A stretch of DNA of 64,000 bases from Thalassotalea fonticola (GTDB lineage Bacteria > Pseudomonadota > Gammaproteobacteria > Enterobacterales > Alteromonadaceae), in contig NZ_CP136600.1 in assembly GCF_032911225.1 (NCBI RefSeq), forward strand, positions 2,914,001 through 2,978,000. Direction: 5' to 3'. A model generated the notes under the pieces. That model was not told the DNA's origin, made no database searches, and saw only the letters and a list, made by a program, of their open reading frames with translations. Both the position numbers and the translations under genes were made by a program. The stretch's first letter is position 1; every line of letters begins with the position of its first letter. Shown here piece after piece: positions 1 to 64,000 of this stretch.

Positions 1-59
1 GCGGCGATCATCTCACCATCGATAATGACATTGTTACTTTGCAGGGCAAAATGAGACAC
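1..59 (-). CDS. N-terminus of probable guanine deaminase (cut by window edge)
   Basis: Only the first 19 codons are present. A GTG start at 59-57 follows an AGGAGA ribosome site about 6 bases upstream, and the peptide begins MSHFALQSNNVIIDGEMIAA, the kind of N-terminal strand seen in amidohydrolases of the guanine deaminase type. It lies 24 bases downstream of xdhC on the same strand. Guanine deaminase (guanine to xanthine) commonly follows xdhABC in Gammaproteobacteria, so the product would feed the xanthine dehydrogenase encoded upstream. The identification rests mostly on position; the catalytic part is outside the window. Confidence 0.55.
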   Translation of the reverse strand, partial: MSHFALQSNNVIIDGEMIA

Positions 60-83
60 TTTGCTTCTCCTATTGTTTTACGA

Positions 84-1001
84 CTAACTACTTAATTCTT
101 CGCTGGTCAGTAGTTGTTTAAATTCTTGCCAATGAATGCCCTGTTGAGAAACCGGACGTTTTTTTGACGGTTGTTTGTTTATTATGTTTGCTGCTTGAGT
201 TTCGGCTTGCTGCATTTCACTCTGATAATGATGAATAACTTCGCCAGCAATCGACACCGCAACTTCCATTGGTAGTTTGCCACCGACTTGCTCAAGCCCA
301 ATTGGGCAATTCATCCGCGCAACCTGTTGAGGGTCAATTTCACGGTGTTTAAAGCGTTGCTCAAAACGACGTTTTTTAGTGTCTGAGGCGATTAAACCAA
401 AATAAGCAAAGTCACCACGTTTTAAAATTGCTTGTGAAATGTCAAAGTCCATTTGATGATTATGAGTCATCACTATGTAATAGCTGTTTACCGGCATGCT
501 TTTAACTTCAAGCTCTGGCTCATCGCTAACCACTTTATGCACATTATGATAACTATCGATGTTGGCAGGAAACTGCTCTTCACGACTGTCGACCCAAGTT
601 ACCTGACAAGGTAGTTGCGCTAAAATTGGCATCAATGCTTTGCCAACATGACCTGCGCCAAACAGCATAATGTTGACGCCAACAGCAGCAAAACATTCAA
701 ACAATACCGTGGCGTTGCCACCACAACACTGACCTAAATTACTGCCAAGTTGAAAATGCTCTAAATGCTGTGCATTTTTACCTGATGCCAGCATAGTTTT
801 CGCATATTTAATGGTTTTATGCTCAAGATGACCACCACCAATAGTGTCAAAAATATCATCTTCGGTGATGACCATTTTAGTACCACTGTTTCTTGGCGTT
901 GAACCAGACACGCCAACCAATGTCACTAACACATAGGCTCGGCCCTGTTTACTGAATTGATAAGACGCGCTATTCCAGTTCCAATTATTATCAGTAGTCA
1001 T
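84..1001 (-). CDS. xdhC: Xanthine dehydrogenase accessory protein XdhC
   Basis: 305 residues. XdhC binds molybdenum cofactor, supports its sulfuration and inserts it into the XdhB subunit. Visible marks are the N-terminal GGGHLEHKTI segment (about residue 55), the cysteine pair in GQCCGG, a Rossmann-type FGAGHVGKAL loop (about residue 115), and the C-terminal XdhC/CoxI domain with THNHQMDF. The start is fixed by an AGGAGA site before ATG at 1001. It is the third gene of the operon, 21 bases after xdhB. Its length is usual for the bacterial XdhC family. Confidence 0.93.
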   Translation of the reverse strand: MTTDNNWNWNSASYQFSKQGRAYVLVTLVGVSGSTPRNSGTKMVITEDDIFDTIGGGHLEHKTIKYAKTMLASGKNAQHLEHFQLGSNLGQCCGGNATVLFECFAAVGVNIMLFGAGHVGKALMPILAQLPCQVTWVDSREEQFPANIDSYHNVHKVVSDEPELEVKSMPVNSYYIVMTHNHQMDFDISQAILKRGDFAYFGLIASDTKKRRFEQRFKHREIDPQQVARMNCPIGLEQVGGKLPMEVAVSIAGEVIHHYQSEMQQAETQAANIINKQPSKKRPVSQQGIHWQEFKQLLTSEELSS

Positions 1002-1022
1002 CAGGTTTCTCCTAATATGCTG

Positions 1023-3392
1023 TTACGATTGTGCTTTCATTGCTTCAACAGCAAAAAGCACTCGTTCTGGCGTTGCTGGTGTATCAAGTACCGGGCTGAC
1101 TTTATAATCAGCAACACTTGCTACAGCATCTTTAAGCGCTGACCACACCGCCATACCTAACATAAATGGTGGTTCACCAACGGCTTTTGAATTGTAAATT
1201 GTGTGTTCACGGTTTGGTGCATCTGGTACTAAGGCAACTCTGAAATCTTCAGGCGCATCATTAATCGCTGGAATTTTATAAGTTGCAGGGTTATTTGAAA
1301 GTAGACGACCTTGCTCATTCCAAACCAACTCTTCAGTCGTTAACCACCCCATACCTTGCACAAACGCTCCTTCAATTTGGCCAATATCTATAGCAGGGTT
1401 AATTGAGTGACCTACATCTTGTAAGATATCTGTTCTTAATGTTTTATATTCACCGGTTAACGTATCAATAATAACTTCAGAAACGGCAGCGCCAGTTGCG
1501 TAGTAAAAGAACGGGCGTCCTTTACCGGTAGCGCGGTCGAAGTGGATTTTAGGGGTCTTGTAGAAGCCAGTAGACGATAAAGACACACGTCCCATATAAG
1601 CGATTTGCGAAAACTCAGCAAAACTAAAGGTTTGCTCACCCACAATAATGTTGTTATTTGCAAATTTAACTTGTTCAGCGCTTACTTGGTACGTTTCACA
1701 AGCAAAGTCAATTAACCGTTGCTTAATGGTTTTTGCTGCAGCTTCTGCCGCTTTACCATTTAGATCAGTACCAGAAGATGCTGCGGTTGGTGACGAGTTT
1801 GGTACCTTATCAGTACGAGCTGAAGAAATAGCAACAGTATCAACATCAACTTGAAATTCTTCGGCAACAATTTGTGCTACTTTAGTATTCAAGCCTTGTC
1901 CCATTTCACTACCACCATGGCTTAAATGAATTGTGCCATCAGTATAGATATGAACTAATGCGCCTGCCTGGTTTAAGTGTTGAACCGTAAATGAAATACC
2001 AAATTTAACCGGCGTTAAGGCAATACCTTTTTTCAGTATTGCATTGTTTGCATTAAATTCAGTAACCGCATTACGACGAGCTTGATAATCAGAGCTTTCT
2101 TCTAATGACTCTATGATTTCAGGTAAATTGTTATGCTCAACTTCTTGATGATAATGTGTTTCATTTCGACCTTCACCACCATATAGGTTAATTTTTCTAA
2201 TTTCTAATGGGTCTTTACCTAAATGACGAGCAATTTCATCCATGACCATTTCGATAGTCATCATACCTTGAGGGCCACCAAAACCACGATAAGCAGTATG
2301 CGAAACAGTGTTTAGTTTACAACGATTGCCAGTAACAGTTGCTTGATCTAAGAAGTAGGCATTATCAGAATGAAACATCGCTCTATCGACAATTGCATCT
2401 GATAAATCCGGTGAATAACCACAGTTACCATTTACTTCAATGTTAATACCTTTGATCTGACCATTTGCGTCAAAACCAACTGTGTAGTTATTTTCAAATG
2501 GATGACGTTTACCCGTCATGATCATATCGTCCATACGACCTAATTTAAATTTAACCGGACGTTTTGTTTCATTCGCAAGTAAGGCTGCAATACACGCCCA
2601 AGGTGCTGCTTGTGTTTCTTTACCGCCAAAACCACCGCCCATACGGCGCATATCGACTAATACTTTGTTTAATGGAATGTCTAAAACTTCAGCAACTAAT
2701 TTTTGCACTTCACTTGGATGCTGTGATGAAGTGTGAATATTCATGCCGCCATCTTCGGTTGGCTCAGCAGTTGATACTTGGCCTTCAAGATACATATGCT
2801 CTTGACCACCTACGACAATTTCTCCTGACAATTGATGTTCTGCGTTGGCAATAGCTGACTCTGAATCACCACGTTTCATCGTAAATGGCGGACGAACAAA
2901 ATTTTGCTTCGCTAACGCAACTTTAACCGTTAATACAGCTTCAAGCTCTTCATACTCAACTTTTGCTAGTTTAACGGCTTTCCGAGCAAGGTCGTAACTT
3001 GTTGCTGCTACGGCAAAAAGCGGTTGACCAATAAATTCTACTTTGCCAATGGCAAGTACAGGGTCACCGGGGAATACTGGGCCAATGTCGGTATGCCCAG
3101 GAACGTCTTCAACAGTAATTACTGCGATAACACCTTCCGCGGATTTAACAGCGGATAGGTCCATAGAAAGAATGTTACCGTGAGCAATAGTTGATTGACC
3201 TACAGCAGCATGTAATTCACCCCGCAATGCTGGACGGTCATCAACATAAATCGCTTCACCGGCAACTTGCTTGTCTGCACTTTCATGTTTTTTAGAGCGG
3301 CCGACACCACCTAAACCAACATTATCTTGTCCATTAACAACACTTTTATCACTGTTTGAACTTGCTTTTTTTACATCAATCAGGCTACGCAT
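1023..3392 (-). CDS. xdhB: Xanthine dehydrogenase, molybdopterin-binding subunit
   Basis: 789 residues, the usual length for the large subunit of the two-subunit bacterial enzyme that oxidises hypoxanthine and xanthine to urate. The a/b hammerhead domain comes first, followed by the molybdopterin domain. Cofactor loops include GGGFGGKE (about residue 250), AYRGFGGPQG (about 365) and GGSEMGQG (about 490). The KAVGEPPFMLG segment near the C-terminus carries the glutamate that acts as base in this family. The first 8 bases overlap the end of xdhA, which suggests coupled translation. There is no signal peptide, so the protein is cytoplasmic. In some organisms the large and small subunits carry swapped names. 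Confidence 0.95.
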   Translation of the reverse strand: MRSLIDVKKASSNSDKSVVNGQDNVGLGGVGRSKKHESADKQVAGEAIYVDDRPALRGELHAAVGQSTIAHGNILSMDLSAVKSAEGVIAVITVEDVPGHTDIGPVFPGDPVLAIGKVEFIGQPLFAVAATSYDLARKAVKLAKVEYEELEAVLTVKVALAKQNFVRPPFTMKRGDSESAIANAEHQLSGEIVVGGQEHMYLEGQVSTAEPTEDGGMNIHTSSQHPSEVQKLVAEVLDIPLNKVLVDMRRMGGGFGGKETQAAPWACIAALLANETKRPVKFKLGRMDDMIMTGKRHPFENNYTVGFDANGQIKGINIEVNGNCGYSPDLSDAIVDRAMFHSDNAYFLDQATVTGNRCKLNTVSHTAYRGFGGPQGMMTIEMVMDEIARHLGKDPLEIRKINLYGGEGRNETHYHQEVEHNNLPEIIESLEESSDYQARRNAVTEFNANNAILKKGIALTPVKFGISFTVQHLNQAGALVHIYTDGTIHLSHGGSEMGQGLNTKVAQIVAEEFQVDVDTVAISSARTDKVPNSSPTAASSGTDLNGKAAEAAAKTIKQRLIDFACETYQVSAEQVKFANNNIIVGEQTFSFAEFSQIAYMGRVSLSSTGFYKTPKIHFDRATGKGRPFFYYATGAAVSEVIIDTLTGEYKTLRTDILQDVGHSINPAIDIGQIEGAFVQGMGWLTTEELVWNEQGRLLSNNPATYKIPAINDAPEDFRVALVPDAPNREHTIYNSKAVGEPPFMLGMAVWSALKDAVASVADYKVSPVLDTPATPERVLFAVEAMKAQS

Positions 3393-4845
3393 AATTTACC
3401 ACTCGTGTTTCTATAGTTTTGCTTTGCAGCTCTAAATAGCATTTTTCAATTAGGTTTTGAGCAACGCGCATACGGTATTTGTCTGAAGCACGAACATCAG
3501 ACATCGGTTGGAAATCGGTTGTTAACGCTGTTTTTGCTTGAACGACCGATTCTTTAGTTAAGCTATTGCCTTGCAACACGGCTTCAGCTGCAGGAGCTCG
3601 TTTAGGAATAGCAGCCATACCACCAAAAGCAATGCGAATATTGTTGATTTTCTGACCTTCTTGCTCAATAAAGATTGCTGCTAATACAGCAGAAATATCG
3701 TCATCAATACGTTTTGATATTTTGTATAGTTTTAAGGTTTGACCAGCAGTTGGTTTAGGGATTTGTATTGACTTGATAAATTCAGAAGGTTTAAGCACTG
3801 TCTTCTTGTAGTCGACAAAGTAGTCTTCGACTAAAATCGTGCGTTCACTGCCGTTAACATGCAACGTCATTGTAGCGCCAAGAGCAATAAGTGCAGGAGG
3901 CATATCACCAATAGGTGATGCGTTACCTACGTTACCACCTAAAGTACCAGTGTTACGTACTTGCTTTGAGCCGATACGCTCAATCATATCCCCCAAATCA
4001 GGGTAATAATGATGCAAGGTATCAATAAACTGGCTGTAAGGTAGTGCAGAGCCGATAACTATCTCTGTATCTGTTTCTGCAATAGTCGTTAATTCTTCAA
4101 CGTTACCAACGTAAACAAGTTTATCTACGGTGGCTAAATTTTGCGTCACTGACAGTGCTAAATCTGTACCACCAGCAACCAACGTCGACTTAGGCTCATT
4201 AGTTAACTCAGTAGCTAATTCATCAATATTTTTTGGTGCAATAAAATTATGACCATTGCCCGTTAAGGTAGGAGTAGGCAATTTCTTAAATTCTGTAAGT
4301 GTTGCCAACGTTTGTTGATAATGCTTCGCAAAAGAGTCTTCTTCACACTCTTTGCTTGAAGTGATTGCCGCTTCTATGATTGAACGGTAGCCAGTACAAC
4401 GACATAGATTACCTGCTAACGCTTCAAGCACTTGTGCACGATTTGGTGTTTTATTTTGCTTATGTAAAGCAAATGACGACATAACAAACCCCGGGGTGCA
4501 GAAGCCACATTGTGAACCGTGGTTATCAACAATAGTTTGTTGAGCATGGTGTAACTTTGCCCCATCCTTCAAATCTTCAACGGTGATCAATTGCTTGCCA
4601 TGTAAGTTACCAACGAAGGTAATACACGAGTTAATTGATTTATAACTAAGTTGACCTACATTGTCGGTATCTAGTTCTGCGAGTACTACGGTACAAGCAC
4701 CGCAATCACCTGAAGCACAACCCTCCTTGGTACCTGTATTAAATTGTATTTCGCGTAGATATTGCAGAACCGTCAAATTCGGGTCGATGTTTTCTATTGT
4801 CACAACGTCGTTGTTTAATAAGAAACGAATTGTACTATTTGTCAT
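3385..4845 (-). CDS. xdhA: Xanthine dehydrogenase, 2Fe-2S and FAD subunit
   Basis: 486 residues. An N-terminal plant-type ferredoxin fold carries C43, C48, C51 and C74. A second 2Fe-2S domain carries C113, C116, C148 and C150 (motifs CGFCTPG and NLCRCTGYR). The FAD domain follows, with VAGGTDL near residue 225 and the RNTGTLGGN loop near residue 305. The subunit passes electrons from the molybdenum site to FAD and NAD+. It is the first gene of the operon; its promoter must lie in the long AT-rich stretch above 4845, where a perfect TGACAC-AA-GTGTCA dyad occurs 78-91 bases before the start codon. Confidence 0.95.
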   Translation of the reverse strand: MTNSTIRFLLNNDVVTIENIDPNLTVLQYLREIQFNTGTKEGCASGDCGACTVVLAELDTDNVGQLSYKSINSCITFVGNLHGKQLITVEDLKDGAKLHHAQQTIVDNHGSQCGFCTPGFVMSSFALHKQNKTPNRAQVLEALAGNLCRCTGYRSIIEAAITSSKECEEDSFAKHYQQTLATLTEFKKLPTPTLTGNGHNFIAPKNIDELATELTNEPKSTLVAGGTDLALSVTQNLATVDKLVYVGNVEELTTIAETDTEIVIGSALPYSQFIDTLHHYYPDLGDMIERIGSKQVRNTGTLGGNVGNASPIGDMPPALIALGATMTLHVNGSERTILVEDYFVDYKKTVLKPSEFIKSIQIPKPTAGQTLKLYKISKRIDDDISAVLAAIFIEQEGQKINNIRIAFGGMAAIPKRAPAAEAVLQGNSLTKESVVQAKTALTTDFQPMSDVRASDKYRMRVAQNLIEKCYLELQSKTIETRVVNYA

Positions 4846-4922
4846 AATTTGTTCCGTGGTTGATCTGATTTAATTTGATGTTGATCAATTTGCTATCATT
4901 TAAATATATCAGAATAAAAACC

Positions 4923-4936
4923 TGACACAAGTGTCA
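4923..4936. promoter_or_regulatory. Candidate operator for the xdh operon
   Basis: TGACACAAGTGTCA: the 6-base arms TGACAC and GTGTCA are perfect reverse complements around AA. It lies 78-91 bases upstream of the xdhA start, where an activator or repressor dimer could act. No purine-responsive regulator gene is next to it in the window, so the cognate protein is unknown. Confidence 0.4.
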
Positions 4937-5347
4937 ATTTTATAAAAATATACAATTCGACATAGAAAAAACAAAATTTTATAGCGTTACGAATAAGATA
5001 ACGATTAACAAAAAAGACTAACGCCAAACAAAAAATACATATAAATCATACAAATAAATGAAAACGGTGGTTTTTTATTGCTTACTTGAAAGTTTACAAT
5101 CAAAACCATTGGTTGCTTTGTAATTAATTTTTTTATACTACAAATTTGTAATGAAAATTGGGATTTATCCGGCAGAATTGTAAAAAATCAGTAACGTTGG
5201 GGGGATTAATGTCGCTGCATAACTCTAAAATAATTGCCTGAGGATGGGTAAAATAGATATATGAGGTGGTATAAATGATTGGTTGGTGAATTAGCTAACC
5301 GGCCGTTACTAATTTATTCTTATTTTCATTTCAAATGAGAATAAACC

Positions 5348-5386
5348 ATATATTGCATTAATCTCGAGTGCATTAATGCAATATAT
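5348..5386 (-). terminator. Perfect 15-bp inverted repeat after lrgB
   Basis: Arms 5348-5362 and 5372-5386 are perfect complements (ATATATTGCATTAAT) around a 9-base loop containing CTCGAG. It starts 13 bases after the lrgB stop codon on the minus strand, as expected for a terminator. The stem is AT-rich and no T-run follows, so an mRNA 3'-end stabiliser or a protein-binding palindrome is equally possible. Confidence 0.45.
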
Positions 5387-5398
5387 AGCTATCGATTT

Positions 5399-6130
5399 TT
5401 ATATTATCGCCAGAAGACTTAGTAGCCACGGCAACATAAATGCGGTAGTAAATGACGCTAACGCCATGCCTAACCCAGAAAATGCGCCCATAGTATTACT
5501 TTCTTGGAATGCTACTGCCGTTCCTAACCCATGGGAAGTTAAGCCCATAGCAAACCCTCTATATCGATCATCGGTAACACCAATTAATGAGAATATTTTT
5601 AGGCCGATAACCCCACCCAGCACTCCAGTGGTTGCGGCGAGTCCTGCAGACAATGAGACTATGCCACCGATTTGCTCTGATATTCCCATAGCAACCGGAG
5701 TAGTTACGGATTTAGGCGCTAAGGATATTTGCGTTTCAAGGCTTGCACCAAATAAATCAGCGATTCCAATGGCGCTCAATGATCCAATAAAAACTGATGC
5801 CACTAAGGTGATCATGATTGGAAAAAACAATTGTTTGATCCTATGTAATTGATGATACAAAGGAATTGCTAATGCTACTGTTGCTGGACCAAGTAAGAAA
5901 TGAATGAATTTGCCACCAGCAAAGTAGTTTTCATAACTGATGCCAGTAATCAACAAGACACTAACTACCACAATCATTGAGGTAATAAAGGGGCTTAAGA
6001 TTGGTTTGTAATCTGATTTCTTATATAGGTACATAGCTAATACATATGCCAATAATGTAATGCTAATTCCAGTTAAGGGAGACTCTTGAATCAATATCCA
6101 TACTGCTGAAAGCTTTTCATCAAACGTCAT
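5399..6130 (-). CDS. lrgB: LrgB family membrane protein
   Basis: 243 residues, polytopic. It matches the LrgB/CidB/YohK family: a conserved APKSVTTPVAMGISEQIGG segment, a TGVLGGVIG stretch and a late RGFAMGLTSHGLGTA motif. LrgA/LrgB pairs are described as holin-like regulators of murein hydrolase activity and, in some bacteria, as pyruvate or glycolate carriers; which applies here cannot be told. The ATG at 6130 is preferred over a TTG at 6148 because it gives a short overlap of 11 bases with lrgA and an AGAG site upstream. It ends before a strong inverted repeat. Confidence 0.85.
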   Translation of the reverse strand: MTFDEKLSAVWILIQESPLTGISITLLAYVLAMYLYKKSDYKPILSPFITSMIVVVSVLLITGISYENYFAGGKFIHFLLGPATVALAIPLYHQLHRIKQLFFPIMITLVASVFIGSLSAIGIADLFGASLETQISLAPKSVTTPVAMGISEQIGGIVSLSAGLAATTGVLGGVIGLKIFSLIGVTDDRYRGFAMGLTSHGLGTAVAFQESNTMGAFSGLGMALASFTTAFMLPWLLSLLAII

Positions 6131-6488
6131 GTTTTGTCTCTTTAGCAAAAAATCGGCTGGTAATAGACATGAGTAATGCTGTGCTCACCAGCATTATAAT
6201 AGTACTTCCTAACAGAGTAACTGTAATTGCCAGCCACTCATTCATTAAAAGCTCATAATGCGCCATCAATCCCACACTGACAGGGACAAACATTATTGAT
6301 AAATGTCCTATAAGGGTCGTAGATGCATTGTTTAGCGATTTACCAACACTACCTTTTATTAGCAGAGCGATAAGTAACAGCACTATTCCCATTACAGGGC
6401 CAGAGACTGGTAATTCAAAAAAGATAACAATAATTTCACCGAGTAGCTGAAATAATAACAACAAGGTGAAGCCTAAGATAAAGTCCAT
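6120..6488 (-). CDS. lrgA: LrgA/CidA family holin-like protein
   Basis: 122 residues with four hydrophobic segments, typical of CidA/LrgA. The conserved LPVSGPVMGIVLLL segment at about residues 26-40 is diagnostic. The start codon at 6488 follows an AAGGGC site. It is the first gene of the lrgAB pair, and its end overlaps the start of lrgB. The short upstream region (6489-6697) is shared with the divergent acyl-CoA dehydrogenase gene. Confidence 0.85.
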   Translation of the reverse strand: MDFILGFTLLLLFQLLGEIIVIFFELPVSGPVMGIVLLLIALLIKGSVGKSLNNASTTLIGHLSIMFVPVSVGLMAHYELLMNEWLAITVTLLGSTIIMLVSTALLMSITSRFFAKETKHDV

Positions 6489-6613
6489 GAAAAGCCCTTT
6501 GAATATTGAGGATTTACTTAATCAAGAGGTAAATTAAAAGTAAATGATAGCAGCACTAATGTGTAAATTCATTTGATTTATTGAAAACTAAGTTTTATGG
6601 TATGAGAACAGGT

Positions 6614-6630
6614 CAGTGGTCTGACGAGTT
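6614..6630. promoter_or_regulatory. Candidate FadR operator
   Basis: The 17 bases CAGTGGTCTGACGAGTT contain the core TGGTCNGAC of the known enterobacterial FadR site (consensus AACTGGTCNGACCTGTT) and match it at most positions. The site lies 68-84 bases upstream of an acyl-CoA dehydrogenase gene, a typical FadR target. No fadR gene is in the window. Confidence 0.5.
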
Positions 6631-6697
6631 AAAAATCCATACTTTAACAAAGCATCTGACCAAGGATAAAACTAATTAAATTACCTTTGAGTGAACA

Positions 6698-8494
6698 ATG
6701 CCAGAATATAAAGCGCCAATTCGTGACACAAAATTTGTCATGCAAGAATTATTAAATTGTGAAGATCATTATCAACGTTTGGGTTATGAAGATGCCAGTT
6801 TAGAAATGGTCGACGCCATCATTAATGAGGCCGCAAAATTTAATGAACAAGTAATTGCCCCGATTAATCAAATTGGTGATCAACAAGGTTGTACTTGGGT
6901 TGATGGCGAAGTTAGTACACCGGATGGTTTTAAGGAAGCGTATCAACAATACGTTGAGAGTGGTTGGCCGACTCTTTCACAACCCGTTGAATTTGGCGGA
7001 CAAGGTTTACCTGCTTCACTAAATTCCGCAATTGGTGAATATAGCTCTGCTGCTAATCATAGTTTTGCTATGTACCCTGGACTGAGTCACGGTTGTATGG
7101 CCACTCTTGAAGCTCACGGTAGTGAAATACAGAAACAAATGTTTTTACCCAAGTTAGTTGAAGGCACTTGGACTGGTACTATGTGTTTAACTGAAGCTCA
7201 TTGTGGCACCGATTTAGGTATGTTACGCAGTAAAGCAGAGTTAAATGACGATGGTAGCTACCGTATTAACGGCAGCAAAATTTTCATCTCCGCAGGTGAA
7301 CACGATATGTCTGAAAATATTGTTCATGTGGTAATCGCTCGCATTCCAGGCTCACCTGAAGGTACCCGTGGCATCTCGTTATTTATTGTGCCTAAATTTA
7401 ACGTTAATGATGATGGCTCTATCTCTGATAAAAATGGCGTCACTTGTGGTTCAATTGAACACAAAATGGGCATAAATGGCAGCTCTACTTGTGTGATCAA
7501 TTTTGATAATGCCACTGGCCATTTAATTGGCGAAGTTAATCGCGGCTTAAATTGTATGTTTACTTTTATGAATGCCGCGCGCTTGGGTGTTGCAAATGAA
7601 GGTGTTGCTGCGGCTGATGCCGCTTTTCAAGGCTCATTAGCTTATGCAAAAGATCGCTTACAAATGCGCTCTATGTCTGGTGTTAAAAACCCTGATGGAC
7701 CTGCCGATGCGATCATTGTTCATCCTGATGTTCGTCGCATGCTATTAACCCAAAAATCTATAAGCGAGGGGGGCCGAGCTCTGATTGGCTATTTATCGCA
7801 ACAAGTCGATATTGTACAGGCAAGCAAAGAGCAAGTGGACATAGCAAAAGCCGAAACAAACCTAGCGCTGTTAACACCTATTGCCAAAGCATTTTTAACT
7901 GAAGCAGGATTAGAATGCGCAAGTCATGGTGTACAAATTCTTGGCGGTCATGGCTTTATTAAAGAGTGGGGCATGGAACAACTAATGCGCGATACCAAAA
8001 TTAGTTGTTTATATGAAGGCACTACAGGCATACAAGCGCTTGATTTATTAGGCCGTAAGATCTTGGGTTCAAAGGGAGAGTTGTTAAAAGGTTTTGCTAC
8101 TGAAATTGGTGTATTTTGCCATGCAAACGGCCAAAATCCAGCATTAACAAATTACTGCATCATATTAGGGAAGTATGTTGAGGAGTTAGCTAAATATACG
8201 CAAGACATTGGCGCTAAGGCGATGATAAATCCTGATGAAGTTGGTGCAGCTTCAGTTGATTACCTAATGTATGCTGGTTATGTCACCCTTGCCTATTTCT
8301 GGGCTAAAATGGCCAAAACAGCTTCAGATACATTAGCTAAGGGCACTGCTGAAGAAGACTTTTATCAGGCAAAACTTAAAACCGCTAAATTTTATTTTGA
8401 TCGCATATTACCAAGAGCAAAAGGTCATGCTGCCTGCATGGTTAATGGAGCAGACAGTATGATGGCATTAGACAGCGAAGATTTTATATTTTAA
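6698..8494 (+). CDS. Acyl-CoA dehydrogenase, long C-terminal-extended type
   Basis: 598 residues. An N-terminal extension (about 1-35) precedes the FAD acyl-CoA dehydrogenase core (about 75-460) and a C-terminal helical domain (about 470-590). Family marks are MCLTEAHCGTDLG near residue 165, the substrate-loop stretch after it, GVQILGGHGF near 410, and LYEGTTGIQALDLLGRK near 445, whose glutamate is the expected catalytic base. The same architecture includes medium/long-chain dehydrogenases and the DmdC methylmercaptopropionyl-CoA dehydrogenases, so the substrate cannot be fixed. Fatty-acid control is suggested by a FadR-like site upstream. It stands alone and ends before a strong terminator. 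Confidence 0.88.
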   Translation: MPEYKAPIRDTKFVMQELLNCEDHYQRLGYEDASLEMVDAIINEAAKFNEQVIAPINQIGDQQGCTWVDGEVSTPDGFKEAYQQYVESGWPTLSQPVEFGGQGLPASLNSAIGEYSSAANHSFAMYPGLSHGCMATLEAHGSEIQKQMFLPKLVEGTWTGTMCLTEAHCGTDLGMLRSKAELNDDGSYRINGSKIFISAGEHDMSENIVHVVIARIPGSPEGTRGISLFIVPKFNVNDDGSISDKNGVTCGSIEHKMGINGSSTCVINFDNATGHLIGEVNRGLNCMFTFMNAARLGVANEGVAAADAAFQGSLAYAKDRLQMRSMSGVKNPDGPADAIIVHPDVRRMLLTQKSISEGGRALIGYLSQQVDIVQASKEQVDIAKAETNLALLTPIAKAFLTEAGLECASHGVQILGGHGFIKEWGMEQLMRDTKISCLYEGTTGIQALDLLGRKILGSKGELLKGFATEIGVFCHANGQNPALTNYCIILGKYVEELAKYTQDIGAKAMINPDEVGAASVDYLMYAGYVTLAYFWAKMAKTASDTLAKGTAEEDFYQAKLKTAKFYFDRILPRAKGHAACMVNGADSMMALDSEDFIF

Positions 8495-8499
8495 ATCTA

Positions 8500-8547
8500 A
8501 TACCAAGCCCGATAATTTATTGACCAATAAATTATCGGAACTGGTAT
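8500..8547. repeat. Hairpin with ATACCA...TGGTAT ends
   Basis: A 14-bp perfect stem (8509-8522 with 8525-8538, CCGATAATTTATTG) with a 2-base loop, bounded by ATACCA (8500-8505) and TGGTAT (8542-8547). It starts six bases after the acyl-CoA dehydrogenase stop codon. It is one of several hairpins in the window that share these end hexamers but not the inner stem. Confidence 0.6.
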
Positions 8548-8556
8548 AACCAAATT

Positions 8557-8592
8557 AAAAGGCTGTTAACAGTTGATTATCAGCCTTTTTTA
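8557..8592 (+). terminator. Rho-independent terminator after acyl-CoA dehydrogenase gene
   Basis: AAAAGGCTG and CAGCCTTTTTT arms around a 15-base loop, with the T-run inside and after the right arm. It is the second structure after the gene. The rest of the gap to 8820 is AT-rich, with no further motif seen, and must hold the mscS promoter. Confidence 0.8.
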
Positions 8593-8820
8593 TTTCAGAT
8601 TTATGATGAGCCCTATAAATCAAATTGAAAATATTGACCTTGGATTTTAAAAGACAAAAAATATCATTAATTAACAAAAGCATTCATCACTTTTTATATT
8701 TTTCTACTATATTCAATAGAGTAAATATTAACTCTAATAAAATCTTTCCATTCGATGATAATTAAGTAGCTTTTAGAATTAGTATAAGTTTATTAAATTA
8801 AAAATAATAAGGGTCGACTA

Positions 8821-9690
8821 ATGGATGCAATTGAATCCGCCGAAGTTTTAGAAAATATTGATATAGAAGTAATCCAAAAACATTTAGATACCTTTATCGA
8901 TTTAGCCATCACATTCAGCACAAAAATGTTGGTCGCGGTATTAGTTTTATGGGTAACAACTTGGATTGTTAAACGTATTGTTAAACTCGTCGATATGGGC
9001 ATGACCGCACGTAAAGTCGAAGTTACTTTACACAAGTTTTTACTTAGCATTATCAATATCGCCCTAAGAACCATTTCAATTATTATATTTGCCTCGATGA
9101 TTGGTATAGAAACAGCATCACTTATTGCCTTATTAGGTGCCGCAGGTTTAGCAATTGGTTTGGCATTACAAGGTAGTTTAGCTAACTTTGCCGGTGGTAT
9201 TATTATCTTATTTTTCCGTCCATTTAAAGCAGGAGATGTGATAGAAGCACAAGGATTTGAAGGTACAATTCATGAAATTCAGATCTTTAACACCATAATG
9301 ATCACTTATGATAATCGTAAAGTATTTATCCCTAACGGGTTGCTCTCGAATGGTTGTTTAGTAAATGATTTTACCCAGAAAGTTCGTCGTGTAGATATGA
9401 AATTTGGCGTAAGCTATTCTGACTCAATACCAAAAGTGAAAGAGGTTATTAAAAGTGTTTTGGAGGCAGATGAAAGAGTACTAACAAAACCTGCTCCCGA
9501 TATTTGGTTAGCCGAACATGGTGATAATTCAGTCAACTTCTTTGTTCGCCCATGGGCAAAAAGCGATGATTACTGGCCTGTCTATTTTGGCATTCATGAA
9601 GAAATGAAATTAGCGTTTGATCGTGAAGGCATTAGCATCCCATTCCCACAACGCGATGTACATATGATCCCAATGAATAACGAAGCATGA
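8821..9690 (+). CDS. mscS: Small-conductance mechanosensitive channel, MscS family
   Basis: 289 residues, close to E. coli MscS (286). Three transmembrane segments come first; the pore-lining TM3 carries the diagnostic glycine/alanine pattern AAGLAIGLALQGSLANFAGG at about residues 97-116. The beta domain follows (FFRPFKAGDVIEAQGFEG), then FIPNGLLSNG and the C-terminal alpha/beta domain. It releases solutes during hypo-osmotic shock across the inner membrane. The ATG follows AAGGG by eight bases. It is monocistronic, with a terminator at 9718-9748. Confidence 0.95.
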   Translation: MDAIESAEVLENIDIEVIQKHLDTFIDLAITFSTKMLVAVLVLWVTTWIVKRIVKLVDMGMTARKVEVTLHKFLLSIINIALRTISIIIFASMIGIETASLIALLGAAGLAIGLALQGSLANFAGGIIILFFRPFKAGDVIEAQGFEGTIHEIQIFNTIMITYDNRKVFIPNGLLSNGCLVNDFTQKVRRVDMKFGVSYSDSIPKVKEVIKSVLEADERVLTKPAPDIWLAEHGDNSVNFFVRPWAKSDDYWPVYFGIHEEMKLAFDREGISIPFPQRDVHMIPMNNEA

Positions 9691-9717
9691 TAAACCTTCA
9701 TAACACCTAATAAACTC

Positions 9718-9748
9718 AAACAGCCACTTTTAGAGTGGCTGTTTTATT
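9718..9748 (+). terminator. Rho-independent terminator after mscS
   Basis: Perfect 8-bp stem CAGCCACT / AGTGGCTG (9721-9728, 9734-9741) with a 5-base loop, followed by TTTTATT. An upstream AAA allows the stem to extend into the T-run. Confidence 0.88.
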
Positions 9749-9841
9749 CATGGAAGAATTATATGCAGAAATGCCATGGATGGTGTATTTTCTGTTTTAT
9801 TTATACCACCCTGCTATATAGGGAAAACTATCAATTTGAGT

Positions 9842-10471
9842 ATGACATTGCTAACAAACGAAGAAAACACCTTAAATTTTTCACCTTCTTGTGAACGTAA
9901 TAAAGATGCCATTTTAGCGCGGCTTTTACCTATTTTATCATCCAAAAATTCGGTATTAGAAATTGGCAGCTATTCTGGACAGCATGCGCTGCACATTTGC
10001 CGATTACTACCAAGATTAACTTGGCAGCCAAGTGATCAACTTAGTTTAATTAATGACTTAAATGAAAACTTGCAACATCATAACGTCAATAATATAAAAC
10101 CTGCTATTAACCTCGATGTAAGTAATGCTACACAATGGCCAGCAGAAAAGTACGACGTGATTTTTAGTGCTAATACGCTTCACATCATGTCATGGCAACA
10201 CGTTGTTGCGATGTTCAAACATTTACCTCAATGCCTAAACAACAATAGCTACTTATGCATATATGGTCCGTTTAAATATAATGGTAAATATACCAGCGTA
10301 AGTAATGAAAATTTTCAGCAATGGCTGCAAAATCGAGATCCGGTTAGTGGCATAAGAGATTTTGAAAAAACAAATGAACTGGCGACAAATGTTGGACTCA
10401 AGCTTATTCATGACATTGCTATGCCAGCTAATAATCAATTATTAATATGGACAAATAAAAATGTTTGCTAA
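9842..10471 (+). CDS. DUF938 family SAM-dependent methyltransferase-like protein
   Basis: 209 residues from the ATG at 9842. The frame is open further upstream, but the family normally begins close to the FSPSCERNKDAIL motif, which favours this start. The Rossmann motif I is VLEIGSYSGQHALH (about residue 40); the acidic post-motif and the FSANTLHIMSW segment follow, as in DUF938 proteins. The substrate is unknown for the family. The last 11 bases overlap the next gene, so the two are probably translated together. Confidence 0.82.
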   Translation: MTLLTNEENTLNFSPSCERNKDAILARLLPILSSKNSVLEIGSYSGQHALHICRLLPRLTWQPSDQLSLINDLNENLQHHNVNNIKPAINLDVSNATQWPAEKYDVIFSANTLHIMSWQHVVAMFKHLPQCLNNNSYLCIYGPFKYNGKYTSVSNENFQQWLQNRDPVSGIRDFEKTNELATNVGLKLIHDIAMPANNQLLIWTNKNVC

Positions 10472-10772
10472 AACACCTAAGCCCCCTTATTACGCAGTTA
10501 TATTTACTTCAACGCTAAAATCAGAAGATCCAGAATATGACAAAATGGCAGATCTAATGGTTAATTTGGCCACTAAGCAAGATGGTTTTTTAGGTATTGA
10601 ATCTGCACGTTCAGAGGTAGGCATTACTGTTTCATATTGGCGAGATATTACAGCAATTAAGCAATGGAAAGCGCAAACAGATCATCAGGTGGCTCAATCG
10701 AAAGGCAAACATCAATGGTATAGCCACTACATTACTCGCATCAGTAAAGTAGAAAGAGACTATCAAATGTGA
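10461..10772 (+). CDS. Antibiotic biosynthesis monooxygenase (ABM) fold protein
   Basis: 103 residues with the small ferredoxin-like ABM fold: an initial beta strand (YYAVIFTSTL), then DGFLGIESARSEVGITVSYWRD and AIKQWKAQTDHQVAQSKG, the usual dimeric barrel pattern. Members of the family are small cofactor-free oxygenases or heme/quinol-related enzymes; many are uncharacterised. It overlaps the DUF938 gene by 11 bases, so a joint function is likely but unknown. Confidence 0.8.
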   Translation: MFAKTPKPPYYAVIFTSTLKSEDPEYDKMADLMVNLATKQDGFLGIESARSEVGITVSYWRDITAIKQWKAQTDHQVAQSKGKHQWYSHYITRISKVERDYQM

Positions 10773-10775
10773 CTT

Positions 10776-10827
10776 ATACCTGTCTGCATAAGTATATAGT
10801 CAACTCAGTGCTTATGCAGAATGGTAT
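10776..10827. repeat. Hairpin with ATACC...GGTAT ends
   Basis: A 9-bp perfect stem CTGCATAAG / CTTATGCAG (10784-10792, 10811-10819) is flanked by ATACC (10776) and GGTAT (10823). It sits between the convergent ABM gene and the APC permease gene and may end both transcripts. Confidence 0.5.
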
Positions 10828-10842
10828 TATGCGTAAGTAAAT

Positions 10843-12198
10843 TTATGGTTGCTTGGTTTTTGCCATTAAAAACAAAATGAAGCCAAGTACTGACCAAGCT
10901 AAAACCATCACCCATTCATAAGGCCAAAGTAATGAACTTGGCCCCCATGGTAGATAAATCCACGCAAGACAAATGCTAACAATAAGAGCACTCCAGCCGA
11001 CCAGTTGCCCATGCTTCACCCTAAATGGTCTTGGCATATCAGGTTCAAGTTGGCGTAACTTTAAAAAAGCGTAGGCCACCATGCCATAACCGATAACAAC
11101 AGCAAAACTGCCGGCATTAATCAGCCATACTAAAATAGTTTTACCAAAAAATGGCGAGATACAACACAAGAACCCAATAAAGATAATAGCAATGTAAGGT
11201 GTATTATATTTAGGATGTAATTTGGCAAAAGGCGCTGGCAGCTGCCCCGCTTTAGCTAATGCATAAATTGCCCGGCTGCCTCCTAGAATAAATGCATTCC
11301 AACTTGTAATGATTCCGGCAATTCCTCCTAAAACGGTTAAGTTTCCGGCCCATTGACCATGCCATACATTAGCGTGAGCATCTGCGGTAGCCATGGTGCT
11401 ATTGTTTAATTGAGCTGAATTCATAGAAAGCGCGACACCTAAACAGATAAGGCAATACCAAAGCACAGCTATTGCCACAGAAAAGACCAATACTTTGCCA
11501 ATAATTTTAGGCTCTAGATTTATTTCCTGAGCGGATTGGGGAATAACATCAAAGCCAATCATCAGTGCTGGTATCATTGCCAACACAGCAAAGAACCCCT
11601 TATGTTCATCAACAAATAAAGGCGTTAAGTAAGTTAAGTTAAACTCACTTGCCACGCCCATTAAAAACATTAAACCAACGATTAAAAAACTAGCGGTAAT
11701 AGTCGTTTGTACTACCGCCATAAACTTAATGCCTAAAACATTAATAGTTGTCATTACTATTGTTGCCAACACACCAATAATTGCATAGCTGATATATACG
11801 TCTGCATCAAACACTGACCATAAATAGCCAGCTTCTAAGTTTGGAAATAAATACTCAATGGCGACAGGTAATGCCGCTGATTCAAAGGTAGGTACAGTGA
11901 CATAGGCCATAATGATTGCCCAAGTACAGATAAATGAACCGGTTCGGCCGAACGCTCTTTCGGTGTATACATGTTCTCCACCCACTTTAGGCATGGCTGA
12001 TACTAGCTCAGCATAGGTTAAGCTAATTAGTAATATGGCAAAGCCGCCAACTAAAAAGGCCAATAGAGCGCCTAAAGTACCAGCAGAAGTTAACCAAACA
12101 CCGGTCATAATTACCCAACTCCAGCCAATCATAGCGCCAACCGCTAATACTAGCACTTCTCTTTTCGATAACGTCCTGATTAAGCTTCCACCCGACAT
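10843..12198 (-). CDS. APC superfamily amino acid permease
   Basis: 451 residues, about twelve transmembrane segments, inner membrane. The N-terminal TM1 has the broken-helix stretch VGAMIGWSWVIMTG, and the conserved PKVGGEHVYTERAFG loop after TM2 is typical of amino acid-polyamine-organocation carriers. The substrate cannot be assigned; the closest general types are putrescine/amino acid permeases. It is monocistronic, and the start ATG at 12198 is the one nearest the conserved N-terminal hydrophobic segment. Confidence 0.85.
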   Translation of the reverse strand: MSGGSLIRTLSKREVLVLAVGAMIGWSWVIMTGVWLTSAGTLGALLAFLVGGFAILLISLTYAELVSAMPKVGGEHVYTERAFGRTGSFICTWAIIMAYVTVPTFESAALPVAIEYLFPNLEAGYLWSVFDADVYISYAIIGVLATIVMTTINVLGIKFMAVVQTTITASFLIVGLMFLMGVASEFNLTYLTPLFVDEHKGFFAVLAMIPALMIGFDVIPQSAQEINLEPKIIGKVLVFSVAIAVLWYCLICLGVALSMNSAQLNNSTMATADAHANVWHGQWAGNLTVLGGIAGIITSWNAFILGGSRAIYALAKAGQLPAPFAKLHPKYNTPYIAIIFIGFLCCISPFFGKTILVWLINAGSFAVVIGYGMVAYAFLKLRQLEPDMPRPFRVKHGQLVGWSALIVSICLAWIYLPWGPSSLLWPYEWVMVLAWSVLGFILFLMAKTKQP

Positions 12199-12351
12199 AT
12201 TTAACTATTCTCTTGGTTTTTATAAAGTTTTTAACTTTAGTCAGTATTGATGCTTTTAATTTAAAAAGCCATTTTCATGCTTACTTTATAGCCGATAACA
12301 AACTAGCTCGAACAATTACAACTTGGTAACAGCTTTAAAATAAAAGCGCTT

Positions 12352-12357
12352 TATAAT
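12352..12357 (+). promoter_or_regulatory. -10 box (TATAAT) for the candidate small RNA
   Basis: A perfect TATAAT is seen on the plus strand. No good -35 box lies 16-18 bases upstream; weak candidates are TAACAG at 12327 or TTGGTA at 12323, so an activator or alternative sigma factor may be involved. Transcription from here would start near 12363. Confidence 0.45.
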
Positions 12358-12362
12358 GACAA

Positions 12363-12439
12363 CTATTGAATGAAGATTTCATTCGTTTTCTCTCCCTGAG
12401 ATATCCCTTTTAAGCACCTACTTTAGGTGCTTTTTTTTT
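12363..12439 (+). ncRNA. Candidate Hfq-type small RNA
   Basis: About 77 nucleotides. A 5' hairpin GAATGAA-GAT-TTCATTC (12368-12384) is followed by a single-stranded C/U-rich linker containing TCTCTCCCTGAG and CCCTTTT. A classic terminator ends it: AGCACCTA / TAGGTGCT (12413-12420, 12424-12431) followed by nine T. No protein-coding gene upstream on this strand could use this terminator. The linker is complementary to Shine-Dalgarno-like GGGAGAG, as in seed regions of trans-acting sRNAs. I do not recognise the family. An attenuated leader of the next gene is the alternative. Confidence 0.5.
12413..12439 (+). terminator. Orphan Rho-independent terminator
   Basis: Perfect 8-bp stem (AGCACCTA), 3-base loop, and a nine-T tail. 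It is the strongest terminator in the first 15 kb, yet no gene precedes it on this strand. Confidence 0.9.
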
Positions 12440-12625
12440 GCTACATGGATGGTTTTAGATTTGTAATTAGAGAAAATTCAATGTGTCAAAAGCATAACTA
12501 ATGCAGTAAACGTGAACTATAGATTTACTCAATTATCACTGTGACTTCAGTAATTTTTCAGCGCTTATTTCCCTCACCAAGCAACTGCGTTAAACTATGT
12601 ACAAATCTAGTAATTGAACTCCTTT

Positions 12626-13105
12626 ATGCGCTTATTTATTTTCTTCACTTCCCTTATTTTTAGTGATTTACTTTTTGCCGCTACGCAAACAAAACCAGTA
12701 AATCCAGATGATATGGTTAAACAGTTTTCAGAGCTTCACCAACAGTTGATGCCAATAGTTGCCGTTGCCGATATGTTTTATGGTTGTCATTTAAATAAAC
12801 CGCAACAGCAACAATATACGCTTGAGTTTTTAATTAATGACATGGATAAAGATTTATTAGCTACTAATTTAAGTGATTGTTTAGGTGAAGATAATTTAGC
12901 TTCAGACAATGCGCTAAACTACGGTATTAAAGCTTGTTTCAGTGATCAAATGAGTCATTTGCCAGAGAGCGAACAACAGCAAAATCTTGAACAAGTCGAT
13001 ACTGTATTAGCGCAATTACCACGAGCTGAAAGACAAAAAAGCTTTACCCAATGTGTTAATAATCAAACGCTAAAATATTTAGGAAATAGCGATTCCAATA
13101 AATAG
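12626..13105 (+). CDS. Secreted protein of unknown function
   Basis: 159 residues. An N-terminal signal peptide (MRLFIFFTSLIFSDLLFA, then ATQTKP) predicts export to the periplasm. The mature part is helical and glutamine-rich, with four cysteines (in YGCHL, DCLG, KACFS and QCVNN) that could form two disulfides. The ATG at 12626 is chosen because it places the hydrophobic core correctly; a TTG four codons upstream is possible. I recognise no domain. Confidence 0.7.
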   Translation: MRLFIFFTSLIFSDLLFAATQTKPVNPDDMVKQFSELHQQLMPIVAVADMFYGCHLNKPQQQQYTLEFLINDMDKDLLATNLSDCLGEDNLASDNALNYGIKACFSDQMSHLPESEQQQNLEQVDTVLAQLPRAERQKSFTQCVNNQTLKYLGNSDSNK

Positions 13106-13195
13106 TTAACATATCAATACTAAGCTTGTATCAGTTGATCGAAGATTGATACCATAACACCAACGTAATCTTTATATGAGTAAAATGGTTTTATT

Positions 13196-13900
13196 GTGAA
13201 TAAAAGTCTCGTCACTAATTTAATTGCCTTTGCAATTGCCACTGCCGGCTATGTGTTAAGCCATAGCATGTTATTTTCTATTGGTATTTTTGCCGTATCT
13301 GGCGCAATTACCAATGCCTTAGCAATACACATGCTTTTTGAAAAAGTACCGGGGTTATATGGTTCAGGTGTGATCCCTGCCCGGTTTGAAGATTTTAAGG
13401 CCGGTATTCGTGATTTAATGATGAAGCAGTTTTTTACTGAGGAAAACATCGATAAATTCCTATCAGAAAAAAGCGGCGCGGCAAGTCATTTCGATTTAAC
13501 CCCGGTAATTAAAAAAGTGGACTTAGAACCCGCTTTCAATTCATTAGTAAGTACCATTGAAGAGTCTTCATTTGGTGGCATGCTCGCTATGTTTGGCGGT
13601 ACAGAAGCACTTACCCCTTTAAAAGAATCGTTCATTGAAAAAATGAAAACCTCGCTGGTAGAAATCACCGAAAGTGATAGCTTTAATGAATTAGTGCGCA
13701 ATGAGCTTGAGCGGCCTAGCGTTGTTGGTTCAATGCGAGACAAAGTTGAAGACATCATCAACAAACGTTTAGATGAACTAACCCCACAAATGGTAAAAGA
13801 AATTATTCAAGAAATGATCAAGAAGCACCTTGGCTGGTTAGTTGTTTGGGGTGGTGTATTTGGTGGCGTTATCGGGTGTATTTCATCATACTTAATGTAA
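13196..13900 (+). CDS. DUF445 family membrane-associated protein
   Basis: 234 residues. One hydrophobic hairpin at the N-terminus (about 5-45) and one C-terminal segment (about 212-232) flank a helical region. The IPARFEDFKAGIRDLMMKQFFTEENIDKFL-like region after residue 60 (a PxR...F...I pattern) is typical of DUF445/YheB-type proteins. Function is unknown in the family. The start is GTG at 13196; the only nearby ATG codons are out of frame. Confidence 0.75.
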   Translation: MNKSLVTNLIAFAIATAGYVLSHSMLFSIGIFAVSGAITNALAIHMLFEKVPGLYGSGVIPARFEDFKAGIRDLMMKQFFTEENIDKFLSEKSGAASHFDLTPVIKKVDLEPAFNSLVSTIEESSFGGMLAMFGGTEALTPLKESFIEKMKTSLVEITESDSFNELVRNELERPSVVGSMRDKVEDIINKRLDELTPQMVKEIIQEMIKKHLGWLVVWGGVFGGVIGCISSYLM

Positions 13901-14023
13901 AAAGAAAAAATATATCAAAAAGCCGGCAGTTTAGCCTTAATTTTAACCGCTAACTAATATATGCTTGCGCTTTAACACTAAAGTATTCACAAAGAATGCT
14001 CATCATAAAAAGGTAAAGGAACC

Positions 14024-15211
14024 ATGTTCGGTAATCTAACAGCTCTACCAGCCGATCCTATCTTAGGTTTATTGGCAAAATACAGAATAGATCAAAATCC
14101 CAACAAGATTGATTTGGGTGTTGGTGTTTATAAAAACGAAGCAGGTCATACTGCAATTTTAGATTGTGTAAAAGCTGCTGAAAAATTTCGTTTAGATACT
14201 GAAGATACCAAGGTCTATATCGGTCCTACCGGCTCAGCATCTTTTAATGATGAAATGGCCAAACTTGCTTTTGGTGAGCATGATGTTATTGCACAAAATA
14301 GAGTTCGAACGGTATCAACGCCAGGCGGTACTGGCGCACTTCGTGTAGCGGCAGAATTTATAAAAGCCTGCAAGCCAGGTGCAACTATCTGGGTGAGTGA
14401 CCCAACTTGGGCAAACCATACCGGTTTATTTCAAGCTGCCGGCCTAACCGTAAAAACTTACCCATATTATGATTATGAGAACAAATCATTAAAATTTGAA
14501 GAAATGATTTCAGCGCTTGCCAACGTAGGCAAAGAAGACGTGGTATTACTCCATGCTTGTTGTCATAACCCAAGCGGTATGGATTTAAACCAGCAACAAT
14601 GGCAACAAGTATGCGCATTGGCCGCTGAAAAAGGCTTCACGCCATTAATTGATATGGCCTATCAAGGTTTTGGTGATGGTTTAGAAGAAGATGCTTACGG
14701 TGTGCGTTTAATGGCCACTAGCGTTGAAGAAATGATCTTATGCAGTTCATGTTCGAAAAACTTTGGCTTATACCGCGAACGTATTGGTGCATGTACTATT
14801 ATCGGTAAAGATGTAGCCACTACAGATATCGCTAATTCAGTTTTATTAAGCGTAGTACGTTGCATTTATTCTATGCCACCAGCACATGGTGCCGCAATCG
14901 TTGAAACTATTTTAACGTCTGATGAATTACGTAACCAATGGCATGAAGAGCTGGCTGTCATGCGTAATCGCATTAATGGCAATCGTCAATTGCTTGTAGA
15001 TAACCTAAAAGCACAAGGCGTTGCTCGAGACTTTAGCTTTATTACCGAGCAAAAGGGCATGTTCTCTTTCTTAGGTATCACCCCTGAGCAAGTACAACTT
15101 CTGCAAGATGAATATAGCATCTATATGGTTGGCTCTAGCCGCATGAGTATTGCTGGTATTGCGAATAGCAATGTTGATTATTTAGCTGAGTCTATTGCTA
15201 AAATTTTATAG
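14024..15211 (+). CDS. Aromatic/aspartate aminotransferase, class I
   Basis: 395 residues, the length of AspC/TyrB. PLP enzyme that swaps amino groups between aspartate or aromatic amino acids and 2-oxoglutarate in the cytoplasm. Marks are DLGVGVYKNEAG near the N-terminus, YIGPTGSASF, HACCHNPSG (PLP-contacting Asn) and the Schiff-base lysine in SSCSKNFGLYRERIGA. The C-terminal GSSRMSIAGI contains the arginine that binds the substrate carboxylate. The start follows AAAGGA. Sequence alone does not separate tyrB from aspC. It is monocistronic, ending at a terminator at 15286-15318. Confidence 0.92.
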   Translation: MFGNLTALPADPILGLLAKYRIDQNPNKIDLGVGVYKNEAGHTAILDCVKAAEKFRLDTEDTKVYIGPTGSASFNDEMAKLAFGEHDVIAQNRVRTVSTPGGTGALRVAAEFIKACKPGATIWVSDPTWANHTGLFQAAGLTVKTYPYYDYENKSLKFEEMISALANVGKEDVVLLHACCHNPSGMDLNQQQWQQVCALAAEKGFTPLIDMAYQGFGDGLEEDAYGVRLMATSVEEMILCSSCSKNFGLYRERIGACTIIGKDVATTDIANSVLLSVVRCIYSMPPAHGAAIVETILTSDELRNQWHEELAVMRNRINGNRQLLVDNLKAQGVARDFSFITEQKGMFSFLGITPEQVQLLQDEYSIYMVGSSRMSIAGIANSNVDYLAESIAKIL

Positions 15212-15285
15212 CAAAGCAAAGATAAATAAATCACTTCACTTGAAAAGCAAGCCTTTTCTGCTGAGGATTAGTACACAATAGACAA

Positions 15286-15318
15286 AAAAGACTTTCATAA
15301 TGGAAGTCTTTTTTTTTC
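15286..15318 (+). terminator. Rho-independent terminator after the aminotransferase gene
   Basis: AAGACTTTC / GGAAGTCTT arms (15288-15296, 15302-15310) followed by a run of nine T. An A-tract on the left also allows termination from the opposite side. Confidence 0.85.
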
Positions 15319-15690
15319 CTAAAATAACTTTAACGGTCTGAATTTTATCCATTTAAATATTTATAATTCTAAATAGATAAATAATACATATAAATTTGAT
15401 GATTATTTAATCGCCTTTAAATTGCTTAAAACGCATTACTGATTTATCTTCCAATTCGCAAGGTTTACTCCCAAGTACCTTAAAATTAAAAGTATTGCCA
15501 ACCAATTGCTAAGCTTTTAATTCGCTGCAAGTTATCCGTAGAAGTAATTAACAGCAGATCTGTATTTGGCCACTCCTTGAGTGGCCATTTTTCTTTCTGC
15601 TAAATCAAATCATCATCAACAAAATTTATATTGCTCCTTTATACCAATTCTAATAAGTTAGGATATCTATATTTTAAATTCGAGTAATTT
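15319..15690 (+). other. Long leader or small-RNA region before the class IV aminotransferase
   Basis: 372 bases without a protein gene. The only structure is a strong hairpin-plus-T-run at 15567-15598, 93 bases before the next start codon. No leader peptide rich in branched-chain residues is found; the only ATG frame is four codons. A half copy of the ATACCAATTC repeat end occurs at 15641. Confidence 0.45.
15567..15598 (+). terminator. Orphan terminator or attenuator
   Basis: Perfect 9-bp stem TGGCCACTC-CTT-GAGTGGCCA (15567-15575, 15579-15587) followed by TTTTTCTTT. The upstream gene already has its own terminator, so this one ends either a small RNA or an attenuated 5' leader of the downstream aminotransferase operon. 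Confidence 0.75.
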
Positions 15691-16614
15691 ATGGGAACAG
15701 GCAGTCACCACAGCAATGACGATCCTCGTAATGCTGACATACAAATAAATATTAATGGCGAATTATTTCATCGTGATCAGGCAAAGGTTTCGGTATTCGA
15801 TTCCGGCTTTATTCTTGGTGATGGGGTCTGGGAAGGCCTTCGATTGCACCATGGCAAATTACCTTTTATTAATCAACATATGCAGCGCCTGTATGAAGGT
15901 GCAAAAGCTCTCGATATGGAAATTGGTATTAGTAAAGTCGAACTGATTAATAGAATATTTGAAACCTGCCAAGCTAATGACATGCATAATAATGTGCATA
16001 TTAGATTAATGGTGAGTCGTGGAGTGAAGTCTACCCCCTACCAAGATCCACGGGTAACTATTACCCCTGCAACTATAGTGATCATTCCTGAATATAAAAT
16101 GCCTTCGCCCGACGCTCTTGATAAAGGTCTGAACCTATATACAGTTTACGTACGCAGAGGCTATCCAGATGTTCAAGACCAAAAGCTAAATAGTCATTCG
16201 AAGCTCAATTGTATTTTCGGCTGTATACAAGCAACCAAGGCTGGCGCTGATGAAGCGCTGATGTTGGACCCTCACGGCTTTGTTTCTACCTGTAACTCAA
16301 CTCATTTCTTTATTGTTCGCAATGGCGAAGTATGGACTTCAACAGGCGATTATTGTTTGTCAGGTATTACCCGTTCAAACATCATCAAACTGTGCGAGGA
16401 AAATGACATTAAGGTTTATCAGAAAAACTTCACCCTTTCTGAAGTTTATGGCGCTGATGAAGCATTTGTGACCGGAACATTTGCCGGTGTGACACCGGTT
16501 AAATGTGTTGATGGCCGAGATATTGGTGACTATCAACAAAGAGCAGGTAAAGGCGAAATTGTAACCCGCTTACAAGACCTTTATAAAGATATGATTGCTA
16601 AAGATTTCGGTTAA
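15691..16614 (+). CDS. Class IV (branched-chain/D-amino acid type) aminotransferase
   Basis: 307 residues. PLP-dependent fold type IV. The region FDSGFILGDGVWEGLRLHHGK near residue 30, the Schiff-base lysine in LNSHSKLNC (about residue 170), DEALMLDPHGFVSTCNSTHFF and LSGITRSNI are typical of the IlvE/Dat/PabC family. It starts with a hydrophilic extension (MGTGSHHSNDD) not seen in IlvE. The next gene, 31 bases on, encodes a sulfotransferase-like protein and is probably co-transcribed. The substrate is unresolved; a role outside branched-chain synthesis is plausible because of this partner. Confidence 0.85.
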   Translation: MGTGSHHSNDDPRNADIQININGELFHRDQAKVSVFDSGFILGDGVWEGLRLHHGKLPFINQHMQRLYEGAKALDMEIGISKVELINRIFETCQANDMHNNVHIRLMVSRGVKSTPYQDPRVTITPATIVIIPEYKMPSPDALDKGLNLYTVYVRRGYPDVQDQKLNSHSKLNCIFGCIQATKAGADEALMLDPHGFVSTCNSTHFFIVRNGEVWTSTGDYCLSGITRSNIIKLCEENDIKVYQKNFTLSEVYGADEAFVTGTFAGVTPVKCVDGRDIGDYQQRAGKGEIVTRLQDLYKDMIAKDFG

Positions 16615-16645
16615 TTCCATTGCCAAGAATAACGAAGGAAACACC

Positions 16646-17398
16646 ATGACGTTAAAGATTGCTATGTGGTCTGGCCCAAGAAATATATCTACTGCAATGA
16701 TGCGCTCTTGGGAAAATCGTAATGACACACAAGTCGTTGATGAACCGTTTTATGCCTATTATTTAGCACAGACCAAAGCTGACCATCCAATGGCAAAAGA
16801 TGTATTAGCCAGTCAATCAAGCAGCTGGCAAGAAGTTAGCGAGCAATTAAGCCAGGAGCAATATCAAGGGAAGATCTTTTATCAAAAGCACATGACACAT
16901 CATATGCTCGATGATATCGATTTAACCTGGACCAAAAAATTACGGCACTGCTTTTTAATTCGTGATCCTTTGTTTGTTATTAACTCCTACGTAAAGAAAA
17001 TGCCTACGGTAAGCACTGAAGACATTGGTATAAAGCGTCAATTAGAGTTGTACCAACAGATAACTGATATCACCGGCCAAGATATTCCCATTATCGACAG
17101 CAAAGATGTGCTAATCAACCCAAGAGGTATTTTAAGCAAGTTATGTGAAAGTCTTGCTATTGAGTTTGATGAAGATATGCTTAGTTGGCCAAAAGGCAAG
17201 CGCAACAGTGATGGTGTCTGGGCTAAGCATTGGTATGAGAATGTAGAAGCGTCAAATTCATTTGCCCCTTATCAAGAGCCCTTGATAAAACTTACGACTC
17301 AACAAAAGCAGTTAGCTCAGGAAAATGATAACTATTATCAGCAGTTGTACAAGAAACGAATTATCGTAACAGGAGAGAAGATAAAATTAGACCGATAA
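16646..17398 (+). CDS. Sulfotransferase-like P-loop protein
   Basis: 250 residues from the ATG at 16646, which has a GAAGGAAAC ribosome site; longer frames lack one. The N-terminal loop MWSGPRNISTAMMRSW replaces a Walker A and resembles the 5'-PSB loop of PAPS-dependent sulfotransferases. The 3'-phosphate-binding part is in FLIRDPLFVINSYVKK. The acceptor is unknown, and some members of this group may not be sulfotransferases. It lies directly behind the class IV aminotransferase. Confidence 0.7.
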   Translation: MTLKIAMWSGPRNISTAMMRSWENRNDTQVVDEPFYAYYLAQTKADHPMAKDVLASQSSSWQEVSEQLSQEQYQGKIFYQKHMTHHMLDDIDLTWTKKLRHCFLIRDPLFVINSYVKKMPTVSTEDIGIKRQLELYQQITDITGQDIPIIDSKDVLINPRGILSKLCESLAIEFDEDMLSWPKGKRNSDGVWAKHWYENVEASNSFAPYQEPLIKLTTQQKQLAQENDNYYQQLYKKRIIVTGEKIKLDR

Positions 17399-17485
17399 CA
17401 AAAGAATATTTTATTTCATTGGCTGTTTTCAGTTAGAATAGCGTGCTTAAAACAATGAAAGTTCATTAAATATTTGGAAACTGTT

Positions 17486-18118
17486 GTGGCTATAATCGGC
17501 AATTTATTTATTTTATCAGCGCCAAGTGGCGCTGGAAAGTCTAGCTTAATTAAAGAACTACTTGAGCAAAACAATCCTCGCCCACTGCAAGTTTCAGTGT
17601 CGCACACTACCCGTGAACCGCGCCCGGGTGAAATTGATGGTGTGCATTACCATTTCGTCAGTGTTAAGCAATTCAAGCAATTGATTGCTGACGGCGCATT
17701 TTATGAATGGGCAGAAGTGTTTGGTAATTATTACGGCACTTCAGAAACAGCTATCGATGAGCAGCTTCAGCAAGGCGTAGATGTATTTTTAGATATTGAT
17801 TGGCAAGGTGCTCAGCAGGTACGTTTGAAAAAACCACAAGTCACGACTATTTTCATTTGTCCACCAAGCAGAGAAGAATTGCAGCAGCGACTACGCAATC
17901 GTGGTCAAGACAGTGAAGAAATTATTGCCGAGCGCATGGAAAAAGCAGAATCTGAATGCTCTCATTATCAAGAGTTCGATTACATAGTAATTAATGATGA
18001 TTTTGATGTTGCCATCACTGATTTAAATACCATTATTAATAACCAACGACTAAAACAATCTCAGCAAGCAGAGAAACATCAAGAGTTATTAACAAGACTG
18101 GCAGGTAAAGGTCTTTAG
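17486..18118 (+). CDS. gmk: Guanylate kinase
   Basis: 210 residues. Phosphorylates GMP/dGMP with ATP. The P-loop is [11 protein letters not shown] at the N-terminus; [21 protein letters not shown] contains the GMP-binding residues, and the lid and [11 protein letters not shown] segments follow. The GTG at 17486 is preferred because it gives the usual short N-terminus (MAIIGNLFI) and a GGAAA site; a TTG lies four codons upstream. First gene of the conserved gmk-rpoZ-spoT neighbourhood. Confidence 0.95.
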
Positions 18119-18234
18119 TTAATCGATTAAAGGATCAAAACATTCGCTGATTTGATCAAATTGCTAGCATAAAGTTTAAGCATTTAGTAAACTATGCGAC
18201 TTATTCAAAAAAATTTGTTCTCTGGAGTAGTTTA

Positions 18235-18510
18235 ATGGCTCGCGTTACTGTTGAAGATGCAGTTGAAAAAGTTGGAAATCGTTTCGATTTAGTATTAATT
18301 GCGTCACGTCGTGCACGTCAAATCGCCACTGGCGGTAAAGATGCATTAGTTGAAATTGAAAATGATAAACCTACAGTTCTAGCACTTCGTGAAATAGAAC
18401 AAGACCTTATCAACGAAGAAATTATGGACAACGCTGATCGTCAAACACAGGTTCAACAAGAATCTGCTGAACTTGCCGCTGTTGCCGCAATTGTTGGTAG
18501 TCAAGTTTAA
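18235..18510 (+). CDS. rpoZ: RNA polymerase omega subunit
   Basis: 91 residues, the same length as E. coli omega. [30 protein letters not shown] is close to the E. coli N-terminus (conserved core shown by RFDLVL and ASRRARQ). Omega assists core polymerase assembly and forms part of a ppGpp site together with beta-prime. The ATG follows CTGGAGTA. It lies between gmk and spoT and is followed by a strong terminator. Confidence 0.97.
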
Positions 18511-18560
18511 AACTAACGGGTAATCCTTACCTATTTAGTTAAAAATTAGATTTAAATAGA

Positions 18561-18594
18561 AAGCCAATGGCATTTGCCATTGGCTTTTCTTTTA
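18561..18594 (+). terminator. Rho-independent terminator between rpoZ and spoT
   Basis: Perfect 12-bp stem AAGCCAATGGCA / TGCCATTGGCTT (18561-18572, 18575-18586) with a 2-base loop, then TTCTTTT. It should separate most rpoZ transcription from spoT, which starts only 71 bases further on. Confidence 0.85.
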
Positions 18595-18664
18595 ATTTAA
18601 GCATTAATATCATAAACTAAGATCTGATTAACATCACCTTTTCATAAAGCATTTGGAGTAATGG

Positions 18665-20785
18665 GTGTACCTTTTTGAACCACTAAAAAAACAAGCTGAA
18701 ACCTATTTACCTGATGAGCAAATTGAATTGCTAAAGCAGGCCTATGTTGTTGCCTTCGATGCCCACGATGGCCAAATGCGTTCAAGTGGCGATCCTTATA
18801 TAACCCATCCGGTAGCTGTTGCCCGTAATCTTGCTGATATGCATCTTGATCATGAGACTTTGATGGCTGCCCTACTTCATGATGTTATCGAAGATACAGA
18901 AGTGACTGGCGATGAATTAGCAGAATTATTTGGTAATACCGTTGCCGAATTAGTCGAAGGCGTAAGTAAGCTTGATAAAGTAAGTTTTAGTGACAAACAA
19001 GAAATGCAGGCGGAAAACTTCCGCAAAATGATCATGGCCATGGTGCAAGATATTCGTGTCATATTGATCAAACTTGCCGATCGTACCCATAACATGCGCA
19101 CCCTTGGTGCCTTACGTCCAGAAAAGCGTCGCCGCATTGCCAAAGAAACGCTTGAGATTTACGCACCAATAGCCAATCGACTTGGTATTCATGGTATTAA
19201 AAATGAATTAGAAGTTCTTGGCTTTGAGGGGTTATACCCAATGCGCTCGCGAGCTTTAAAAGAAGCAGTTAGCCAAGCTCGTGGTAACCGTAAAGAGATC
19301 ATCGATAACATCCGTGAAGAAGTACAAGCTCGTTTGCAAGAGTCTGGAATTGAAGCTCAAGTTATCGGTCGTGAAAAGCATTTATACTCTATTTATCGTA
19401 AAATGCTTAATAAAGAATTAATGTTCAATGAAGTGATGGACATTTACGCCTTTAGAATAATTGTTGATGAAAAATTTGACACCTGTTATCGCGCTCTTGG
19501 TGCTGTACATAATTTATTTAAGCCTATTGAAACCCGCTTTAAAGATTATATTGCTATACCCAAAAGTAATGGCTATCAGTCTTTGCACACTTCATTAATT
19601 GGCCCACATGGTATTCCTGTAGAGATCCAAATAAGAACCTGGGAAATGGATCAAATGGCTGACAAAGGTGTAGCTGCCCACTGGGTTTACAAACAACAAG
19701 GTGATGAGACTACTAGCGGTTCAGCGGCCCAAGCCCGCGCTCGTAAATGGATGCAGAGTTTAATGGAGTTACAGCAAAGTGCTGGTAGCTCGTTTGAATT
19801 TATTGAAAATGTAAAAACCGATATGTTCCCGGAAGAAATTTATGTATTTACTCCCGATGGAAAAATCATTGAATTACCTATGGGCGCTACGGCTGTAGAT
19901 TTCGCCTATGCGGTACACACCGATGTAGGTAATAGTTGTGTTGGGGCAAAGGTTGAACGCAAACCTTATCCGCTTAGAAAACCATTATTATCCGGGCAAA
20001 CTATTGAAGTTATTACTTCTACTGGCGCCCGCCCAAATGCTACATGGTTAAACTTTGTAGTTACCGCCAAAGCTAGGTTGCAAATACGTAATTATTTACG
20101 CTCAATGGAAGAAAACGAGTCGCTCAATTTAGGTAATCGTTTATTAAACCACGCCTTGGGGCAAACAAAACTTGAAGACATTGCTGCAGAAAGAATTCAA
20201 GAGGTTGTAATTGAAACCGGCTATGAAACATTAGATGAACTAATGGTAAATATTGGCCTAGGCAATGCGCTAAGTATTGGTATTGCACGTCGTTTAACCG
20301 GTGAGTTTACTAACGATAATGAAGAGCCAAGTTACGGTAAAGCAAAAATGCCTATTAAAGGCTCTGAAGGTATGCTGGTTACCTATGGTAAATGCTGTCA
20401 CCCTATTCCTGGTGATGATATTGTTGCGTACATCAGCTCGGGCAAAGGCTTAATGGTGCATCAACATGGTTGTCGAAATATTGGTGGCAGAGAAAAAGAA
20501 TTAGGTAAGTTCTTCCCGGTAAAATGGGATAAAGATATTGATAGTGAATTTATTGCTGCCTTGCGTGTAGAAATAATTAACCATCAAGGTGTATTATCGC
20601 AATTAACATCTGTTATCGCCAAAAGCGATTCAAATATTCGAACCTTAAATTCTGAAGAAAAAGATTCAAATTTATACTTGGTATCGATGGAAATTACGTG
20701 TAGAAACCGAGTCCATATTGCCAATATCATTCGTAAAATTAAAATAATGCCTGATGTACAGCGCGTGATCAGACCAAGAAAATAA
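18665..20785 (+). CDS. spoT: Bifunctional (p)ppGpp synthetase/hydrolase SpoT
   Basis: 706 residues, near the E. coli length (702), and it begins MYLFEPL as SpoT does. The order is a HD hydrolase domain with intact HDVIED (about residue 70), the synthetase domain with [18 protein letters not shown] (about 295), TGS domain ([15 protein letters not shown], about 395), zinc-finger/helical part with CCHPIPGD, and C-terminal ACT domain. The intact HD motif argues for hydrolase activity. The start is GTG at 18665. The following ridA starts 11 bases downstream, suggesting one spoT-ridA-trmH-recG transcript. Confidence 0.97.
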
Positions 20786-20796
20786 AAGAGACATTT

Positions 20797-21186
20797 ATGA
20801 AAACAATTATTTCTACCGACAAAGCGCCAAGCGCAATCGGCACATACAGCCAAGCGGTAAAAGTTAGCAATACCGTATATTTATCTGGTCAAATACCATT
20901 AGATCCAGAAACCATGGAAGTTGTTAGCCAAGATTTTTCCGAACAGGCAGAACAAGTGTTTAAAAACTTATGCGCTGTTTGTGAAGCGGCTGGTGGCAGT
21001 ATCAATGATATGGTAAAGGTGAACATATTTATGACTGACCTAACTAATTTTGCCACGGTTAACGAGATAATGAGTAAGTACTTTTCACAACCTTACCCCG
21101 CCCGTGCAGCCATTGGAGTCAGTCAATTACCTAAAGGTGTTGATATTGAAATTGACGGCATCGTTGAAATTCCAAATATTAACTAA
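20797..21186 (+). CDS. ridA: RidA enamine/imine deaminase
   Basis: 129 residues, the usual RidA length. Hydrolyses reactive 2-aminoacrylate and similar enamines formed by PLP enzymes. Marks are [21 protein letters not shown], the catalytic arginine in [14 protein letters not shown] and the acidic EIDGI end. It lies between spoT and trmH, as in many Gammaproteobacteria. A second, more distant RidA homologue occurs at 55210-55584. Confidence 0.93.
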
Positions 21187-21226
21187 CCTAGTTACCAAAA
21201 ATTAATACTGAATCATAAGGATAATA

Positions 21227-21937
21227 ATGACTCCTGAAAGACACCAACGCATTCTTGATATGTTAAATAAACGCCAAATAGACTTAACTGTTTGCATGGA
21301 AGGCGTACATAAACCACATAACTTGGCTGCCGTGGTTAGAACATGTGACGCGATAGGTGTTAACGATGTACACGCTATTTGGAAAAACGAAGTAATGCGT
21401 GTTGGTGGTGGTACCTCTGTAGGTTCACAAAACTGGGTAAATGTTCACAGCCATGAATCAACCAAAGAAGCAATTACTCGCCTAAAAGAGCAAGGCATGC
21501 AAGTGTTGGTAACCAATTTGTCAGATACCGCTGTAGATTTTAGAGAAATAGATTACACCAAACCAACGGCAATTATTCTTGGCCAAGAGAAGTTTGGTGC
21601 ATCTGATGAAGCGCTGGCCTTAGCCGATCAAGATATTGTTATCCCTATGGTTGGCATGGTGCAATCGTTGAATGTATCGGTTGCTTGTGCAGTAACACTC
21701 TACGAAGCACAACGCCAACGTAAATTGGCAGGCATGTACGACTCACCGTCCGATTTGACTCAAGAGCAGCGTAATAAAGTTTTGTTTGAAGGCGGTCATC
21801 CTATTTTTGCCAAAGCCTGTAAGCGCAAAGGTTTACCTTATCCAGAAATTGACGATGATGGTCAAATTGTTGCTGATGATGATTGGTGGGTCAAAATGCA
21901 AATGACTAAAGATGCCTGGCAGGATCTTGATCAGTAA
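21227..21937 (+). CDS. trmH: tRNA (guanosine-18-2'-O)-methyltransferase
   Basis: 236 residues. SPOUT-fold enzyme that methylates the ribose of G18 in tRNA. MTPERHQRILDMLNKRQ is the typical TrmH start; the SAM knot is formed by VRTCDAIGV (motif 1), AIILGQEKFGASDEAL (motif 2) and IPMVGMVQSLNVSVACAVTL (motif 3). The C-terminal arm is helical. The stop codon overlaps the recG ATG by one base, indicating coupling. Confidence 0.95.
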   Translation: MTPERHQRILDMLNKRQIDLTVCMEGVHKPHNLAAVVRTCDAIGVNDVHAIWKNEVMRVGGGTSVGSQNWVNVHSHESTKEAITRLKEQGMQVLVTNLSDTAVDFREIDYTKPTAIILGQEKFGASDEALALADQDIVIPMVGMVQSLNVSVACAVTLYEAQRQRKLAGMYDSPSDLTQEQRNKVLFEGGHPIFAKACKRKGLPYPEIDDDGQIVADDDWWVKMQMTKDAWQDLDQ

Positions 21938-24039
21938 TGACCACGGCGTTACGCGAAGGACTGCATAACCTAGCAAGCACTCCAGTTACTGTACTTAAAG
22001 GTGTTGGTCCAAGTGTAGCCAAAAAATTAGAAAAGCTCGGCCTATATTCCTTACAGGACGTGCTTTTTCATTTACCCTTACGCTACGAAGATAGAACACG
22101 GGTATATCGCATACGTGATTTGATGCCAGGATTACATACCAGTGTTATTGGTGAAGTAGTCGATAATCAGGTATCTATGGGCCGCAGACGTATGTTGCTG
22201 GTTAAGATCAATGATGGCAGCGGTGAGCTCACCCTGCGTTTTTTTCACTTCTCTGCCGCTCAAAAAAATACCCTTAGCAAAGGTACACTTGTTCGTTGTT
22301 TTGGTGAAATTCAACGCGGAGGCCGCGGTTTTGAAATAATTCATCCCGAATACAAAAGAGTAGACAGTAACTCTAACGCTGAGCAAGTAGAAGAAACGTT
22401 AACACCTGTTTATCCAACGACCGATGGCTTAAGACAAATTAGCTTACGCAATATTTGCGACCAAGCCTTACTACGATTACAGCGTGGTAAAGTGGAAGAA
22501 TTATTACCTGATAATTTCTTTGCCGAGCCTATTTCGTTAACCGAGGCCATTAAATTAATTCATCGACCAACCCCTGATGTTTCCGTAACACTATTAGAGC
22601 AGGGACGGCATCCGGCACAATTGCGCCTGATTAAGGAAGAACTGTTAGCACACAATTTAAGTATGCTTAAACTGCGTCAATCCAGTGATAAGCACCCGTC
22701 TATTCCACTGTTAATAGATGAAAAATTAGAACAAAAGTTTTTACAAAGTTTGCCATTTTCACCAACTAATGCACAAAACCGTGTGGTAAAAGAATTACGC
22801 CAAGATCTCGCTAAAGAGTTACCTATGATGCGCCTTGTGCAAGGCGATGTTGGTTCAGGAAAAACTCTAGTTGCAGGCCTTGCAGCTTTAACCGCAATTG
22901 GTCAGGGTTACCAAGTAGCCTTAATGGCGCCCACTGAAATATTAGCTGAGCAGCATGCAATAAATTTTGCCAATTGGTTCACACCTTTAGGCATACAAGT
23001 TGGTTGGTTAGCAAGTAAAAGCAAAGCAAAAATCAAAAAGCACGCACTTGCGGCAATTAGCGATGGTAGCATGCAAATGGTAATAGGCACACACGCATTA
23101 TTTCAAGAACAAGTAGTGTTTCATAATATGAGCTTAATCATCATTGATGAACAACATCGATTTGGTGTGCATCAACGTCTTGAACTGAGAGAAAAAGGCA
23201 AGATTGGTGATTGTTATCCGCATCAACTAATTATGACTGCCACCCCAATTCCTAGAACTTTAGCAATGACAGCTTATGCAGACTTAGATACCTCTGTAAT
23301 TGATGAATTACCGCCTGGCAGAACGCCAATTAAAACCGTAGCTGTTGCCGATATTCGCCGTGATGATGTTATCGAACGGGTAAGATTGAATTGTTTAAAT
23401 GAACACCGCCAAGCTTATTGGGTATGTACGCTTATTGAAGAATCTGAAGTCCTGGAATGCCAGGCAGCAGAAGACACAGCAGTATATTTACAAGAGCAGC
23501 TAGGCGATCTTAAAGTTGGTTTGGTTCATGGCAGAATGAAAGCTGTCGAAAAACAAGCAGTGATGGATGAATTCAAAGCAGGCAATATTGATTTATTAGT
23601 GGCAACGACTGTTATTGAAGTTGGCGTCGATGTACCAAACGCCAGCTTGATGATCATAGAAAATCCAGAGCGCTTAGGGCTGGCACAATTGCACCAGTTA
23701 AGAGGCCGTGTTGGTCGTGGTTCGGTCGCCTCACATTGCGTGTTAATGTATAAGAGTCCGTTGTCAAAAACAGCAACAAAACGCCTTGGCGTATTACGAG
23801 AATCTAACGATGGTTTTTTAATTGCCGAGCGTGATCTTGAGATACGAGGACCCGGAGAGTTGCTCGGCACCAAGCAAACTGGTTTAGCCGATTTAAAAAT
23901 TGCCGACCTAGTTCGGGATGGCGAATTAATTCCAGAAGTGCAACAACAAGCCTACTTGCTCTGGCGACAATTTCCAGAAAAAGCAGAAGCACTTATCAAG
24001 CGCTGGCTCGCAAACAAAGAAAAGTATTCCAACGCCTAG
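21937..24039 (+). CDS. recG: ATP-dependent DNA helicase RecG
   Basis: 700 residues, slightly longer than the E. coli protein (693). The N-terminal wedge/OB domain is at about 1-200 (VLKGVGPSVAKKLEKLGL). Helicase motifs: QGDVGSGKT (Walker A, about 307), IIDEQHRFGV (DEQH box), MTATPIPRT, and LRGRVGRG in the second RecA-like domain. It remodels stalled forks and Holliday junctions. The last part of the gene, about 105 bases, is the parental segment for the tandem array that follows directly. The gene itself is intact. Confidence 0.96.
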   Translation: MTTALREGLHNLASTPVTVLKGVGPSVAKKLEKLGLYSLQDVLFHLPLRYEDRTRVYRIRDLMPGLHTSVIGEVVDNQVSMGRRRMLLVKINDGSGELTLRFFHFSAAQKNTLSKGTLVRCFGEIQRGGRGFEIIHPEYKRVDSNSNAEQVEETLTPVYPTTDGLRQISLRNICDQALLRLQRGKVEELLPDNFFAEPISLTEAIKLIHRPTPDVSVTLLEQGRHPAQLRLIKEELLAHNLSMLKLRQSSDKHPSIPLLIDEKLEQKFLQSLPFSPTNAQNRVVKELRQDLAKELPMMRLVQGDVGSGKTLVAGLAALTAIGQGYQVALMAPTEILAEQHAINFANWFTPLGIQVGWLASKSKAKIKKHALAAISDGSMQMVIGTHALFQEQVVFHNMSLIIIDEQHRFGVHQRLELREKGKIGDCYPHQLIMTATPIPRTLAMTAYADLDTSVIDELPPGRTPIKTVAVADIRRDDVIERVRLNCLNEHRQAYWVCTLIEESEVLECQAAEDTAVYLQEQLGDLKVGLVHGRMKAVEKQAVMDEFKAGNIDLLVATTVIEVGVDVPNASLMIIENPERLGLAQLHQLRGRVGRGSVASHCVLMYKSPLSKTATKRLGVLRESNDGFLIAERDLEIRGPGELLGTKQTGLADLKIADLVRDGELIPEVQQQAYLLWRQFPEKAEALIKRWLANKEKYSNA

Positions 24040-24785
24040 AACTAGGGTTAAAACTAGGGTCAGAGTCAAGTTTAAGTATCATTATCCAAAGAAATGCAAC
24101 AACAAACATATTGGCTCTGGCGGTAACACCTTCCATAAAAAGCAGAAGCATTAATCAAACGCTGGCTCGCAAATAAAGAAAAGTATTCCAACGCCTAAAA
24201 CTAGGGTCAGAGTCAAGTTTAAGTATAATTACCCAAAGAAGTGCAACAACAAACATATTGGCTCTGGCGCTAACACCTTCCAGAAAAAGCAGAAGCACTA
24301 ATCAAACGCTGGCTCGCAAACAAAGAAAAGTATTCCAACGCCTAAAACTAGGGTCAGAGTCAAGTTTACGTATAATTATCCAAAGAAGTGCAACAACAAA
24401 CATATTGGCCCTGGCGCTAACACCTTCCAGAAAAAGCAGAAGCACTAATCAAACGCTGGCTCGCAAACAAAGAAAAGTATTCCAACGCCTAAAACTAGGG
24501 TCAGAGTCAAGTTTACGTATAATTATCCAAAGAAGTGCAACAACAAACATATTGGCTCTGGAGCTAACACCTTCCAGAAAAAGCAGAAGCACTAATCAAA
24601 CGCTGGCTCGCAAATAAAGAAAAGTATTCGAACGCCTAAAACTAGGGTCAGAGTCAAGTTTACGTATAATTATCCAAAGAAGTGCAACAACAAACATATT
24701 GGCTCTGGCGCTAACACCTTCCAGAAAAAGCAGAAGCACTAATCAAACGCTGGCTCGCAAACAAAGAAAAGTATTCCAACGCCTA
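24040..24785 (+). repeat. Tandem array of five units derived from the recG 3' end
   Basis: Five head-to-tail units end at 24197, 24344, 24491, 24638 and 24785. Units 2-5 are each exactly 147 bp (49 codons); unit 1 is 158 bp because of a 12-base duplication of ACTAGGGTTAAA type. Each unit joins about 42 bases of linker (ACTAGGGTCAGAGTCAAG...TATAATTA) to about 105 bases that align with the last codons of recG (from GAAGTGCAACAACAA to TCCAACGCCTA), with a 3-base insertion creating an in-frame TAA. Unit 1 is the most diverged; units 3-5 differ by only a few bases. A 119-codon frame inside is only a by-product of the repeat length. Confidence 0.93.
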
Positions 24786-24862
24786 AATAAAATTGTACTG
24801 ACCACACTTATTTAAGTAAACTAAGGCTATTAATTGCGATTCCATTCCAACGAGTAAAATCA

Positions 24863-25639
24863 ATGAGCACAGAACACAAAGATGTGAGTAAAACAGAAGA
24901 TGAGACTACTCACTTTGGTTATAAAACCGTAAAAACTGATGACAAAGAAACCATGGTTGCCAGTGTTTTTCACTCTGTTGCTAAGCAGTACGATGTTATG
25001 AATGATTTAATGTCATTTGGCGTACATCGTTTGTGGAAGCGCTTTACCATTGATGCAAGCGGTGTTCGTCCAGGCAATAGCATTTTAGATTTAGCTGGTG
25101 GTACCGGTGACTTAACCGCTAAGTTTTCAAAACTTACCGGCCCACAGGGTAAAGTGATATTAGCTGATATTAACTCATCTATGCTTAACGTTGGTCGTGA
25201 TAAATTACGCGATCTTGGCATTGTTGGTAATGTTGATTACGTACAAGCCAATGCCGAAGCTTTACCATTTGATGATAACAGTTTTGATATTGTCACAATT
25301 GCTTTTGGCCTACGTAATGTTACCGATAAAGATAAAGCTTTACGTTCAATTTACCGGGTATTAAAACCAGGAGGACGTTTATTAGTGTTAGAATTTTCTA
25401 AACCTGAACATGACTTACTTAATAAAGCCTACGATTTTTATTCATTTAATATTTTACCCAAAATGGGTGAGTTAGTAGCAAAAGATGGTGAGAGTTACCA
25501 ATACTTAGCCGAATCGATTCGTATGCACCCTGATCAAGAAACATTGAAATCAATGATGGACGAGGCCGGATTTGAGCAAACAACTTATCACAATTTAACT
25601 GGTGGTATTGTTGCCTTGCACAAAGGCTACAAGTTCTAA
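24863..25639 (+). CDS. ubiE: Ubiquinone/menaquinone C-methyltransferase UbiE
   Basis: 258 residues. SAM-dependent class I methyltransferase acting on the polyprenyl benzoquinol (and demethylmenaquinol) ring. Marks are the family signature [25 protein letters not shown], motif [12 protein letters not shown], and [15 protein letters not shown] followed by [17 protein letters not shown]. The promoter must lie in the 77 bases after the recG-derived array, or inside the array. First gene of ubiE-ubiJ-ubiB. Confidence 0.97.
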
Positions 25640-25644
25640 TTGTA

Positions 25645-26265
25645 ATGAATATTGAGCAAATGCTGCCCAAGCAAGTATTAACCGCTTTGTTAGAGATTAT
25701 TATCAACAAAGCGCTAAGCTTAGATCCAAAAATCAACAACAGCTTAGCAGCGGTTAACAATAAAAATATCACCATATTACTATCAGAGCTTGGTTTTCCG
25801 ATAACCATGCAAGTTCATCAGCATGAAGTAAGCGTCATAGCCAGTAAGTTATCAACCGACTGTGTTATTCAAACGAGTCTAAAAACCTTACCGAAATTAA
25901 CTCAAACAGAATTATTAACATCGTTAATCAAAACCGGTGAGCTTGACATTATCGGTGACCCTAAACTTGCTCAGCAATTTGCCAGCATCGGTGAGCAGTT
26001 GAATATAGATTGGGAACAGCAAATAGCAGAAAGAATTGGTGATGTACCGGCGTTTAAACTGGGTAAAATGAATAAAGCTATACTTGCAAAGCTTAGCTTC
26101 GCTAACAAACAAATTAGTCAGGATGCCAGCGAATATTTATTACATGAGCAGCGAATATTGGTTACTGAAACAGAAATTAATGACTTTAACCAACAGGTTG
26201 CAGATGTTGCCCAAGCCGTTGATAACTTAGCCAACAGATTGAAAACTATAACTAATATTTTATAA
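25645..26265 (+). CDS. ubiJ: Ubiquinone biosynthesis accessory factor UbiJ
   Basis: 206 residues. An N-terminal SCP2 lipid-binding domain (about 10-115) precedes a helical C-terminal part with a coiled-coil tail (DFNQQVADVAQAVDNLANRLK). In E. coli UbiJ scaffolds the soluble Ubi complex and binds ubiquinone intermediates. It sits five bases after ubiE, in the conserved position. Confidence 0.9.
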   Translation: MNIEQMLPKQVLTALLEIIINKALSLDPKINNSLAAVNNKNITILLSELGFPITMQVHQHEVSVIASKLSTDCVIQTSLKTLPKLTQTELLTSLIKTGELDIIGDPKLAQQFASIGEQLNIDWEQQIAERIGDVPAFKLGKMNKAILAKLSFANKQISQDASEYLLHEQRILVTETEINDFNQQVADVAQAVDNLANRLKTITNIL

Positions 26266-26291
26266 ATATTTCAACATTTTAGGGAATTAGA

Positions 26292-27923
26292 GTGCGCAGT
26301 AAACGCCTTTATCACATAGTAAAAACGTTTCTAAATTATGGTTTAGATGAATTACTGCCAGCTGATAAAACACCTTTTATCGCTAAAGTAGCCCGCCATA
26401 GTTTATTTTGGTTACGTAACAAGCATAAAAAAGAGCCTATTGAGCGCCGCTTTCGTCTGGCAATTGAAACTCTTGGGCCCGTATTTATCAAATTTGGGCA
26501 AATGCTCTCGACTCGTCGTGACTTGTTATCGCCTGAATTAGCAACTGAGTTGGCACTATTACAAGATAAGGTTAATGCCTTTGATGGCGATAAAGCCAAA
26601 GCTATTATTATTTCAGCCATTGGTGAGCAAGCTTTTAAGCTGCATTTTAGAGATTTCGACACTACCCCGTTAGCTTCAGCTTCAATTGCCCAGGTTCATA
26701 CCGCCACGTTTTTAAATACTGAAACTGAAGAACAGCAGAACGTTGTCATTAAAGTTTTAAGACCAGGTATTGATAAAGTCATTAAGGCCGATCTTAAAGT
26801 CATGCAAACTTTCGCTCGACTGGTAACTAAATTCTATTCAGAAGGGAAACGCCTTCGTCCCGTTGAAGTAGTAAATGAATATAAAAAAACCATTCTTGAT
26901 GAGTTAGACTTATTGCGTGAAACCGCAAATGCAATCCAATTAAAACGTAACTTTAATAATGACAATGTATTGTATGTTCCTGAAGTACATAGTGAGTATT
27001 GCTTTAAAAACGTGATGGTGATGGAGCGCATTTACGGCATTGGGGTTGGTGACGTTGAGCAACTAAAAGCAAACAATGTAAATATGCAATTGCTCGCCGA
27101 ACGTGGCGTTGAAGTGTTTTTCACGCAAGTTTTTCGTGATAGTTTTTTTCATGCGGATATGCACCCAGGCAATGTATTTGTTAATGCAACCAATCCTGAC
27201 GATCCAACATGGATAGCAATAGATTGCGGTATTGTCGGCACCTTAAACAAAGAAGACAAGCGTTACCTGGCAGAAAATTTTGTCGCCTTCTTCAACCGTG
27301 ATTATCACAAAGTAGCACAATTACATGTCGATTCTGGCTGGGTGCCGGCCAATACCAGCGTTGATGAATTTGAATTTGCCATTCGCAGAGTATGCGAGCC
27401 TATTTTTGAAAAGCCTTTAGCCGAAATTTCTTTTGGTCAGGTCTTAGTTAATTTATTTAATACTGCCCGACGCTTTAATATGGAAGTGCAACCGCAGTTA
27501 GTATTATTACAAAAAACTTTACTTTATATTGAGGGCTTAGGCCGTCAGTTATATCCACAACTTGATTTATGGAAAACAGCTAAACCATTTTTAGAAGACT
27601 GGGTAAAAGAACAAATGGGACCTAAAGCACTATTTAGTTCAATAAAAAGTAGCTTTCCATTTTGGGCTGAAAAAATGCCTGAATTACCAAATTTAGTTTA
27701 TGACTATTTAAAAACAGGCAAAGAAAGTGCTCTTGCTCAACAAACGCTATTAGTAGAATTGAAACTGCAACAACAAAGGCAGCATAAACGTTTACGCTCA
27801 GCAATACTGGCAAGTACGCTATTGGTGGCAGCAACCGTCCTTTATATCGATCAACAGCACTTACTTGCTGCAACGACTTTACTACCCTGTGCCATTTTTG
27901 CGCTGTTATCATTTAAAAAATAG
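26292..27923 (+). CDS. ubiB: Ubiquinone biosynthesis ATPase/kinase-like protein UbiB
   Basis: 543 residues. Atypical ADCK/ABC1 kinase-like family: the KxGQ motif in [15 protein letters not shown] (about residue 80), the alanine-rich loop [11 protein letters not shown], and the catalytic [10 protein letters not shown] segment with a later DCG. Two C-terminal transmembrane helices (about 498-540) anchor it in the inner membrane. Start GTG at 26292, preceded by AGGGAATTAG. It is required for ubiquinone production under aerobic conditions. Confidence 0.95.
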
Positions 27924-27935
27924 CTTTTAGCACAG

Positions 27936-28907
27936 TTAATTCGCTTGAAAATAGCCTTCAACACGCAAGGCTATGCCTGGGGTTGTTTTATAATTAACAT
28001 CTTCCGGCCACTCGACAAATGGCTCTACCTCAAAATATAGCCAGCGCCGGTAGGCATTAACTCGATAGCGCCAGCTTAATGTATAGTTATCAACGACAAA
28101 ACCTCTATCGCCATCATCTTCACCCGCAATAACCACACCTAACGCTGACGCTCGAAAGCGATCGAGTTGATGGAGGTAATAATAGCCATTTCGCCAACGT
28201 GTTCCTTCAAAGGCTTCTGAAGTTTTAACACTAAAGTTAGCGCGAAATTGCTTTTTTTCGGCAAAGTTAAAATCATATTCAAAGAATAAGCGACTACCAA
28301 AACCGTCATCTAAATAATAAAAAATAGAGGGCTGAAATTTGAATAAATGTCTATCTGAATTGTCTGTTTGTATTTTGGCTCGAACTTTGGCAAATAAATC
28401 TCCACCTGAAATACCTATTCTAGAATCGACAAAATCATCAATAGTATCAAGATTAATTAAACGGATGGCCGCAGTAAAAGAGTCATCATTTTGATCACCA
28501 GTTAATGCCCTACCGGAATTATTTTGCTCTTCAGAATTATTATCATCATCTTCATCTGAAAATATAATATCTACTTTATTTTCCAAGTTGGGTAATTTAA
28601 CTCGCAAGCGAAATTTTTGTGTAAACACTTGCCAATCTCTAGCTCTAGGCTCATATCCAAGACGGATGCGAGCTAAGGTGTTCGGTGTTGTTTCTTCTTC
28701 CTCATCAATTGCAAAAAAGCTGTCAAACCATTTGGCCGAACCAAACACTGAATCACTAATGCTGTTATGAAACCCAAATAGCCAGTCATCCGCAGGATCG
28801 GGATGAACAATCATGGTTTCATCGATAGGTGCCAGAGACTGTTCCTCCTCACTTGCTAAGCAATTAGCACTTATTAATAAACTTAATAGCAAAAGTTTTT
28901 TCAGCAA
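27936..28907 (-). CDS. Predicted outer-membrane beta-barrel protein of unknown function
   Basis: 323 residues. A signal peptide (MLKKLLLLSLLISANCLA) precedes an acidic linker and then many alternating aromatic/hydrophobic strands (for example LFKFQPSIFYYLDDGFGSRLFFEYDF and LSWRYRVNAYRRWLYFEVEPFVEWP-type strands near the end). This suggests a barrel of about 8-12 strands. An acidic stretch rich in Asp/Glu/Asn occurs near residues 115-140. It is read opposite to ubiB and tatA and separates the ubi and tat genes, which are adjacent in E. coli. I do not recognise a named family. Confidence 0.7.
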   Translation of the reverse strand: MLKKLLLLSLLISANCLASEEEQSLAPIDETMIVHPDPADDWLFGFHNSISDSVFGSAKWFDSFFAIDEEEETTPNTLARIRLGYEPRARDWQVFTQKFRLRVKLPNLENKVDIIFSDEDDDNNSEEQNNSGRALTGDQNDDSFTAAIRLINLDTIDDFVDSRIGISGGDLFAKVRAKIQTDNSDRHLFKFQPSIFYYLDDGFGSRLFFEYDFNFAEKKQFRANFSVKTSEAFEGTRWRNGYYYLHQLDRFRASALGVVIAGEDDGDRGFVVDNYTLSWRYRVNAYRRWLYFEVEPFVEWPEDVNYKTTPGIALRVEGYFQAN

Positions 28908-29088
28908 ACAATTTTCCTTAATTATTGTTGATTAGAATCAATACCTACATTGGTAAAATAATAGTAAATAACTCTTAGTCTTACAATCACAATAAATAAT
29001 ATGGAAATCAATAACAATTCTTTATTTTATAGTGAAAATAATTACTGAAAACAAGCATCCATCATAGTATATTGCTATGATACAAATA

Positions 29089-29139
29089 ATACCAAGCCGA
29101 TTGATTATATGAACATTCAAATAATAAAGCGGCTTGGTA
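29089..29139. repeat. Hairpin with ATACCAAGCCG...CGGCTTGGTA arms
   Basis: 10-bp perfect arms TACCAAGCCG / CGGCTTGGTA (29090-29099, 29130-29139) around a 30-base AT-rich loop. It lies 33 bases upstream of tatA in its putative promoter region. It shares its ends with the hairpins at 8500, 10776, 52940 and 55060. Confidence 0.55.
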
Positions 29140-29171
29140 AAATATAATTTTAAGCATTTAAGGAATACATC

Positions 29172-29423
29172 ATGGGCGGCATTAGCATTTGGCAATTATT
29201 GATCATTTTTGCGATTATCATTTTATTATTTGGCACTAAAAAATTGCGCAATATTGGCGGTGATCTGGGCTCTGCGGTTAAAGGATTTAAAAAAGCAGTT
29301 AGTGAAGAAAAAGAAGACGCTAATAAAGACGATAAAGCGCCAGAAAAGCTAAACGAAACAGCACAAAAGAATGAAGAATCTTCTGTAACTAAAGCCGAAA
29401 CTAAAGAAAAAGATCAGGCGTAA
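29172..29423 (+). CDS. tatA: Sec-independent translocase subunit TatA
   Basis: 83 residues. A single N-terminal membrane helix ([16 protein letters not shown]) is followed by the amphipathic helix ([22 protein letters not shown], conserved FGxxxLxxIGxDLG pattern) and a charged, acidic/lysine-rich tail. TatA oligomers form the protein-conducting element for folded, twin-arginine proteins. First gene of tatABC, two bases before tatB. Confidence 0.96.
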
Positions 29424-29425
29424 AT

Positions 29426-29785
29426 ATGTTTGATATTGGCTTTTGGGAACTGACTGTCATTGCCGTTATGGGGTTGATTGTGCTCGGTCCTGAACGTTTA
29501 CCAACCGCAATCCGTACTATCAGAGGCTGGATGCGAAACATTAAACAGTTCAGTAGCAGTGTACAAACTGAGCTGAAGGAAGAGTTGCGCATTCATGAAT
29601 TACATGAAAACTTAAAAAAAGCGGAACAACAAGGGTTGAAAGATTTAGCTCCTGAGCTGCAAGAATCTGTAGATAGCCTCAAAGAGGCGGCAGCACAAGT
29701 AACTCGACCTTATGCTAAAAAGACAGAGCCAGATTTAAGTACATCTGCTCCTTTACCAGAAAGCGATGTTAAAAATGACAAGTGA
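29426..29785 (+). CDS. tatB: Sec-independent translocase subunit TatB
   Basis: 119 residues. [26 protein letters not shown] is the classic TatB membrane/hinge region, with the conserved glutamate in WELT and the GPERLP hinge; an amphipathic helix and a polar tail follow. It receives twin-arginine substrates together with TatC. The final 11 bases overlap the start of tatC. Confidence 0.96.
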
Positions 29786-30542
29786 TGCAAGTACAGGCGC
29801 GTCTTTATTTGACCATTTATTAGAGTTACGCAGCCGATTACTCGCCATAGTGCTTAGTATTTTGCTGATATTCGTTTCTCTTGCGTATTTTGCCCAAGAT
29901 ATTTATCAATATTTAGCGCAACCCCTGTTAGATGTAATGCCCGACGGCAGCAATATGATCGCAACCGATGTTGCCTCTCCATTTTTTGCACCGTTCAAAC
30001 TAACCTTAGTTGTATCTATTTTCGCCGCTATGCCATATATTTTGTATCAAGTATGGAGTTTTATTGCTCCTGGTCTGTATCAAAATGAAAAACGTTTAGT
30101 CGCACCATTATTGTTTGGTTCTAGTTTACTTTTTTATGGCGGAATAGCATTTGCTTACTTTGTAGTATTCCCACTAGCATTTGCTTTTTTTAGTAGCGTA
30201 GCTCCGGAAGGAGTGACAATTGCAACTGATATATCAAGTTATCTGGATTTTGTTTTAAAATTATTTTTTGCCTTTGGCGCAGCATTTGAGATCCCGATAG
30301 CCATTATTTTAATGTGTTGGACCGGCTTTACTACCCCGGCTAAATTAAGAGAAAAACGTCCATATGTTATCGTCGGAGTATTTGTTCTCGGCATGCTGTT
30401 AACGCCACCAGATATTATTTCACAAACGTTATTAGCAATTCCGATGTGGCTGTTATTTGAAGTTGGGGTTATTTTTGCATCTTTTTACACTAAAAATAGC
30501 GATGAAGACGAGCAACAGGATGAGCAAACTAACGATGTATAA
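29775..30542 (+). CDS. tatC: Sec-independent translocase subunit TatC
   Basis: 255 residues, six transmembrane segments. Typical parts are [13 protein letters not shown] at the N-terminus, the first periplasmic loop, [12 protein letters not shown] and the late [12 protein letters not shown] segment. It recognises the twin-arginine signal. The ATG at 29775 is used; an in-frame ATG lies three codons upstream. The end overlaps the next gene by 8 bases. Confidence 0.95.
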
Positions 30543-31104
30543 CAAAACGATTCTAGTGCTTTTTTTTAGCACCATCAGCGTGGTCAGCTTTGCCGATATT
30601 CCAAGTGAATTAGCTGCTTGTAAGAGTATTGAAGATAAAGAATTACGTTTGCAATGCTTCGATAGTTATATAGTGGAGCAGAGCAATACCGAAAGCAAAG
30701 TGACTGCAGAAGCACCTCAACCTTTAGTGTTATCTTCAGAACCAGAAAGTGATGCAATAATAAGCAGTGCTGTTCCCCCAGCGATAGACACAACACAACA
30801 GCAAAAATTAATACAGCAACAAGAAGACCAACAGGTTAAACAGAACTTTGGCTTAGAGCATAAAAAAACCGCGATAGAAGAAGCTACGGAATCGCTCACT
30901 TTTACCATAGCAAAAGTAAAAAAATCTGTGCATGGCAAATGGACTTTAACCTTCACCAATGAACAAAAATGGGTCACGATCTCTTCTGAAAGAATGAAAT
31001 TTAAGCCTGAGCAAAAAGTCATTGTTAGTCGAGGTGTGTTCAATTCATTTTTGTTAAAAATAAGTGGCTCTAACCGTTCAGTTAAAGTTAAGCGAATCAA
31101 GTAA
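30535..31104 (+). CDS. Secreted protein of unknown function in the tat operon
   Basis: 189 residues from the ATG at 30535, chosen because it starts a clear signal peptide ([20 protein letters not shown]). The mature N-terminus has a paired-cysteine helix ([18 protein letters not shown]), found in various small periplasmic proteins of marine Gammaproteobacteria. A Gln-rich middle follows, and then a C-terminal beta-rich module (about 120-189). It overlaps tatC by 8 bases and precedes tatD by 9, so it is probably co-transcribed. Function unknown. Confidence 0.7.
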
Positions 31105-31113
31105 GGCTATCTT

Positions 31114-33793
<2,680 letters not shown>

Positions 33794-33804
33794 CAACGTT
33801 TAAG

Positions 33805-35310
33805 CTAGTTAGAATTTACCGTTAAGGTCATATCAAGTTCGGTTAAATCTGCACACTCTTGTTTTAACTCAGCCGAAATCAGGGGATGCTTTCGCAGAAA
33901 GATTTTTGGTAAATTCAAGCTAAGCTGATATTGCTTAGCATCTATCGAAAAACTAGGCATTACATCGTCTGTGCGACGTTTAGATAAGATGACCGCAAGG
34001 CGTAAGATCACGATAAGGCATATTGCTTGTTGCTTAGTGGTAAAGTATTGCTTATCAATGACCGTACGATCTATGTCGGTTTTATAGTTCGTGACTAAAG
34101 CAATTAATAATTGTCTTTCAGAATTTGAAAATCCCGCTAAGTCAGTATTTTCAAGTATGTATTTGGCGTGCTTTTTACTACCCTTGTATTCAAGTAATAA
34201 GCCTATTTCATGAAGCACACAGGCAGATTGTAAAATAGTTGCCAGTTCACTGTTTAGATGCCAAATTGTTTGCAGCTGTGCAAATGCGTTATTAGCAATA
34301 TCGGCAACACGATAGGCATGCCGCTCATCAATACTAAAGCGTTCAATTAAGCCTGATAACGTGCGCTGCCTAATATTTACGTTACGCATATTAGGCAATA
34401 ATTCATATAAAATGCCTTCGCGTATAGCGCCACCTGCAAGGTGTACTTCCGTAACTTTAAATTCAGAAAAAATTGCGATTAAAATGGCAATGCCCGAAGC
34501 AAACACCGGTTTACGTTCAGTTTCCAGGCCGATAATATCAAGTTGTTCAATACGCTGACAAGCGATAATTTGTTGCTTTATTTCTTGCAGGTTGTGCAAC
34601 GTTATCTTTTGCACTTTACCTTGCGAAGTTAAGACTTCGGCAACGGCTTGCAACGTTCCTGAAACACCTAATGCAGTATCCCAACCTATGGCTTTATACT
34701 CGGCAGTTTTTTCAGCTAAGATGAGTTCAGCTTTGTTTATAGCTTGGCTAAAAGCAATTTCACTTAACACCCCATCAGCAAAAAATTCATTATTGAAGGT
34801 TACACACCCCATATCTAACGAACAAGCTACTTTTACATCAAAACCAGAGCCGGCAATAAGTTCAGTGCTTGCACCACCTATATCAATAACTAAACGGTTA
34901 TCAACACTACTCGTAGTGTGAGCCACGCCTAAATAAATATGATGAGCTTCTTCTAAACCTGAAATGAGATTTATTTTATGACCGAGAATTGTTTCGGCTT
35001 TGGTGATAAAGTCATCAGCATTAGTTGCTAAGCGCAATGTAGCTGTGGCAACAATTTTAATGTTTTGCTTGGGAATATCTTGTAAGCGTTCGGCAAAAAA
35101 ACTTAAACACTCCCAACCTCGTGCCATAGCCTTGTCATTGAGAGTATTATTAGCGTCTAATCCTGAAGCCAAACGTACTTTACGTTTCACTTTATCAACT
35201 ACCTGGACGCTATCAGCGACCAGGCGTGTGATTAACATATGAAATGAGTTAGAGCCCAAATCAATAACCGCATAAAGCGGCTGTGAGCAAGAAGGTAGGC
35301 TTGCGGTCAC
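33805..35310 (-). CDS. gppA: Guanosine pentaphosphate phosphatase / exopolyphosphatase
   Basis: 501 residues, close to E. coli GppA (494). Converts pppGpp to ppGpp and degrades polyphosphate. ASKHA-fold ATP-binding loops: AVIDLGSNSFHMLI at the N-terminus, VATATLRLATNADDF, VIDIGGASTELI, and the catalytic glutamate in SGLEEAHHIYLG. The C-terminal half is the HD-like helical domain. It follows rhlB by seven bases, the same rhlB-gppA order as E. coli. Confidence 0.93.
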   Translation of the reverse strand: MTASLPSCSQPLYAVIDLGSNSFHMLITRLVADSVQVVDKVKRKVRLASGLDANNTLNDKAMARGWECLSFFAERLQDIPKQNIKIVATATLRLATNADDFITKAETILGHKINLISGLEEAHHIYLGVAHTTSSVDNRLVIDIGGASTELIAGSGFDVKVACSLDMGCVTFNNEFFADGVLSEIAFSQAINKAELILAEKTAEYKAIGWDTALGVSGTLQAVAEVLTSQGKVQKITLHNLQEIKQQIIACQRIEQLDIIGLETERKPVFASGIAILIAIFSEFKVTEVHLAGGAIREGILYELLPNMRNVNIRQRTLSGLIERFSIDERHAYRVADIANNAFAQLQTIWHLNSELATILQSACVLHEIGLLLEYKGSKKHAKYILENTDLAGFSNSERQLLIALVTNYKTDIDRTVIDKQYFTTKQQAICLIVILRLAVILSKRRTDDVMPSFSIDAKQYQLSLNLPKIFLRKHPLISAELKQECADLTELDMTLTVNSN

Positions 35311-35317
35311 CGCTTAT

Positions 35318-36601
35318 CTATCTCGGGTTATGAGGACGACGATGACCACGGTTATTAGAATTCCCCTGGCGACCACCTTTGCCACGATTGGCATTTGATT
35401 GATGGCGACGTGGCCTTGGCGCTGGCTTAGGGAAGTCGGTTAACAGTGCATCTGAATCATATTTACTTACCGGTAAGCTATGTCCAATATAATCTTCAAT
35501 AGCCGGTAAATTAAACACTGAATCTTCACAAGCAAAACTTATCGCATGTCCAGTAGCACCGGCACGGCCAGTACGACCAATACGATGCACGTAATCTTCA
35601 AAATCATCCGGCAAGTCATAGTTAAATACATGAGTAACACTTGGAATATGCAATCCACGTGCGGCAACATCAGTTGCGACTAAAATATCTAATTGGCCTT
35701 TGGTAAATTGCTCAAGAATTTTAATGCGTTTGTTTTGTGCAACATCACCGGTCAATAAGCCCACACGATGTTTATCGGCTTGTAAATGCGCCCAAACTCT
35801 TTCACACACATGTTTGGTATTAGCAAAAACAATTGCTTTATCCGGCCACTCTTCTTCAATGATGGTTTGTAACAGAGCCATTTTTTCGTCATTTGACGGG
35901 TAAAATAACTCTTCTGAAATTCGTAAATTAGTTTTTTGCTCAGGAGCTACTTCAACGCTTTCAGGATCGTTCATATGTTCGAAAGCTAACTCTTTAACTC
36001 TAAACGAAAGTGTTGCTGAAAAAAGCATATTTAAACGCTCTTTTGGTCCAGGCATACGGTTGAACATAAAACGGATATCTTTAATAAAGCCAAGATCGAA
36101 CATACGATCAGCCTCATCAAGAACTACAGCCTCGATATTATTTAGCTGGTAAATACCTTGCTTCAGATAATCAATTAAACGCCCGCATGTGCCGATAACA
36201 ATATCAACGCCTTGTTCTAATTGTTGACGTTGACTTTCATAGCCTTCACCACCATAAACTACGCCAAGGCGCAAACCAGAACTTTTCGCCATCTCTTTGG
36301 CATCATTATGGATTTGAATGGCCAACTCTCGAGTAGGCGCCATAATAATAGCTCTAGGCTGATTATGTGTTGGTTTGTCATTGTTAAGTAAATGGTGGAA
36401 AATCGCGGCAAGAAAGGCGATTGTTTTGCCTTCACCTGTTTGTGCCTGACCAGCAATATCTTTACCTGATAATAAAATAGGTAAAGACTTTTCCTGTATT
36501 TCAGTACAATAGTGAAAGCCCATGGTTTCCAATCCGGTCACTACTTGCGGGGCAAGGCCAAGACTTGAAAATTTTGTTTCTGTTAAATGTGTTTTTTTCA
36601 T
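35318..36601 (-). CDS. rhlB: DEAD-box RNA helicase RhlB
   Basis: 427 residues, about the E. coli length (421), beginning [11 protein letters not shown] as RhlB does. Motifs in order: Q motif region (FHYCTEIQ), AQTGEGKT (motif I, with Glu where E. coli has Thr), [19 protein letters not shown] (DEAD), FSATLS, and [10 protein letters not shown] (VI). A basic Arg/Gly/Asn-rich tail follows residue 395 and probably binds RNA. RhlB works with RNase E in the degradosome. Divergent from trxA across 211 bases. Confidence 0.95.
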
Positions 36602-36812
36602 AGCCGGTAGAATAACACAATTACCTAATCTATTAACTAATATCTCATTGATATTAGTTTATTTTTAAAAAGAGTATATCAACTGAAATGATATTATATA
36701 AAAATCGACTTGTATTTCTTGCAAACAGCCCCAAGATCGATAAACATAGCCCAATATAGTCAAGGGTATACCCAATTTATTATGGCGATTTGCCAACTTA
36801 ACGGAGAGAAAA

Positions 36813-37139
36813 ATGAGCGATAAAATTGTTCAGCTAACAGATGACAGCTTTGATACTGACGTAATTAATGCTTCGGCCCCAGTTCTAGTAGACTTTTGGG
36901 CTGAGTGGTGTGGTCCTTGTAAAATGATTGCTCCGATCCTTTCAGAAATAGCTGAAGAATATGATGGCAAAGTAACTGTTGCTAAATTAAACATAGATCA
37001 AAATGCTGGTACGCCACCAAAATATGGTATTCGCGGTATTCCAACATTATTATTATTTAAAGATGGTGCGATTGCCGATACTAAAGTTGGCGCACTTTCT
37101 AAAAATCAATTGAAAGAATTTTTAGACGCAAACTTATAA
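36813..37139 (+). CDS. trxA: Thioredoxin 1
   Basis: 108 residues. The active site is WCGPC with C33 and C36, the buried aspartate is in VDFWAEW, and the cis-proline lies in RGIPTLLLF. General cytoplasmic disulfide reductase. ATG follows a GGAGAGAA site. Located between rhlB and rho, as in E. coli. Confidence 0.97.
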
Positions 37140-37156
37140 TTGCGACTAAAATAGGA

Positions 37157-37183
37157 AGAGGTCGACAAATGTTGACCTTTTTT
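37157..37183 (+). terminator. Rho-independent terminator after trxA
   Basis: AGGTCGAC / GTTGACCT arms (37159-37166, 37171-37178; one G-U pair) with a 4-base loop, followed by six T. The remaining bases to 37392 are AT-rich and presumably hold the rho promoter and leader; no leader peptide gene was identified. Confidence 0.85.
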
Positions 37184-37392
37184 CGTTTATATAAACAAAA
37201 ATTGCGTCATTATTAAGCAGTTACTTTACCTATTCTAGATTTAGTGCTAATTTATAGAAACTGGTATTAATCATACCGCTCCAAATTCTTTACTCTCTCA
37301 TTTTAACAAGTTCTTTAATCTGTTTAAATGAGATAATAGCAACATAAACTTAAGCAATAAAAACTAAACTACATCACAAAGACCCATCAAAT

Positions 37393-38652
37393 ATGAATCT
37401 AATCGAACTCAAAGATAAATCCATTGGCGAATTAATCAAACTCGCTGAATCGATGAAGCTAGAACATTTAGCCCGTACTCGCAAGCAAGACGTAATTTTC
37501 GCAATATTAAAATCCCACGCTAAGAGCGGTGAAGACATTTTTGGTGGCGGTGTTTTAGAAATTTTACAAGATGGTTTTGGCTTCTTACGATCGGCAGATT
37601 CATCTTTTTTAGCCGGTCCAGACGATATCTATGTATCGCCAAGCCAGATTCGACGATTCAGCCTACGTACAGGTGATTCGGTTTTTGGTAAAATTAGACC
37701 TCCAAAAGATGGCGAACGTTATTTTGCCTTATTAAAAGTTAATGAAGTTAACTTTGATAAACCTGAAAACTCTCGCAATAAAATCCTTTTCGAAAACCTT
37801 ACTCCTATTCATCCAAATCAACGCTTAACCATGGAACGTGGTAACGGTAGTACTGAAGATATTACTGCCCGCGTATTAGATTTAGCTTCTCCAATAGGTA
37901 AAGGTCAACGTGGTCTTATTGTTGCTCCGCCAAAAGCAGGTAAAACATTATTGCTACAAAACATCGCGCAAAGTATTGCTCATAATCACCCTGACTGTGA
38001 GTTGATGGTATTACTTATCGATGAACGTCCAGAAGAAGTTACCGAGATGCAACGCTTGGTTAAAGGTGAAGTAATCGCTTCTACATTTGATGAGCCAGCC
38101 AGTCGTCATGTACAAGTGGCAGAAATGGTTATTGAAAAAGCAAAACGTTTAACTGAGCACAAAAAAGACGTGGTTATCTTACTTGACTCAATTACCCGTT
38201 TAGCTCGCGCTTACAACACGGTGATCCCTTCTTCAGGTAAAATACTAACTGGTGGTGTTGATGCGAACGCCCTACACCGTCCAAAAAGATTCTTTGGTGC
38301 GGCACGTAATATTGAAGAAGGCGGTAGTTTAACTATTATTGCTACAGCTCTAGTGGATACTGGTTCTAAAATGGACGAAGTTATTTACGAGGAGTTTAAA
38401 GGTACTGGTAATATGGAATTACACCTTTCACGCAAAATTTCTGAAAAACGTGTATTCCCAGCAATCCACTTTAACCGCTCCGGTACTCGCCGTGAAGAAT
38501 TGCTTACTAAGCAAGACGAATTACAAAAAATGTGGATTTTGCGTAAAATCGTACACGAAATGGGTGAAATTGATGCCATGGAATTCATGATTGATAAGTT
38601 AGCAATGACCAAAACTAACAACGAATTCTTTGATTCAATGAAACGTAAGTAA
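37393..38652 (+). CDS. rho: Transcription termination factor Rho
   Basis: 419 residues, the same length as E. coli Rho. [19 protein letters not shown] is the N-terminal helix bundle. The cold-shock-like RNA-binding domain has GFGFLRS and the R-loop region after it. The ATPase core has [11 protein letters not shown] (Walker A) and [16 protein letters not shown] (Walker B). The Q- and R-loop segments are intact. The stop codon is followed by an unusual duplicated hairpin and then a terminator. Confidence 0.98.
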
Positions 38653-38723
38653 CTCCGAAAACTGAGGAGTTATCCCAAATTCATTTTGGGATCCACTGAG
38701 GAGTTATCCCAAATTCATTTTGG
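38652..38723 (+). repeat. Duplicated hairpin unit directly after rho
   Basis: A 29-base sequence (ACTGAGGAGTTATCCC...) occurs at 38661-38689 and again at 38695-38723, a period of 34. Each copy carries CCCAAA-TTCA-TTTTGG, which can fold as a small hairpin, and GGAGTT of the first copy pairs with AACTCC at 38651-38656. It starts at the rho stop codon and precedes the terminator. Confidence 0.75.
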
Positions 38724-38756
38724 CTTATCAGTTGTACATAAAATATTTTAAATAAA

Positions 38757-38779
38757 AACCGACAACTGTCGGTTTTTTT
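38757..38779 (+). terminator. Rho-independent terminator after rho
   Basis: Perfect 8-bp stem AACCGACA / TGTCGGTT (38757-38764, 38767-38774) with a 2-base loop, followed by a T-run to 38779. It lies beyond the duplicated hairpins. Confidence 0.88.
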
Positions 38780-38845
38780 ATGCAATAAATTCAAATTTAA
38801 GCGATAATCAGCATATATATATTATGTCCTAGAGAATTCAATCCT

Positions 38846-39676
38846 TTGTCTACTGAAAACGGTAAACGTCTAAATAAATTTATCAGTGAATCCGGTTACT
38901 GTTCACGTCGCGGCGCTGATAAATTAATTGAACAAAGCTTAGTTACCATTAATGGCAAACAGCCAGAGCTTGGCACTAAAGTAATGCCTGGCGACGAAGT
39001 GAAAGTTGAAGGTAAGCTAATTTCTGCTGCACCAGAAAATAAATCTGATCGTATTTATATCGCTTATAACAAACCCATTGGCATTATATGTACTACCGAG
39101 CTAGATGTTAGAGGCAATATTATCGATGCCATAGGTCACAAAGAACGTATTTTTCCTATTGGCAGATTAGATAAACCATCAGAAGGATTAATATTTTTAA
39201 CCAGTGATGGTGATATTGTTAATAAAATTCTGCGGGCAGAAAATGCCCATGATAAAGAATATGTGGTAACTGTCGATCAACCAATTAGCGAACGATTTCT
39301 AGAGCGTATGGCACGTGGTGTACCAATTTTAGGAACGATCACTAAGCCCTGTAAAGTAAGCATGGTTGGCAAGTTTGTGTTTAAAATTGTGTTAACGCAA
39401 GGTTTAAACCGACAAATTAGACGTATGTGTGAATACCTTGGCTATGAAGTAACTAAGTTATCCAGATCTCGAATTATGTCGATATCAATCGGTAATTTAA
39501 AACCAGGACAGTGGCGAGATTTAAATGCTCAAGAAATGCAAGAAATCAACGATGCTGTTGCCGGGTCGACAAAAACGGCACCAGATAATCATCGTAAAGT
39601 TAATCCTAATGAAAAGGTGAATCCTTGGGCACAAGTAGAAGCAGAGCTTAATACTAAAGGTCCGAGTAAAAACTAA
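38846..39676 (+). CDS. rluF: 23S rRNA pseudouridine synthase RluF
   Basis: 276 residues. An S4 RNA-binding domain (RLNKFISESGYCSRRGADKLIEQ, about 8-65) is followed by a RsuA/RluB-type synthase domain with the catalytic aspartate in FPIGRLDKPSEGLIFLT and the GLNRQIRRMCEYLGY segment. RluF modifies U2604 (and U2605) of 23S rRNA in E. coli. The start is TTG at 38846, which places RLNK correctly; no ATG is available. Confidence 0.9.
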   Translation: MSTENGKRLNKFISESGYCSRRGADKLIEQSLVTINGKQPELGTKVMPGDEVKVEGKLISAAPENKSDRIYIAYNKPIGIICTTELDVRGNIIDAIGHKERIFPIGRLDKPSEGLIFLTSDGDIVNKILRAENAHDKEYVVTVDQPISERFLERMARGVPILGTITKPCKVSMVGKFVFKIVLTQGLNRQIRRMCEYLGYEVTKLSRSRIMSISIGNLKPGQWRDLNAQEMQEINDAVAGSTKTAPDNHRKVNPNEKVNPWAQVEAELNTKGPSKN

Positions 39677-39734
39677 AAGGCTCTCTGTTCTAAAAAACCT
39701 AAACGTTAAGTTAGAACTGCCAACATTTATAACA

Positions 39735-39771
39735 AAATCACCACTGCCAGCACAAATAACAGTGGTGATTT
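39735..39771. terminator. Shared terminator between convergent genes
   Basis: Perfect 12-bp stem AAATCACCACTG / CAGTGGTGATTT (39735-39746, 39760-39771) with a 13-base loop. It lies between rluF and the convergent acidic-protein gene. On the minus strand it is followed by GATTTTGTT, so it fits that gene best. Confidence 0.65.
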
Positions 39772-39801
39772 AAACATGTTGACTCAACTAATTTTAGTTA
39801 T

Positions 39802-40671
39802 CTATTCATCTTCATCATCTTCGCTAATGATTTCAAAACAACCTTCTGTGGCAGATTTATTACCATTTTCATCGCGTACTAAAATTTCAAATTTAAATTC
39901 TTCGGCCAATTCAAAATACTCTTCAGGAAATTCAAATTCAGTAACATCAGGCGGTAATAATGTACTAGAATCTATCTCTAATTCATCATCATCTTCACCT
40001 ACTTCAGTTTCGATAACGACTTCGTAATACACGGGATTAACATCACCGGCTATGCCTAAAGTTGCGTGTGAACTCATGACTTCCCCCCAACTGATGGTCA
40101 CTTCTTCCTCGGCTAGACCTTCCAACTCAACACAAACAAGTTCATCTTCAGCATCGAATTCAGCTGGAGGCATCTCTATGGTCTCATCACATTCATGTTT
40201 ATCATGTGGGCCCATTCCGTTGCCGCTATGACACGGTACTTCGTATGACAACATAATGTCTGCTGGCGCAGCAGGAATAACATGAGATAAATCAACTTCT
40301 CCCTCAATCATGGCGCCTCCTAAAGTCATACCTTCTACTATGTATGTGCCCTCAGGAAATCGGTTAAAAAAGTCCATAGGATCAAGGTCATCAAATGTTG
40401 GCTCTGCCGATTCAAAAAAAAGCTCTGTAAGGCCTTGTTCCTGAAGATTGTTATAAATACTCAAATCCAGTAAAACGTCATCATCAGAAGTCAATATTTT
40501 TAACACTTTCCATTCTTCACCATCAAATTTACCATGAATACCTAAATCGCCATCAGTATCATTAAGTTCAAAAAATAGTTCCATTTCTTCAAGTTCGACA
40601 GCCCACGACAGCGGAGTCATCAACATCGCAGAAATAACTGCTGCGACCACTGTTTTAAGTAAAGTTTTCAT
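39802..40671 (-). CDS. Secreted acidic protein of unknown function
   Basis: 289 residues from the third of three consecutive ATGs (40677, 40674, 40671); the AGGAG site is spaced best for this one. A signal peptide (MKTLLKTVVAAVISAMLMTPLSWA) gives a periplasmic or extracellular product. The mature protein is very acidic, with ELNDTDGDLGIHGKFDGEEW near the N-terminus, resembling calcium-binding Asp loops. A CHSGNGMGPHDKHEC segment has two cysteines and histidines that could bind metal, and the C-terminal part resembles a fibronectin-type fold. Function unknown. It shares its upstream region with the divergent DUF5916-type gene. Confidence 0.7.
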   Translation of the reverse strand: MKTLLKTVVAAVISAMLMTPLSWAVELEEMELFFELNDTDGDLGIHGKFDGEEWKVLKILTSDDDVLLDLSIYNNLQEQGLTELFFESAEPTFDDLDPMDFFNRFPEGTYIVEGMTLGGAMIEGEVDLSHVIPAAPADIMLSYEVPCHSGNGMGPHDKHECDETIEMPPAEFDAEDELVCVELEGLAEEEVTISWGEVMSSHATLGIAGDVNPVYYEVVIETEVGEDDDELEIDSSTLLPPDVTEFEFPEEYFELAEEFKFEILVRDENGNKSATEGCFEIISEDDEDE

Positions 40672-40985
40672 CATCATTCTCCTAAACATAACTGTGTAAG
40701 TGTTAGCGACGATTTTCCAACAGCTCAATATAGCAACCCCCGCCGATAAGCTATTACTTGCAGTAATACTTCGCTCTAGTTAATAAGCTTAAGTAAGGAA
40801 GTTAATCTAAACCTTGCCCAATGATTACCATTTGGTTAACAAACAAAAAAAATCTAATTTTTGTTGTGTTATTAGCTATGCTGATACAAAGATAATTAAA
40901 ACAGCAATTCGGTAATTTTATAGATATGTTCTACACTCTTTATTAGTGTGATTAATATTCAATAAAAATAATTAGTTAGGTGTCA
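40672..40985. other. Divergent promoter region with candidate response-regulator site
   Basis: 314 bases between the acidic-protein gene and the DUF5916-type gene. Contains the TTACCA-TT-TGGTTA dyad listed below; the rest is AT-rich, with no clear -35/-10 pair identified. Confidence 0.5.
40825..40839. promoter_or_regulatory. Palindrome shared with the two-component operon
   Basis: TTACCATTTGGTTAA is almost identical, in reverse orientation, to the perfect palindrome TTACCAAATGGTAA at 45493-45506 before the response-regulator gene. It sits 147-161 bases before the plus-strand gene and 154-168 before the minus-strand gene. Confidence 0.45.
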
Positions 40986-43241
40986 ATGAAAGCCTTCTCC
41001 AAGATACTTTTAAGTTTACTCTTTACGCTAATTATTTGCGGACAAGTTTATGCAGAAAATATTGAAGTAGATGGTGAGTTGGAAGAGTCTATTTGGCAGA
41101 ATGCTACTGTAATTGAAGGCTTTAAAATAACCCATCCGTTATCTTTAGCCACACCTCCTAATCAAACCCAAGTGCTAGTAGCTTCTGATGAAATGGGAAT
41201 TTACATTGGTTTTATTAATTATCAGCAAGACAACGAAAGCATAGTTTCAAACTCATTAAATGATGCTGATATTAACACCGATTATAACGAAGTGATCATT
41301 GATTTTGACGCCCAGGGCATCAGAGCCTATGGTTTTAAGGTGAGTCGAACCGGCGCAATTCAAGACTCTATTTGGAGTGATGAGAATCGTGAATCAACTG
41401 ACTGGAACGGTGAGTGGCAACACGGTGTTGAAATTGAAGATGATGAAGGGTTTTGGTCTACTGAAATATTCATCCCCTGGTCAATTGCTGCCATGGTATC
41501 CACCGATAAGAGCAGCAGAATTGTTAATTTATATTTTTCTCGTTTTCATCAGGGGAAAAATATGCGCTTTTCATTCCCTGCGATTGAGCGCACGCAGAAA
41601 ACCTTTGTTGGCAATTTTCAGTCGCAACAATTAGTGTTCAAAGAATCTTCAAAATTAGACTTTTTCCCATATGTCGCCTACAACCGAGACTTAGAACATC
41701 ATAAAGACGACGAACGTTTTGGCGCTGACTTATTTTGGAAAATATCTTCATCACAACAATTAAACTTCACTTTGAATCCAGATTTTGGCCAAGTAGAATC
41801 AGATGAACTTGTGGTTAATTTCAGTGAAGTGGAAACGTTTTTCAGTGAAAAGCGGCCTTTCTTTCGAGAAAACCATGATGTATTCGATATGCAGGGCCCC
41901 GAAAACTTAATTCTGGTTCATACTCCCCGCATTGGCGGTGAAGCTGATGACGAGGACATAACGTCAACGGATATCGACGGTGCAGGTCGATATACTTATA
42001 TAGGTAAAAGGTTCGATATTGGCCTGTTTTCAGCATTTGAAGAAGATACTAACTTTGCCGATGGCCGAGAATATTTTGCCGCTCGAATTCAGTATAAAAA
42101 AGATGATTTTCGCCTTGGCTTACTGCAAACCCACACTGAACGTCCAGTATTCGATCGACAATCTGATGTCACGGCGTTTGATTTTCAGTGGGAAGTAATA
42201 GATGAACTCCAACTTTCAGGCCAATTTATTAGCACCAACATTGAACAAAACCTGATTGAGGAGACTAGCCTCACTGATTATGATGACGATGGCTGGTGGC
42301 TGGGTATTGAATGGGAACCAAGCGAGCAGACCAGCCATGAACTTGCAATTATTGACTATGGCCGCTTTTTAGATCTTTCTGACTTTGGTTTTGTCGAGCG
42401 AGTCAATCGCCAAAAGCTACAATATGAAGGAAGTTATGAGTGGACACAGCTAAGTAATAACCTTAGAGATATCGAGTGGGAATGGCTTTATCAATATAAT
42501 GAAAACGAACAAGATGACGATTTACCGAGCGAAGTTGAAACTGAATTAATTGTAAACTTTAATGAATCTGATGCTATTGAACTAGAGCTGGAATATCGTG
42601 AAGAAGGCATTCATGACACCATTACTAGAGGTAATAATCCAGTATTAGCACCTGAATTTTATAAGGCCGGGATCAAATATATCTCCGAGCAAAATAATTT
42701 TTTCACCTATGAAATAAGTTATGCAACAGGTGAAGATTACCTTGCCGGAGATTTTTACGAAATCGAGTTTATTCCAATTTTTCAAATCAATGATAATGCC
42801 GATTTATCATTTGAATTTGAATGGATAGACAATGACAGCTGGCTTATATGGGATGAAGAAAACGTACTGGAAGAATTCAAGCGAGAAGAATTGTCTATTG
42901 CGTTAAATATCAATGCCGTATTTTCTGAGCGTCATGAATTAAGATTGAAAATTGAGTCCGTTGCTCTTGAGGCGGTAGCCATTAATGAGTATGAAGCTGA
43001 ATTTGACGGGGCATTAACCTTGGGCGATGAGCCACCGGATAGTTTCAGTTTAAGTGAATTTGCCGCGCAAGTTCGCTATCGCTATGAAATTAGCGCATTG
43101 TCCGAACTGTACATTGTTTATTCTCGTGCGGGTGAATTTGAGCAGGAGCGTATCGGCTTTCAAGGATTCGAATTGATGAATAAAAGTATTAATAGAGTAG
43201 ATGATGAGAATTTTTTAGTAAAAATTAAATTGCATTTATAA
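40986..43241 (+). CDS. DUF5916-type outer-membrane protein with CBM9-like N-terminus
   Basis: 751 residues. A signal peptide (MKAFSKILLSLLFTLIICGQVYA) precedes a carbohydrate-binding-module-9-like domain at about 22-215 (ENIEVDGELEESIWQNA, FDAQGIRAYGFKVSRTG) and then a long beta-barrel-like region (DFGQVESDELVVNFSEVETFFSEKRPFF... DVF), the DUF5916 hallmark. The ATG at 40986 follows AGGTG; a GTG lies two codons upstream. It is probably outer-membrane located; ligand unknown. A two-component system is convergent with it and shares a regulatory motif. Confidence 0.82.
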   Translation: MKAFSKILLSLLFTLIICGQVYAENIEVDGELEESIWQNATVIEGFKITHPLSLATPPNQTQVLVASDEMGIYIGFINYQQDNESIVSNSLNDADINTDYNEVIIDFDAQGIRAYGFKVSRTGAIQDSIWSDENRESTDWNGEWQHGVEIEDDEGFWSTEIFIPWSIAAMVSTDKSSRIVNLYFSRFHQGKNMRFSFPAIERTQKTFVGNFQSQQLVFKESSKLDFFPYVAYNRDLEHHKDDERFGADLFWKISSSQQLNFTLNPDFGQVESDELVVNFSEVETFFSEKRPFFRENHDVFDMQGPENLILVHTPRIGGEADDEDITSTDIDGAGRYTYIGKRFDIGLFSAFEEDTNFADGREYFAARIQYKKDDFRLGLLQTHTERPVFDRQSDVTAFDFQWEVIDELQLSGQFISTNIEQNLIEETSLTDYDDDGWWLGIEWEPSEQTSHELAIIDYGRFLDLSDFGFVERVNRQKLQYEGSYEWTQLSNNLRDIEWEWLYQYNENEQDDDLPSEVETELIVNFNESDAIELELEYREEGIHDTITRGNNPVLAPEFYKAGIKYISEQNNFFTYEISYATGEDYLAGDFYEIEFIPIFQINDNADLSFEFEWIDNDSWLIWDEENVLEEFKREELSIALNINAVFSERHELRLKIESVALEAVAINEYEAEFDGALTLGDEPPDSFSLSEFAAQVRYRYEISALSELYIVYSRAGEFEQERIGFQGFELMNKSINRVDDENFLVKIKLHL

Positions 43242-43337
43242 TGTAATCGATAATGTTCAATGCTCTTTATACCTATAATAGGCTTATAAAACTCAATTTT
43301 GGTACAAGTATTGTAGCTCATTTTATTACGAGCTTAT

Positions 43338-44732
43338 TTAAATTGGGTTCGCTTGCAATAGAACCCTAAAACAACTACCTTGCCCTCGAATGCTTTCCAC
43401 TTCAATTTTACCACCATGAGTTTTTACCACCGCCCTGGCAAAACTTAAGCCCAGTCCACAACCTCTTTGTAATCGAGATTGATCGCAACGGTAAAATCGT
43501 TCAAATATTTTACCTTGTTCCTCTTCAGGAATTCCAATACCACTGTCTTTCACTAAAAGGTTTATATGGCTGCCACCATTGCTCAGTTCTACATTTATTT
43601 GACCATTTTTGTCTGTATATTTAATCGCATTGTCCAATAAATTAGCGAGCATTCTTTGCAGCTTTTCTTCATCACCCGTCACATAACAACTTTCGATTAT
43701 ATTCATCTTTATGGTGATCAATTTTTCTTCGGCTAGCGGTTGGAATAAATCACAAGCATCATTGATAAGCTTACTAAAATTTACCGCTGTCATGTTGATT
43801 GTGGCAGCCCCAGCTTCCATTTCAGCTAAATCCAGTGTGGCATTAATCATGTGAATTAAACGGTCACACTCTTCGATGATATCGGCTGAGGCATCTTTAT
43901 GCTCCTCAATGGTACTAAGTTGCGACAGTGATGTTTCAGCAATCACTCGTATTCTGGCCAAAGGACTACGTAAATCATGAGCAACATTGTCGGTTAGAGC
44001 TTTCATTTCTTGTACCAGATCACTGATTCTATCGAGCATGGTATTAAAGGTATTGGCCAACTGTTGTATTTCATCGCCCCACATTTCACCAGATACTCTT
44101 TTATCAAGTTCATGTACATCAATATCGTTGGCAATACGGCTTATTTTATTAATTCCTGACACCGCTTTTTTTGACATTAAAAAGCCAACAAACAACGCCA
44201 TTGGCATGCCAATAAAAAACAATGCAACAATTAGCACCAAAAATAATTCATTAAGCTCTTCGTTCGCTTCTAACGATTCGCCAATATGCACTATATAGTC
44301 TTGGTTTATCACACCATACAAGGCGCGGATATCTTCATCAATGTCATCATCTTCATAAATATAAAGCACTGGCTTATCTGCAGCTTTTGCTTGCTCTAAT
44401 AGCTTGGGATCAGTTTTTAAAGACGGCCATTTACTCAAATTTGTACTAAATAAATTATTGCCTTGATAATCTAACATGCGAATAAATTCAGAATCTGACG
44501 CGCCTTCTTCCATCGCTTCTCTGGCTATTTCACTTTTTAAGCCAGCTAAACCTTCAACTTGGAGAATTTGCTGGAACTCTTCAATATCTTCAACCAAGTC
44601 CTCATCTAAGCGCGCACTTAAAATTGAATTAAATGCAACAAAAAATATCGCAAAGATCCCGCCAATGAGTAGAGCATACGCTAAGCTATACCATAGAGTT
44701 AATCGCGCTGACAGGGTCGAAAACTTAATCAT
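43338..44732 (-). CDS. Sensor histidine kinase
   Basis: 464 residues, inner membrane. Two membrane helices (about 12-34 and 160-185) flank an acidic periplasmic sensor (34-160, with EDDDIDEDIR). A HAMP linker follows, then a HisKA domain with phospho-acceptor H252 (NVAHDLRSPLARI) and the ATPase domain (N box LLDNAIKYT, G1 KDSGIGIPEEEQ, G2 GCGLGLSFARAV). The acidic sensor could bind metal ions or cationic peptides, which is only inference. It overlaps the response-regulator gene by 8 bases. Confidence 0.92.
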   Translation of the reverse strand: MIKFSTLSARLTLWYSLAYALLIGGIFAIFFVAFNSILSARLDEDLVEDIEEFQQILQVEGLAGLKSEIAREAMEEGASDSEFIRMLDYQGNNLFSTNLSKWPSLKTDPKLLEQAKAADKPVLYIYEDDDIDEDIRALYGVINQDYIVHIGESLEANEELNELFLVLIVALFFIGMPMALFVGFLMSKKAVSGINKISRIANDIDVHELDKRVSGEMWGDEIQQLANTFNTMLDRISDLVQEMKALTDNVAHDLRSPLARIRVIAETSLSQLSTIEEHKDASADIIEECDRLIHMINATLDLAEMEAGAATINMTAVNFSKLINDACDLFQPLAEEKLITIKMNIIESCYVTGDEEKLQRMLANLLDNAIKYTDKNGQINVELSNGGSHINLLVKDSGIGIPEEEQGKIFERFYRCDQSRLQRGCGLGLSFARAVVKTHGGKIEVESIRGQGSCFRVLLQANPI

Positions 44733-45405
44733 TATGATCCTTTAAAACATATCCTAAGCCTCGCACGGTATGAATTAATTGTTGTTCAAAGCCTTTATCA
44801 ATTTTATTTCGTAAGTTACTTATACGTGCTTCAACAATGTTGGTTTGTGGATCAAAGTTGTAATCCCAAACTCTCTCCATAATCATGATTTTTGACACTA
44901 CGTGATTAACATTGCGCATTAAATACTCCAGTAGCGCCAACTCTTTTGGCTGTAAATCAATTTTTTTGTCTTGACGGTGAGCAGTTCTGGCCAATAAATC
45001 GATAGTGAGTTCACCAACGGTTAGTGATGTTGATTGGGTATCATGATTTGAACGTCGTAAAAGTGCCTGAACTCTTGCTAATAATTCGGAAAAAGAAAAC
45101 GGTTTTGTCAGGTAATCATCAGCGCCATCTTGCAACCCCCGCACCTTGTCATCTAATGAACGTTTTGCACTTAGGATAATAATAGGCATTTCAATTTTAT
45201 TTTCACGTACCCTTTTAATTATTTCTAAGCCATTAAGGTTGGGTAACATGATGTCAAATATGCCTAAATCATAGCTGTTATTTTGCGCCAATTGCCAGCC
45301 TTTGCGGCCTTCCTCTGCATGCTCAACCACAAACCCAGCTTGCTTCATACCATTAATAACGAAGTTTGCTATGGTTAGGTCGTCTTCAATCAAAAGTATT
45401 TTCAT
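44725..45405 (-). CDS. OmpR/PhoB family response regulator
   Basis: 226 residues. Receiver domain with acidic pocket E7/D8/D9, phospho-acceptor D51 (FDIMLPNLNG) and the conserved lysine in DDYLTKPFSFSELL. A winged-helix DNA-binding domain occupies about 130-222 (LQPKELALLEYLMRN, TVRGLGYVL). It pairs with the sensor kinase downstream. A perfect TTACCA-AA-TGGTAA palindrome lies 88-101 bases upstream, consistent with autoregulation. Confidence 0.94.
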   Translation of the reverse strand: MKILLIEDDLTIANFVINGMKQAGFVVEHAEEGRKGWQLAQNNSYDLGIFDIMLPNLNGLEIIKRVRENKIEMPIIILSAKRSLDDKVRGLQDGADDYLTKPFSFSELLARVQALLRRSNHDTQSTSLTVGELTIDLLARTAHRQDKKIDLQPKELALLEYLMRNVNHVVSKIMIMERVWDYNFDPQTNIVEARISNLRNKIDKGFEQQLIHTVRGLGYVLKDHND

Positions 45406-45492
45406 GTTTGCGTATTGTTAACCGTGATTGACTGCATTCTATTTTTAAGCATAGCCTTTCTATGTTTATTTGTAATATTTTCAGCCGCTTCC

Positions 45493-45506
45493 TTACCAAA
45501 TGGTAA
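45493..45506. promoter_or_regulatory. Candidate autoregulatory site of the two-component operon
   Basis: TTACCAAATGGTAA: perfect 6-2-6 dyad. A near copy lies at 40825-40839 between the two envelope-protein genes, which makes a shared regulator likely. Confidence 0.45.
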
Positions 45507-45524
45507 TAAATAATTAAACGATCA

Positions 45525-45560
45525 ATAAAGCCAGTAACTTAAGTAAATTACTGGCTTTAT
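45525..45560 (-). terminator. Terminator after the amidohydrolase operon
   Basis: Perfect 13-bp stem ATAAAGCCAGTAA / TTACTGGCTTTAT (45525-45537, 45548-45560) with a 10-base loop, 24 bases after the stop codon of the second amidohydrolase gene. Confidence 0.7.
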
Positions 45561-45584
45561 AATCTTTATAAAATCGCTTAAAAA

Positions 45585-46865
45585 TTAAGGACGGGTATAC
45601 TGCTGTGGTTTTTCGTTATCAATTTTTAGGTAACGATCACGCAGTTTAGTTTGACGTGATTCAAGAGGTACTTCTTCACCATTGATAATCACATTTGTTG
45701 GTGCATGCATTACTTCCAGCGGATCGCCAGACCATATTACAACATCAGCTTGCATTCCTGCTTTTATACTACCCACCTGTTTGTCGATACCGTAAATTTT
45801 TGCCGGGGCTGTAGTTAGTGAAGCAAGGCCTGCTTGCCAAGGCAAACCGTTTGCTACAGCATTACCCGCATGTTGAGGAGCAAGGCGAATGTTATGAGTA
45901 TTCATCCCAATTGCGATATTTACACCGGCATCATTTAAACGTGCAGCGTTCGCTAAGGTAGCGCCGTTTTGCTCAAAGGTATAAGGTAAATTAGACTCAG
46001 GATTTAATATTACCGACATCCCGGCAGCAGCAATTTCATCAGCAACTCGCCAAGCCTCGCTAGCACCTACTAAAGTGACATTTAAACGCTTAAAATTATC
46101 CGTCATTTTGATGATACGACGAATATCACTGGCACGGTGGATTTGAACTAATAGTGGCATTTCCCCTTTAACTACTGGAATTAAAGCCTGAACATTCGCT
46201 TTACTTAAAGTACCATGCCATTCAGTTTGTGGAGTAAAATTAATACTTTGCGCATAAATTGCTTCGTTTAAGGCATTACGAAAATCTACCCATAAAGCCG
46301 CTCTGCTGCCACCACTGACATCTGCACCACTATTCGATAAATCGATAGACATAAACGCCCGTTTTTTCATCACCGGATCAGCATCATCGCCTAAAGTAAT
46401 TACAGCGCCACGACCTTTGTAGATTGAATCGGTATTGCCCACTGAAGTCGCCGCACTAGTAATACCTTCTATGCGTGAAATATTTATTAATGTGCTATCA
46501 GGGTTAACCGCTAGACTAGCATCTAAAGCGGCATGTAATTTGGACTTAGCAACGCTTGCATCGTTGGTGCCTGCCCAAGAAGAAACTTCAACTAAACCTA
46601 GAGAGGTAAATGCGCCAATAAAGCCTGGAGTAACCACTTTGCCTTTTGCATCAATAACACGATAACTGGCATCAGTAGACACCTCTTGCGAGATCACTTT
46701 ACTTATTTTGCCATCTTCAATTAGTACAGTGGCATTTTCAATCGCGCCTTGCTCAGTCATGGTATGAACAGTGCCACCAATAATAGCTATTTTTTCAGCT
46801 TGTGCACCCGCACTGAAAGTAAGTGCCGTGATTGTTGCTATTGCGGTTAACGTTAATTTGCTCAT
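45585..46865 (-). CDS. Exported amidohydrolase-like protein lacking metal ligands
   Basis: 426 residues. A signal peptide (MSKLTLTAIATITALTFSAGAQA) directs it to the periplasm. The fold is that of imidazolonepropionase-type amidohydrolases (AIIGGTVHTMTEQG...VVTPGFIG, GSIKAGMQADVVIWSGDPL). The HxH motif that should follow TPGFI is replaced by GAFTSLG, the third His is missing from VTLVGASEAW, and the late Asp is Asn in IGMNTHN. It is therefore probably non-catalytic. The start overlaps the end of the intact homologue upstream by 4 bases, so the two probably form a complex. Confidence 0.85.
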   Translation of the reverse strand: MSKLTLTAIATITALTFSAGAQAEKIAIIGGTVHTMTEQGAIENATVLIEDGKISKVISQEVSTDASYRVIDAKGKVVTPGFIGAFTSLGLVEVSSWAGTNDASVAKSKLHAALDASLAVNPDSTLINISRIEGITSAATSVGNTDSIYKGRGAVITLGDDADPVMKKRAFMSIDLSNSGADVSGGSRAALWVDFRNALNEAIYAQSINFTPQTEWHGTLSKANVQALIPVVKGEMPLLVQIHRASDIRRIIKMTDNFKRLNVTLVGASEAWRVADEIAAAGMSVILNPESNLPYTFEQNGATLANAARLNDAGVNIAIGMNTHNIRLAPQHAGNAVANGLPWQAGLASLTTAPAKIYGIDKQVGSIKAGMQADVVIWSGDPLEVMHAPTNVIINGEEVPLESRQTKLRDRYLKIDNEKPQQYTRP

Positions 46866-48280
46866 TTGCGATCTCCTTCAGCCACTTGTCCTAATTCATA
46901 ATCACTTACCGCCCATGTTTCTGGCTTGTTGCGATCAAATGCGACACCACCATCGATGAAGACCATTTCAGCTTGTGAGTAAGTTGAGAAAGGCTCAGCA
47001 CTCCATATTACAATATCAGCATTTTTGCCCATTTCAATTGAGCCGGTTTGATCAAAAATCCCTAATGATTTAGCCGGATTTGCTGTTAACCAAGTCCAAG
47101 CATCGGCTTTGCTAAAATTGATACCAGCACGTTGGCCATCAGATAAAGCTTTGGCGGCTTCTTGGTTCAACCGCTGGATACCTTGGTCACTATCTGAATG
47201 CACTATTGCACAAGCTTTAGCGTTAGCTACCATAGGTATGTTTTCACGAATGCCGTCATAGGCTTCCATTTTAAAGCCCCACCAATCGGCCCACATAGCA
47301 GAACAAACATTGTTTTCAGCTAATTTATCTGCAATTTTGTAAGCTTCAACGGCGTGTTGGAAAGAAGCAATTTGATAATTAAATTCTTTCATGACATCCA
47401 TCATGGAGCCCATATCATCAGCACGATAACAATGCATATGCACTAATATATCACCGCGTAGTACACCGGCCAAGGTGTCTAAATTCAAGTCACGTTTTGG
47501 CGCTTTGGCATCTTTGCCTGCATCATAGTCTTTCTTGTATTTATCCCATGAGCGCTGGTAGTTTTGCGCATCAGCCCAAGCTTGACGATAACCAGCAACA
47601 TTACCCATACGGGTCATTGGCCCACCTTTCTTACCATAAACACGTTTTGGATTTTCACCACACGCCATTTTCATACCGTATGGTGCATCTGGAAATTTCA
47701 TGTCTTGTATAACACGGTTCGGTAAGTTTTTAACGGTAACACCGCGGCCACCAATTAAATTACCTGAACCAGGTAAAATTTGCATTGCAGTGACACCGCC
47801 GGCTAATGCTCGGCGAAAGCCAGGGTCTTGCGGCCAAAGTGAATGTTCAGCCCAAACAGCTGCAGTCACTGGTTTAACCATCTCATTACCATCAGCATGA
47901 GAGCCGGTATCTGGAGTAGCATAGACCCCTAAATGACTATGAACGTCAATAATTCCAGGTGTTAGCCATTTACCTTTGCCATCAATAACGTTGGCATCAT
48001 CGGCCGGCGTTGGTAATTTATTGCCAACGGCTTTTATCTTACCGTTTTCCAATAGCACAGAAGTGTTTTCAATTAAGTTACCAAGTCCATCATAAACATT
48101 CACATTTTTAATCAGCGTTGGCACACTTGTTAATGCTTTATAAGTACTCGGGAATGGGTCTTTGTTTATTTCAACAAAGGGAGACTGAGCTGTTTTCGCC
48201 TTATCACCGCCACAACCAACTAAGGTAGCAGCCGCTACTAAGCTAAAACCTGTTAACAGGACTTTATTTAGTGTTTTCAT
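46862..48280 (-). CDS. Exported amidohydrolase, probable lipoprotein
   Basis: 472 residues from the ATG at 48280, which starts a lipoprotein signal (MKTLNKVLLTGFSLVAAATLVGC, lipobox LVGC). The metal ligands are intact: HSH in PGIIDVHSHLG, the next His in LVHMHCYRADD, the third in SFQHAVEAYK, and the Asp in AIVHSDSDQG. General role: hydrolysis of an amide or cyclic amide, perhaps a dipeptide, in the periplasm; substrate unknown. First gene of a two-gene operon with a degenerate paralogue. Confidence 0.87.
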   Translation of the reverse strand: MKTLNKVLLTGFSLVAAATLVGCGGDKAKTAQSPFVEINKDPFPSTYKALTSVPTLIKNVNVYDGLGNLIENTSVLLENGKIKAVGNKLPTPADDANVIDGKGKWLTPGIIDVHSHLGVYATPDTGSHADGNEMVKPVTAAVWAEHSLWPQDPGFRRALAGGVTAMQILPGSGNLIGGRGVTVKNLPNRVIQDMKFPDAPYGMKMACGENPKRVYGKKGGPMTRMGNVAGYRQAWADAQNYQRSWDKYKKDYDAGKDAKAPKRDLNLDTLAGVLRGDILVHMHCYRADDMGSMMDVMKEFNYQIASFQHAVEAYKIADKLAENNVCSAMWADWWGFKMEAYDGIRENIPMVANAKACAIVHSDSDQGIQRLNQEAAKALSDGQRAGINFSKADAWTWLTANPAKSLGIFDQTGSIEMGKNADIVIWSAEPFSTYSQAEMVFIDGGVAFDRNKPETWAVSDYELGQVAEGDRK

Positions 48281-48406
48281 AGCTTCACTTTTATTTTTAA
48301 TAATTTTATAAATAATCGCATTTACTCTAGCAGTGGATCCCATTAATGTCATGGTAACTTAACGTAAATATTTGTTTAACCAACTTAACTTACCTACTAA
48401 AAATTA

Positions 48407-48904
48407 TTACTTTTTAGCAGTATAAGTACCATCAAAGAGAGTTTTCCAAGAAACGCCAGCATTATTGCTTTGTTGCCAATGTTGTCTTACTTTATTGTTT
48501 TCTAATTTACTCCAAGTTATTTTTTGTAATAACTTTGTACCTTTGCTATCAACAATAACTCCTGTTAACACCATGGCATTATCAATAAACTCACCATTGA
48601 GCTGTAACAATAAACCACTATTATCAGTCCATGATTGGTGCCATCTTTGCTGCTGTTTGTCATAAATATTTAAACTTTTACCTTCATATCCCGATGGTGT
48701 TTTATATTCTTCCAAAATAACGCAGCCACCCAATATTTTGGTAATTTTGCTCTCACTCACCTGGTTATTTTCTGGGTTAGTGACCTGCCATTGCCCTAGC
48801 CAAAAATCAAATTGTTGATACTCACTACTCGCACAACTTTCTTTTGCTTGCAGGTTAAATGTGAATAGCAGCAGGCTAAATACGCTAATTATCAGTGATT
48901 TCAT
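48407..48904 (-). CDS. Secreted protein with FDFWLG motif, unknown function
   Basis: 165 residues from the ATG at 48904, chosen because it begins the signal peptide (MKSLIISVFSLLLFTFNLQA); an AGAAGAC site precedes it. The mature part is beta-rich with the repeated pattern FDFWLGQWQV, GGCVILEEY, and YEGKSLNIYDKQQQRWHQSWTD, seen in small lipocalin-like exported proteins of unknown role (DUF1579-like). Two cysteines (ESCAS, GGCVI). Divergent from ubiD. Confidence 0.65.
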   Translation of the reverse strand: MKSLIISVFSLLLFTFNLQAKESCASSEYQQFDFWLGQWQVTNPENNQVSESKITKILGGCVILEEYKTPSGYEGKSLNIYDKQQQRWHQSWTDNSGLLLQLNGEFIDNAMVLTGVIVDSKGTKLLQKITWSKLENNKVRQHWQQSNNAGVSWKTLFDGTYTAKK

Positions 48905-49013
48905 AAAGTCTTCTCTCATTTTTATAGTATTGAGCCTAAACTTGAATGGTAAATAATTCAAATTAATGATGCTTGCAGGTATAATACCGACAAACAAATA
49001 CTCGTATAAGATT

Positions 49014-50513
49014 ATGAAATATAAGGATCTACGCGATTTTATTGCTCAGTTAGAAAAAATTGGCCAGTTAAAACGTATTAAACAACCCATATCAACTAAT
49101 TTAGCTATGACTGAAATTAGCGATCGCACGTTGCGCGCAGAAGGTCCGGCTTTGCTATTTGAAAACGCAATCGGTTACGACATGCCGGTGCTTACTAATT
49201 TATTTGGTACGCCTGAACGTGTTGCATTAGCGATGGGACAAAAGGATGTTAGCGAACTTCGTGACGTTGGCAAGCTCTTGGCCATGTTAAAAGAGCCTGA
49301 GCCGCCAAAAGGCTTTAAAGATGCTTTTGATAAGTTGCCGGTATTTAAGCAAGTATTAAATATGCCAACTAAGCGTTTGAAAAAAGCGCACTGTCAGGAG
49401 GTGATCATATCTGGCGACGAAGTAGATTTAACCAAGTTACCAATCCAAACTTGCTGGCCAGGTGATGTTGCTCCTCTTATTACTTGGGGCTTAACAGTCA
49501 CACGAGGTCCTGAAAAAGAACGTCAGAATCTAGGAATTTACCGCCAGCAATTACTTGGTCCAAACAAAATTATCATGCGTTGGTTATCACATCGCGGCGG
49601 CGCGCTGGATTTTGAAGACTTTAAAAATAAATTTCCTGGTGAGAAGTACCCTGTTTCAGTCGCTCTTGGTGCCGATCCGGCAACAACATTAGGCGCCGTA
49701 ACCCCAGTGCCTGACTCTTTGTCTGAATATGCCTTTGCAGGCCTGCTCCGTGGCAGTAAGACCGAAGTCGTTAAAAGCATCAGTAACGATTTAGAAGTAC
49801 CTGCTACCGCAGAGATTATTCTTGAAGGTTATTTAGATCCAGATGAAATAGCTCCGGAAGGCCCTTATGGTGATCATACTGGTTATTATAATGAAGTTGA
49901 TAACTTTCCAGTAATGACGGTTACTCATATTACGCATCGTAAAGATCCAATTTACCACAGTACCTATACAGGCCGTCCGCCTGATGAACCAGCAATACTC
50001 GGTGTGGCCTTAAATGAAGTATTTGTGCCTATTATCCAAAAGCAATTCCCTGAAATTGTGGATTTTTATTTACCGCCTGAAGGTTGTTCTTATCGTATGG
50101 CAGTAGTCACCATGAAGAAACAATACCCTGGTCATGCAAAACGTGTGATGATGGGCGTTTGGTCGTTTTTACGACAGTTTATGTACACCAAGTTTGTTAT
50201 TGTTTGCGATGACGATGTAAATGCCCGTGATTGGAAAGATGTAATTTGGGCTATGACTACTCGAATGGATCCGGCTAGAGATACTGTATTAGTAGAGAAT
50301 ACCCCGATTGATTATTTAGATTTTGCTTCACCAGTTTCAGGCCTAGGTTCAAAAATGGGTATGGATGCCACCAATAAATGGCCTGGTGAAACAACCCGGG
50401 AATGGGGTGAACCAATCACTATGACCGATGAAATTAAACAGCATGTGGACGAAATTTGGGACGAATTAAACATTTTCGGACTAAACTTAGATCATAACGA
50501 ACCACAAAATTAA
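49014..50513 (+). CDS. ubiD: 4-hydroxy-3-polyprenylbenzoate decarboxylase UbiD
   Basis: 499 residues. prFMN-dependent decarboxylase of ubiquinone synthesis. The ATG at 49014 gives the standard [22 protein letters not shown] start. Family parts include [18 protein letters not shown], the prFMN-binding region with [19 protein letters not shown], and [11 protein letters not shown]. Needs a UbiX partner that is not in this window. Followed 23 bases later by fre, the E. coli order. Confidence 0.96.
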
Positions 50514-50536
50514 TAGACCAACTTAAGAAATAAATA

Positions 50537-51232
50537 ATGAATACCATTAGTTGCCAAGTGCAATCATTAACCCCGTTAACTGACAATGTTTTTCAAGTGT
50601 TGTTAAAGCCAGAGCAGAACGTGAGTTTTGCTGCAGGTCAGTACCTAAACTTTGTCATGAGTAGCGATGATAAACGTCCATTTTCAATTGCTTCAAGTCC
50701 AGATTGTGAGCTAATTGAGTTACAAATTGGTGCATTTGCTGCCGACAGTTGGGCTATGCAAGTAATTGATCATGTAAGAAACAACAAAAACGTTACTATT
50801 GAAATGCCGGGCGGACACGCGCAGCTTCGCACAGAAAGCCTACGACCAATTATTCTTTTAGCTGGTGGTACAGGTTTTTCTTATATCAAATCTATTCTTA
50901 GCGATTTAGTGAAGCGTAAAGTACAACAACCGGTACTAGTGTATTGGGGTCTTCGAGATCCAAGTGCCTGTTATCAGTTAGATGAAACTCAGGCAATGGT
51001 TGAACAACTAGCACATGGCCAGTTTATGCCGGTAGTTGAAACTCCTAATGATAACTGGCAAGGGCGGGTAGGTAAGGTTCATGAGCCTTTATTACATGAT
51101 GTGATCAGCCTAGAGCCGTACGATATTTATATGGCTGGTCGTTTTGATATGGTTGGTTTTTTACGAAGCGAATTTATTGAACACGGCGGCATTAAAGAAC
51201 ATATGTATGCGGATGCATTTGCGTTTATCTAG
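50537..51232 (+). CDS. fre: NAD(P)H-flavin reductase
   Basis: 231 residues, like E. coli Fre (233). The FAD/FMN-binding motif is RPFSIASSP at about residue 50; the nucleotide-binding loop is LLAGGTGFSYIKSIL at about residue 110, and the C-terminus is DAFAFI. Reduces free flavins and ferric complexes in the cytoplasm. Directly followed by a tandem repeat. Confidence 0.93.
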   Translation: MNTISCQVQSLTPLTDNVFQVLLKPEQNVSFAAGQYLNFVMSSDDKRPFSIASSPDCELIELQIGAFAADSWAMQVIDHVRNNKNVTIEMPGGHAQLRTESLRPIILLAGGTGFSYIKSILSDLVKRKVQQPVLVYWGLRDPSACYQLDETQAMVEQLAHGQFMPVVETPNDNWQGRVGKVHEPLLHDVISLEPYDIYMAGRFDMVGFLRSEFIEHGGIKEHMYADAFAFI

Positions 51233-51240
51233 GTCATTAC

Positions 51241-51368
51241 TGGTTTGCACTCCTGCATCGCTGAAGTTACAAACCTAAAACCTTCCCTGGTGGTTTGCAT
51301 TCCTTCGTCCCTGAAGTTACAAACCTAAAAACCTTCCCTGGTGGTTTGCATTCCTTCGTCCCTGAAGT
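51241..51368 (+). repeat. Tandem 50-51 bp repeat after fre
   Basis: About two and a half units beginning TGGTTTGCA at 51241, 51291 and 51342. Each full unit contains GGTTTG near its start and CAAACC about 28 bases later, able to pair as a 6-bp stem, followed by TAAAACCTTCCC. The array begins eight bases after the fre stop codon and ends at the terminator. Units 2 and 3 are more alike than unit 1. Confidence 0.85.
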
Positions 51369-51397
51369 AAAAAAACCGCTCACAATTGTGAGCGGTT
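51367..51397 (-). terminator. Rho-independent terminator of the porin gene
   Basis: Perfect 24-base palindrome (AACCGCTCACAA with its complement, 51374-51397). On the minus strand it is followed by a seven-T run, matching the porin gene. It may also stop fre transcripts from the other side, though without a T-run there. Confidence 0.88.
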
Positions 51398-51493
51398 ACT
51401 CAAAATCGAGTAATATTGGTTGGAACTAAACAATAGAGTCTTTCCACGATTTTCATGAGGAGAAACTATACTTATGGGTAGTGGCCAAGGACT

Positions 51494-52561
51494 TTAAAAG
51501 TCTAAACGGTAGCCTACTAAAATTGTATCAGTTGCTTCATATACTTGTTCTGCTTCATCACCCCAGGCGCTGTATTCAGCATAGAAAGTACCCGCTTTAT
51601 GATGATAAATGACATCTAAGATCACTTGGCTAGTATCAACCGTAAGGCCACTTGGCGAGTCCATTGAGACATCAGCGTAGGTAGCTTGTATCTGCCATTC
51701 GTTAATTTTGTAACCGGCATAAACTTCATAAATTTCTTCTTCAACAATTTCACCACTTGGGTTTAATCCTTCGTAAAAACGCATATCGCTAGAGTCTTGA
51801 TAACGCGCAGCCAGGCTTAATTGTTCGTGATTGTAAGCAACCTGAACAGCATCAACCTTGTTATCGCCTACCATACCGGTTAAATCATAACGAGAAGCCG
51901 ACACAGTAATATCCGCAATAGTATATTTAGCGGCAAAGTTGTAGCCAACAATGCTTTCACTTTCTGTACCGGCAGCATTAGATTTAACATCACCGTTATT
52001 GGTGACTGCCATTATCGCAGCTTGAAAGCCTGCCATATTTGGCGTCATATAAGTGATGGCACGATCTGGACGTAAATATTCGATATAATGACCATTGCCT
52101 GCGGCATCTACTGCCCATAAACCATACCTATGGGTATGACAAATAACCCCAGCAGATTCATTAGTACAACCGGCCGATTGATCAATATCAGAGAAGATAT
52201 CAATTGCATTGTCGGTGAAATTCCAGTGTGGTGAATATTGCTTACCAATTAGAAATGAACCAAAATCCCCTTCCAGTCCAACGTTGGCAAGACGTGCTCT
52301 GTCATCATCTCCAGCAAAAGAGCCATCGTCAGTAAACAGACGAAACTCAAAATTATAAGTTGCTTTGATCCCATCCAAGATTTCGGTACTACCATAAGCA
52401 CCTATACGAGAATAGTTATCTTTATATTCAACTTCGCCATCTTTGGTGTCTTGTAGCTGCACGCGAATGCTGCCATACCAATTAAATAATTCGCTATTCG
52501 CTTGTGCTAGCGTTGGCGTTAACATTGTTGCCACTAAGGCTATGCTCGTGCTTAATTTCAT
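51494..52561 (-). CDS. Gram-negative outer-membrane porin
   Basis: 355 residues from the ATG at 52561, which follows AAGGGTAC and starts a signal peptide (MKLSTSIALVATMLTPTLAQA). General porin fold: 16-strand type with NWYGSIRVQLQD at strand 1, LEGDFGSFLIGKQYSPHW before the constriction loop, and a terminal phenylalanine (VGYRLDF), the BAM recognition signal. Two cysteines in QSAGCTNESAGVICHTH may close loop 3. Solute specificity is unknown. Confidence 0.9.
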   Translation of the reverse strand: MKLSTSIALVATMLTPTLAQANSELFNWYGSIRVQLQDTKDGEVEYKDNYSRIGAYGSTEILDGIKATYNFEFRLFTDDGSFAGDDDRARLANVGLEGDFGSFLIGKQYSPHWNFTDNAIDIFSDIDQSAGCTNESAGVICHTHRYGLWAVDAAGNGHYIEYLRPDRAITYMTPNMAGFQAAIMAVTNNGDVKSNAAGTESESIVGYNFAAKYTIADITVSASRYDLTGMVGDNKVDAVQVAYNHEQLSLAARYQDSSDMRFYEGLNPSGEIVEEEIYEVYAGYKINEWQIQATYADVSMDSPSGLTVDTSQVILDVIYHHKAGTFYAEYSAWGDEAEQVYEATDTILVGYRLDF

Positions 52562-52974
52562 AATAGTACCCTTCAAATAAAACCGTAATTACATCGTATT
52601 TTTATATCGACAGCCAAAATGTTCTGCGTTATCGATATTCGACTTAAAACTAAATTTGTTATTGTTAATATTCGATAATGATAATAAGAAGGTGAGAGAA
52701 TATTGTGAAATCAGTTAACTTAATCGGTTAATAAGTGGTTCTTATTTTAGTAATTCTACATTTAGATTAACATCTTGTTTACAAATGATATTTTGATGAT
52801 TTACAGACAACTAAAAACGATAAAAAACGGCTGTATTTGCGGATATTAGTAAGTCTTATCCAACAGTAAATCATTCTAATTAGACGTCTTATAAGCAAAC
52901 ATGGATAATTGACTTCCTATGCGCTGAAATAGCACTTTAATACCAATTTGGTATACAGCAACGGTAAATTCACT
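52562..52974. other. Divergent promoter region of porin and TauE/SafE genes
   Basis: 413 bases, AT-rich. Contains the palindrome ATACCAATTTGGTAT at 52940-52954 close to the right-hand gene. No other clear motif was found. Confidence 0.5.
52940..52954. repeat. Minimal ATACCAA-T-TTGGTAT palindrome
   Basis: Perfect 7-bp inverted repeat with one central base. It lies 20 bases before the TauE/SafE start codon, the shortest member of the ATACCA...TGGTAT group. Confidence 0.6.
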
Positions 52975-53703
52975 ATGTTCAATGATCCCAACCTCCTTAT
53001 AATTGCCATAGTGGCTGTCACATTGGGCGCGGCGCTACAAAGCTTGGCCGGGTTTGGTATTGGAGTGATAGCTGCGCCGATTTTAGTGATGATAGATCCT
53101 GCATTTATTCCGGCGCCAATCCTGATGATGGGATTAGTATTGTCGCTGTTAAACACCATTCACTATCGCCAACAATTAAAGTTTGGCAATATTGGCGTTG
53201 CTTTATTAGGTCGTATTACCGGCTCCTTATTGGCAGTAATGTTATTATTATTATTGCCGCCAGTATTTTTTACGCTATGCTTTGCCTTATTTATTATGCT
53301 GTGTGTGTTCTTAAGCTACAGTCACTTTCACATCAAGTATTCGCCACGAAATTTATTAATTGGTGGATTTTTTTCCGGGCTGGCGGGTACCACAACTTCG
53401 GTAGGTGGCCCGCCGATAGCAATGGTCTACCAAAATAGTGAACTCAACTCTACGCGGGCCGAACTTGGCTTATTTTTTCTTATCGCAACCCTTATATCAC
53501 TCACCTTATTGCTCATTTCGGGAAATTTCAGTTATTATCAACTGCAGCTTACTCTGCCATTGTTACCGGCAATATTTCTTGGCTTTGGCATATCATTGTG
53601 GTTAGGTAAGCGCTTCAAGCCGCATTACCTAAAACCTGCTATAGCCTTACTTTCATTAACTTCCAGCGCCATTATCGTAATGCAGTTAGTCAATGATTTA
53701 TAA
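52975..53703 (+). CDS. TauE/SafE family (TSUP) membrane carrier
   Basis: 242 residues, about eight transmembrane segments. Two TauE/SafE repeats: GAALQSLAGFGIGVIAAPIL near the N-terminus and FFSGLAGTTTSVGGPPIAMVYQN in the second half, the family signature. Members export sulfonates or sulfite-like anions; the substrate here is unknown. The ATG at 52975 is preferred over a TTG at 52948 that lies inside the palindrome. Convergent with the MFS gene, 15 bases apart. Confidence 0.82.
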   Translation: MFNDPNLLIIAIVAVTLGAALQSLAGFGIGVIAAPILVMIDPAFIPAPILMMGLVLSLLNTIHYRQQLKFGNIGVALLGRITGSLLAVMLLLLLPPVFFTLCFALFIMLCVFLSYSHFHIKYSPRNLLIGGFFSGLAGTTTSVGGPPIAMVYQNSELNSTRAELGLFFLIATLISLTLLLISGNFSYYQLQLTLPLLPAIFLGFGISLWLGKRFKPHYLKPAIALLSLTSSAIIVMQLVNDL

Positions 53704-53718
53704 GTCTAGCTTTATCAT

Positions 53719-55035
53719 TTAAGACGATAAGTTATTCTTTTCCCCGCCTGCCGGGTAAAATTCCACTGTGCTTTTTACATCCGGATCAGTCGTTTTCGAG
53801 GATTCTGCATAGTCGATACGAGGATCCAGGTCAATTGCCGAAGAAATCGCTGTTCCTTGCATGACAAAGTTTTCCTGTTCAACCACCGGTAATGCCCTAC
53901 GTTTGACCATACGGTAGATCACGAACCCGGCTAATAAAAGTTGAATTATTGCCAGAAAATAAAATAATGACGTATTACCAAAAGTTTTCATCACGACTGA
54001 TGCTGCATAAGGACCAATAATTCCGCCAAAAGCAAACGCCAGAATCATACAGCCCATCGCCGCCGCCATTTCATTCTGACGTAGCCGGTCAAATGCCTCG
54101 GAAATGCTTAATGGATAGGTACAGGCAATTATGCCACTAGTAATGGCGGTGACTAAAAATAGCACGGGTGTCATGTTAAGAGGCGCCAGTATAGTTACCG
54201 CAACATCTGCCAGCGCAGAGATAAACAGCAGCAGCAGTAATACTGATCGACGATCATAGCGATCCGATAAATAGCCGACCGGAAATTGTAAAATAAAGGC
54301 ACCAAAAATGGCAGCTCCCATGTAGAGAGAAAGTTGGAATTCAACAATGCTATATTCTTTGGCAAAAACAGGTAGCAGGTTGAATATTGAAGCGTAGATC
54401 ACGCCAGAAACAAAGCAACTTACCACCCCCAAAGGAGACGTTTTAAACAAGGTTGATAATGACATTGAACTAACTTCATCCATTATCGGACCCGAATGAC
54501 TGCTTAAGACAATAGGGATCACTGCAGCACAGAGGATAATACCAGCGATAACAAATAGTGTAGGCTGTTGTGGATCGGCCAGGTTCATAAAAAACTGACC
54601 AGCAAACAACCCACTTAACACCACGGCATTATAGACCGCAAGTATTTTTCCTCGAGTTTTCTTAGTTGAACTGTGGCTAAGCCAGCTTTCCATCGCCGTA
54701 AAAGCACAGGCATTACAAAATCCGAGAATTATCCTCATAGCCCCTAATAACAGCGATTCAGGATAAAGACTACAAACCAGTATGCTGACCGCCCCCAGTG
54801 CAACACAGCCGGCAAACATCCGCACATGTCCGGCGCGCCTGATCAGGTTGATACTGTATATCGCACCGAGTAACAAGCCAACAAAATAAAGCGATAGCAC
54901 CATGCCAATAGTATCAGTACCAGCACCATCCAAGCCCATGCGCACCGGCAACAGAACATTAATTAAACCATTGCCTAAAAGAAGAATAAAACAACTGCTA
55001 AACAAGGCAAATAACGAGAACAAGGTTTTATGCAT
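53719..55035 (-). CDS. MFS transporter
   Basis: 438 residues from the ATG at 55035; the open frame continues upstream through a terminator, so longer starts are unlikely. Twelve transmembrane segments with the major facilitator loop GYLSDRYDRRSVLLLL between TM8 and TM9 and a YcaD-like N-terminal half (LPVRMGLDGAGTDTIGMVLSLYFVG). A polar C-terminal tail of about 60 residues. Substrate unknown. Separated by a terminator from the RidA-BCCT operon, so it may be regulated separately. Confidence 0.85.
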   Translation of the reverse strand: MHKTLFSLFALFSSCFILLLGNGLINVLLPVRMGLDGAGTDTIGMVLSLYFVGLLLGAIYSINLIRRAGHVRMFAGCVALGAVSILVCSLYPESLLLGAMRIILGFCNACAFTAMESWLSHSSTKKTRGKILAVYNAVVLSGLFAGQFFMNLADPQQPTLFVIAGIILCAAVIPIVLSSHSGPIMDEVSSMSLSTLFKTSPLGVVSCFVSGVIYASIFNLLPVFAKEYSIVEFQLSLYMGAAIFGAFILQFPVGYLSDRYDRRSVLLLLLFISALADVAVTILAPLNMTPVLFLVTAITSGIIACTYPLSISEAFDRLRQNEMAAAMGCMILAFAFGGIIGPYAASVVMKTFGNTSLFYFLAIIQLLLAGFVIYRMVKRRALPVVEQENFVMQGTAISSAIDLDPRIDYAESSKTTDPDVKSTVEFYPAGGEKNNLSS

Positions 55036-55059
55036 AAATAGAAGCCTAAAATGGTTTGA

Positions 55060-55091
55060 ATACCAAGACCTATGAATTTTTGAATTGGTAT
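55060..55091. repeat. ATACCAA...TTGGTAT inverted repeat
   Basis: 7-bp arms at 55060-55066 and 55085-55091 around 18 bases. It lies between the RidA-operon terminator and the MFS start codon. Confidence 0.5.
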
Positions 55092-55103
55092 AATCAATAA
55101 AAT

Positions 55104-55129
55104 AAAAAAAGCCAGCACAAGGCCAGCTT
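55104..55129 (-). terminator. Terminator of the aldehyde dehydrogenase-BCCT-RidA operon
   Basis: On the minus strand AAGCTGGC and GCTGGCTT form an 8-bp stem with two G-U pairs and a 5-base loop, followed by seven T. It is 81 bases after the RidA stop codon and just upstream of the MFS gene. Confidence 0.7.
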
Positions 55130-55209
55130 ATTGATTTCCACAGTAATAACATAGCAACTTACGACGCTAAAATATCATTTTACTTAAGTACTGGGTTTGC
55201 TACACGGTA

Positions 55210-55584
55210 TTACGGCACAGCGGCATAAGCCACAACTTCACACAGCATTTCTTCCCGTGCAAGGCCGGCAACAATCATTGCAGCACGGTTTGGATATGGT
55301 GCCTGAAAATATTCAGCATAGACTTTATTAAAAACAGCTAACTGAGAGCGTTCGGTCACATAAATCAACACTTGAGTTACGTCATCCATAGTTAGCTCAG
55401 CAGCTTCAATAGTGTGTTTGAAGTTGTCCATGGTTTGGCGAGCTTGTGCTTCAATGCCGCCATCAACAACCTTGCCTTCTGCGTCAATTGGAATTTGCGC
55501 CGTCGACAAAGTGCCATTGGCAATAATGGCCCACTCCAGCGGTGCTTTCGAGGCAAATAATTCTGTTTTTACAGGGGTTTTCAT
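55210..55584 (-). CDS. RidA family protein (second paralogue)
   Basis: 124 residues from the ATG at 55584. RidA fold, with the conserved arginine in PYPNRAAMIVAGL and the acidic CEVVAYA end; the N-terminal half is less like RidA proper. Probably acts on an enamine/imine or acylated intermediate of the pathway encoded by its operon. It follows the BCCT gene after 79 bases that contain a hairpin. Confidence 0.82.
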   Translation of the reverse strand: MKTPVKTELFASKAPLEWAIIANGTLSTAQIPIDAEGKVVDGGIEAQARQTMDNFKHTIEAAELTMDDVTQVLIYVTERSQLAVFNKVYAEYFQAPYPNRAAMIVAGLAREEMLCEVVAYAAVP

Positions 55585-55626
55585 ATTCGTTTCTACTCTA
55601 TTAAGGTAATTATAAATAATGGGGTA

Positions 55627-55648
55627 AGTAGCCACGTTCGTGGCTACT
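55627..55648 (-). other. Intercistronic hairpin between BCCT and RidA genes
   Basis: Perfect 10-bp stem AGTAGCCACG / CGTGGCTACT (55627-55636, 55639-55648) with a 2-base loop. No T-run follows on the coding (minus) strand, so it more likely stabilises an mRNA end than stops transcription; on the opposite strand TTTT follows. Confidence 0.6.
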
Positions 55649-55663
55649 TTTGGCTAAATCAGC

Positions 55664-57226
55664 TTATAACCCTTGTTCTTTAGCCATTTTTATGGCGATT
55701 TGCGGCGCTGTCCATAAGGATGGCAGTAACACTAATGATACTGGAACGGCTGTCACTACGATAAAGGATTGCAGTGCAGAAATACCACCAGAACCAATTG
55801 AAATTAACAGTGCTGCCATAACACCCATCATAATCCCCCAAAATACTCTAATTGAAGCTTGTGGGTGATCGGTACCTGTCATCACCATAGAGACCGAATA
55901 AGTCATCGAATCACCTGTGGTAGCCACAAATATGGTGGTAAGGATTAAGAATAATACTGAAATCAAGAAGCCCATTGGTAACTGTTCGGTAATCGCTAAC
56001 AACGCCGCGGGTAAATTGAAACCGGTAAATGGTTCTGAAATGACACCAGGAGTTGCCAATTCAAAAAACAAACCTGAACCGCCGACAATGGTAAACCAGA
56101 AACAAGTAATAATTGGCGCAACAATAGATATTAATAACACCATTTCACGAATCGTACGGCCGCGAGAAATACGTGCAACAAACATAGCCATTAATGGACC
56201 ATAACCTAAGAACCAGCCCCAAAAAAATACTGTCCACCAGTCTAACCAACCAGTACTGGCCCTAAAAGTCGCCATGGGAATGAATTCATTAAGATAAATG
56301 CCAAAAGAATGTAAATAGCTATCGATTATAAAGGCCGTTGGTCCCATTAATAGAATGAATAGCATTAACACTACCGCCAAGATCACATTGAAACGGCTCA
56401 GTATTTGAATGCCTTTAGTTACACCACTCACTGCAGATAAGGTATAGATACAGATCAAGCCAAATAAAATGGCTACTTGAGTAACATATGTGTCAGGAAT
56501 GCCGAACAGTTTTTCTAAACCAAAGCTCATTTGCAAACCAAGAAAACCAATCGGTCCTACAGTTCCGGCAACAACAGCCAGAACACAGCATGAATCAACA
56601 ATTGCACCAAACGCGCCAGTCATTACACGATCACCAAACACTGGGTATAGCAAAGTGCGAGGCTTCAGTGGCAGTCCTTTCTCGTAGTGCAAGTACATGA
56701 ATACAATGCCGGTTAAACTACCAAGAATGGCCCAGGCCAAGAATCCCCAGTGCATAAAGCTTTGTGCCAAAGCATTATACGCCGCATCAGTTGTACCTGT
56801 TTCACCACCAAATAACGGTGGCGGCGAAGTAAAGTGTGCCATTGGCTCAGCTGCAGCCCAGAATACACCGCCACCAGCAAGCAGCGTACACATGATGATA
56901 CAAATCCATTTAAAGGTGGTAATTTCAGGAGTTTTTAAACCACCTAAAACCACAGAACCGGTACGACCAACAGCAAGAAATATACCTATGACAAAAGTCA
57001 GAAGTAATAGTACCTGCCAGTAGGCGCCAAATATTTTAGTGGATGCGGCAAAAGCTGTATTTACCCAGCCAGACATCATCTCAATGTCATAAAGCGCCAA
57101 TATGGCAAATAACACCAGTACCCCGCCGCTGATTAAAAACACCGGCATATCGACACCTTCAAATAATTTACTTTTTGGCATTTCGACACCCCTATCGCTT
57201 ACGATCTCTTGTGTTGCACTATTCAT
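55664..57226 (-). CDS. BCCT family betaine/carnitine/choline-type transporter
   Basis: 520 residues, twelve transmembrane segments. The BCCT signature is clear: WWTVFFWGWFLGYGPLMAMFVARISRGRTIRE near residue 335, containing the aromatic substrate-box region, and GGVFWAAAEPMAHF near residue 123. Members take up zwitterionic quaternary amines with Na+ or H+. The ATG at 57226 follows GGGAG. It lies in an operon with catabolic genes rather than alone, pointing to nutrient uptake rather than osmoprotection. Confidence 0.93.
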   Translation of the reverse strand: MNSATQEIVSDRGVEMPKSKLFEGVDMPVFLISGGVLVLFAILALYDIEMMSGWVNTAFAASTKIFGAYWQVLLLLTFVIGIFLAVGRTGSVVLGGLKTPEITTFKWICIIMCTLLAGGGVFWAAAEPMAHFTSPPPLFGGETGTTDAAYNALAQSFMHWGFLAWAILGSLTGIVFMYLHYEKGLPLKPRTLLYPVFGDRVMTGAFGAIVDSCCVLAVVAGTVGPIGFLGLQMSFGLEKLFGIPDTYVTQVAILFGLICIYTLSAVSGVTKGIQILSRFNVILAVVLMLFILLMGPTAFIIDSYLHSFGIYLNEFIPMATFRASTGWLDWWTVFFWGWFLGYGPLMAMFVARISRGRTIREMVLLISIVAPIITCFWFTIVGGSGLFFELATPGVISEPFTGFNLPAALLAITEQLPMGFLISVLFLILTTIFVATTGDSMTYSVSMVMTGTDHPQASIRVFWGIMMGVMAALLISIGSGGISALQSFIVVTAVPVSLVLLPSLWTAPQIAIKMAKEQGL

Positions 57227-57285
57227 TTTACACTCCCATCAGATTAATTCTGCTTATTATGTGTTAAAGAATCCTTTTGATATGG

Positions 57286-58275
57286 CTACAGTTTGGGCTG
57301 TAGCGCATCATCCAGAAAATTCAGCCAGTTTAATCCCATAATTTTGGCTACTTCGTTATCACTAAACCCTCGTGTTTGCAGGCCTTTGGTGATATTTGGA
57401 AAATCACGACTATCTTTAAACCAGGACAAAGATCTTGGCCAATCGGCATCCGACTTAGAGCCCTCGCCATAATCCATGTCTTTTGACCAACGGCCATTAC
57501 GCATCCACTCAAGAATGGAAACCGGTTGTTCCTGACACAAATCGGTACCAATACCGATATGGTCAATGCCCATCAAGTCGGCGGTATTTGCCACCATGTC
57601 GCAAAATTCGTTCAAACTACAATCCGGGCCATTTTTAAGATGGAATGGGTATAAACTAAAACCCAAAAGTCCACCGGATTCTCCTAACGCTTTCAATACA
57701 GTGTCTGATTTGTTGCGTTTGGCAGCATGAAAACTACTAGGGTTGGCGTGTGAAATAACGATAGGACGTTCTGATATTTCTATCGCTTCAAGCGTGCTGC
57801 GTTCGGCGCTGTGACTCATATCAACCACCATGCCGACACGGTTCATCTCTTTAATCACCTGACGACCAAAACGGGTTACGCCACTATCAACTGCTTCATA
57901 ACAACCACTTGCTAACAAGCTTTGGTTGTTATAAGTCAATTGCATGATCATCAGGTTTAGCTCACGCATTACCTCAACCATGCCAATATCATCTTCGATT
58001 GCAGAACAATTTTGCGCACCAAACATGATGCCAACTTTGCCGAGCTGTTTGGCAAGGCGAATATCGTCAGCACTTTTAACCGGCATGATCAAATCACTGT
58101 TCATTTCAAAGTGGCGATTCCATTCACTGATCCGTAATAACGTTTCACGGATCTGCTCGTGGTAAACAATGGTTACATGAACCATAGTTACGCCGCCTTG
58201 TCGAAGTTGTTCAAAAATAGTCCGGTTCCAATTGGAGTACTGCAGACCATCTATAACAATTAAATCGTTATGCAT
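57286..58275 (-). CDS. M19 (membrane dipeptidase)-like protein with altered metal site
   Basis: 329 residues, without a signal peptide, so cytoplasmic. It has the renal-dipeptidase TIM-barrel fold: VVDMSHSAERS, VISHANPSSFHAAKRNKSD, DHIGIGTDLCQ and NWLNFL. However, the usual DGHND motif at the N-terminus reads DGLQYSN, and the bridging Glu position reads GAQNCS. It thus keeps the later histidines and the Arg/Asp but lacks three usual zinc ligands, and probably catalyses something other than dipeptide hydrolysis. A GGAGGG site precedes ATG at 58275; 14 bases after the aldehyde dehydrogenase gene. Confidence 0.82.
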   Translation of the reverse strand: MHNDLIVIDGLQYSNWNRTIFEQLRQGGVTMVHVTIVYHEQIRETLLRISEWNRHFEMNSDLIMPVKSADDIRLAKQLGKVGIMFGAQNCSAIEDDIGMVEVMRELNLMIMQLTYNNQSLLASGCYEAVDSGVTRFGRQVIKEMNRVGMVVDMSHSAERSTLEAIEISERPIVISHANPSSFHAAKRNKSDTVLKALGESGGLLGFSLYPFHLKNGPDCSLNEFCDMVANTADLMGIDHIGIGTDLCQEQPVSILEWMRNGRWSKDMDYGEGSKSDADWPRSLSWFKDSRDFPNITKGLQTRGFSDNEVAKIMGLNWLNFLDDALQPKL

Positions 58276-58289
58276 AACAACACCCTCCG

Positions 58290-59732
58290 TTACGCGCGGA
58301 TGTATGTGGTTTTTACCACGGTATAAAATTCTTTTGCGTAGGTTCCTTGCTCACGCGAACCGAAGCTTGATTCTTTACGGCCGCCAAAAGGTACGTGATA
58401 GTCAGTGCCAGCTGTTGGTAAGTTAACCATCACACAACCGGTTTGAGCACGACGTTTAAAGTCTGTTGCATACTTCAATGACTGAGTACAAATACCACCG
58501 GTTAAGCCATAATTGGTATCGTTCAGGGTAGCTAGCGCTTCTTCATAATCTTTTACTTTAATCACACAAGCGATAGGCGCAAAGGCTTCTTCACGGTTAA
58601 TAGTCATATCGTTTGTGGTTTCAGTAAACAATGCAGGCTGTAAATAATAACCTTCTGTTTCTTCAGTGATCACTTCACCACCAATCAGCAGCTTGCCACC
58701 TTCATTTTTAGCAACCTCAAGATACTTAAGGTTTTGTTCCATTTGACGACCATCAGCAACCGCACCAATGTGTACACCTTCTTTTAACGGATGACCAACA
58801 ACCAGTTGCTTCATTCGTTCTACGACGGCATCAACAAAGCGATCATGGATGCCTTCGGTAACAATTAATCGTGAAGAGGCTGTACATTTTTGTCCGGTAC
58901 CAAAAAAGGCACCACCAACGGCACACTCAACTGCATTGTCTAAATCGGCGTCATCAAGTACAACCAAGGCATTTTTACTGCCCATTTCCAACTGACATTT
59001 CACCAAGTTAACTGCAGTAGCTGCTGCAACTTTTCGACCAGTCTCTAAAGAACCGGTAAATGTTAAGGCGTTAATCTTGCGAGAGTTAATTAATAAATCA
59101 CCAACTTCAGCACCAGGCCCCATTACCAGGTTAAACGTACCGGCAGGCAATCCTTGACGAGAAATGATTTCTGTAAGAGCCCAGGCACTTGCTGGTACCT
59201 GATTAGCAGGTTTAAATACGATGGCATTACCGTATGCTAGTGCCGGTGCAATTTTCCATGCGCCAGTTGCCGTTGGAAAATTCCATGGGGTAATAATACC
59301 TACCACACCAACCGGCTCTCTACGGGTTTCAATTTCAACACCTGGGCGCACAGAGTCCGCGGTTTCACCCATTTGACGTAACACTTCTGCTGCGTAATAG
59401 TGGAAGAATTGACCTGAACGATAGGTTTCACCAACACCTTCAGCGAAAGTTTTGCCTTCTTCGCGTGCCAGTAATTTACCTAATTCATCTTTACGGGCAA
59501 TAAGCTCATCACCAATTGCCATTAACACAGAATAACGTTGTTCTAGGCCACTTTTTTGCCATTCAAGCTGGCCTTTTACTGCAGCATCAATCGCCGCTTC
59601 GGCCTGTGCTTTATCAGCTTGTGCATAATGACCGATAGTATCGCTTAAATCTGCTGGGCTAATATTCGCTATTGCGCTAACACCTTCTACCCACTCACCT
59701 GCGATGTAATTTGAAAAAATTGATTCCGACAT
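58290..59732 (-). CDS. Aldehyde dehydrogenase (2-oxoglutarate semialdehyde dehydrogenase-like)
   Basis: 480 residues. NAD(P)+-dependent oxidation of an aldehyde to an acid. Marks are [21 protein letters not shown], the general-base Glu in QLEMGSKN, the catalytic Cys in [11 protein letters not shown] and the tail [17 protein letters not shown], which resembles the glucarate/hydroxyproline 2-oxoglutarate semialdehyde dehydrogenases. The start is set by GGAGG just before ATG at 59732; the ATG four codons earlier is part of that ribosome site. First gene of the four-gene operon, behind the candidate LysR-controlled promoter. Confidence 0.9.
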
Positions 59733-59759
59733 AAATACCTCCATAAAGTAATTGGACTC

Positions 59760-59765
59760 ATTATA
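59760..59765 (-). promoter_or_regulatory. -10 box of the aldehyde dehydrogenase operon
   Basis: Read on the minus strand this is TATAAT, 27 bases before the start codon. No good -35 hexamer precedes it, as is common for activator-dependent promoters; the shared 35-bp element starts 15 bases upstream. Confidence 0.6.
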
Positions 59766-59780
59766 GGAAGCATGCTTTAA

Positions 59781-59815
59781 TAATAAAAATTAATAATTGA
59801 TATCTTTCGATAAGG
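59781..59815. promoter_or_regulatory. Candidate LysR-type operator, copy 1
   Basis: 35 bases that match 61015-61049 at 28 positions, including an identical first 14 bases and the dyad TATC-N4-GATA (59801-59812). It lies between the divergent aldehyde dehydrogenase and lysR genes, close to both start codons, as expected for activation of one and autorepression of the other. Confidence 0.6.
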
Positions 59816-59825
59816 AACACTTATC

Positions 59826-60734
59826 ATGCTACCTGAATTTAAAATTGCTCAGCTAAGACACTTCGTCTGGGTCGCTGAATTAAAAGGGTTTCACAATGCT
59901 GCCGAGAAAGCTTGCCGTACCCAACCAGCAATTTCTTTATCAATAAGAGATCTGGAAAATAAATTAGGAACCAAGGTATTTGAAAAACGAAATGCTAAAA
60001 CCACGATGACCGAACTGACTCCATTTGGTAAACATTTTTTACCTAAGGCAAAAGAATTAATCGCTCATCATGACAGTATTTCTCAGGACATGGCTTTGCT
60101 GCGTGAACATAAAGCCGGTCATTTACGCCTAGCTTCAGTGCCATCAATTGCCTGCAGAATGTTGCCAGAATTATTATCAAAATTTGCCGAAAATTTGCCA
60201 GAATTGCATATCAGTTTTTACGATGATAACTCAGAGGCAGTGTTAAGAAAGGTAGAGAAACAGCAAGTTGATATTGGTATTTCCAGCTTACCGCTTGGAC
60301 ACGAACATGCTGATATTTTATTCACGCCAATTTGGCAAGATCAGATCGGCGTAGTTTGTCGTAATGATCATCCGCTGGCAGATGCCGCTGAGGTGCACTG
60401 GAAAGAATTGCGTAAACGGCGTTTGATCAGTAACGGCACTTCACGCTTACTTGAAGACACCGAAGCCGAGCCCCTGCTGGGCGATTCACAATTCTATATT
60501 TCCAATATGCTGTCGTTAACTGCAATGCTTGAAGCCGGGCTGGGGATCACCACGTTACCTTGGTTTGCATTTCCGCAAGAGAGTACAAAGCTGCGCTTTA
60601 TTCCACTAAGTGCGCCAAAAGTACTGCGCCAAATAGGTATTGTACAACTTAAGAATAAATCACTATCGCCAGCGGCTCAGGCTCTTGCAGATTTTATTAT
60701 TGAACAAAATAGTAATGAACAGGAGTCTAGTTAA
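59826..60734 (+). CDS. LysR family transcriptional regulator
   Basis: 302 residues. Winged helix-turn-helix at about 8-66 (LRHFVWVAELKGFHNAAEKACRTQPAISLSIRDLENKLGTKVFEK), then the periplasmic-binding-protein-like effector domain (HLRLASVPSIACRMLPELL...). It is divergent from the aldehyde dehydrogenase gene across 93 bases that contain a candidate operator. It probably senses the substrate or an intermediate of the pathway encoded on both sides. Confidence 0.93.
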   Translation: MLPEFKIAQLRHFVWVAELKGFHNAAEKACRTQPAISLSIRDLENKLGTKVFEKRNAKTTMTELTPFGKHFLPKAKELIAHHDSISQDMALLREHKAGHLRLASVPSIACRMLPELLSKFAENLPELHISFYDDNSEAVLRKVEKQQVDIGISSLPLGHEHADILFTPIWQDQIGVVCRNDHPLADAAEVHWKELRKRRLISNGTSRLLEDTEAEPLLGDSQFYISNMLSLTAMLEAGLGITTLPWFAFPQESTKLRFIPLSAPKVLRQIGIVQLKNKSLSPAAQALADFIIEQNSNEQESS

Positions 60735-60781
60735 GACAGTATAAAAGGTAATATGAACCAGTCGATAAACTGGTTAAACCT

Positions 60782-60961
60782 TTAGTTGTAACCGCGTACA
60801 TAACACGATGTGATCACATCGCTGTAGTTAGTTTCATAAGTCGATTTTAGTTTTTGTTCGACGACAAGTTTTATCTGACTGTTAGTTTTGCTGACAGCCA
60901 TCTCTTCTCGCTCTGAACGACTATGGCTTGTGCAGTTACTATCATTGGCTATTGAATTCAT
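60782..60961 (-). CDS. Small protein of 59 residues, unknown function
   Basis: ATG at 60961, stop at 60782. The ribosome site AAAGAGGTAGATC is excellent, and a TATTAT -10 box lies 32 bases upstream behind a 35-bp element shared with the aldehyde dehydrogenase promoter. The protein is hydrophilic, with no membrane segment; it begins MNSIANDSNCTSHSRSERE and ends TSCYVRGYN, with two cysteines. It resembles no family I know. It faces the lysR gene's end and may act as a regulator or accessory factor of the neighbouring pathway. Confidence 0.65.
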   Translation of the reverse strand: MNSIANDSNCTSHSRSEREEMAVSKTNSQIKLVVEQKLKSTYETNYSDVITSCYVRGYN

Positions 60962-60993
60962 GATCTACCTCTTTTCTGTTACTAATCCCCCCT

Positions 60994-60999
60994 ATAATA
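60994..60999 (-). promoter_or_regulatory. -10 box of the 59-codon gene
   Basis: Minus-strand TATTAT, 15 bases downstream of the 35-bp element, the same spacing as at the aldehyde dehydrogenase promoter. Confidence 0.5.
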
Positions 61000-61014
61000 G
61001 TAAGTAAGCTCATA

Positions 61015-61049
61015 TAATAAAAATTAATTAAAAATATCTTTTGATAAAT
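61015..61049. promoter_or_regulatory. Candidate LysR-type operator, copy 2
   Basis: Matches 59781-59815 at 28 of 35 positions in the same orientation; contains TATC-TTTT-GATA (61035-61046). It begins 54 bases upstream of the 59-codon gene's ATG; copy 1 begins 49 bases upstream of the aldehyde dehydrogenase ATG. Confidence 0.6.
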
Positions 61050-61199
61050 ATTGCTTATCTAAATCGTTAAGCCTAAAAAACGCCATAGGAGACAACATAG
61101 ATTCGATCAATATTTATCCTAAAATATATTCCACAATAAAACAAAGGTTATATAAGAGCATTTAAATCATATAGTTATCAGCACTTAATAAATTTTACT

Positions 61200-61211
61200 T
61201 ATCAGCTGATA
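61200..61211. promoter_or_regulatory. TATCAGCTGATA palindrome
   Basis: Perfect 12-base palindrome about 196 bases upstream of the plus-strand operon. Its half site TATC is the same as in the two 35-bp elements. Confidence 0.35.
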
Positions 61212-61406
61212 GACCTTTCTGACTTGTATGAAATGATGTTTTAGGTCAAATATATTAGCACTTTTAAGTGACCGGCTGTTTTGCTTGTCACTTGTTTTGA
61301 TAAGCAAATACTCAATTTGCTAGTCTCTGAATATAACCAATGATTAACTATCATTGTGAAAGCGAATTCAGACACTAGAATTTGTATAGCACAAAGGAGC
61401 ATTAGA

Positions 61407-63116
61407 ATGACTACACATGCCGCTATCCATACATCACTATGGGGAGACAATGCATTACCATTACGTCCCGCCGGTCAAGTGATGAACCTGGAACGCTTAG
61501 GTGCATATCACCAAAGCCGCCTGAGCTTTATGCGCACCTTGGTTCGCCGTATTTTTCGTGAACGGTGGAGCATTGAACCGGCAATTTTTGAACTGGATAA
61601 GGATGGCTACGGTACTGTAGTCTATGAAGTCGATGCCCCTAATGGCATGTTCAGTTTTGTATTATTCTCAGATTATTTATCGGCTGATGAGCGAAATGAT
61701 CGCGTAATTGCGACAAAATGGGACCTTACCATGGCCCTGGTAGAAGGCAAAGTTGATCGTCAATATGTAGAACAATTACGCCTAAATGTGCCTAAACAGG
61801 AAGCTGGTCGTGTTGACTCTAGAGTATTTGTTTTATCACGAGCCAATCGTAGTTCGCGAAACTTTGGTTATGTTGTCGATCAATTAGCTTCAGGACAGCA
61901 ACCGGATATCAGCAAAATTTCCGAAGTGGGTTACCTCTATCGTACCACCGCAGTCTACGGCAGTGGTAAACTTGGCATGGCCGACTGGGAAAAAGTACAT
62001 AGCAAACATAAAGACTTTTCCCGCCCATTTGCCGGTGAAATGTTTGTATGCCTGATGTTACGTAACTTCAGTTTATTGCAGGTAGAACATATTGCTCGTC
62101 ATCGTTCACCAGAAACCTTTGGCGCAATGCAGCCAGAAATAAAGCGTTATTTTGGTATTGGTAATTCCACTGGCTTAGGTATGGCACCATATTTGGTCAA
62201 TCACCCATTACTGATTAACCAATGGGTTGAGATGCGTGAATTGGCCTTAGCCCGGATCAGAACTTTAGGAGGTATCGACAAGCAAGTGCTCGCAACACTG
62301 AACGAACTGATTGAGCGTTCAGCCCAACATACCCTTGAAACCATTACCGAAGACGACTGGCAAACTCAAAATAACAAAGTTGTTATCGAAGATATGACAA
62401 AACTGGGGGGCTTCATTGAAACAGGGTTTAACAGTTGGAATGAACTAGTTGCCTTTAGTGAGCAGCAGTGTTCTTTACAAGGTCAGGAAATGCTGGTTTC
62501 CATTATGTTGGAAATGCATCCTGAGTTGGTAGATGAATTAGAAGATTTCCATTGTTCAGATGAACAATTAGACCTTGATCCCTTGATGCCTACCTCAGAA
62601 CTTAAAGACATTATTGAACGTCGTTATGAGTGGGCATTAGCAATCGATTTTGACGCTGAAGGTGCCCGTGAAACTTATTGGTATCGCTCTGAAGAAAAAA
62701 TGGAACCGCGCCTGGGCAGTGTTGCTGACATTGAAGGTAAAAAGAAACAAATGGCACTAGGTGTCGGTTATGCAGTGCGAAAATGTTATAACCACTTGTC
62801 AAACTATATAGAGCAAAATCCTGGTCACACTACCGCTCGATTTATGGTGGCACACCCCAAATTACGCGGCATTGTTCGTCGCATTCAAGGAATGGATCGC
62901 TGCATCTACGGCGATATCCAGGCTAATTTACTCGATCGAGATGTGTTACCTATGCATCTACTCCGTTGTAAGCTGGCGTTTTTTGGCGTAAGTAAATTTG
63001 ATCCACGTTCTCGATTATGGGTACGTAACACCATGTTTCAGGGCGCACCGCTACTGGAAGATATTGGTAAACCGTTTGTTGATGACTGGTTTATGCCATT
63101 AGCACCAAAGCAATAA
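61407..63116 (+). CDS. Large cytoplasmic protein of unknown function
   Basis: 569 residues from the ATG at 61407, which has a strong AAGGAG site; an upstream extension lacks one. No signal peptide or membrane helix. Conserved-looking stretches are SFMRTLVRRIFRERW (about residue 38), GVGYLYRTTAVYGSGKLGMADW-like region (EVGYLYRTTAVYGSGK, about 185), LLQVEHIARHR and YFGIGNSTGLGMAPYLVNHPLL (about 250), and ARFMVAHPKLRGIVRR (about 485). I recognise no catalytic motif with certainty. It is followed 10 bases later by a DUF3726-like gene, so the two probably work together in the neighbouring catabolic pathway. Confidence 0.8.
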   Translation: MTTHAAIHTSLWGDNALPLRPAGQVMNLERLGAYHQSRLSFMRTLVRRIFRERWSIEPAIFELDKDGYGTVVYEVDAPNGMFSFVLFSDYLSADERNDRVIATKWDLTMALVEGKVDRQYVEQLRLNVPKQEAGRVDSRVFVLSRANRSSRNFGYVVDQLASGQQPDISKISEVGYLYRTTAVYGSGKLGMADWEKVHSKHKDFSRPFAGEMFVCLMLRNFSLLQVEHIARHRSPETFGAMQPEIKRYFGIGNSTGLGMAPYLVNHPLLINQWVEMRELALARIRTLGGIDKQVLATLNELIERSAQHTLETITEDDWQTQNNKVVIEDMTKLGGFIETGFNSWNELVAFSEQQCSLQGQEMLVSIMLEMHPELVDELEDFHCSDEQLDLDPLMPTSELKDIIERRYEWALAIDFDAEGARETYWYRSEEKMEPRLGSVADIEGKKKQMALGVGYAVRKCYNHLSNYIEQNPGHTTARFMVAHPKLRGIVRRIQGMDRCIYGDIQANLLDRDVLPMHLLRCKLAFFGVSKFDPRSRLWVRNTMFQGAPLLEDIGKPFVDDWFMPLAPKQ

Positions 63117-63126
63117 GGAGAGTCCT

Positions 63127-63864
63127 GTGAATATATCAATGAATGAACTAAAAGCGTCCCTGAAACGATGTTTTGAAGCCAGCGGCTACTTTGTCGGAAA
63201 TTATGAAGACGCAGCGAGTATGGTGTTGTGGTTAGAAAAGCACGGTCTCAATGGCTTAAATGAACTTAAACATGCATTACCATACGTAGGCGATGATTTT
63301 GATAAACCGTTAAGTAATGTAATTTATGAAGATAGTACCTCAGCAATTATCGATGCTCATCATCGCAGCGCGCTCAATTGTATTGCCGCTGCCGTTGATT
63401 TGGCTCATGCCAAAGCATTGGAAAGTGGTATCGCTACAGTTACCGTGCATAACTGCCATAATCGCATGTTTATCCTCAAAGCCTTAACAGACAGAGGTCG
63501 AGCAGGTATCAGTGCTGCAGCCTATTGGAAAAATGGCAGTACCACGGTTACCGAACACACCGCAGCAATCCGCTCAGGACAACGTTACCCGAGTTACAGC
63601 GAAGCCGTGGCGAACTTGTCAAATAATGACGATGACAAACAAGCACTGACGATTATATGTAGCTCGAGAGTCGATTTAACCTCATCCTTGCAAAATGCCA
63701 ATAGTACGTTTATCAGCCCAAAGCAGGTTGAGAAGAACAAGGAACATACTGTTGAATATGGCGTAGAGATCGATGAAGACGTTTGGGCCGAGATAAACCG
63801 TATTGGTACCGGCGTTTTAGTGGAAAACACTGAACGTTCTCGACAAGACGCTGGCGGGCGATAA
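63127..63864 (+). CDS. DUF3726-like protein
   Basis: 245 residues. Starts with GTG at 63127 behind AAGGAGAG. The N-terminal SMNELKASLKRCFEASGYFVGNYEDAASMVLWLEKHGLNGL pattern matches my recollection of DUF3726 proteins (a short helical domain of unknown role). The middle (AAAVDLAHAKALESGIATVTVHNCHNRMFI) resembles a sugar- or nucleotide-binding alpha/beta fold with repeated histidines. The C-terminus is acidic. Function unknown; second gene of the plus-strand operon. Confidence 0.65.
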   Translation: MNISMNELKASLKRCFEASGYFVGNYEDAASMVLWLEKHGLNGLNELKHALPYVGDDFDKPLSNVIYEDSTSAIIDAHHRSALNCIAAAVDLAHAKALESGIATVTVHNCHNRMFILKALTDRGRAGISAAAYWKNGSTTVTEHTAAIRSGQRYPSYSEAVANLSNNDDDKQALTIICSSRVDLTSSLQNANSTFISPKQVEKNKEHTVEYGVEIDEDVWAEINRIGTGVLVENTERSRQDAGGR

Positions 63865-63891
63865 TAAGCTCAAATGCTTTTGATAACTAAT

Positions 63892-63920
63892 AGTTAAGCC
63901 TTGCTGAGCAAGGCTTAACT
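63892..63920. terminator. Perfect 14-bp palindrome after the DUF3726-like gene
   Basis: AGTTAAGCCTTGCT and its complement (63892-63905, 63907-63920) around one base. No T-run follows on either strand; the structure lies only 14 bases before the next gene and may reduce rather than stop read-through. Confidence 0.5.
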
Positions 63921-63934
63921 TATAGAGCAAAGGC

Positions 63935-64000
63935 ATGAATATTCTTAATAGCATTCCAGTCGAAAATTCACTTTCAAAGGTTAAACTGCATCAGGTGCAA
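63935..64000 (+). CDS. Start of an unidentified gene (cut by window end)
   Basis: 22 codons from ATG at 63935, beginning MNILNSIPVENSLSKVKLHQ. A GAGCAAAGG stretch precedes it. The frame stays open to the window end. Too short to name. It probably belongs to the same operon. Confidence 0.45.
   Translation, partial: MNILNSIPVENSLSKVKLHQVQ

Follow-up and report, generated by a model that had tools for sequence, protein, structure and literature searches.

In BCCT carriers, an aromatic box of TM4 and TM8 binds trimethylammonium substrates, and M19 dipeptidases coordinate two metals through an HxD motif, a bridging Glu, and two His residues. Homarine, which plankton produce, contains a nitrogen ring, and the homarine operon published in 2026 is reportedly named homABCDER. 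The homarine pathway (Ferrer-Gonzalez et al., Nat Microbiol 11:1531-1546) is cited in PMC13390433, the available excerpt of which also states that Mgd, an N-methylglutamate dehydrogenase, participates in homarine catabolism. The degradation cluster for the isomer trigonelline (Perchat et al. 2018) is cited in PMC8269262, which, in the portion seen, holds TgnA/B unlikely to act on homarine; a different ring opener is therefore needed.

We analyzed a 64,000-nucleotide stretch of the Thalassotalea fonticola genome, referred to here as the window. With moderate confidence, we read a group of its genes as a catabolic cluster that has spread horizontally and serves the breakdown of an N-methylated pyridine carboxylate, with homarine (N-methylpicolinate) the most likely substrate. 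An earlier note on this DNA had suggested that the system is undescribed, which is probably wrong, because the homarine pathway has been in print since 2026, going by its citation in the excerpted PMC13390433. No openly licensed paper among the matches listed describes the cluster; "DUF3726" was not found in the openly licensed literature searched, nor "homABCDER" in openly licensed papers dated 2024 or later.

Gene content of the window and its recurrence

Feature genes were located by ORF and profile searches (Pfam, NCBIfam); gene content, conservation, fusion, folds, and operon contexts were computed directly. The minus strand carries genes for a RidA-family imine/enamine hydrolase (55210..55635, 141 aa; PF01042, 76.5 bits), a BCCT carrier with an altered substrate-binding aromatic box (55664..57226, 520 aa; PF02028, 507.5 bits, cutoff 27), an M19 protein of amidohydrolase fold whose metal ligands are substituted (57286..58275, 329 aa; PF01244, 278.9 bits, cutoff 26), and an aldehyde dehydrogenase (ALDH; 58290..59744, 484 aa; PF00171, 515.5 bits). 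Divergent from this operon, on the plus strand, is a LysR-type regulator (59826..60734, 302 aa; PF03466/PF00126), which likely regulates the cluster; on the same strand are the uncharacterized UNK569 (61407..63116, 569 aa; without a Pfam or NCBIfam match) and a DUF3726 protein with a shortened Ldh_2 fold (63127..63864, 245 aa; PF12525, 79.9 bits, cutoff 22.1). The searches thus confirm both gene groups as the earlier note had laid them out, and the further plus-strand gene that it mentioned is real, being an FdhF/YdeP-family oxidoreductase that starts just beyond the window edge (L002:10128-12410, plus strand). The 59-codon gene that it placed at 60782..60961 on the minus strand is probably not a gene; the ORF has no Pfam or NCBIfam match, and homologues below E = 1 are absent from the 111 related loci.

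These loci comprise 91 that are mostly closest relatives (80 genome-contig loci and 11 class-sample loci) and 20 further, more distant ones that form a phylum sample. A DUF3726-like neighbor of UNK569 was found in 90 of the 91, the contig ending there in the remaining one. The M19 gene was present in 82/91 loci, the ALDH gene in 66/91, LysR in 61/91, BCCT in 56/91, and RidA in 42/91; among the 20 distant loci, M19 was found in all 20, ALDH in 10, and BCCT in 6. Co-occurrence of UNK569 homologues with the ALDH and BCCT genes, on which the earlier note had staked its proposal, therefore held overall but was not universal. The gene set was found again across gamma-, alpha-, and betaproteobacteria, and its recurrence is beyond chance, though the loci share descent. 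Peripheral genes were patchy, with FdhA in 5/111 loci and FdhF in 1/111. Molybdenum-cofactor genes appeared in single loci only (MoaA/TorA adjoining L041, a MobA-like gene in L044, FdhF after the window cluster), and a molybdenum-cofactor link was therefore dropped as a core feature. A TauE-family gene, in 12/111 loci, is without explanation under the homarine reading.

In a second clade (type 2), which includes rhizobia and others, M19 and IclR genes are adjacent; aminotransferase and SSADH genes occur in two of four loci, and there is no type-1 ALDH. With these other peripheral enzymes, the module is therefore not tied to one substrate. The one literature match bearing on the substrate of the Sinorhizobium meliloti type-2 cluster is an expression note for smb20383, a tag that may belong to this cluster. 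A haloarchaeon encodes a UNK569 relative with an Ldh_2-derived partner, an ALDH, and a BCCT carrier. The same module hints at uncharacterized substrates in rhizobia, roseobacters, and haloarchaea.

UNK569 and DUF3726 as a candidate enzyme

For UNK569, neither Pfam (E ≤ 0.1) nor NCBIfam (E ≤ 0.01) yielded a family match; an alternative upstream GTG at 61356 would make the protein 586 aa long. An alignment of 77 sequences has 75 invariant columns. The predicted structure (pLDDT 92.4, pTM 0.92) gave no match at E ≤ 0.001 and nothing convincing in the PDB, and neither a redox cofactor motif nor a cofactor site was recognizable in the protein. DUF3726 scored 33.3 bits against the Ldh_2 profile, under the cutoff of 38.8 and over residues 3-117 only; it has the Ldh_2 fold with ∼100 residues fewer than solved members, and the absent mid-chain part is presumably the NAD-binding region.

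The two genes overlap or lie within 30 nt of each other in 89 of the 90 loci measured, the window's own included, by a measure that took the nearest start and is biased toward short gaps. In a Mesorhizobium they are fused into a single 815-aa protein, which argues that the two probably form one enzyme or complex. We propose that UNK569 is the catalytic subunit of a ring-opening enzyme and DUF3726 its partner. That the pair represents a new two-subunit class of pyridinium ring-opening enzyme, with an unprecedented UNK569 fold, taken up by three or more kinds of cluster (homarine type, usually with M19; type 2; and tgn-like, where it replaces TgnAB), is a tentative idea that we place a little short of probable. 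Pyridinium ring opening by the pair, if real, would take place on a scaffold with no recognized solved relative or cofactor site.

Carrier, aldehyde dehydrogenase, and M19 protein

The BCCT aromatic box was compared with those of 8zw8 (Trimethylamine transporter) and 8ybq (BCCT family transporter). All 58 carriers, one per locus, depart from both in TM4/TM8, with Y or F replaced by L/V, W by F, and W by Y. ABC transporters annotated for glycine betaine are found in the Aminobacter, Shinella, and Roseateles clusters, and the presence of one or the other transporter type at the clusters independently supports uptake of a zwitterion through a betaine carrier, as first suggested. For the ALDH, the best of 45 NCBIfam families was NF042993 (2-oxoglutarate-semialdehyde dehydrogenase), at 488.8 bits, under the equivalog cutoff of 770. 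The two top models for the window, TM1040, and Roseateles copies were 2-oxoglutarate-semialdehyde and 2,5-dioxovalerate dehydrogenase, and the ALDH type that had been read from the sequence gains independent support from them.

The alignment bears out the change at the M19 metal site: D-x-L-Q-Y stands in 28/28 aligned sequences, window included, at the position where we take HxD to be the expected family motif. The PF01244 match begins only at profile position 30. Compared by eye with the dipeptidase 5lx0, the protein does not complete the two-metal site, having Gln88 in place of Glu and Tyr115 in place of an active-site His; His155, His176, Arg187, and Asp245 are retained. HxD is missing also from the closest solved chain, 2i5g. 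In the proposed pathway, amide/formamide hydrolysis would fall to the M19 protein. A mutual exclusion of M19 and an α/β hydrolase, one standing in for the other, agrees with the gene content of M. ciceri and Bosea but does not hold everywhere. Six homarine-type loci (L024, L041, L042, L091, L094, and L100) are without M19, type-1 ALDH, BCCT, or α/β hydrolase in the stretch covered, so the idea is not general; Natrinema has neither M19 nor α/β hydrolase.

Trigonelline-like contexts and N-methyl oxidases

The annotated cluster of Acinetobacter sp. PK01 (L164) served as the tgn reference. At locus L043, genes resembling tgnA (37%), tgnB (54%), tgnC (59%), AAS (57%), α/β hydrolase (38%), and GntR (47%) stop ∼280 bp ahead of ALDH-M19-UNK569-DUF3726-Ldh. 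On M. ciceri pMc1284, a distant UNK569 (303 bits) and partner (25 bits) lie inside a tgn-like gene cluster, with identities to Acinetobacter tgn of 50% for CMD, 52% for AAS, 42% for the ALDH to TgnC, 27% for the α/β hydrolase, and 30% for GntR; no tgnA, tgnB, or M19 match was found within the 19.6 kb read. Bosea resembles M. ciceri in a UNK569 context with an α/β hydrolase and AAS. Such contexts lend independent weight to the suggestion that the two unknown proteins carry out ring opening. The TgnA/TgnB, AAS, CMD, and α/β hydrolase families had no Pfam match among the seven proteins of the window cluster, and no TgnB match was found in the T. fonticola genome by a search that had no positive control.

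Sox-like genes adjoin the cluster in Ruegeria TM1040, lie near it by coordinates in four Phaeobacter/Aliiroseovarius records, and occur with purU and folD in the Roseateles cluster. SoxA-like genes were present in 6/111 loci and DMGDH-like genes in 5/111, and with such neighbors beside some copies the proposed N-methyl chemistry is independently supported. A genome-wide association of UNK569 with SoxA was negative: L038-type SoxA (E ≤ 1e-220) occurred in 11 of 398 genomes, UNK569 in 29, and both in 1 (G319), with ∼0.8 expected. L038-type SoxA is 58% identical to the Sox-like gene beside Acinetobacter tgn and only 34% to that of TM1040, and the result therefore has little bearing on Sox of the TM1040 type. 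The T. fonticola genome has no L038-type SoxA; its sole SoxA, 37% identical, is encoded away from the cluster, in an island that also has a Rieske oxygenase.

Proposed route and alternative explanations

Homarine, which the first reading named among its examples, is the best single candidate for the substrate. In the route that we infer, covering substrate, every reaction, and step order, the BCCT protein would bring the zwitterion into the cell, and a UNK569-DUF3726 complex would attack and open the pyridinium ring, as a counterpart of the oxygenase TgnA/TgnB for trigonelline. The ALDH would oxidize the semialdehyde left by ring opening, and the M19 protein would cleave the resulting N-formyl or amide bond with release of formate. 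A 2-(methylimino)glutarate-like intermediate may then pass to RidA or, in clusters that have one, to a full-length Ldh_2 reductase, giving either N-methylglutamate or 2-oxoglutarate and methylamine, after which Sox-like or DMGDH-like oxidases would remove the methyl group. A ring opener for homarine, once identified, would be a marker for its carbon and nitrogen flow.

Betaine-type carriers, recurring Sox/DMGDH-like oxidases and Ldh_2 enzymes, and MTTB-family genes near some copies would also suit breakdown of a saturated betaine or an N-methylated amino acid, of which proline betaine, hydroxyproline betaine, N-methylproline, and carnitine-like compounds are examples, with UNK569, DUF3726, and M19 working on an open or saturated N-methyl compound instead of an aromatic ring; the same ALDH type also serves hydroxyproline breakdown. 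We consider this unlikely, since tgnABC beside one cluster, and tgn-like clusters that hold UNK569 and its partner with tgnAB undetected, point to pyridine rings, and the carrier box departs from the two solved carriers throughout. The tgn-like clusters with tgnAB undetected argue against a reading of similarly low probability, in which UNK569-DUF3726-M19 is a module for handling or activation (for example, for hydrolysis or isomerization of the ring-opened product) and ring attack is encoded elsewhere; by profile, the rest of the window cluster encodes no oxygenase, and the TgnB search of the genome, lacking a positive control, points the same way. In favor of such a module are the absence of a recognizable redox motif in UNK569, the shortness of DUF3726 as an Ldh_2 fold, and the other peripheral enzymes of type-2 clusters.

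A sulfonated zwitterion, such as taurine betaine, with TauE exporting sulfite or sulfoacetate, is a very unlikely substrate. A TauE/SafE gene is near the cluster in 12/80 genome-contig loci, and the one in the window (52948-53703) is 39% identical to that of L018, but TauE matches are absent from the class sample (11 loci) and the phylum sample (20 loci), and TSUP carriers move many anions. We hold it very unlikely, too, that the genes form a glycine betaine/dimethylglycine demethylation cluster, with M19 corresponding to the dipeptidase encoded next to dgcAB. PMC12093977, in the portion seen, describes dgcAB of Vibrio natriegens and P. aeruginosa as preceded by a gene for a dipeptidase and a hypothetical one, and the Shinella neighborhood ends in a gene for an NADH:flavin oxidoreductase, the domain given there for DgcA; 2i5g, as the nearest solved M19 chain without HxD, is a further point in its favor. 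It would, however, leave the ALDH without a role, and the separate island of the T. fonticola genome holds the Rieske oxygenase (GbcA-like by eye) and SoxA and also what look on inspection like further sox genes, glyA, and a BCCT gene.

Comparison with known systems

The homarine reading brings the cluster close to the pathway published in 2026, with which it is probably identical; that pathway, as the excerpt of PMC13390433 presents it, belongs to environmental bacteria and involves an N-methylated pyridine carboxylate and Mgd, and N-methyl-oxidase-like genes stand beside some copies here. The M19 protein shares fold and family with the membrane dipeptidases, whose HxD, bridging Glu, and one His are replaced in the window type by invariant L/Y, Q, and Y. 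DUF3726 shares its fold with the Ldh_2 family (malate/lactate, ureidoglycolate, and piperideine-2-carboxylate reductases), whose solved chains are mostly 330 to 360 residues long, whereas DUF3726 has 245 aa and is missing a mid-chain part. The tgn cluster for trigonelline resembles the window cluster in its isomeric substrate class and its aldehyde dehydrogenase step, and in Acinetobacter folD, purU, and a gene for a Sox-like oxidase lie next to it. UNK569-bearing M. ciceri and Bosea share AAS and the α/β hydrolase with tgn, and M. ciceri also shares CMD and a TgnC-like ALDH. The window cluster, in contrast, has UNK569, DUF3726, and M19 instead of TgnA/TgnB, and its ALDH is 31.5% identical to TgnC.

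Conservation of the cluster in other genomes

The T. fonticola genome is a single contig of 4.9 Mb, of which positions 2914001 to 2978000 form the window. ORF and profile searches confirmed the genes named in the earlier note: RidA, the BCCT carrier, the M19 protein and the aldehyde dehydrogenase (ALDH) are encoded on the minus strand, and the LysR regulator, the 569-residue protein UNK569 (61407-63116) and the DUF3726 protein (63127-63864) on the plus strand. The DUF3726 assignment was correct (79.9 bits against a cut-off of 22.1), and UNK569 matched no Pfam or NCBIfam model. A 59-codon ORF, also proposed as a gene, was unsupported by family profiles and by a homologue search in related loci. 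An FdhF/YdeP-family oxidoreductase gene adjoins the DUF3726 gene downstream, just beyond the window end (10128-12410 in stretch L002), and a relative (76%) lies near the cluster in locus L017. A TauE/SafE-family permease (52948-53703) is 39% identical to the copy in locus L018 (12549-13283), and what we take by eye to be tandem UbiD-like decarboxylase and flavin reductase genes occupy 48966-51232.

Searching genome_contigs with an alignment of 12 UNK569 sequences gave at least 574 relatives, of which the best 80 loci were retained; these lean to close relatives because the best-scoring loci alone were kept. Addition of 11 class-sample neighbourhoods gave 91 loci, in which all reading frames were profile-searched, and 20 phylum-sample neighbourhoods extended the set to 111. 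The cluster is real and strongly conserved, in counts that come from loci of shared descent and are not independent: a DUF3726-like gene accompanied UNK569 in 90 of 91 loci, the exception (L025) ending 44 bases past the UNK569 match. M19 was found in 82, type-1 ALDH (the 2-oxoglutarate-semialdehyde-like kind, at least 400 bits) in 66, LysR in 61, BCCT in 56, and RidA in 42. Of the nine loci without M19, three (L037, L062, L104) are truncated by contig ends; in the available stretches of L024, L041, L042, L091, L094, and L100 it was not found even at a weak threshold. The 20 phylum-sample neighbourhoods contained M19 in every case, ALDH in 10, and BCCT in 6. A TauE/SafE-family gene lay near the cluster in 12 of 111 loci, all 12 among the 80 from genome_contigs.

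UNK569 was present in 13 of 274 class genomes (own included; one a weak, 18-bit partial match), 29 of 398 phylum genomes (16 within one family), and 5 of 97 relatives; within the genus, two of 15 genomes carry it, T. fonticola among them. It also occurs on 168 plasmid records, six of them typed conjugative. This patchy distribution and plasmid carriage fit horizontal spread.

Substrate of the cluster

Carrier residues were compared in 58 cluster BCCTs (>350 bits, one per locus, from the 111 loci). Their TM4 carries HWGF[LM][AS]W and then L or V, a position at which the solved carriers 8zw8 (Trimethylamine transporter) and 8ybq have Y and F, respectively; in TM8 they have F and Y, whereas both solved carriers have W. 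These altered residues make a plain trimethylammonium substrate improbable, and the carrier probably takes another compound. The two top NCBIfam models for the ALDH copies of the window, Ruegeria TM1040, and Roseateles were 2-oxoglutarate-semialdehyde and 2,5-dioxovalerate dehydrogenase, all under cut-off.

Neighbouring genes varied by genome. Aminobacter and Roseateles carry LysR, ALDH, M19, UNK569, DUF3726, and Ldh together with a transporter whose annotation names glycine betaine; Roseateles additionally has sarcosine-oxidase genes, purU, and folD. The Shinella order is LysR, ALDH, M19, UNK569, followed by genes for Ldh, an FAD oxidoreductase, and an ABC-type betaine transporter; in Ruegeria TM1040 we found Sox-like genes, an AraC-type regulator, LysR, ALDH, M19, BCCT, UNK569, DUF3726, and Ldh. 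By coordinates, four Phaeobacter/Aliiroseovarius records place a SoxA-like gene, 84 to 88% identical to that of TM1040, ∼5 to 7 kb from UNK569. Across the 111 loci, an Ldh_2 enzyme was present in 18, SoxA-like in 6, DMGDH-like in 5, FdhA in 5, and MTTB in 1. In locus L080 (427-13402), the M19-UNK569-DUF3726-Ldh run is preceded by genes for a luciferase-like monooxygenase, an aminotransferase, MTTB, a DMGDH-like protein, and an M24 protein.

The cluster is most likely of the homarine type. Homarine is favoured because trigonelline is already served by the tgn genes and, according to PMC8269262, steric hindrance probably keeps TgnA/B, the trigonelline ring-opening oxygenase, from opening the homarine ring; that paper also describes homarine as highly abundant in the marine environment. 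If homarine lost ring carbon 6 and were oxidised at carbon 5, the result would be an N-methylated 2-oxoglutarate-type product, which would match the ALDH type, RidA, Ldh_2, and the N-methyl oxidases. Such a pathway is probably already in print: a 2026 paper reportedly names an operon homABCDER, is said to give N-methylglutamate and glutamate as products, and reportedly places the operon in Rhodobacterales and SAR116. The UNK569 family is present in Rhodobacterales and one SAR116 genome (L095). Related work states that Mgd takes part in the breakdown of homarine and that many tmaR homologues adjoin mgd (PMC13390433), that R. pomeroyi DSS-3 grows less effectively on homarine than on trigonelline (PMC8269262), and that R. 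pomeroyi draws homarine down rapidly (PMC12817926).

Counting against this reading, UNK569 showed no genome-level association with SoxA of the kind in locus L038 among the 398 phylum genomes. The T. fonticola genome encodes one SoxA related to that of L038 (37% identical), which lies apart from the cluster on an island that also has a Rieske oxygenase gene; the single full-length Ldh_2 of the genome is likewise encoded away from the cluster. The island (4.553 to 4.564 Mb; L185, 9315-19999) includes what we take by eye to be other sox genes, glyA, and a BCCT gene.

Comparison with related clusters and the trigonelline pathway

A second kind of module, type-2, places UNK569, its partner, and M19 beside an IclR gene (S. 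meliloti pSymB, L184, 6526-9972; also L186, L220, and L221) and probably serves another substrate than the homarine-type cluster; in S. meliloti it is accompanied by an ABC transporter, an aminotransferase, SSADH, and two RidA genes. A plasmid of the haloarchaeal Natrinema versiforme (L219, 6014-14264) carries ALDH, UNK569, an Ldh_2-like partner (36.2 bits), and BCCT.

In L043, an Arenicella MAG, counterparts of the Acinetobacter tgn cluster (AAS, 57% identity; a/b hydrolase, 38%; TgnA, 37%; TgnB, 54%; TgnC, 59%; GntR, 47%) stop ∼280 bp ahead of an ALDH-M19-UNK569-DUF3726-Ldh run; no CMD or SSADH counterpart was seen there. Mesorhizobium ciceri pMc1284 has a distant UNK569 (28%, 303 bits) and partner (25 bits) inside a tgn-like gene set (CMD, 50%; AAS, 52%; TgnC-like ALDH, 42%; a/b hydrolase, 27%; GntR, 30%), with tgnA, tgnB, and M19 undetected within 19.6 kb. 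Bosea resembles M. ciceri, its UNK569 lying with a/b hydrolase and AAS genes.

All 28 aligned M19 sequences start D-x-L-Q-Y, where the usual motif is presumably HxD. In an alignment with dipeptidase 5lx0, read by eye, the M19 protein has Gln for the bridging Glu and Tyr for one active-site His, and retains two later His, one Arg, and one Asp. The closest solved chain, 2i5g ("amidohydrolase"; E = 8.9e-83), likewise lacks HxD, starting DGLII, and shares both the Gln and the Tyr substitution. In Paracoccus TOH (L183, 7375-8966) an M19 relative (37%) adjoins a gene annotated as 4-vinyl reductase, and UNK569 and DUF3726 are absent from the gene names across 17 kb. In V. natriegens and P. aeruginosa, a dipeptidase gene likewise lies upstream of dgcAB, according to PMC12093977. 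An amide-cleaving role for M19, with the a/b hydrolase in its place, would fit M. ciceri and Bosea, where the hydrolase is present and M19 absent; Natrinema and the six M19-less homarine-type loci (L024, L041, L042, L091, L094, L100), in which neither was found, count against such a swap.

In a FastTree phylogeny of 32 sequences, hand-picked and labelled by gene context, homarine-type, type-2, and tgn-like sequences fell into separate clades (support, 1.0). The UNK569-DUF3726 pair still stands out: it is a candidate for a new ring-opening enzyme, and it has relatives that belong to other pathways.
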